A stretch of 28,376 nucleotides of DNA from Tannerellaceae bacterium (GTDB lineage Bacteria > Bacteroidota > Bacteroidia > Bacteroidales > Tannerellaceae). Shown here piece after piece: positions 1-28,376 of the stretch. Position 1 is the first letter of the stretch; the number at the start of each line of letters is the position of its first letter. The DNA lies in NCBI GenBank assembly GCA_031288615.1, contig JAITRC010000001.1, positions 1-28,376 of the forward strand, in the 5' to 3' direction. Under the pieces are notes generated by a model that saw only the letters and a program-made list of their open reading frames with translations, searched no databases and was not told the origin of the DNA. The position numbers were made by a program, and so were the translations under genes.

Positions 1-2
1 GT

Positions 3-179
3 AAGTCTGGAAATAGAGTTGTGTATCACAAGATACTCACTTTCTTGAACGAGTTAAAGGAGCACCCAAGAACAGGTACGGGGAAGCCGGAACTACTATC
101 AGGTGATGAGAAAGGACAAGAGGATGGGATTGTCACGGTGAAGGTTGTGTCTGCGTTCGGGCACTATGGCGATAAATAA
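3..179 (+). pseudogene. Txe/YoeB-family toxin, partial, with internal deletion
   Basis: An open frame enters from the left edge and ends at TAA 177-179, giving 58 residues. The part ILTFLNELKEHPRTGTGKPE and the end VVSAFGHYGDK match, from memory of the family, the middle and the C-terminus of Txe/YoeB ribosome-dependent mRNA interferases. In that family about 15-20 residues with a W-S-R-R-I core and an H-R-L-V-Y strand lie between these parts. Here they are missing: GDEKG (residues 34-38) runs directly into QEDGIVTV. The lost part includes the catalytic Arg of the RNase site, while the Glu of GKPE and the C-terminal HY remain. The product is therefore probably inactive. The N-terminus and any antitoxin gene lie outside the window. 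Confidence 0.6.
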
Positions 180-180
180 G

Positions 181-188
181 TACCTTTG
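181..188 (+). promoter_or_regulatory. Bacteroidales -7 promoter element (TACCTTTG)
   Basis: This is an exact TAnnTTTG match two bases after the toxin-fragment stop codon. It points into the short signal-peptide frame at 218. The same octamer stands before pyrE, susC, ppiD and pfp in this window, which supports it as a real promoter. I see no clear -33 TTTG. Confidence 0.5.
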
Positions 189-238
189 GGGGCATGGATA
201 AGGCTAAAGGAAAAGGTATGGGCAAGAGAGTGTTTGGG

Positions 239-256
239 TTGGTAGTGTTGGTAGTG
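239..256 (+). repeat. 9-bp tandem repeat (TTGGTAGTG x2)
   Basis: Two exact copies, 239-247 and 248-256, followed by a partial third. In the 218 frame they encode Leu-Val-Val units of a signal-peptide core, so a change in copy number would keep the frame. Confidence 0.8.
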
Positions 257-267
257 TTGGGGGCGGT

Positions 268-278
268 GGGGGGGGGGG
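268..278 (+). repeat. G11 homopolymer
   Basis: Eleven G on the + strand, directly beside the pyrE stop codon (complement of 279-281) and inside the orphan signal-peptide frame. With the GGGGGCGGT before it the stretch is a G-quadruplex candidate. Slippage would shift the orphan frame but leave pyrE coding intact. Confidence 0.9.
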
Positions 279-911
279 TTAGGGGAGCCAGGCGGCGGGG
301 TCTTTGCGCCAGACTTGGAGGGTCTGGACATCGGCGGGGGAGATGTATCCGGCGAGTAAGGCTTGGTCAATGACAGCGTCGTAGTGAGAGAGTGTGGCGA
401 GCGGGACACGGGCCTCGTGGAAGAGCTTGGTGGCCAGTGGGAAGCCGTAGGTGAAAATGGCGACGACGGCAATGACCTCACATCCGAAAGCCCGTACGGC
501 ATCGACAGCCTTGAGGGCCGAATGGCCGGTGGAGACAAGGTCTTCGAGGACGATGACAGAAGAGCCGGCCTTAAGCTCTCCCTCGATGAGGTTTTCAAGG
601 CCATGGTTCTTAGGGGCGTTGCGGATGTAGACAAAAGGGAGGGCAAGGAGGTCGGCGACGAGTGCACCTTGGGCAATAGCGCCCGTAGCGACAGCGGCGA
701 TGGCGTTGGTCTGTGGGTAGTTCTCGGAGATGAGTCGAGCGAGCTGGAGCTTGAAGAAGGTGCGTATAGGAGGATAAGAGAGGGTCTTGCGGTTGTCGCA
801 GTAAATGGGGGACTTCCAACCGGAGGCCCAGGTGAAAGGGATGGTGGGCTGGAGCTTGACTGCTTTGATTTGCAGGAGCTTGCGAGCGATGATCTGATCA
901 AGGTTATCCAT
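279..911 (-). CDS. pyrE: Orotate phosphoribosyltransferase
   Basis: This enzyme transfers phosphoribose from PRPP to orotate, giving OMP in de novo pyrimidine synthesis. The PRPP-binding signature VIVLEDLVSTGHS lies at about residues 119-131, and the KSPIYCDNRK and ATGAIAQGALVADLL segments are typical of bacterial PyrE. I chose the ATG at 911 (MDNLDQ), giving 210 residues. The longer frame from 935 would begin inside the TACCTTTG promoter box at 933-940, upstream of the expected transcript start. The leader is short and lacks a clear Shine-Dalgarno site, as is common in this phylum. The gene is divergent from susC and its stop codon abuts the G11 tract. pyrF, which uses its product, is at 24079, so the pathway is not clustered here. 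Confidence 0.95.
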   Translation of the reverse strand: MDNLDQIIARKLLQIKAVKLQPTIPFTWASGWKSPIYCDNRKTLSYPPIRTFFKLQLARLISENYPQTNAIAAVATGAIAQGALVADLLALPFVYIRNAPKNHGLENLIEGELKAGSSVIVLEDLVSTGHSALKAVDAVRAFGCEVIAVVAIFTYGFPLATKLFHEARVPLATLSHYDAVIDQALLAGYISPADVQTLQVWRKDPAAWLP

Positions 912-932
912 AAGAGTATAATAATGTGTGCA

Positions 933-940
933 CAAAGGTA
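933..940 (-). promoter_or_regulatory. pyrE -7 element (TACCTTTG)
   Basis: The complement of 933-940 reads TACCTTTG, an exact TAnnTTTG element. It places the transcript start near 925 and so rules out the ATG at 935 in favour of 911. Confidence 0.7.
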
Positions 941-949
941 AGAAATAAG

Positions 950-977
950 CGTCGTAACGACGGCATCCTAAGGATGC
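950..977. promoter_or_regulatory. Two adjacent palindromes between pyrE and susC promoters
   Basis: CGTCG-TAA-CGACG (950-962) is followed at once by GCATCCT-A-AGGATGC (963-977) and then TTTTA. Both arms are perfect. They lie just behind the pyrE promoter and about 170 bases before the susC promoter. They could be operator sites, a small REP-like element, or a short hairpin terminator on the + strand. Confidence 0.45.
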
Positions 978-1006
978 TTTTATGTCAGAGAAGTAGTCAC
1001 GGAAGA

Positions 1007-1016
1007 GGGGGGGGGG
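1007..1016 (+). repeat. G10 homopolymer
   Basis: Ten G on the + strand in the pyrE-susC intergenic region, followed by A and GGG. It is about 125 bases upstream of the susC -7 element. Confidence 0.9.
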
Positions 1017-1051
1017 AGGGGAGAAGCAAGTTGTTAAAGAAATACAAAGAT

Positions 1052-1063
1052 GGGGGGGGGGGG
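1052..1063 (+). repeat. G12 homopolymer upstream of susC promoter
   Basis: Twelve G preceded by T and followed by TATATATGAAAAAATTTT, an AT-rich stretch that could act as an upstream promoter or regulator-binding element. The tract ends 79 bases before the susC -7 box. Length change would alter the phasing of anything bound further upstream. Confidence 0.9.
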
Positions 1064-1142
1064 TATATATGAAAAAATTTTCAGCGGGGAGGTGTTTCTA
1101 AAAAATACCACAAAGATGTGATTTTTATTCGGGGAGAAGTGA

Positions 1143-1150
1143 TACCTTTG
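1143..1150 (+). promoter_or_regulatory. susC -7 element (TACCTTTG)
   Basis: An exact TAnnTTTG element 25 bases before the susC ATG. An AGGAG ribosome site lies at 1168-1172. There is no good -33 TTTG, so an activator may be needed. Confidence 0.7.
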
Positions 1151-1174
1151 TAGCGGATTAAAAAAACAGGAGAT

Positions 1175-4100
1175 ATGGGAAGGATAGCAAAAATAGCGGG
1201 GAAGCTGGCAGCAGGGAAGCTGGCAGCGGGGAAGCTGGCGGCAGGGCTGGTGGCGGTGCTGGTGTCGGGGGCTGTGGAGGTGCTGGGACAGGGGGTGGAG
1301 ATCAAGGGGAAGGTAGTGGATGAGTGGGGAGAGGGAGTGATAGGAGCGGCGATCGTGGTGTCGGGGACGCGTGAGGGGACGACGACGAATGTGGATGGGG
1401 AGTTTGTGCTGAAGACGAAGCGGGGGTATCCGGTGGAGCTGACGGTGCACTATGTGGGGTATAAGCCACAGGCGGTGTTGGTGAATGAGGGGAAGTTGGT
1501 GGAGGTGACGTTAAAGGAGAGCGTGCACAGTTTGGATGAGGTGGTGGTGACGGCGGGGGGTATCTTCCGAGCGCGGCGTGAGCAGGGGTATGCGACGGTG
1601 AAGATTACGGACAGTGAGCTGGGCGCAGGGAAGTCACCGACGCTGGGTGGGGGCTTGGCGGCGAAGATACCGGGGTTGCAGGTGAATGCGATCTCGAGTG
1701 GGGTGAACCCGAATTATAGGCTGGTGTTGCGGGGTAACCGCTCGATCACGGGGAATAACCAGGCGCTGATAGTGGTGGACAATGCGATTGTATCGAATGA
1801 GTTTCTGAACAACATCAACCCTTCGGACATCGACAATATACAGGTGCTGAACGGGGCGGCGGGTTCGGCGCTGTACGGATCGGAGGCATCGAACGGGGTG
1901 TTGCTGATAACGACGAAGCAGGGGGTGAAAGGGAAGCCACAGATCAAGGTGTCGAATACGACGTCGTTTGAGTCGGTGAGTTTTTTCCCGAAGTTGCAGA
2001 CGCGATTCGGTCAGGGAGCGGATGTGGATAGTCAGGTGTTTGACAAGGTGGAGAATCAGCAGTTCGGTCCGGCGTTCGACGGGACCATACGGGAATTGGG
2101 TCGCCCGTTGGTGAACGGGGATCAGCAGTATGCGGTGTACTCACCGGCCAAAGAGGGCAGGAACTCGTTTTGGGAGACAGGGGTACAGAACCGGACGGAC
2201 GTATCGGTGAGCTTTGGGAACGAGACGATCAGTTCGTTTGTATCGGCGCAGTATTTAGGGGGAACGGGGATCACGCCGGGGGATAAGTATAATAAGGTGT
2301 CGCTGCGACTGAACAACACACAGAAGCTGCCGCAGGGGATAGAGCTGTCGTACAACGTGGGTTACGTAGAGAACAACTACGACATCACGAATAACACGAA
2401 CCGGATCTATAGTGAGCTGACACAGATCTCGGCGAATGTGCCGGTGCCGAACTATAAGGATTGGGAGCATGACAAATGGTCGGACGTGGAGGGTTGGTAC
2501 AACCCGTGGTACCGAAATCCGTACTGGACGGCGGCGAACTACCGAGAGGACACGAAAGACACGTACCTGACGGGGAAGGTGGACGTGAAGTATCAGATAA
2601 AGCCGTGGCTGCATGCGTTGTATAGGGTGGCGATAGCGAATAGATACTATCAGACGCATCAGTATGGGGCGAAGGTGACGTACAGCGAGTATACGCGGAC
2701 GGTGCATACGAAGGCCGACCTGCCGGGATATGTGTACGACCGGAATTACAATAAATACCGTACGAATCAGGACTTGCAGATAGGTGTAAATAAAGACGTG
2801 GGGGGGGGTATATCTGTTAACCTGACGCTGGGGGCGAGCCATATAGATAATTCCTCGAAGAGCCAGTTGGTGGCGGCGACGGGGCTGGTGGTACCAGGGT
2901 TGAACCATATCACGAACCGTTCAGGGGATGTGACAATCCCGACGGAGAAAGCGGGGGTGAGTACGACGATGGCGGCGATACCGAAGGATCCGAACGCGAT
3001 CATCCGGAGCCGGAACTATGGGTTGTGGGGAGACTTGGTGTTAGGCTACAAGAACTACGTGTACCTGCACGTGACAGGCCGGAACGACTGGACGTCGCTG
3101 TTAGCGGCATCGAACAGGTCGTACTTTTATCCGTCGGCGGACGTGTCGTTGATCGTGACGGACGCGGTGGAGGATCTGAAGGACAATGATGTGCTGGACT
3201 ATCTGAAGGTGCGAGGAGCGTGGTCACGGGTGGGGAACGTGAATATAGACCCGTACTCGCTAAGTCCGGTGTACAGCTCAGAGGTGGGGCTCTCAAGCGG
3301 GACGTTTTTTCGGGAGTCGAAGAAGTTGGTGTTGGAGCTGAAGCCGGAGATTACGTCGGGCTATGAGGCAGGGGCGGAGTTCAGGCTGTTTAAGAGCTTG
3401 GCGGAGGTGCAGTTGACGTGGTACCACACGAATACGACGGGTCAGGCGATAGAAGCGTCGATAGCGCCGAGTTCGGGGTATAGCGAGCTGTTGCTGAATG
3501 CGGGGGAAGTGACGAACGACGGGATAGAGACGACGGTGCGGTTTAACCCGTTGCGGACAAAGGATTGGACGTTGCATGTAGGGGGTAATTATACGTATAA
3601 CCGGAACGTGCTGAAGAAGCTGTATCCGGGGTTGCCGCGGTTGGGGGTGAACGGGAGCACGGTGATCTATGCGGTGGAAGGGGAGGAGATAAACCAGATA
3701 TTTGTGTCGGACTATGCGCGAGTGCCGGCGGTGGAAGCGGATGGGACGGTGAACCCATCGGAGCTGGTGGGGAAGGTGATCGTAGATCCATTGACAGGTT
3801 ACCCGTCGAAAGCGACGGAGTCGAAATTGCTGGGGAACACGACTCCGAGACATCGTTTGGGATTGGACTTTTCGTTGCGATACAAGCAGTTCACGCTAAG
3901 CAGCGTGTTCGAATACCGAGGTGGGTACTACTACGCGGCGCATAACATCGGGTCGAGCTTAGACTTCAGCGGGGCGTCGGCCCGTACGGCGTACTATAAC
4001 CGTGAACGGTTCGTGTTTCCGAACTCGGTGTACAAGGATACGGAAGGTCAGTATGTGGCGAACACGAACGTGACGATCTCGGACGGAGGAATGGGGTTTT

Positions 4101-4411
4101 GGACGAACGGGACGTACAACCGCGGGGGTGCATATAGTAACTATGTGTATGCTGGGGACTACTGGAAATGGCGGGAGGTGTCACTGACGTATGAGGTGCC
4201 GCGAAGCGTGGTGCGAAAGCTGACAGGGAATGCGGTGCAAGAGGTGTCGTTGAGTATACAAGGCCGGAACTTGGTGCTGTGGACACCGGCGTCGAATGAA
4301 TACACGGACCCGGATTATAGTGCGAACGACGATAACGCGACAGGAGTAACGTCGCTGGATCAGACACCACCGACGCGTTACGTGGGTGGGACGATATCAT
4401 TCACCTTTTAA
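1175..4411 (+). CDS. SusC/RagA-family TonB-dependent outer-membrane receptor
   Basis: A 22-strand TonB-dependent barrel that imports ligands delivered by its SusD partner. Order: signal peptide (about 1-40), carboxypeptidase-regulatory-like domain (about 42-115, around GKVVDEWGEGVIGAAIVV), the TonB-box-like SLDEVVVTAGGI (about 120-131), a plug domain with VLRGNRSITGNNQALIVVDN and ASNGVLLITTKQG, then the barrel ending in Phe (GGTISFTF). The length of 1078 residues is normal and no STN anti-sigma domain is present. The signal peptide is odd: KLAAG occurs three times, from a 15-bp DNA repeat. A G9 tract (2800-2808) lies in the coding sequence at residues 542-545. Codons end overwhelmingly in G. 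SusD follows after 12 bases in one operon. No glycoside hydrolase or other degradative gene is adjacent, so the substrate cannot be named. Confidence 0.95.
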   Translation: MGRIAKIAGKLAAGKLAAGKLAAGLVAVLVSGAVEVLGQGVEIKGKVVDEWGEGVIGAAIVVSGTREGTTTNVDGEFVLKTKRGYPVELTVHYVGYKPQAVLVNEGKLVEVTLKESVHSLDEVVVTAGGIFRARREQGYATVKITDSELGAGKSPTLGGGLAAKIPGLQVNAISSGVNPNYRLVLRGNRSITGNNQALIVVDNAIVSNEFLNNINPSDIDNIQVLNGAAGSALYGSEASNGVLLITTKQGVKGKPQIKVSNTTSFESVSFFPKLQTRFGQGADVDSQVFDKVENQQFGPAFDGTIRELGRPLVNGDQQYAVYSPAKEGRNSFWETGVQNRTDVSVSFGNETISSFVSAQYLGGTGITPGDKYNKVSLRLNNTQKLPQGIELSYNVGYVENNYDITNNTNRIYSELTQISANVPVPNYKDWEHDKWSDVEGWYNPWYRNPYWTAANYREDTKDTYLTGKVDVKYQIKPWLHALYRVAIANRYYQTHQYGAKVTYSEYTRTVHTKADLPGYVYDRNYNKYRTNQDLQIGVNKDVGGGISVNLTLGASHIDNSSKSQLVAATGLVVPGLNHITNRSGDVTIPTEKAGVSTTMAAIPKDPNAIIRSRNYGLWGDLVLGYKNYVYLHVTGRNDWTSLLAASNRSYFYPSADVSLIVTDAVEDLKDNDVLDYLKVRGAWSRVGNVNIDPYSLSPVYSSEVGLSSGTFFRESKKLVLELKPEITSGYEAGAEFRLFKSLAEVQLTWYHTNTTGQAIEASIAPSSGYSELLLNAGEVTNDGIETTVRFNPLRTKDWTLHVGGNYTYNRNVLKKLYPGLPRLGVNGSTVIYAVEGEEINQIFVSDYARVPAVEADGTVNPSELVGKVIVDPLTGYPSKATESKLLGNTTPRHRLGLDFSLRYKQFTLSSVFEYRGGYYYAAHNIGSSLDFSGASARTAYYNRERFVFPNSVYKDTEGQYVANTNVTISDGGMGFWTNGTYNRGGAYSNYVYAGDYWKWREVSLTYEVPRSVVRKLTGNAVQEVSLSIQGRNLVLWTPASNEYTDPDYSANDDNATGVTSLDQTPPTRYVGGTISFTF
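1199..1243 (+). repeat. 15-bp tandem repeat in susC signal peptide (x3)
   Basis: Three consecutive 15-base units (GGGAAGCTGGCAGCA and close variants) encode Gly-Lys-Leu-Ala-Ala three times. The units differ at only one or two third-codon positions. Gain or loss of a unit keeps the frame and changes signal-peptide length and charge. Confidence 0.85.
2800..2808 (+). repeat. G9 homopolymer inside susC
   Basis: Nine G spanning codons 542-545 (Val-Gly-Gly-Gly), preceded by T and followed by TATAT. A one-base slip would shift the frame in mid-barrel and inactivate the receptor. Confidence 0.9.
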
Positions 4412-4423
4412 AGACGAGAAAGC

Positions 4424-6010
4424 ATGAAGACAAAGATAGGTTTAGGACTGGCGGTGTTGGTGTCCGCGCTAGCGGGGTGCGACTTGGAGATAAACGAGAA
4501 CCCGAACGCGGCGACAGGGGCGGTAATCACACCGGACTTGACATTTCCGGATGTGGTGGCGAATACGACATACACGCAGGTGTACTACTTTGGATACGGT
4601 TCGTCGGCGTACTTGGTAGGGTACCAGGTGCCAGGGGGCGGGATAGGCGGATTCGGTGAAGTGTATACGTATAGTATCACGGCGTCGTTTGTGAAGGAAT
4701 GCTGGACACGGACGTTCGACGACCTGCGGGACCTTCAGACGATCATCAGGAAATCGGAGTCGGAGCGGGAGTATGCGCTGTATGGAGGGGTGTCACGCAT
4801 ATGGAAGGCGTATAACTACCAGCTGCTGGTGGACGCATACGGGGATGTGCCGTATAAGGAGGGAGTAGCAGGGGGCGCAGGGGTGTTTGCGCCGGTGTAT
4901 GATGACGATGCGTCGGTGTACAGGTATTTGGTGGAGGAGTTGGATGTAGCGATCGCTCAATTGCAAGCAAGTCGTACGGAAGCGGGGCTGGTGTCGCTGA
5001 CAAGCGCGTCGGATCCGGTGTTCCATGGGGACGTGGAGAAGTGGATACAGTTTGCGAATAACCTGAAGCTGCGTCTGTTGGTGCGCGGGAGCGGGACGGA
5101 AATAGATGCGTTTGTAGAAGCAGCGTACGGTACATTCAGTGCAGAAGGCTTTTTGAAGGAGGATGTGGTGGTGAATCCGGGGTACAATGCGAATTCGGAA
5201 GAGAACCCGTACTGGGCGACGTACCATAGCTCGGTGTCAGGTGTGATCACCCAAGCAGGGCGGTTCTACCTGCCGTCGAAGTACGTGTTTGCATTCTATG
5301 ACGGGACGAAATTGAGTGACCCGGTACGGGGCGCATTGGTATACAGGGGATATCCAGCGGTACCGGCATGGCAGCTGGGAGATGACTCGGCAGAGCGCCC
5401 GAACTCACCGACGTACCTGTGGCATGTGGGGACAGGGATAGGGACAGGTGCATCGGAAGCAAAAGGGATACTGAAGAGCCGGTCAGCAGGCGCGCCGATA
5501 TTCACGGCGTCGGAGGTGTACTTTCTGCTGGCAGAAGCAGCACTGAAAGGGCACGAGTTGGACGGGGACGTGAAGACGAACTTCGAGGCAGGCATAGAGG
5601 CGTCGTACGGGTACCTGGAACTGGAAGGGACGTCAACGACATTGTCGGCAGGTGTAGACCCACGCGAAGAGACGGAAGCGTACATCGCGGCGAATGAAGA
5701 GAGCTACCTGGTGAATATAGACAGAGCCAGCACGCCAGAAGAGAAGCTGGAGGCGATCATCACACAGAAATACATTGCGCTGAATATACTGGGGTCGAAC
5801 GAAGCATGGAACGAATTTAGGCGCACGACATACCCACGGATAAGTGGGACAGACGCGGTGACGACGTTCGTGTCGTCGCGGTCGTCGTCACCACGGGCAG
5901 ATAAGTTGCCGGTGCGGCTGATATACCCGCAGGATGAACTGAACCTGAACCCGAATGCGCCTCGGATAGCAGATGCGTATAGTGCACGGCTGTTCTGGGA
6001 CAAGGACTGA
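4424..6010 (+). CDS. SusD-like outer-membrane lipoprotein (SusD/RagB family)
   Basis: A surface lipoprotein that captures ligand and forms the lid of the SusC barrel. The signal peptide ends at a lipobox (SALAGC, Cys19), after which DLEINENPN is the usual start of a mature SusD. The region around residues 90-140 (CWTRTFDDLRDLQTII and SRIWKAYNYQLLVDAYGDVP) matches the first helical repeats of the family. NILGSNEAWNEFRRTTYPRI near the C-terminus is typical of the SusD-like_2 group. It is 528 residues long and starts 12 bases after susC, with AAAGC just before the ATG. Like susC it uses mostly G-ending codons. The partner assignment rests on gene order; the ligand is unknown. Confidence 0.93.
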   Translation: MKTKIGLGLAVLVSALAGCDLEINENPNAATGAVITPDLTFPDVVANTTYTQVYYFGYGSSAYLVGYQVPGGGIGGFGEVYTYSITASFVKECWTRTFDDLRDLQTIIRKSESEREYALYGGVSRIWKAYNYQLLVDAYGDVPYKEGVAGGAGVFAPVYDDDASVYRYLVEELDVAIAQLQASRTEAGLVSLTSASDPVFHGDVEKWIQFANNLKLRLLVRGSGTEIDAFVEAAYGTFSAEGFLKEDVVVNPGYNANSEENPYWATYHSSVSGVITQAGRFYLPSKYVFAFYDGTKLSDPVRGALVYRGYPAVPAWQLGDDSAERPNSPTYLWHVGTGIGTGASEAKGILKSRSAGAPIFTASEVYFLLAEAALKGHELDGDVKTNFEAGIEASYGYLELEGTSTTLSAGVDPREETEAYIAANEESYLVNIDRASTPEEKLEAIITQKYIALNILGSNEAWNEFRRTTYPRISGTDAVTTFVSSRSSSPRADKLPVRLIYPQDELNLNPNAPRIADAYSARLFWDKD

Positions 6011-6081
6011 GGTGCGGTGAAGAGGTTGGTGCCGCGAAGCGGGAGAAGAGAAGGAAGAAGGGAGTAAATAAACTAAAGGAT

Positions 6082-6594
6082 ATGAAGACAAGAGATAGCT
6101 GGAAGCAGGTGTTGTTGTTGGGGGTGATAGTGCTGAGTGGGTGCCTGAGCGAGGAGCCACCGTTCAAAGACAATGGGAGCTCGGGGATAGTGGAGCTGAA
6201 CCTGGCCGCACGCACCTCAGCGACAACGTATGCAATAAGGAAAGTGTCGTGGGGAGAAGAGGAGTCGATAGTGATACCGGTGGAGGTGAACTATACAGGA
6301 GCGGCGGGAGCACCGGCGGAGATAGAAGTGAAGCTGTCGTTGGCGAATGACGCGGTAGCGGAGTTTGTAGCAGCGCAGGGGTATACGTTATTGCCGGCGG
6401 CGTCATACGAAGTGCCGGAAGTGGTGTCGGTGCGTATAGCTAAAGGAGAGAAGAAGGCGGAATACAGGATAGAGGTGGAGAAGGGGTTGCTGGAGTCAGG
6501 GGTGCAGTATGCCATCGGGGTGAAGATAGTGAGCTCGAGCGGGGGGACGGTGAGCGGGAACTACTCGACGGGGGTGTATGTTATCGTGGAGTGA
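6082..6594 (+). CDS. DUF1735-like lipoprotein, third gene of the susCD operon
   Basis: A 170-residue lipoprotein: the signal peptide ends at VIVLSGC (Cys21) and is followed by acidic residues (LSEEPPFKD). The rest is a beta-rich domain in which VSWGEEESIVIPVEVNYTG, an AVAEFVAAQGYTLLPAASY segment and a final GVYVIVE resemble the DUF1735 (BT_3987 N-terminal-like) domain of small lipoproteins encoded after SusCD pairs. Proteins of this kind are presumed surface ligand binders. This one has only the single domain, without the C-terminal lectin or hydrolase domain found in some relatives. It lies 71 bases after susD, with TAAAGGAT before the ATG, and is probably the last gene of the operon. Family assignment is from pattern memory; the function is inferred. 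Confidence 0.7.
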   Translation: MKTRDSWKQVLLLGVIVLSGCLSEEPPFKDNGSSGIVELNLAARTSATTYAIRKVSWGEEESIVIPVEVNYTGAAGAPAEIEVKLSLANDAVAEFVAAQGYTLLPAASYEVPEVVSVRIAKGEKKAEYRIEVEKGLLESGVQYAIGVKIVSSSGGTVSGNYSTGVYVIVE

Positions 6595-6607
6595 AGGGAG
6601 GGGGAGA

Positions 6608-7468
6608 TTAATGATTTTCCATCAAGGCTTTCTTCCTACCCCTTTCAATTCTGCGTTCGACTTTTTTTATGTCTTCGGCCGGCTGTAACCTTTCGGGATG
6701 AATGCCCCTGCTTACCAGCATATTCCTTACGGCTTCGTTGTTATCTATATGTTCTTGCTCGATAGGCGTTTGTCCGTGCAAGTCTTTATCCTGTACATTG
6801 ATAGAGGTCATTTCCGCTGCCAGTCCCTTGGCTTCAATGCCGATAGTGGGCAGAAAATCCGCCAAGGGGCGATTATCGGGAATATTCATTTTACGTTTCA
6901 ACTCTGCGGTATTCAGCTTGAATAAGGCTTCGTCGCCTTTGGAGCGAATCACAGCAAAGCCTTTATTGTCAATACCCCGTTTGTAGAGAATCCCCGAGAG
7001 GGTTTTCTCTTTGCGCATCAATCTTTCTCTGGCTTCGAGGCGCAGTCCCTCTTCCGTATTGTCGCTACAAGTTCCACCTTGAGCCAGCCCTTTTTCTATT
7101 AGCTCAGCGCGGCGAGTTTGTACGGCGAAATAAGTTTGCGCGAATGATATCTCCGGCTTATAACTCTCTCCGTTCTGAGCTATCAAATAGCAAGCATAAC
7201 GGGTAAGAAGCATATCACTTATCTCCTTTTCGGTGTTTTTTCCTATACGTATTAACTTGCTGATGTCGGCAAAATGATACCCTATTGTTTCTCCCGTATT
7301 TCCACATGATGATTTCGCTTTTTCAATGATTTTCAAGAAGTTACGCCATTGGCTATACCCTAACAATTTTTGCAGGTCCCGAGCACTCCAGCATTCCACA
7401 CCGTCCAGGTTCATGGCAACTGCCTCAAACTGTTCAAACAAGGCTTTGACCTCTTCCGACCGCAACAT
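6608..7468 (-). CDS. dinD: DNA-damage-inducible protein D homologue
   Basis: A 286-residue cytoplasmic protein like E. coli DinD (about 274 residues). The N-terminal module has the family pattern CWSARDLQKLLGYSQWRNF, followed by GYHFADISKLIRIG and then LTRYACYLIAQNGESYKPEI with FAQTYFAVQTRRAEL. E. coli DinD is SOS-induced and modulates RecA filaments in vitro. The role here is unknown, and such genes often occur in accessory DNA. It is convergent with the susCD operon, only 13 bases away and with no visible terminator between. A TATCTTTG promoter box lies at 7499-7506. Base composition is more AT-rich than in the flanking skewed genes, which fits separate acquisition. Confidence 0.88.
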   Translation of the reverse strand: MLRSEEVKALFEQFEAVAMNLDGVECWSARDLQKLLGYSQWRNFLKIIEKAKSSCGNTGETIGYHFADISKLIRIGKNTEKEISDMLLTRYACYLIAQNGESYKPEISFAQTYFAVQTRRAELIEKGLAQGGTCSDNTEEGLRLEARERLMRKEKTLSGILYKRGIDNKGFAVIRSKGDEALFKLNTAELKRKMNIPDNRPLADFLPTIGIEAKGLAAEMTSINVQDKDLHGQTPIEQEHIDNNEAVRNMLVSRGIHPERLQPAEDIKKVERRIERGRKKALMENH

Positions 7469-7498
7469 ATAGTTACTGTGTTTTTGTTATACTATCTA

Positions 7499-7506
7499 CA
7501 AAGATA
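7499..7506 (-). promoter_or_regulatory. dinD -7 element (TATCTTTG)
   Basis: The complement of 7499-7506 reads TATCTTTG, 30 bases before the dinD ATG. This gives dinD its own promoter, separate from the lipoprotein genes upstream. Confidence 0.6.
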
Positions 7507-7540
7507 AGGAAAGAAGGGAAAACAATAAAATAGTGTGGTG

Positions 7541-7771
7541 TCAATACCATCCCGGTTTGGTTACAGAGACTGAGAAAGTAGCGTCAGGAGATACTTTGGG
7601 CATCACTATCTCAACTACCCATTTGGGGGCAACGCATGTCTCGTCCAAAGTAATGGTTAGGTCTATTTTGTACTCATTGGGGGCTGCCTCTTCCAAATGT
7701 GTGCTAAAAGTGTGTATCCCGTTTGTCGTTCCTCCACTTATCAGTAACAAGGTTTGCTTGGAGAAATCAAT
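7541..7771 (-). pseudogene. C-terminal remnant of a secreted or lipoprotein-like gene
   Basis: The minus-strand frame between stops at 7774 and 7541 gives about 76 residues, beginning IDFSKQTLLLISGGTTNGIH and ending in FSVSVTKPGWY. It has no ATG near its start; only a TTG at 7750 is available. The sequence is a coherent beta-rich domain end (YKIDLTITLDETCVAPKWVV), reminiscent of the C-termini of Bacteroidales fimbrillin-like or Ig-fold lipoproteins. It overlaps the end of the tandem META-like lipoprotein gene (stop at 7767) in another frame. It could be the tail of a gene deleted by recombination, or a small gene translated by coupling from the upstream stop. I do not recognise the family with certainty. 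Confidence 0.4.
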
Positions 7772-8639
7772 TTATGGTAAAAAGTAAATGATCGTTTTTG
7801 GCGAAGTAAATTCTTAGAGAGGTGGGCGTGATGGTATAATGGTGCGAAGCGTTTAAAGTTTCAAAAAACAACTCGCCGTCGGGAGATTCCAATATCTCAG
7901 TCATGAAATTGGCCTGTAGCTTAAAGGTGAGGGATTGGGGATCTATTTCATAAGTTCCTCCTATTAGATTCGGAGAAGATTTGCCAAGGAAGGTGCCGTC
8001 CTTACGAAAAGTTATGCGGTAATCATTTGGGTTTGAAGCAAGCGATTCGGGGACTCTGGAGGAATAATCAACGGCACTGACAAAGGCGACAAATTGCCAA
8101 GGAGCACTGATTAAATATTGGATGTCGGGATTGTCAAGGGGCATGATTTCCGGCTCATCGTTGAGCTCGGTGAATAATAGATAATCTTTCTCGTTATGAT
8201 ATAGTTTCAAAGAGGATTGTCCGACACTAAAAGATTGGATGGACTGTAGCTGCTGTACAAATAAGTCGCCATCGGGCTGTTCATTTATTTTTGATCCTCC
8301 CAATGCAGAGATTGAAAGTGTAGATGCGGCAGAATTGAAAGTGTAGCTTCCCTCCAATTCATTTACAGAGGACTTTGCGGAGAGCGTCCCATCGTTGTTG
8401 AAAGTTATCCAATAACTATTTTCAGAGAGCGATTCAGGGATTTTCACAAGGCCATCGGCACTGTTGACAAAGGCGACAAATTGCCATGACTCACCAAAGG
8501 GGAAGCCGGTATCAGGAAGTTGAGGTAGTTCCGGTTGCCGGCGGGCAGATTCGTCGGTAGGTAACTCTTTGTCTTCGGAGCAGGCAAGGGCGAAGCAGAG
8601 TGCAAAGGTGGCGAGGAACAAAAACTTTGTTGTTTTCAT
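7767..8639 (-). CDS. Lipoprotein with two META/HslJ-like domains
   Basis: A 290-residue lipoprotein. The lipobox FALAC places the anchored Cys at residue 20, followed by SEDKE, an acidic run like the Bacteroidetes surface-export signal. Two similar domains follow: about 50-157 (WQFVAFVNSADG, YWITFNNDGTLSAKSS, DYLLF) and about 180-290 (WQFVAFVSAVDY, YRITFRKDGTFLGKSS, HLLFTIN). Each has the W...ITF.dG....GsY...L..F layout of META/HslJ calycin-like domains. Domain 1 closely resembles the domain in the lipoprotein at 10537, and the signal peptides are nearly identical, so the two genes arose by duplication. It is the last intact gene of the protease operon. The spacer to the protease stop codon is exactly C11, with no Shine-Dalgarno site. 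Function unknown; see the protease-inhibitor hypothesis in the findings. Confidence 0.8.
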   Translation of the reverse strand: MKTTKFLFLATFALCFALACSEDKELPTDESARRQPELPQLPDTGFPFGESWQFVAFVNSADGLVKIPESLSENSYWITFNNDGTLSAKSSVNELEGSYTFNSAASTLSISALGGSKINEQPDGDLFVQQLQSIQSFSVGQSSLKLYHNEKDYLLFTELNDEPEIMPLDNPDIQYLISAPWQFVAFVSAVDYSSRVPESLASNPNDYRITFRKDGTFLGKSSPNLIGGTYEIDPQSLTFKLQANFMTEILESPDGELFFETLNASHHYTITPTSLRIYFAKNDHLLFTIN

Positions 8640-8650
8640 GGGGGGGGGGG
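8640..8650 (+). repeat. G11 homopolymer forming the entire intergenic spacer
   Basis: On the minus strand the order is protease TAA (8653-8651), C11 (8650-8640), then lipoprotein ATG (8639-8637). No other base lies between the genes. Tract length therefore sets the stop-to-start distance for translational coupling. Confidence 0.92.
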
Positions 8651-10540
8651 TTAATATTGAACTTCTAAGAGCGAGCCAAGCACTACTTCGAAAGGGCTAT
8701 TGATGGTGACACCATTCGGCGCATTGAGCGTTAACTTTGCATTATTCGTTACGGTTACGTTTTGAACAGTCAAGGAAGCACACCCTCCAACCGTCGTATT
8801 GGTTGTGACAGTTTGGTTGGTAAAAGAGGTAACACATGCGGCTTGGGCAGCGGCATAAGTATCCAATACACCATGTCCCATTTGGGAATTCCATGTCCCA
8901 TTGGATATACCTGATACAGTTTGATAAGTATAATTTCCCGCTTTTCTTGCTGTTGACTCAATAATGTCAGTAACTTGTTGCTGTGTTAGATTTGAATTCA
9001 ATGATAAGATCAATGCAGCAACGGCAGCAACTTCAGGGCAAGCACAGGACGTACCTCCAAAATAGCCTGTATATGCTTGGTAATTTGTTCCTGAATTAGG
9101 AAAGGTAGTACCATTAAGGGGTAGGTAACAAGATTCCGTATTTTTCCATGTATTGTAACCCGCTGTTCCGGGTATGTCAATAGTCCAGCATTCAAATGTT
9201 TCCGTCGATATATAACAAGAGTAAGCTCGATGAGAAGGAGCGATTATATCAACAATTTGATTATTTGAACTACTTAAAACAGATGTAGGGCTATAATCCG
9301 CTTGTGTATCGTATCTGTCGGAAGCTCCTACCGTCAGTACTCCCGACACATTTACATTTGAAGGAAATGCAACAAAACCATTATCCCCATAGACATGACA
9401 TGCCGTATTACCTGCCGAAAACACAACCACACACCCTTTTCCATTTCTCCCTGTTAATGTAGCGTCTTCAATTGCATTCTTTATAACGGGATAGGCATTA
9501 GGATTAGGAGTGCCATACCCCCAACTGTTTGAAAGGATATGCGCTCCGTTTGCTTTGGCAAAAGTTAAGGCGTCCGCATATACTGAGGCTGGAACAGTTC
9601 CAAAAGGAATTCGGATAGGCATAATTTTACACTTTGGGGCAATACCGGCAACCCCTTCGCTGTTATGGGAGGCAGCAATAACACCAGCACAAGAATTTCC
9701 ATGGTTATCGTCTCCTACGGGCGAAGGGTCATTTACATCTCCGGATGCAAAATTACTTCCATTTAATCGAACTTGCCTTGTGTTTGGTAAATCCGGATGA
9801 TTGGACGTAACCCCCTCATCAATAACTGCTACAATGATATCACTACTTCCTTTTGTAATATCCCAAGCTTCAGGTGCGTTAATATCTGCCCCTGCTGTAC
9901 CAGAATGACCATTAAATGTTTGTCCCGTATTATGTAGATAAAATTGGTTGACAAAATAAGGATCATTTTGGATAGTTTGATGTTTTTCTACTTTAGAGAG
10001 GAAATTCGGATGGCTATATTTAACAAGCCCACTTAATTGATACCTGTTAGCAATATCCAGGGCATCAATACCAAGAGGAACTGTAATTAGTTGATATAAA
10101 TCCGTTGTCTTTTTTATAGTTACCTGATATTTTTCATGTGTTTTTCTTATGTCATCCGGCAAGGCATTGTCATTAAATCTTACAACAATTTCATCGGTGA
10201 TACCCATTTCCATTCCATCGTCAGTTTTATATATGGGTTGAACCGATTTAATACCCTCTGTCTGTAATAAAGTCTGTTTCAATCTTTCTGACTGGGAACT
10301 ATCTACAGTGAGAATGCAAATACTATCATTTTCGAAGTCAATTGTTGCTGTATGAATCAAAGCTTTGATATTGGCAGCATTATTTTTTGGGAAACCGATT
10401 ATAAGCTTATTGCTCACCTCGTGTAGAGGTATTTTTTCATCATAGGCATAATAATACCGATTACTTTTGATTTGAGAAGAGGCTTGTAGCGATATTAAAA
10501 TATAGGCTAACAATGTTAATAAGAAATTCAGATTTCTCAT
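8651..10540 (-). CDS. Secreted S8 (subtilisin-like) serine protease
   Basis: A 629-residue exported endopeptidase. Signal peptide about 1-22 (ending LQASSQ); a pro-region to about 190 with FVNQFYLHNTGQ just before the catalytic domain. The catalytic residues are visible: Asp241 (VAVIDEGV), His280 (DNHGNSCAGVI), oxyanion Asn378 (FSAGN) and nucleophile Ser498 (GGTSCACP). The C-terminal 60 residues (GGCASLTVQNVTVTNNAKL) look like a small beta-stack domain seen at the end of other Bacteroidetes secreted proteins, possibly a surface-attachment or secretion module. The start overlaps the upstream lipoprotein stop as ATGA (10540-10537), so translation is probably coupled. META-like lipoprotein genes flank it on both sides. 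Substrate unknown; all active-site residues are intact. Confidence 0.93.
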   Translation of the reverse strand: MRNLNFLLTLLAYILISLQASSQIKSNRYYYAYDEKIPLHEVSNKLIIGFPKNNAANIKALIHTATIDFENDSICILTVDSSQSERLKQTLLQTEGIKSVQPIYKTDDGMEMGITDEIVVRFNDNALPDDIRKTHEKYQVTIKKTTDLYQLITVPLGIDALDIANRYQLSGLVKYSHPNFLSKVEKHQTIQNDPYFVNQFYLHNTGQTFNGHSGTAGADINAPEAWDITKGSSDIIVAVIDEGVTSNHPDLPNTRQVRLNGSNFASGDVNDPSPVGDDNHGNSCAGVIAASHNSEGVAGIAPKCKIMPIRIPFGTVPASVYADALTFAKANGAHILSNSWGYGTPNPNAYPVIKNAIEDATLTGRNGKGCVVVFSAGNTACHVYGDNGFVAFPSNVNVSGVLTVGASDRYDTQADYSPTSVLSSSNNQIVDIIAPSHRAYSCYISTETFECWTIDIPGTAGYNTWKNTESCYLPLNGTTFPNSGTNYQAYTGYFGGTSCACPEVAAVAALILSLNSNLTQQQVTDIIESTARKAGNYTYQTVSGISNGTWNSQMGHGVLDTYAAAQAACVTSFTNQTVTTNTTVGGCASLTVQNVTVTNNAKLTLNAPNGVTINSPFEVVLGSLLEVQY

Positions 10541-11397
10541 AGCTGTTCTATTGAATTGATAATTATTTGTTTGGGATCACGATAGCGCATCAGATGGAAG
10601 GCATCATGTACTGTATAAACTTTTTCACTCTCTTCTGCAAGCCTATAAGTAATTCTTATCTTCTCGTGGCGATAAGAACCATCTCCATTGAAAAATGCTA
10701 TTGGGAATTCGTCAAATGAGGCAGGCATATTATAAGTTAAGAGGGTATCCGTTTTATTTTCGGGCATAATATAATATCCAAATGCTTTAGCTGTCGTTGC
10801 CCCTCGTTCAAGGAAACCGTCATAATCTACCACATAACCTTCCATTGTGTATTCGATCTGACTCTCCGGCGCATTAAGGTTAAATAATAGATAATCTTTT
10901 TCGTTATTGTATAATTTCAAAGAGGATTCCTCAACAACAAAAGATTCTACAGACTGTAATTTCTCAACAAATAGTTTTCCATCCAACAATTCGTTTCTTT
11001 TTGATCCTCCCAGTGCTGAGATTGAAATTGTTGATGTGGCAAGATTTATTTTGTAGCTACCATACAGATCATTTACAGAAGATTCTACACGTAGCTCCCC
11101 GTTTTTATAGAATACTATCCAATAACTATTTTCAGAAATTGATTCGGGAGTTTCAATGGTACCCTCTGTATCATTGACAAAGGCGACTAATTTCCATGAC
11201 TCACCAATCAGATGTTTTACCGATGCAATTTCAATTGCTTCCTCAATGAGTTCGGGCTCCTTGATGGGTTCGGGTTCCGGCAGTTTTTGCAATTTTTCCG
11301 GTTGGGTAGTTTTGATGGTCAAATCTTCATTATCCGAACAGGCTAAGTTCATGCTTATTGCAAGGGTGGCGAGTAACAAAAACTTTGTTGTTTTCAT
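10537..11397 (-). CDS. META-like domain lipoprotein with a distinct C-terminal domain
   Basis: A 286-residue lipoprotein with the anchored Cys at residue 20 (MNLAC) followed by SDNED, a likely surface-export signal. A Pro/Glu-rich linker (KLPEPEPIKEPELIEEAIEI) leads to one META/HslJ-like domain (about 68-175: WKLVAFVNDTEG, YWIVFYKNGELRVESS, ISISALGGSKRNE, KDYLLF). This domain is a close paralogue of domain 1 of the 7767 lipoprotein. The last about 105 residues (GYVVDYDGFLERG to IIINSIEQL) are a different domain that I do not recognise. Its TGA overlaps the protease ATG by 4 bases, and 21 bases separate it from the S74-like gene upstream. The tight coupling suggests it acts with the protease. 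Confidence 0.8.
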   Translation of the reverse strand: MKTTKFLLLATLAISMNLACSDNEDLTIKTTQPEKLQKLPEPEPIKEPELIEEAIEIASVKHLIGESWKLVAFVNDTEGTIETPESISENSYWIVFYKNGELRVESSVNDLYGSYKINLATSTISISALGGSKRNELLDGKLFVEKLQSVESFVVEESSLKLYNNEKDYLLFNLNAPESQIEYTMEGYVVDYDGFLERGATTAKAFGYYIMPENKTDTLLTYNMPASFDEFPIAFFNGDGSYRHEKIRITYRLAEESEKVYTVHDAFHLMRYRDPKQIIINSIEQL

Positions 11398-11418
11398 GGC
11401 TTATACTGTTTGGGTTTT

Positions 11419-12129
11419 TTATTTGCTTGATTTTAGCTCGTTTACTTCTGCTTTAAGTTCTTTGACGCTTTGCAGGAGTATGCCGACCAGGCCGACGAAG
11501 TCTATGCACAGCTCACCGTTTTCGTCGGTTACTACCGCTTCAGGGAAAGCTGCTTGCAGGGTCTTGGGGTCTATGCCAATCTTTGGAGCGGCGGCTTGGG
11601 CGGCGTGCCTCTGTTCGGCGGCTATCCAAGCTGCGGAATCCTTGACACCCTCTCCGCTTTTAGGTGTGTAATGCGCTTTGTAGATCATTGTTTGGACACC
11701 ATCCAGAGCAGATAAGGTTCCACGCAGTTCACCAATCTTTGTTCCCGCCGGAGGTAGGTTTACAAACCCTGGGGCTTGTATGATCTTTTTGGATATTAGA
11801 AAGTTGGTGCCGAAGAGCTCGTTGTAGAGGACAGTGTCACGGGAAAGATAATAATAATAATTAGAAAGGACAAAACCTCTAGTACCATGTAACCAAAGTT
11901 TATCTGTATCCCCTGTCCCTTCCTCTCCGAGGAACACGTAGCTACCATCTCCAAAACTCAAGCGTCCACCTCCCGAAAAAGTAGGGTTTACCTGAATTTC
12001 ATTGCCATAGTCAACACTTGGTATAGTGCCGACCTGAAGGTTTCCGTCAGTTGTTACTTTTACTTGAGCGTTGACGGCTATGACATTTAGCAGGATTGCG
12101 GCTGCGGCACTTGATAATACTGATTTCAT
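11419..12129 (-). CDS. Secreted protein with S74-like (tail-fibre chaperone) C-terminus
   Basis: A 236-residue exported protein. A signal peptide of about 21 residues ends ...NVIAVNA and is followed by VKVTTDGNLQVG, a short beta-repeat start typical of tail-fibre-like or surface proteins of Bacteroidales. The C-terminal end (PKTLQAAFPEAVVTDENG, FVGLVGILLQSVKELKAEV) has the pattern of the end of peptidase S74 intramolecular-chaperone domains, including the final coiled-coil helix. The full autoproteolytic core is not evident, so it may be a degenerate or shortened version. It is the first gene of the protease operon. The role is unknown; it may be a surface-exposed trimeric stalk. Confidence 0.65.
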   Translation of the reverse strand: MKSVLSSAAAAILLNVIAVNAQVKVTTDGNLQVGTIPSVDYGNEIQVNPTFSGGGRLSFGDGSYVFLGEEGTGDTDKLWLHGTRGFVLSNYYYYLSRDTVLYNELFGTNFLISKKIIQAPGFVNLPPAGTKIGELRGTLSALDGVQTMIYKAHYTPKSGEGVKDSAAWIAAEQRHAAQAAAPKIGIDPKTLQAAFPEAVVTDENGELCIDFVGLVGILLQSVKELKAEVNELKSSK

Positions 12130-12168
12130 TTGAAATAGCGTTTTATGGTTACATAAACTAAAAGCTCG

Positions 12169-12179
12169 GTGCGAAGTAA
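12169..12179 (-). promoter_or_regulatory. Possible promoter of the protease operon (TTACTTCGCAC)
   Basis: The minus-strand sequence TTACTTCGCAC, a degenerate TAnnTTTG-like element, lies about 40 bases before the ATG at 12129. The same 11 bases occur in the same relative position before the MFS gene (18144-18154), which is the main reason to note it. Confidence 0.35.
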
Positions 12180-12229
12180 GGCAATTTTGGTGAGTAAAGC
12201 AATTTGTTTCGGATTTAATTTTTATGAAA

Positions 12230-15200
12230 TCAGGGGAGGATGGTGAGAGGAGGGGAGTAGGGTGGGAGAGGGGCGACTACTGCGGGGGCGTAAAGGGAGC
12301 GAAGGATGGAGGAGGGTGTAGCGAAGCGTCCGGCGTGGGTGGCGGGTGCGGAGTACTCAATGAGGTGGGTGCCTCGTAAGAGGAGAGGGAAGAAGAAGGT
12401 CTCCGACGCATCACGGGGGGCATGGTAAGCCCGTAAAGCAGGGAGGAAAGAAGAGCGGTCGGCCGAGGGGGCGAGGGAGGCGGGTCGGGGGTCTTCGAGG
12501 AGGACGTAACTCATGTCGCGGTCGGTACGGATGATGAGGCGTACAAGGAGCTGATCGCCGACATGGGGAAGGGTGTCGGGGAGGGTGAGCTGTCGCTCGA
12601 TGCTAAAAAAGGCGGAGTCAGGTGGGGCGTCGTGGGAAGTGGGAAGGAGGGTGTGGGTGGGGGAAAGGAGGGTGAGGTGGGTGAGGAGGGAGGCGAGTGC
12701 GCGGAGGGTCATGGGGTGAGGCGGCCAGTCCTGGACACGCTTTTGGGCGAGGAGCCAATGGAGGAGCAGCCGGTGTTCGCCGGAGGCGGGTGCGAAGCGA
12801 AGAAAGAAGTCGGTGAGCAGGGTGTGGGTGGCGAGGGGTGTAGAGAAGAAGAAGTCGTTGGGTCGGGCGTTAGCCCAAAACATCCCTTGCGAGGGGGAGA
12901 GGGTGGCGGTGCGCCGGAAACGGCGGCGGAGGTTATCGGCGAGGCGTCGCTTGCCAAGGCGTTGGGCAAGGAGGGCGGCATGGGCTTGGGAGAGGAGAGG
13001 GAGGTGAAGCGCAGCGTCGAAGGTACGGTCGGAGAAATAGCGGTAGACGTGGGTGAAGGCGGGGTCAATGGGGACGTCGGAGAAGGTAAAGAGGCGTAGG
13101 TGGAGGAGGGCGGTCTGCTCGACGGAGGGGGTGAGCCGGCGGCGAAAATCGGGATTGAGGCTGTTATATTGCTCGGCGAGGTGTCGGTCGAGGTAAAGGA
13201 GGGCGTCGCGGTGGAGGGATAGCTCGGCGGGAGAAGGGGTGAGGGCGGTAAGCCGGTGGTACTGGGCGAGGGCGTCAAGGAGGGCGACGGTGATACGGGG
13301 GTCGGCCGGAAGGCCAGGGAACCAGGAGAAAGCACCGTCGGCGGTTCGGTAAGGGGCGAGGAGGGTGTCGTAAGAGTCGGCGTGTGCGGAGGCGGTGGAA
13401 TCGTCGTAATGGGCGAGGATGGCGCGAGCAAAGTGTGCCGCGAAGCGGGAGAGGACATCGTCGTAAGCCGGTGCGGTCAAGGCGCGGAAGGCGTTGAGGA
13501 CAAGGCGGGCGGGCGGGGCGGTATCGGGCAGGAAGGTGTCGGGAACCGTCTGTGCAGGCAGGACAGGGATGCGGCGCAGTTCACCGTCGGTGCCTTGTTC
13601 GGTTGTAGCGGAGAAGCGGAGAGTCAGGGTATCGGTGTGTGGGACGTCAATAGTCCAGCTGACGGTTTGCTCGCCGGCGGCAGAAAGAGGAACAGCTTGA
13701 GGTGGGAAGGTATCAACGGTAAGGGTAGCGGTGCCGGAAAGGGAGTCGTTGGTGCGGGAGAGGATGCGTGCGGAAAGGGTGGCACGGTCTCCCAGCCGGA
13801 AGAAACGGGGGAAAGACGGGAGGATCATAAGGGGACGGGCGGCGGTGAGTTCCTTCGTCAGAAAGGCGTGGCGGAGGGAGGGTGTATGTGCGAAGGCTTG
13901 GAGTATCCAGGTGGTATTGAGCTGGGGGAGAGGGATGGTGAGGGTGAGTGAGCCGGCACTATCTGGGGAGAGGCAGGGAGCGAAGAGGGCAGTCTCGGCG
14001 AAGTGGGTGCGGAGAGGGAAATCGTCGTCGGAGGGTGTAGGCGTAGCCGCGTCATCACCTTTGGTCACAGCAGTCCGCAAGAGGAGGGGCGAAACGGGTG
14101 TGGGTAGGGCGTCTTGCCAGTCAATGCGTCGAAAGGTAGGGTCGGGGTCGGTGGGTGTAGGGAGCGGCAGAGAAGCATGGCGGTAGGTAGGCCAGAAGAC
14201 ATCGGTGGGTCGGAAGGTGGGGCAGAGGGGGTGAAAAGGCCGGTCGGGGGAGAAAGTCCAGGAGTTGGGTAGGATGGGGTCAAGGGCTTTGTCGTAGACA
14301 GTGAGCAGGATTTCGGATTCGGCGGTAGGGAGGTCGAAGGTGACGGAGGGGGGATTGTCAGCGAGCCGTGCAGAGAAAGAGAGGGAGCGGTCGGGTCGTT
14401 TCCGGAGGATAGGCAGCTGTGCGGTGCGTAGCAGCCCGTTACGGATGTAGGAGAAGGAGGCGGTGAAGCCTTTGCCGAAGGCAGAAAGGAAAGGGATGTC
14501 AAAGGGATGGGCGTGGTGGAGGAGGGTGAGGCGCTGACGGGCGAGGAGTGAGCCGTTGGCGTCAAAGAGTTCATAGAGGACGGAAAGGGTGTCGGAGGAG
14601 AGAAAGAGGAAGCGGGCGGTATCGCCGATGGTGAGAGAGTCGGTGTGGAGAGGCACGAAGAGGGAGTCGGGTGGGGTAGGGGAGGGTGGTTCGGGGTTGG
14701 TATCGCCGACGAAGAAGGTGTAGCGGGAGGCCTGAGTTTCGCCGCGAGTGTCGGTGATGGAGGCGAAGAGTTCGTAGGTGGTGCGCCGAAAGGCGGGAAG
14801 GTCATCGGGTGGCGCGGGTCGGAAGGAGACGGCAAAGGTTCCGTCGTGGAGCAAGGCGGTCTGTCCGGCGGCCACCACCTCGCTTTGTGTGCCGATAGGC
14901 TTAAAAAAGAAGGGCGAGTATCGGCGGATACGCCAATCAACGTTTCCGCTACGAAGAGGGATGCCGGTAAAATCTGTGGCCAAGCCACGCAAGACAAGGT
15001 CTTGGCCGAAGGCAAGGCTATCACCGAGGGGTAGCCATTCGATGGTGAAGGCGGGACGTTTGAACTCCTCAATACGGATGGGAGAGGCGGTGATGTCGCC
15101 ACCGAGCGAGGCGGTGAAGCGGACAGCGCCGAGAGAGACATCGGCAGGGATGTCAAAACGTCCGTTGAAAGCACCGAAAGCATTGGTGGTAAAGGCTTGC

Positions 15201-16774
15201 GAGGCGAAGGTACGGTTATTGGCGTCAAGACAGGAGAGGGTGAAGGTGCAGTCGGGAAGGGCAAGCTCATCGGGGATGTGGACAAGGCCTTTAAAGGCGA
15301 GGGACTGGCGTGGGCGATAGAGACTACGGTCGGTGAAGAGCGTGAGGTCGGGTGGGGGAGAGGTGTCAGGAACACCGTCGCTATACACATAGAAGGCGGC
15401 GGGAGGTGCGGCGGTGTCATTCGGAAGGAAAGGACGGAAAGCCAAAGGTCGGTGAGCATCGGCAGGGAGGCGGGCGAGGCCGAAGGAATCGGTGCGGAGG
15501 GTGTCAAGAGGCTGAAGGTCGTCCCTGCGTCCGCCGAGGAGCTGGATAGAAGCGTCAAGGGGTTGTCCGGAACGTCGGTCGACGGCAAGGATCTCCGTGT
15601 CACCGGAGGTTAAGCGACGCCCGACGGCGGTAAGCCGTGTCACGGCAAGCGGATGCACAGACCGAAGGTGGTGCTGCGAAGCAGCAATCACATACTCATA
15701 AGCGCCGACAGACGGAGTAGAGAGGCGGATCAGCGTATCACGGAAGGCATAAGGTGGAACGTCGGGGAGAGGGATGTCAGTGTGCTGCACATCGCTATTC
15801 CCTTGGCGGAGGGTGATACGGGCGGCGGGGATGTTCCGCCAGGAAAGGGTGATGTCAATGGAATCGTTGGGGTAGGCTGTACGGGGGATAGAAGAGCTGA
15901 GGGTAGGCCCTTCGAGCTGCGCTAGCTTGTCACGGAGGAGGATGGTGCGGCGGTAGCCGGGAAACAAGGCGATACCTTCCTTGCAAAGGAGGAACTGCAA
16001 GCGCCGGACAGAATCGGGGGCGTGAAGGCGTTCGGGGATACCTTCGAGGTACTCAATGCGGGCAAGACGTACCTCATTGGAACAGTCATAGCTTGCGTAC
16101 CGACGGGCGAGGTCGGTGAGGTCGGCTTGGTAAGAAGAACGGGCGGTGTGGCGGCGAGGAGCAAGGGTGTAACGGTAGTGCAGATAATCCAACTCAAGGC
16201 GCAAGGAGGCTGCGGTATCGGCAGAAGTACGGCGAAAGGCAAGCCAGTGGGTGTAAAGGGCTTCGGAGGGACGGAGGTCGGCCGCTCTCCCAGCGAGGAA
16301 ATCGTAAAGCGTGGGACGGAGCTTGTCGTCGGCACCGGCGGGGGTCATCAATGAGCCGAACCGGGTAGCGGGCGTCTGCTGTAGCAACTCCGGCGGCATG
16401 AGGGAGAGGTGCAGGTGGTCGTCAATCGTACGGGCGAACCGGTCGGCGCTCCAGGTGCGGATGTCGGCAGGGAGACTGTCGGTGGTGTTGGTACGGCGGT
16501 CAATGAGGCGTCGGTGACGGCTGTAATAGTTGTCGTACATCTCCGCGATGAGGGAGTGTAGAAGGGCCTTTGCCGCTGCATCCTTCATTACCTCCGCCTG
16601 TCTGTCGGCTTCTTCAATGAGGTTGGGCAGGCTGTCCTCATCCCGCTCAATCCCAGCCTTTACATGGGATATAAACTCCCGTATATCTTGCTGCGCCTGG
16701 CGCTTTTCCGTTGCCGGAAACCCCGTTACGTATGCGGCTATGAATACGACGGCAAGTATCCGGCTTCTGCTCAT
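12230..16774 (-). CDS. Alpha-2-macroglobulin family protein (bacterial, no thioester)
   Basis: A 1514-residue exported protein with an N-terminal hydrophobic signal (LAVVFIAAYVTGF). Features in order: a helical N-terminal region, an MG2 segment around 475-500 (LFTDRSLYRPRQSLAFKGLV), the A2M/MG7 region around 925-980 (ETALFAPCLSPDSAG, PLPQLNTTWILQAFAHTP), a helical TED-like domain around 1100-1350 (GAFSWFPGLPADPRITVALL, MFWANARPNDFFFSTPLATH), and a C-terminal receptor-like domain near 1425-1514 (RTDRDMSYVLLEDPRPASL). No CxEQ thioester motif is visible, so covalent trapping of proteases is unlikely. It starts inside the stop codon of the MFS gene (ATGA, 16774-16771). The coding strand is strikingly C-rich, and Pro, Thr, Ser and Arg dominate the protein. 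It may protect the envelope against proteases; the function is inferred from the family. Confidence 0.88.
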   Translation of the reverse strand: MSRSRILAVVFIAAYVTGFPATEKRQAQQDIREFISHVKAGIERDEDSLPNLIEEADRQAEVMKDAAAKALLHSLIAEMYDNYYSRHRRLIDRRTNTTDSLPADIRTWSADRFARTIDDHLHLSLMPPELLQQTPATRFGSLMTPAGADDKLRPTLYDFLAGRAADLRPSEALYTHWLAFRRTSADTAASLRLELDYLHYRYTLAPRRHTARSSYQADLTDLARRYASYDCSNEVRLARIEYLEGIPERLHAPDSVRRLQFLLCKEGIALFPGYRRTILLRDKLAQLEGPTLSSSIPRTAYPNDSIDITLSWRNIPAARITLRQGNSDVQHTDIPLPDVPPYAFRDTLIRLSTPSVGAYEYVIAASQHHLRSVHPLAVTRLTAVGRRLTSGDTEILAVDRRSGQPLDASIQLLGGRRDDLQPLDTLRTDSFGLARLPADAHRPLAFRPFLPNDTAAPPAAFYVYSDGVPDTSPPPDLTLFTDRSLYRPRQSLAFKGLVHIPDELALPDCTFTLSCLDANNRTFASQAFTTNAFGAFNGRFDIPADVSLGAVRFTASLGGDITASPIRIEEFKRPAFTIEWLPLGDSLAFGQDLVLRGLATDFTGIPLRSGNVDWRIRRYSPFFFKPIGTQSEVVAAGQTALLHDGTFAVSFRPAPPDDLPAFRRTTYELFASITDTRGETQASRYTFFVGDTNPEPPSPTPPDSLFVPLHTDSLTIGDTARFLFLSSDTLSVLYELFDANGSLLARQRLTLLHHAHPFDIPFLSAFGKGFTASFSYIRNGLLRTAQLPILRKRPDRSLSFSARLADNPPSVTFDLPTAESEILLTVYDKALDPILPNSWTFSPDRPFHPLCPTFRPTDVFWPTYRHASLPLPTPTDPDPTFRRIDWQDALPTPVSPLLLRTAVTKGDDAATPTPSDDDFPLRTHFAETALFAPCLSPDSAGSLTLTIPLPQLNTTWILQAFAHTPSLRHAFLTKELTAARPLMILPSFPRFFRLGDRATLSARILSRTNDSLSGTATLTVDTFPPQAVPLSAAGEQTVSWTIDVPHTDTLTLRFSATTEQGTDGELRRIPVLPAQTVPDTFLPDTAPPARLVLNAFRALTAPAYDDVLSRFAAHFARAILAHYDDSTASAHADSYDTLLAPYRTADGAFSWFPGLPADPRITVALLDALAQYHRLTALTPSPAELSLHRDALLYLDRHLAEQYNSLNPDFRRRLTPSVEQTALLHLRLFTFSDVPIDPAFTHVYRYFSDRTFDAALHLPLLSQAHAALLAQRLGKRRLADNLRRRFRRTATLSPSQGMFWANARPNDFFFSTPLATHTLLTDFFLRFAPASGEHRLLLHWLLAQKRVQDWPPHPMTLRALASLLTHLTLLSPTHTLLPTSHDAPPDSAFFSIERQLTLPDTLPHVGDQLLVRLIIRTDRDMSYVLLEDPRPASLAPSADRSSFLPALRAYHAPRDASETFFFPLLLRGTHLIEYSAPATHAGRFATPSSILRSLYAPAVVAPLPPYSPPLTILP

Positions 16775-18120
16775 GTTCTATGTGGCTTCGCTTCGATGCC
16801 GTACCCAGCCTTGCGGTCTTCGGCCTTGAGTAGCAAGGTGGCGAAACAAGCCAATAGCCCGAAGGCGGCGAAAATGGCCATCGGGATGCTGTAATCGTAA
16901 GCTGTAGTGCCGTCGGGAAGGGTTTGAAGGGCAAACCGATCGATGACCCTCCCTATCAGCATGGGGACGGTGATGAGGCCGAAGTTCTGTATCAGGAAAA
17001 TGAGGGAGAAGGCAGTACCTAACTGTTTCTGAGGGATGATCTTCGGTACCGAAGGCCATAGTGCCGACGGCACCAGCGAAAAGGCTACCCCCAGTAGGAT
17101 CATCACGATGGTGGCAAACCACCATACCTCGCATATCGGCAAGGCGAATAAGACATGTACCCCCGTCATGATAGCCGCACCTACCAACATCAGGGTCGTA
17201 CCCTTCCCCGCACGATCGTACAAGGTGCCGAAGAGCGGCGTAAGCAGTATCGTCCCGAAAGGCAAAAGTCCGGGAATAAGTCCGGCAATGTGGTCAGGTA
17301 CATGGTACTTATAGATCATCAACTTTGTGGCAAACTTCAAGAACGGGAAAATCCCTGCATAGAACAGCAGGCAGAGGAAGGCAATCATCCAAAAGCCTTT
17401 GTTGGCGACGATCATCCGTATGTCACTCAACTTGAACCCTTCTTCCCCATCTTCTACCGTTAGTTTCACGGAAGCGTCCAACTTCCTGTCCATGATATGG
17501 TATACCAGGAACGTCACTAAGCCTATGCATAGCAAGGCAACCCCCAGCCATACCGGCGCCGACACTTCACCCATCCGTTTGGCCACCGGCAGGCTGAAAC
17601 TTAACGCCAGGGCAGTACCCAAGCGTGCTACGGCAACCTGTAACCCCATGGCGAGGGCTAACTCGTATCCCGTAAACCATTTGACGATGACCTTACTGAC
17701 TGTGATGCCGGCAATCTCTGCACCCATCCCAAAGGTGGCGAAGCCTAATCCCGCCACGGCGACCTGTGAATTTATTCCAGCGATAGTTCCCCCTCCGGAA
17801 AACCATTGTGACACGGCGTAAGCCTTCAGCAAAGCCCCTCCTACCATCAGGCAACAAGCCATGGTACCCGTGAACCGTATGCCGGCCTTGTCCAGAATGA
17901 TCCCCCCCAGCAAAAGCATGAACAAGAATACGTTGAACCAACCGTAAGCGCCTGTGAAAATACCGTACTCCGTACTGCTCCAGCTGTAAGTGCGTATCAA
18001 CAAGTCCTCCAACGGCGCCATGACATCTGTCACGAAGTAAGCACACATCATCGTTACCGATACAATCGCTAACGCACCCCACCGCGCCCCTTTCGAGGCC
18101 CTCAAACTCATCTCTGTCAT
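16771..18120 (-). CDS. MFS transporter, 12 transmembrane segments
   Basis: A 449-residue inner-membrane transporter of the major facilitator superfamily. The hydrophobic profile fits 12 helices with a longer charged loop near the middle (LDASVKLTVEDGEEGFKLSD). The loop after helix 2 has GGIILDKAGIRF, matching the MFS motif A position, and KVIVKWFTGYELALAMGLQV and FGTLYDRAGKGTT are further family-like loops. It recalls the oxalate/formate-antiporter and MFSD1-like branches, but I cannot name a substrate. Starts are possible at residue 1 (18120) or Met4 (18111). It is transcribed with the alpha-2-macroglobulin gene, whose start it overlaps by 4 bases. Base composition here is ordinary, unlike the next gene. 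Confidence 0.88.
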   Translation of the reverse strand: MTEMSLRASKGARWGALAIVSVTMMCAYFVTDVMAPLEDLLIRTYSWSSTEYGIFTGAYGWFNVFLFMLLLGGIILDKAGIRFTGTMACCLMVGGALLKAYAVSQWFSGGGTIAGINSQVAVAGLGFATFGMGAEIAGITVSKVIVKWFTGYELALAMGLQVAVARLGTALALSFSLPVAKRMGEVSAPVWLGVALLCIGLVTFLVYHIMDRKLDASVKLTVEDGEEGFKLSDIRMIVANKGFWMIAFLCLLFYAGIFPFLKFATKLMIYKYHVPDHIAGLIPGLLPFGTILLTPLFGTLYDRAGKGTTLMLVGAAIMTGVHVLFALPICEVWWFATIVMILLGVAFSLVPSALWPSVPKIIPQKQLGTAFSLIFLIQNFGLITVPMLIGRVIDRFALQTLPDGTTAYDYSIPMAIFAAFGLLACFATLLLKAEDRKAGYGIEAKPHRT

Positions 18121-18143
18121 CCTGCCGACCGGTTAAATTGCTT

Positions 18144-18154
18144 GTGCGAAGTAA
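18144..18154 (-). promoter_or_regulatory. Possible MFS promoter element (TTACTTCGCAC)
   Basis: Eleven bases identical to 12169-12179 in the same orientation, 24 bases before the MFS ATG. This is a degenerate match to TAnnTTTG. Confidence 0.35.
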
Positions 18155-18167
18155 AGGCTATAGGCTG

Positions 18168-18238
18168 TTGTTCAACCAGGACTCGAACCTGGAATTTCAG
18201 GACCAGAATCTGACGTGTTACCATTACACCATTGAACA
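18168..18238 (-). tRNA. tRNA-Gln (anticodon CTG)
   Basis: A 71-nt cloverleaf. Acceptor stem TGTTCAA/TTGAACA is perfect, D-stem GTGT/ACAC, anticodon loop TTCTGGT, T-stem CCAGG/CCTGG with loop TTCGAGT, discriminator A. CCA is not encoded. The loop-closing pair 31-39 is an A-C mismatch, so the anticodon stem has four Watson-Crick pairs. Confidence 0.93.
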
Positions 18239-18288
18239 GTCTCCCGCCTAGGGCGGCTACGTGGAAAATCACCTCCGTGAATCCGGCG

Positions 18289-18296
18289 CAAATGTA
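18289..18296 (-). promoter_or_regulatory. tRNA-Gln -7 element (TACATTTG)
   Basis: The complement of 18289-18296 is TACATTTG, an exact TAnnTTTG match about 50 bases before the mature tRNA 5' end. The leader contains a small CCGCC/GGCGG hairpin (244-256 of 18 kb). Confidence 0.55.
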
Positions 18297-18340
18297 AAGG
18301 AGTTTTTCTATCTCGCCGCCCTACGGTTGTAAAATATTTC

Positions 18341-18348
18341 TACTTTTG
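18341..18348 (+). promoter_or_regulatory. tRNA-Met / gtrA -7 element (TACTTTTG)
   Basis: An exact TAnnTTTG element 21 bases before the tRNA-Met gene. It is the only promoter-like sequence before the glycan cluster that starts at 18467. Confidence 0.65.
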
Positions 18349-18369
18349 CCCCCACTTGCAAAGCGTCAA

Positions 18370-18443
18370 GGCGAGATAGCTCAGCCGGTTAGAGCGCATG
18401 ATTCATAATCATGAGGTCGGGGGTTCAATCCCCCCTCTCGCTA
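18370..18443 (+). tRNA. tRNA-Met (anticodon CAT)
   Basis: A 74-nt cloverleaf. Acceptor stem GGCGAGA/TCTCGCT with a G-U first pair, anticodon stem CATGA/TCATG with loop TTCATAA, T-stem GGGGG/CCCCC with loop TTCAATC, discriminator A. CCA is not encoded. The paired first position argues against an initiator tRNA, so it is most likely elongator Met. A lysidine-modified tRNA-Ile2 also has a CAT gene anticodon and cannot be fully excluded. Confidence 0.9.
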
Positions 18444-18466
18444 CAGAGGGAAGGGGTGATACTAAG

Positions 18467-18883
18467 ATGAAAAAGAAACTACAGGCTTGTTTTGTAGACG
18501 AGACGAATAAAGTCCTTACGCAACTGCTCAGGTACACTTTTGTCGGGGGTTTCGCCTTCGCCATTGACTTCGGACTGTTGTGGTTTTTCACGGAAATACT
18601 GGATTTTTACTACATCCTTTCAGCCTCTATTTCTTTTGTTGCCGGCTTATTCGTCAATTATTTTATCAGTACAAAATGGGTTTTTAATAAAGGGAAAGTC
18701 CTGAATAAAAAACTTGAGTTTATTTATTTTGGACTCATAGGAGCAGTTGGCCTGATATTAAACGATGTGTTAATTTGGGTATTAACCGACTTTGTAAGCG
18801 TAAATTACTTGGTATCGAAAATCATCACAGCTATCTTGATTTATTTGTGGAACTTTTTTGCCCGCAAATATTTTTTGTTTTGA
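18467..18883 (+). CDS. GtrA-family membrane protein
   Basis: A 138-residue integral membrane protein with four hydrophobic helices. The opening LLRYTFVGGFAFAIDFGLLW, then FVAGLFVNYFISTKWVFNKG and the final IYLWNFFARKYFLF, are the GtrA/DPMS pattern. Such proteins are thought to move polyprenyl-phosphate-linked sugars across the inner membrane. I start it at ATG 18467 (MKKKLQ), because the longer frame begins inside the tRNA-Met gene. It lies 23 bases after that tRNA, with GGAAGGGG as ribosome site and no promoter between, so it may be transcribed with the tRNA. The next two genes continue the same glycan-assembly theme. Confidence 0.85.
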   Translation: MKKKLQACFVDETNKVLTQLLRYTFVGGFAFAIDFGLLWFFTEILDFYYILSASISFVAGLFVNYFISTKWVFNKGKVLNKKLEFIYFGLIGAVGLILNDVLIWVLTDFVSVNYLVSKIITAILIYLWNFFARKYFLF

Positions 18884-18933
18884 TAGGTAGCCGTTCAAAC
18901 TATATCCTGTGAAAAATGATTAATTATGTGTGA

Positions 18934-20397
18934 ATGAAAACGAAAATAGTCATTATTGGAGCAGGGCCTGCAGGTATTGTCGCCGGTTATGAATTACTGA
19001 AACAAGACAGTAAGTCGGATGTAATCATTCTGGAACAATCACAGGCCATTGGTGGTATTTCCCGGACGATATGCCACAATGGAAACCGTATGGACATCGG
19101 CGGTCATCGCTTCTTTTCAAAAGACGAGAAAGTAACGGAATGGTGGAACACCATCCTACCAATGTTGACGCGCCGCCGCGTTTCACGCATCTTTTACCGC
19201 AAGGCTTTTTTTGATTATCCCGTCAAGCTGAATGTGAATACCATTAAAAACATGGGGGTTGCGACTACCCTGTCGGCGGCATTCAGTTACCTATATTCTA
19301 CCATGTTCAAGAAACCGGAAACCTCTTTGGAGAATTTCTACATCAACCGGTTCGGACGTAAATTGTACTCCATGTTTTTTGAATCGTATACGGAAAAAGT
19401 TTGGGGTAGACATCCCAGTAAAATTTCACCGGACTGGGGTGCACAGCGAGTAAAAGGACTGTCAATACGCGCTGTGTTGAAAGATATTTTTTACAAGGCT
19501 TTTCACAGAAAACAGGACAAGGATAAAGTTGAAACGTCACTCATTGAGTATTTTTCCTACCCCCAATACGGACCCGGACAATTGTGGGAAACCGCCGCAG
19601 AAGCATTTGAGAAAATGGGTGGCAAGCTGAATAAAGGTTGTCGGGTGACTTCCTTTGAAACGGAAAATGGAAAATTGACCGGAGTGGTCTATGAATCAAA
19701 CGGTGCGAGTTTTACCGAGACGGCAGACATTATTATTTCTTCGATGCCGATTAAGGATTTGGTGGCGGGTATGCCGCAGGCACCTGAATACATCCGCCGC
19801 ATTGCTTCGGGACTGCCTTACAGGGACTTTATTACAATTGGTTTATTGGTTCCCAAACTTGCACTAAAAAATCAAACAAAAATTATAACATCGGGTAATA
19901 TCATTCCGGATTGCTGGATATATGTGCAAGATGACAATGTACGGTTGGGACGCGTACAGATATTTAACAATTGGTCACCCTACCTGGTAAAAGATCATGA
20001 ACGCACGGTTTGGATCGGGCTGGAATACTTTTGCAATGAAGGTGATGCATTTTGGAATATGGATGAAAAAGAACGCATCCGGCTGGCTGTGAAGGAGCTG
20101 GTCGCTATTGGTCTAATTGCCGAAGATGAGCCTATACTGGACTCCCATTGCGAATATGTCCAAAAGGCTTATCCGGCTTATTTCGACACCTATGCCGAAA
20201 TAGATACCCTGATAGAATACTTGAATACCTTTGAAAATCTATATTGCATCGGGCGTAATGGCCAGCATCGCTACAACAATATGGATCATTCCATGGAAAC
20301 GGCATTCGAAGCGGTAAAGAATATTTTATCGGACGCCAAGGATAAATCGAATGTATGGAATGTAAATCAGGAAGAGGAATATCATGAAGAAAAATAA
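18934..20397 (+). CDS. FAD-dependent oxidoreductase / UDP-galactopyranose-mutase-like protein
   Basis: A 487-residue flavoprotein. The N-terminal Rossmann signature [16 protein letters not shown] (G9, G11, G14) with Glu34 ending the second strand binds the FAD ADP moiety. GGISRT (40-45) and DIGGHRFF (54-61) follow as in the amine-oxidase/UDP-galactopyranose mutase superfamily. The C-terminal FAD contact region is [19 protein letters not shown]. Its position between a GtrA protein and a GT-C glycosyltransferase suggests a sugar-nucleotide or lipid-linked sugar as substrate, but the reaction is not known. It starts at ATG 18934 and its last 14 bases overlap the start of the next gene, so the two are translationally linked. 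Confidence 0.82.
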
Positions 20398-21742
20398 ATA
20401 CCTGCCGATCGTTGCGGCCATACTAATCCTTGTCTTTTCGGTAAATGACTATAGCTTATGGATAGATGAAATGCAAACTTATGGAATCGTCTTCGAAAGC
20501 GACTTTTTTAAAACACTCTCAACCATTTGGAATACAACAGGTTCAGTAGGAGGTATGCCGCTATTTTTTATTTTGGAATGGTTTTGGACACAACTTTTCG
20601 GGTACAGTGAAATCGCAATGCGCAGTATAAATATCCCCTTTGCCATTGTTTATTTTATCTTTTCGTACAAGATAATTCGTTATGTCAAAGAACCCACCTG
20701 GCTCTGCCTTTTATTCTTTTTCAATCCCTTATTTATCTATTATATGAATGAAGCGCGCCCGTATATCATGTTGCTCTGTATGGGAAGCGTGTTCTCTTAC
20801 CTATTGTTCTGCTGCGATACAAATAGGTACAAAACACTGTTTTGGCTACACGTCTCATTTCTGATTGGATTGTTGACCCACATGATGTTCGGGTTTATTA
20901 TCATTCTGTACATAACACATTGCATCACATCCATCCGTCAACGAAAGTTAATGCTTCAACAGCATTTGGTAATGGGAAGTGCTTTCCTGCTTCCCTATTT
21001 TGCCGTACTTTACCATTACGGGAATGTGATGATCGGGGCAGCCGAATTAGGTGGAACAGGTGAACTATCGGCCGGCGGATTGTCGAGCATCGCCCAAATA
21101 GTCTATTACCTCGCAGGATTTGGAGGGCTTGCACTCTCAAGAAATGACTTGCGAGCAATGATGCTTTCCCACTTATCCATTGAGCATGTTGTTTTCTCTA
21201 TCCTATTGATAGCCGGTTACTTTACTCTTTTTCTGTATATCCTCAAAAACAAAGCCGGTAAAAACAACGCTATACAGACTCTGTTTCTTCCGGCGTTAAT
21301 TACGTTAGGTGTTTTTTGTATCTCCAATATAATACTCGAAACGCGTTTTTGGGAACGCCATGTCATATACTTGCTACCGGTCATATTACTTTCCTTATGC
21401 ACTATTTTAAAAGCGATGAGTGCGTCCGGGAAATGGCTCTACCGGATTGGCGCAGGCCTAATCGTGATTTCCCTGTTCGTTTCCAGTTTCAATACAATGT
21501 TCAACCAATATTACCGAAAAGAAAACTACAAAGCTGTAGCCGCTTGTATTAAGGATATGGGAGCCGGTACATTCCTCTTGCAGGGTGATGCACAGATTTA
21601 TAGTTACTACGGCATAAATGTAGACGAAAAACAGGTGCTAATGATAAATAATATCAGTATTGAAGAATTAGATGCAATCGTTATGGCAAAATACCCCCCC
21701 CCCCCATGTATACCTTGTACTTTCAAGCAGGCAAGAATTTGA
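20384..21742 (+). CDS. GT-C (GT39/PMT-like) membrane glycosyltransferase, C-terminus frameshifted at C12
   Basis: A multi-pass inner-membrane protein of 452 residues as sequenced. The first periplasmic loop contains [12 protein letters not shown] with the Asp-Glu pair typical of GT-C enzymes that use polyprenyl-phosphate sugars. About ten hydrophobic helices follow. The frame crosses C12 at 21694-21705 and ends after [15 protein letters not shown]. With one C fewer (C11) the frame continues for 39 coherent residues (start [20 protein letters not shown], end FRILEFSK) to TAA 21822-21824, giving 479 residues. With C10 or C13 it ends [10 protein letters not shown]...IVA at 21768. The C11 product looks like the genuine full protein, so the sequenced state is probably a slipped variant or an assembly error. 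It overlaps the FAD gene by 14 bases. Confidence 0.85.
21694..21705 (-). repeat. C12 homopolymer (G12 on the minus strand) in the glycosyltransferase gene
   Basis: Twelve C in the coding strand at codons 437-441 (Tyr-Pro-Pro-Pro-Pro). The three possible lengths modulo 3 give three different C-termini ending at 21742, 21768 or 21824. Confidence 0.93.
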
Positions 21743-21841
21743 CACCGGAGGATTATATCGTAGCTTAGATAAGGAAAACAAAGCGTCGTATAACTCGTTT
21801 CGGATATTGGAGTTTTCCAAATAAGCGGAGGATTGAAATCA

Positions 21842-21859
21842 TACTTTTGATTACCTTTG
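21842..21859 (+). promoter_or_regulatory. Tandem -7 elements before ppiD (TACTTTTG and TACCTTTG)
   Basis: TACTTTTG (21842-21849) and TACCTTTG (21852-21859) are both exact TAnnTTTG matches, 10 bases apart and 48-66 bases before the start at 21907. Two start sites or a strong compound promoter are possible. Confidence 0.6.
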
Positions 21860-21906
21860 GCACCCAATATGGAGTACAATAAAGTCGTAGAGGAAAGGTT
21901 ACAGGA

Positions 21907-24054
21907 ATGGCTACACTTGAGAAGATAAGAAGTAAGGCGGGTTTGCTGGTAGGCGTCGTCGGGTTGGCGTTGTTCGCGTTTATCATTGGAGACTTTCTAA
22001 ATTCAGGGTCCTCGTTCCTGAGGCAGTCGCAGGAGAAAATTGCGGAGGTGGACGGGACGTCGCTGACGATACAGGATTACCAGAAACGCATCGACGAAAT
22101 GGTAGAGATGTACAAGTTGCAGTCGGGCAACACGTCGCTACCGGAGGATATCATGACGCAAATACGTGAATCGGTCTACGAGACGATGGTGCGCGAGACC
22201 GTATTGGGTGAACAGTTGGACGAACTGGGTATACAAGTGACGCCGGAGGAATTGTTCGACATGGTGCAGGGGGACAATATGTCTCCGATCATCCTCCAGA
22301 TGCCTATGTTTCAGGATGCGGAAGGGCGGTTCAACAAGGCCTCCCTACTGCAAATGCTGAAGGCGATAGATGAAGATTACATTGCAGGCGTACCGGCTGA
22401 CCAGCAAGCGCAATTGCTGTCGCTACGCCGTTTCTGGCTTTTCTGGGAAAAGACGATCAAGCAACAACGCTTGGAAGAGAAATATACGAGCCTCATTTCC
22501 AAAGGTATAGTGGCCAATAAATTGGAAGGGCGCTATCAACTTGACGCTACTGCTACTACGGCAGATATTCTTTTCACGACGCAACCGTTTTCTACTATTC
22601 CAGATTCGATTATAAAAGTTAAGGAAGGTGAAATAGAAGAACTATACGAACAACGTAAAGAGAGGTATTGTCAGCATAAAGCGCAGGTGGTAGATTACAT
22701 TGCGGTGGATATTGTACCCAGTGCGGACGATTATGAGGAAGTACGGAGTGAAATTGAAAGTTTGCGTGAAGAGTTTACGGCTTCGGAAGACGTGGCGGAC
22801 TTGGTGAGTGAACATTCGGATGTACCCTTTGAGGATGTGTTCGCGGCTATGGAAACTTTTGATGAATCTATAAAATCGTTTCTGGCTACGGCGGAAAAAG
22901 GGCACGTTGGAGAGTTGTTGTTCGAGAACGATGCCTATAGGCTATTCAAACTCGTTGGGAGTAAGGTGGGGCCGGACTCCGTGAAGGTGAGTCACATCAT
23001 GGTGAGCGGACAGACAGAAAGTGAAGTGACGGTGAGAGTGGACAGTATTTTGAATGAACTGCGTAAAGGTGCTGATTTCGGACACATGGCCGCCGATATT
23101 TCAGTAGACAAGCAGTCGGCTGAAAAAGAAGGTGATTTGGGCTGGTTTACAGAGGCAGGTGCTGTACGTGGTCTGAGCACTGAATTTAAGGATACCATCT
23201 TTGCCGCAGGCTTGAACGAAGTGAAGACGGTTAAATCCATCTACGGTACGCACTTGGTAAAGGTGACGGAGAAGACGGCTAATGTTATTAAATATAAAGT
23301 GGCGGACATCACGGTCTCTGTATCGCCAAGCTCCGAAACCTACAGCAATATCTACAATGCACTGAATCAGTATATTGCAAACAATAATAATGTAGAGAAA
23401 TTCAAAGCCTCTGCACAGGATGCAGGGTATCGGCTACGGACAGAGGTACAGGTATCGGTGTCTGACCAGACGATAGACGCACTTAAAAATACCCGTCAGG
23501 TGGTGCGCTGGGTTTTTGAACACGGTAAGGGGGATGTCTCTGAGATTTTTGAATGTGACAACAAGTTTGTGGTAGCTGTGGTGGAGGGTTCTCTGTCTGA
23601 AGGTTACCGCCCGCTTGACGAAGAACTGTCTGCAACGCTGAAACAGGAGTTGGTTACGCAGAAAAAAGGCGAGCTGATTGTTAAAGAGCTGAAAGAGAAG
23701 GGTTTAAAGACGCTTGCCGAGTATGCGGAGGTGATGAATCACGGGCGAATTGACTCGGTAAAGTTCGTCGGATTTAATACCTCACGTATTATGGGTATGG
23801 GGGTGGTGCCGAAACTAAACGCCTACATCTCGCTGGCTGAAGAAGGACAAGTAAGCCCTCCCGTGGCGGGTAGTGACGGGGTGCATGTTTTTGAAGTGAT
23901 ACAGAAGCATGTACAGCCGCGTGACGGCGACCACGATGACATCCGGCAAGCGGAAATTATGACAGCTTCCAACGGCTATCGCTATCAGTACCAACTGGTG
24001 CAGTCGCTTCTTGATAAGGCGAAAGTGGAAGACTTGCGTATACGTTTCTATTAA
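21907..24054 (+). CDS. PpiD-like periplasmic peptidyl-prolyl isomerase / foldase
   Basis: A 715-residue inner-membrane-anchored chaperone. One N-terminal transmembrane helix (about 13-30, LLVGVVGLALFAFIIGDFLN) is followed by a SurA_N-like chaperone region (about 40-180, VDGTSLTIQDYQKRIDEM). A parvulin domain lies at about 355-455 (VKVSHIMVSGQTESEV, ADFGHMAADISVDKQSAEKE, GDLGWFTEAG, YGTHLVKVTEK). A second, less clear parvulin-like or C-terminal segment follows. Such proteins help newly exported envelope proteins to fold at the Sec exit. An ACAGGA ribosome site precedes the ATG. It is 24 bases ahead of pyrF and likely shares its transcript. Confidence 0.9.
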   Translation: MATLEKIRSKAGLLVGVVGLALFAFIIGDFLNSGSSFLRQSQEKIAEVDGTSLTIQDYQKRIDEMVEMYKLQSGNTSLPEDIMTQIRESVYETMVRETVLGEQLDELGIQVTPEELFDMVQGDNMSPIILQMPMFQDAEGRFNKASLLQMLKAIDEDYIAGVPADQQAQLLSLRRFWLFWEKTIKQQRLEEKYTSLISKGIVANKLEGRYQLDATATTADILFTTQPFSTIPDSIIKVKEGEIEELYEQRKERYCQHKAQVVDYIAVDIVPSADDYEEVRSEIESLREEFTASEDVADLVSEHSDVPFEDVFAAMETFDESIKSFLATAEKGHVGELLFENDAYRLFKLVGSKVGPDSVKVSHIMVSGQTESEVTVRVDSILNELRKGADFGHMAADISVDKQSAEKEGDLGWFTEAGAVRGLSTEFKDTIFAAGLNEVKTVKSIYGTHLVKVTEKTANVIKYKVADITVSVSPSSETYSNIYNALNQYIANNNNVEKFKASAQDAGYRLRTEVQVSVSDQTIDALKNTRQVVRWVFEHGKGDVSEIFECDNKFVVAVVEGSLSEGYRPLDEELSATLKQELVTQKKGELIVKELKEKGLKTLAEYAEVMNHGRIDSVKFVGFNTSRIMGMGVVPKLNAYISLAEEGQVSPPVAGSDGVHVFEVIQKHVQPRDGDHDDIRQAEIMTASNGYRYQYQLVQSLLDKAKVEDLRIRFY

Positions 24055-24078
24055 CGGATTACCTCCCACAACTGCCTT

Positions 24079-24912
24079 GTGGACAGACGACAGCTTTTCG
24101 ACCAGATACGCGCCAAGCGTTCATTCCTCTGTGTGGGGTTAGATACCGATATAGCGAAAATTCCTGCCGGCCTTTTCGAGGGTGAAGATTCTCCTGTATT
24201 TGCCTTCAATAAGGCTATCGTGGATGCTACGGCCGACCTCTGTGTGGCGTACAAGCCTAACATGGCGTTTTACGAAAACAGGGGAAAAGAGGGGATTGCA
24301 GACTTTGAGAAGACTGTTGCCTATATCCGTACCCATTATCCAGAGCAGTTCATTATTGCGGATGCCAAGCGGGGAGACATTGGGAATACGTCGGCAATGT
24401 ATGCGAAGTATTTCTTTGGAAGCGTCAAGGTAGATGCTGTGACGGTGGCTCCTTATATGGGTGAGGATAGTGTATCGCCTTTTTTAGGGTATCCGGGGTG
24501 CTGGACAGTTGTACTTGCATTGACTTCCAACAAAGGAGCAGAAGATTTCCAACTGACAACGGATACCGTAGGGGAACGGCTGTTTGAAAAAGTGTTGCGT
24601 CGTTCGCAGCGATGGGCGACAGCTGATGAGATGATGTATGTGGTGGGTGCTACGCAAGGTCGTTTGCTGGCTGATGTGCGCCGATTGGCGCCGGATCATT
24701 TTTTCCTTGTTCCCGGTATCGGTGCACAAGGAGGGAGCTTGGAGGAAGTAGCCCGTTACGGGATGAATGAATGGTGTGGCTTGCTTGTCAATTCTTCCCG
24801 TGCAATTCTCTACGCCGGTAATACGGCAGGTTTTCCTACTGCCGTCCGGCAGGCTGCTTTCAAGGTGCAGCAAGAAATGGCTGCTTGCCTAACGGCTAAA
24901 AACCTGCTCTGA
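24079..24912 (+). CDS. pyrF: Orotidine 5'-phosphate decarboxylase
   Basis: Last step of UMP synthesis: decarboxylates OMP, the product of PyrE. The 277 residues match the longer bacterial/mycobacterial type. [16 protein letters not shown] is the N-terminal family signature and [15 protein letters not shown] (91-105) holds the catalytic Asp95-Lys97...Asp100 array. The phosphate-binding end is VPGIGAQGG, followed by [12 protein letters not shown]. The start is GTG at 24079: no ATG is available in frame upstream, and the [20 protein letters not shown] start aligns well with the family. It follows ppiD by 24 bases without an obvious promoter. No terminator is seen before pfp, which has its own promoter. 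Confidence 0.94.
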
Positions 24913-24945
24913 TTTTTGAGCCTTAATGAATATCCGTAAAAGGTT

Positions 24946-24953
24946 TACCTTTG
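24946..24953 (+). promoter_or_regulatory. pfp -7 element (TACCTTTG)
   Basis: An exact TAnnTTTG match 44 bases before the start at 24997. Confidence 0.65.
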
Positions 24954-24996
24954 GGGACGTTTCTAAAAGTGCAAACAGATTAAATTCAACAGAAAA

Positions 24997-26643
24997 ATGA
25001 TGGCAAAAAGTGCATTACAGGTTGCAAGGGCGGCCTACAACCCTAAAGTGCCTGCGGCACTGAAAGGGGCGGTGAAGGCAGTAGACGGTGCGGCTACCCA
25101 CTCGGTAGCAGACAGGGAAGATATCAAGAAGCTGTTCCCCAATACATACGGAATGCCGATAGTGACCTTCCAAGCAGCCGACAAACCCGTAGCGGGCGCG
25201 GCTATTAAGGTGGGTGTCATCCTTTCGGGGGGACAGGCGCCAGGAGGACATAATGTGATCGCGGGTCTGTTTGACGGGATCAAGGCTATCCATGCCGATT
25301 CAAAGCTGTACGGTTTTCTGATGGGGCCGGGAGGGCTGGTAGACCACAAGTACAAGGAGTTGACGGTAGACATCATTGATGAGTACCGCAACACGGGTGG
25401 ATTTGATATGATCGGCTCCGGTCGGACGAAGTTGGAACAGAAAGAACAGTTCGACAAAGGTTTGGAGATCATCAAAAAGCTGGGTATACAGGCTTTAGTG
25501 ATTATCGGTGGAGATGACTCGAATACGAATGCCTGCGTCCTGGCCGAATACTACAAGGCGTCGGGTGCGGGAGTACAGGTGATCGGTTGCCCGAAAACAA
25601 TAGACGGTGACTTGAAGAACGAGCAGATTGAAACGTCTTTTGGTTTCGATACCGCTTGCAAGGTGTATGCTGAAATGATCGGAAACATTGAACGGGACTG
25701 TAATTCGGCACGTAAATATTGGCACTTTATCAAGCTGATGGGGCGTTCAGCCTCCCACATAGCCTTGGAGTGCGCCTTGCAGACGCATCCCAATATATGT
25801 ATCATCTCCGAAGAAGTAGAGGCAAAGAACCTGACGTTGGATGCGATTGTGACGAATATCGCCGAAATCGTCGCTGAGCGTGCCAAGGTGAGCGATAACT
25901 TCGGTACGGTACTTATTCCTGAAGGACTGATTGAGTTTGTTCCGGCTTTCAAACGCCTTATTGCTGAGCTAAATGACTACCTCGCCCATCACGACGCTGA
26001 GTTTAAAACTATTACCCGCGATGAACAGCGCGGCTATATCATTGGCAAACTTTCCGCTGCCAATGCGGAGCTATATGCCAGTTTACCGGAGGGTGTTGCT
26101 CGTCAGCTGACATTGGATCGTGACCCTCATGGTAATGTACAGGTATCGCTTATCGAGACGGAGAAACTACTTTCCGAAATGGTTGCCCGTAAATTAGAGG
26201 TGTGGAAAAAGGAGGGTAAGTATAAGGGAAAGTTCGCCGCGCAGCATCACTTCTTTGGGTACGAGGGACGTTGTGCCGCACCGTCTAACTATGACGCCGA
26301 CTACTGTTACTCTTTGGGTTACACGGCTTCGTGCCTTATTGCTTCCGGCAAAACGGGCTATATGTCATCAGTGCGCAATACGACTGCTCCGGCGGCGCAA
26401 TGGATAGCAGGCGGCATCCCTGTCACAATGATGATGAATATGGAACGTCGCCATGGAGAAATGAAACCGGTTATCCGTAAGGCGCTCGTTGAGCTGGACG
26501 GTAAACCGTTCAAGATTTTCGCCGCCCAACGTGACTTGTGGGCATTGACGACAAATTACATATATCCCGGCCCTATCCAATATTTTGGCCCCACTGAGGT
26601 CTGTGATCAATCCACACAGACACTCAAACTGGAGAAAGAATAA
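24997..26643 (+). CDS. pfp: Pyrophosphate-dependent 6-phosphofructokinase
   Basis: A 548-residue cytoplasmic enzyme that reversibly phosphorylates fructose 6-phosphate with PPi instead of ATP, typical of Bacteroidales glycolysis. The long PFP type is shown by its length and by [15 protein letters not shown] (73-87), the GGDDSNTNA phosphate-binding loop (171-179) with Asp in place of the ATP-type Gly, and the catalytic KTIDGD (200-205). [12 protein letters not shown] and [20 protein letters not shown] follow as expected. The start can be the first or second ATG of ATGATG (24997 or 25000). It has its own promoter at 24946 and a clear terminator at 26689, so it is probably monocistronic. Confidence 0.95.
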
Positions 26644-26648
26644 AGAGA

Positions 26649-26662
26649 GCGACTGCTGTCGC
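26649..26662 (+). other. Small hairpin after pfp
   Basis: GCGAC-TGCT-GTCGC begins five bases after the pfp stop codon. There is no T-run, so it is probably an mRNA 3'-end stabiliser or incidental. Confidence 0.3.
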
Positions 26663-26688
26663 CACTGGAACGGATTTTCTATCTCATG

Positions 26689-26718
26689 AACAGCCTCTTT
26701 TATAGGGGCTGTTTTTTT
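26689..26718 (+). terminator. Rho-independent terminator of pfp
   Basis: Stem AACAGCCTC/GGGGCTGTT (nine pairs, one G-T) with a seven-base loop, followed by T7 (712-718 of 26 kb). Confidence 0.85.
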
Positions 26719-26719
26719 A

Positions 26720-26729
26720 GGGGGGGGGG
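26720..26729 (+). repeat. G10 homopolymer between convergent terminators
   Basis: Ten G two bases after the T-run of the pfp terminator, and directly behind the terminator of the opposite tRNA unit. Confidence 0.9.
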
Positions 26730-26734
26730 TGATA

Positions 26735-26766
26735 AAAAGAGAGCCGCCTATTCGAAGGCGACTCTC
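26735..26766 (-). terminator. Rho-independent terminator of the tRNA-Tyr/tRNA-Gly unit
   Basis: On the minus strand AAGAGAGTCGCC pairs with GGCGGCTCTCTT (one mismatch) around a TTCGAATA loop, followed by a T-rich stretch (TTTTTATC). It lies a few bases after tRNA-Gly. Confidence 0.75.
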
Positions 26767-26771
26767 TTTAG

Positions 26772-26844
26772 AGCGGAAGACGGGACTCAAACCCGCGACC
26801 CTCAGCTTGGAAGGCTAATGCTCTATCAACTGAGCTACTTCCGC
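26772..26844 (-). tRNA. tRNA-Gly (anticodon TCC)
   Basis: A 73-nt cloverleaf. Acceptor stem GCGGAAG/CTTCCGC, D-arm GCTC...GAGC, anticodon stem TTAGC/GCTGA with loop CTTCCAA, T-stem GCGGG/CCCGT with a G-T pair, discriminator T. CCA not encoded. Downstream of tRNA-Tyr in one unit. Confidence 0.94.
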
Positions 26845-26855
26845 AAGAAAAGAAG

Positions 26856-26937
26856 TGGGCAGTGATGGATTCGAACCACCGAAGGCTACGCCAGCTGAGT
26901 TACAGTCAGCCCCATTTGGCCACTCTGGTAACTGCCC
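26856..26937 (-). tRNA. tRNA-Tyr (anticodon GTA)
   Basis: An 82-nt class II tRNA. Acceptor stem GGGCAGT/ACTGCCC, anticodon loop CTGTAAC in stem GCTGA/TCAGC, a long variable arm (TGGCGTAGCC), T-loop TTCGAAT, discriminator A. CCA not encoded. Eleven bases separate it from tRNA-Gly. Confidence 0.95.
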
Positions 26938-26950
26938 TGAAATGCGGGGA

Positions 26951-26979
26951 CAAATATAGGCTTTTTCTCATACGACAAA
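26951..26979 (-). promoter_or_regulatory. Promoter of the tRNA-Tyr/tRNA-Gly unit
   Basis: The complement gives TATATTTG (-7, 26951-26958) and TTTG (-33-like, 26976-26979) separated by 17 bases, close to the usual Bacteroidetes spacing. It lies just before tRNA-Tyr. Confidence 0.7.
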
Positions 26980-27028
26980 TCATTCCAGCTTTTCTTTTTT
27001 GCCCTCCCTAAATTGCGTACACCCCTTG

Positions 27029-28174
27029 TTAAGGAGATACCGTACCGGCAATGGTAGAAGTCTGATAAATGATGGGATTGAGGTGCGCACCGGCGCCAAG
27101 GAAAGCATCTATCATCCTCTTGGCGGCTACAAAAGAACTGATTTCGTTATTCAACACCTGCCGCTCCATAGTAGCTAAACCGGAAACAACGGCCGGATTG
27201 TGGTAAAACGCCTCGCGCAGGCTTTCATGGATACTTTCGTACATCCAATACTTAGCTTGTTCGTTGCGCTTATGGGAGAAGAATCCGTTGTCTTTCGTAA
27301 AGCAGGTGTAGGCATTCACCATATTCCATATCTCTTGGATACCCAGCTTGTAATGGGCGGAATAGGTAAGCACTTGCGGCACCCAACCCGATTCGGCAGG
27401 CGGAAAGAGGTGGAGCGCGTTGCGGAAATGCGAGGCGGCAATACGTGCCTTTTCGATATTATCACCGTCAGCTTTGTTGATGACGATACCATCGGCCATT
27501 TCCATAATACCCCGTTTGATACCTTGCAGCTCGTCACCCGTACCGGACAGCTGGATGAGGAGGAAAAAGTCGACCATTGAATGTACGGCGGTTTCACTTT
27601 GCCCTACACCCACGGTCTCTACAAAGACGGTATCGAAACCGGCGGCTTCGCAAAGGACGATCGTTTCCCTAGTCTTGCGCGCAACCCCGCCCAACGATCC
27701 CGCCGAAGGGGAGGGGCGTATAAACACAGCGCGCTGCCGGGCTAATTCTTCCATCCGAGTCTTGTCCCCCAGAATACTTCCTTTTGTCCGTTCACTACTG
27801 GGGTCTATAGCCAATACGGCTAATTTATGCCCCTGCTCCAGAAGGTGCATCCCGAAGACGTCAATTGATGTACTTTTCCCTGCCCCGGGTACACCGGTGA
27901 TACCGATCCTTACCGAATTACCTGTATAAGGTAAACATTTTTCGATGATCTCCTGTGCCAGGATATGATGCTCGTGCAAAGCGCTCTCTACTAGGGTGAC
28001 AGCCTGACTAAGTATAGTGATATTCCCTTTCAGGATACCTTCCACATACTCTGTCGGTGTATAGTTACGTCGATGCACACGCTCTCTGAGGTAGGGATTG
28101 ACTTCTGGGACACCACTCACTCCCACACTCACTTTCAACCCCTTATACGCCTCTTCGTTCTCTATATGTTCCAT
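27029..28174 (-). CDS. meaB: Methylmalonyl-CoA mutase-associated GTPase MeaB
   Basis: A 381-residue G3E-family P-loop GTPase that loads and protects the adenosylcobalamin cofactor of methylmalonyl-CoA mutase, on the succinate-to-propionate route common in Bacteroidales. Walker A is GVPGAGKST (94-102). AIDPSSERTKGSILGDKTRM (123-142) and the FVETVGVGQSE switch region (184-194) are family signatures, and NKAD (233-236) gives guanine specificity. The end HLNPIIYQTSTIAGTVSP extends slightly beyond the usual terminus. The mutase subunit genes are not in the window. A TACGTTTG promoter box lies at 28202-28209 and the ATG at 28174 follows an A/G-rich leader. The earlier literature name ArgK refers to the same family. 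Confidence 0.95.
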   Translation of the reverse strand: MEHIENEEAYKGLKVSVGVSGVPEVNPYLRERVHRRNYTPTEYVEGILKGNITILSQAVTLVESALHEHHILAQEIIEKCLPYTGNSVRIGITGVPGAGKSTSIDVFGMHLLEQGHKLAVLAIDPSSERTKGSILGDKTRMEELARQRAVFIRPSPSAGSLGGVARKTRETIVLCEAAGFDTVFVETVGVGQSETAVHSMVDFFLLIQLSGTGDELQGIKRGIMEMADGIVINKADGDNIEKARIAASHFRNALHLFPPAESGWVPQVLTYSAHYKLGIQEIWNMVNAYTCFTKDNGFFSHKRNEQAKYWMYESIHESLREAFYHNPAVVSGLATMERQVLNNEISSFVAAKRMIDAFLGAGAHLNPIIYQTSTIAGTVSP

Positions 28175-28201
28175 CTCATCTTCATCCTCAACTCTCCGTT
28201 A

Positions 28202-28209
28202 CAAACGTA
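28202..28209 (-). promoter_or_regulatory. meaB -7 element (TACGTTTG)
   Basis: The complement of 28202-28209 is TACGTTTG, an exact TAnnTTTG match 27 bases before the meaB ATG. Confidence 0.6.
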
Positions 28210-28254
28210 CAGACAATTTTATGTCTACACACTCGCAAAAGTCATCAAACAAGT

Positions 28255-28284
28255 TGTTCTATTCAAATTATATTCTTTCCTTTG
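28255..28284 (+). promoter_or_regulatory. Promoter of tRNA-Cys
   Basis: TTG (28255-28257) and TTCCTTTG (28277-28284), separated by 19 bases. The -7 differs from TAnnTTTG only at the second base, and the spacing is the usual one for the phylum. Confidence 0.5.
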
Positions 28285-28302
28285 CGGCCGCAGGTTTGAA
28301 AG

Positions 28303-28373
28303 GGTTCCTTGGCCGAGTGGTTAGGTGCCGGTCTGCAAAACCGTTTACGGCGGTTCGATTCCGCCAGGAACCT
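28303..28373 (+). tRNA. tRNA-Cys (anticodon GCA)
   Basis: A 71-nt cloverleaf. Acceptor stem GGTTCCT/AGGAACC, anticodon loop CTGCAAA, T-stem GGCGG/CCGCC with loop TTCGATT, and discriminator T, the identity base of tRNA-Cys. CCA not encoded. It ends three bases before the window edge. Confidence 0.95.
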
Positions 28374-28376
28374 CTC

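Follow-up and report, generated by a model that had tools for sequence, protein, structure and literature searches.

A poly-C tract near the end of a probable glycosyltransferase gene as a candidate for slipped-strand phase variation in a Tannerellaceae lineage with many poly-G/C runs

Analysis of the window (the whole stretch of DNA studied, 28,376 nucleotides or 28 kb) placed a probable membrane glycosyltransferase gene last in a cassette with a GtrA and a FAD oxidoreductase gene, between a tRNA-Met gene and ppiD (Table 1). The GtrA open frame was called from position 18398, inside the tRNA-Met gene, and the true start of the gene is probably later. The glycosyltransferase frame crosses a run of 12 C and stops 11 residues later, giving a protein of 452 amino acids as assembled. 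With one C fewer (C11), 39 codons follow the tract up to a TAA at 21822-21824, and the protein comprises 479 amino acids ending in ...YNSFRILEFSK. The C10 and C13 frames add 20 other residues and end at 460 and 461 amino acids. A long mononucleotide run inside an open frame, the mark of simple-sequence-repeat phase variation, is therefore present in this gene, and as in C-terminal phase variation it lies near the 3' end and alters the end of the protein (tails of 39, 11 or 20 residues). The first-pass annotation had described the run at exactly these positions, the early stop, the 39 further codons to 21824 with one C fewer and a third, shorter end for C10 or C13; recomputation returned all four. 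The run is far beyond chance, with one C run of at least 9 nt seen against 0.017 expected from the window's own C-to-C step probability.

Table 1. Coordinates of the cassette, its tract, the other G/C runs of the window and the receptor loci of relatives.
Feature	Position	Strand	Remark
G11, directly after the stop of a phosphoribosyltransferase-domain gene (- strand)	268..278	+	
G10, between the phosphoribosyltransferase gene (-) and a SusC gene (+)	1007..1016	+	
G12, 112 nt ahead of the called SusC start	1052..1063	+	
G9 in the SusC-type gene 1175-4411 (CarbopepD_reg, Plug)	2800..2808	+	in frame, outside the linker
C11, filling the whole gap from a subtilase stop to the ATG of a META-domain, lipoprotein-like gene	8640..8650	-	
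tRNA-Met bordering the cassette	18370..18444	+	
Cassette GtrA - FAD oxidoreductase - glycosyltransferase, between tRNA-Met and ppiD	18445..21839	+	limits are the ends of DNA alignments
FAD oxidoreductase, PRK07208 type	18934..20397	+	domain matches
Probable membrane glycosyltransferase (GT39-like by homologue names), 452 aa as assembled, tract-truncated	20384..21742	+	
C12 homopolymer	21694..21705	+	near codon 437 of the 479 in the full-length frame
Conserved C-terminal tail	21706..21824	+	in frame only if the tract loses one C or gains two
G10 beside a terminator-like hairpin (by eye), after a phosphofructokinase gene	26720..26729	+	
SusC-linker loci L086, L091, L094, L127, L129 (genome G492) and L110 (genome G494)	near 1500 of each locus		poly-G, 12-14 nt

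The identity of the gene was assessed through its homologues. The protein search returned 40 matches, one of which was the window's own protein. No Pfam match was obtained at E ≤ 0.001 for the window protein or for its homologues P0002 and P0010, the window protein had no NCBIfam match at E ≤ 0.01, and its profile matched no PDB chain. The GT-C label of the first-pass annotation is suggested by the names of two homologues (P0010 and P0014, both called glycosyltransferase family 39 by their sources), but no curated Pfam or NCBIfam model of glycosyltransferase family 39 or GT-C recognised the protein. A W26-I27-D28-E29 motif near the N-terminus was invariant in 15 sequences, and we take such an acidic motif to be typical of GT-C enzymes. 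The gene is presumed to act on an envelope glycan.

The nearest of the genomes compared was a metagenome-assembled genome (MAG) named 'Tannerellaceae bacterium' (G419). It was identified as the source of the ppiD match P0043, as one of its loci (L080) encodes that protein letter for letter. The best ppiD matches were two JGI proteins (87% and 86%) and P0043 (86%), followed by another Tannerellaceae MAG (69%) and Bacteroidales bacterium Barb4/Barb6XT (63%); the pfp-type gene of G419 was 94% identical to that of the window. Barb strains are symbionts of insect-gut protists. An insect-gut habitat for the window's organism is therefore only a guess. G419 was syntenic with the window at 12225-18444 (79%) and at 21840-28374 (83-85%), and the GtrA/FAD-oxidoreductase/glycosyltransferase trio was absent from its syntenic contig at the junction, which is limited by the end of the tRNA-Met gene and, at its opposite edge, by the region upstream of ppiD. 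This junction alignment establishes the absence for the syntenic place only. Searches with the glycosyltransferase also gave no match in G419 or in five genomes of the genus of another relative, G206, an empty answer that is not proof of absence. The trio probably lies beside ppiD in the relative carrying P0002 as well, since P0002 and the ppiD homologue P0042 (87%) are both listed with a longest contig of 10,069 nt.

To address which C-terminus is the natural one, each of the three tails was compared with the C-terminal 90 residues of 37 homologues (P0002-P0038). Scores for the C11 tail were 186, 164 and 100 against P0002, P0003 and P0004, with a median of 56 over the 37 homologues, and the maximum of its 200 shuffles, scored on P0002 only, was 35. 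The median over the same homologues was 11 for the C12 tail and 18 for the C10/C13 tail, both at shuffle level. The homologues therefore do not end at the C12 tail, and the refuting outcome named in the first-pass annotation did not occur; this tail was at shuffle level against P0002. The closest homologues were P0002 (86% identity) and P0003 (78%), with P0004-P0011 at 51-55%. All of P0002-P0011 extend beyond the tract position with a version of LSSRxEFD...NSFxI (LSGRNDFD in P0011), and the tail columns D451 and F470 in P0002 numbering were nearly invariant across 37 sequences. Identity to P0002 was 37/38 after the tract and 382/436 before it, and identity to P0003 was 33/38 and 346/436, so that conservation is higher in the tail than in the remainder of the protein, and the tail has not decayed. 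Because only the C11 frame matches the homologues, the assembled C12 allele is predicted to be a truncated 'OFF' form (452 amino acids), and a C11 allele would be the full-length 'ON' form (479 amino acids). A change in tract length would thus join or break a conserved protein. The first-pass claim that the tract selects among three C-termini holds insofar as its length alters the protein end and the C11 end is natural, but conservation is confined to one frame, and the C12 and C10/C13 tails score like shuffled sequence, which indicates a choice between full length and truncation and not three equal ends.

Conservation at this gene does not extend to the tract itself. The proline run that the C tract encodes is missing from P0002 and P0003, with MGKDVPVYL where the C11 frame of the window has MAKYPPPHVYL. 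With KDVPVYL in both homologues and KYPPPHVYL in the window, the C run seems to have arisen in the window's lineage. No second allele of the gene was found, the protein cluster of the window's own sequence (P0001) having a single member, and the tract with its flanks had no match in a scan of viral contigs. A scan of genome contigs with the glycosyltransferase returned one distant locus at 55%, which contained no G/C run of at least 7 nt.

Six further G/C runs were present in the window in addition to the tract of the first-pass annotation, making seven of 9-12 nt (in order 11, 10, 12, 9, 11, 12 and 10). Six G runs of at least 9 nt were seen against 0.76 expected from the window's own step probabilities, and G-run lengths were either at most 6 or 9-12, with none of 7-8. 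No A/T run exceeded 7 nt, which is no surprise as only about 0.4 runs of at least 9 nt were expected. The G10 at 26720-26729 had no counterpart in the aligned sequence of G419, showing that tracts differ between close relatives. The window's SusC gene had no run in its linker. The phosphoribosyltransferase-domain gene near the first run is presumably pyrE. Two of the runs (10 and 12 nt) lie at 1007-1063, in the divergent region preceding the SusC gene; the G12 was considered as splitting a gene and was rejected, since the frame concerned prolongs the phosphoribosyltransferase gene upstream by chance. A role of tracts upstream of SusC genes as promoter spacers, considered by visual inspection, is not proposed. 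The subtilase gene is flanked within 7767-11397 by two similar lipoprotein-like genes, both starting MKTTKFL, and the ATG of the one at 10537-11397 is preceded by ordinary sequence, unlike that of the gene behind the C11 gap.

The density of such runs was compared across 123 genomes, the family of G206 (which includes G419), taken as Tannerellaceae by the name of the MAG of P0043. The six runs of at least 10 nt in the window correspond to 211/Mb, although one window cannot give a genome density. G/C runs of at least 10 nt had a median of 0.7/Mb in the family, calculated with rounded genome sizes, and 21 genomes had none; the maximum was 16.5/Mb (G492), and G419 was second of the 123 with 10.6/Mb. 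At the density of the richest genome, 0.47 runs would be expected in the window, and the probability of six or more is about 1e-5. Part of the tract counts in MAGs stems from poly-G at contig ends, plainly so in genome G449; the contig-end pattern applied there lets a C precede the run and counts long runs repeatedly, and was used only for spotting artefacts. In a published survey, mononucleotide runs of at least 8 nt are listed as strongly avoided in Bacteroidetes (PMC4060949). The first-pass annotation had called switching of this kind unusual in Bacteroidetes, and this stands to the extent that inversion dominates (PMC11868660), but G/C tracts are common in some genomes of the family.

Several tracts of relatives were found to interrupt genes. 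A G12 in G419 splits a GT2 glycosyltransferase, with PF00535 positions 2-51 in one frame and 52-121 in the next. A second G12 in the same genome seems to split a HAD hydrolase, probably a HAD phosphatase: the first piece matched HAD_2 positions 1-151, and the second scored 20.6 bits, below the Pfam cut-off of 22. Further G419 tracts closely precede the genes of a bacterial sugar transferase and of YceG, or occupy the 3' end of the gene for a sulfatase-domain enzyme. SusC-type receptors of G492 and G494 carry runs of G12-G14 in the linker between CarbopepD_reg (..FIGYTTQEI) and Plug (..LLEDSRxLDEVVVVGYGT). Of the 84 tracts scanned (window 6, G419 17, G492 41, G494 17, G487 3), six were complete linker cases. 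The two halves are out of frame in five of these and in frame in the sixth, and the four that were tested in Pfam had STN and CarbopepD_reg before the tract and Plug after it. Two further loci were not counted as linker cases: in L082 the contig ends 19 nt past the run, and L128 is a C22 run at a contig end with no receptor sequence preceding it. The scan covered 41/43 tracts of G492, 17/23 of G494, 3/17 of G487 and 17/17 of G419. Tracts within 700 nt of SusC-like matches, counts that have no genomic background rate, numbered 2/6 in the window, 2/17 in G419, 6/20 in G492, 6/17 in G494 and 0/3 in G487; for want of that rate the SusC argument rests on the linker cases. Five tracts of G494 lie 257-428 nt upstream of SusC-like matches.

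Frame splits were then counted by a rule that requires two long open frames, which are not proven genes, on either side of a run of at least 10 nt in G419, G492 and G494. Splits were seen at 17/61 G/C tracts, compared to 297/3188 random positions (9.3%) in the same stretches (Fisher P 4e-5), and at 3/36 A/T runs of at least 8 nt. The other 44 G/C tracts had no visible split, many of them being intergenic. A further 14 of 75 tracts, less than 300 nt from a stretch end (1 in G419, 13 in G492), were left out, and the upstream threshold had been lowered from 80 to 70 codons after the locus L075, with 78 codons, had escaped. The initial rule (80 codons, runs of at least 9 nt) gave 14/58 against 4.8-6.6% of random positions in the same three genomes, and also labelled 1/7 runs in the window and 1/3 in G487 as splits.

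The reading we favour, with a probability of about 0.65, is that a probable envelope-glycan enzyme undergoes slipped-strand phase variation as part of a lineage-wide poly-G/C repertoire. Replication slippage on a hypermutable poly-C tract would shift its length by one or more C. C11 (or C14) would yield the enzyme with its conserved C-terminal segment (ON), and the assembled C12, or C10/C13, would put 11 or 20 residues of unrelated sequence in its place (OFF or altered). Given the GtrA/FAD-oxidoreductase/glycosyltransferase cassette to which the gene belongs, sibling cells would come to differ in an envelope sugar through this switch. What we infer from the sequence is that slippage occurs in living cells, that truncation abolishes activity and that there is a sugar phenotype; the truncated protein retains about 437 of 479 residues and may be active nonetheless.

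The main rival is a miscount of one base in the assembly of a real tract. The cells would then carry C11 and make the full-length enzyme, the tract would possibly still be mutable, and its nature would stay unchanged. A metagenome consensus may be off by one in a 12-mer, and here an intact frame with a fully conserved tail is one base away. The tracts of relatives, however, are out of frame in several genes with matching halves, even if a miscount is conceivable for every one of them, and we consider this explanation unlikely for the window. A fixed or drifting frameshift, in which neutral growth of the tract was followed by loss of the C-terminus with no switching, would fit the coming and going of tracts between species (the run at 26720 compared to G419, the proline run compared to P0002 and P0003) and the lack of visible effect of most tracts located. 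It is harder to reconcile with a tail that has 1 change in 38 relative to P0002 and no decay, and with G/C tracts that split open frames about three times as often as random positions, and is accordingly judged rather improbable.

Slippage of the ribosome (or of RNA polymerase) on the C run could instead restore full length from C12, with both ends made at a set ratio. Starting from C12, a +1 shift would be required, to which CCC-C sites are prone; the run is nevertheless absent from the two closest homologues, P0002 and P0003, so no programmed frameshift site is conserved in orthologues, and this account has very little probability. That all three ends are functional and give three specificities would suit a late tract that alters only the protein end, but the shuffle-level scores of the C12 and C10/C13 tails against the homologues make it hardly credible.

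In comparison to slipped-strand variation of the one gene, a wider proposal is put forward more tentatively, at slightly less than even odds: that a Tannerellaceae lineage has a very large poly-G/C repertoire through which slippage turns glycan enzymes and SusC nutrient receptors on and off, in the role of DNA inversion in Bacteroides, with the SusC switch fixed at the CarbopepD-Plug linker. Hundreds of tracts per genome would be present if the window's density holds. If true, Bacteroidales would have a second, independent route of surface diversification, overlooked by inversion finders; annotation would record the switched genes as broken, and frameshifted SusC and glycosyltransferase genes in Tannerellaceae MAGs would often be phase-OFF alleles.

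The slippage mechanism is already known from other phyla. Among the matches listed from open-licence PMC papers, no title or abstract dealt with switching by poly-G/C tracts in Tannerellaceae or of SusC genes. The closest precedent is Helicobacter canadensis, in which late poly-G tracts give C-terminal phase variation, with ranges of tract length in the reads and three frame lengths per gene (PMC2823697). The window shares with that species a G/C tract of at least 10 nt so close to the 3' end that the final residues depend on its length, but it belongs to another phylum and has one clearly conserved end, and the read-level variation belongs to H. canadensis. Poly-G on/off switching of a surface-glycan transferase is described for cgtB of Campylobacter jejuni (PMC6437147), where homopolymer slippage truncates a sugar transferase as is proposed from sequence here; the window's tract differs in being poly-C on the coding strand, near the C-terminus and in a Bacteroidales host. 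The SusC linkers of G492 and G494 resemble the phase-variable haemoglobin receptors HmbR/HpuAB of Neisseria (PMC3786947) in having poly-G in an outer-membrane receptor frame, although they are of the SusC type with the tract in the CarbopepD-Plug linker. In Bacteroides, capsule and SusC/SusD genes are switched by inversion (PMC11868660), and the same kinds of surface genes are concerned here, with slippage proposed in place of DNA inversion. For B. fragilis, a passing suggestion of slippage concerns an acetyltransferase-related gene in which a run of four has gained one additional C (PMC3090145).
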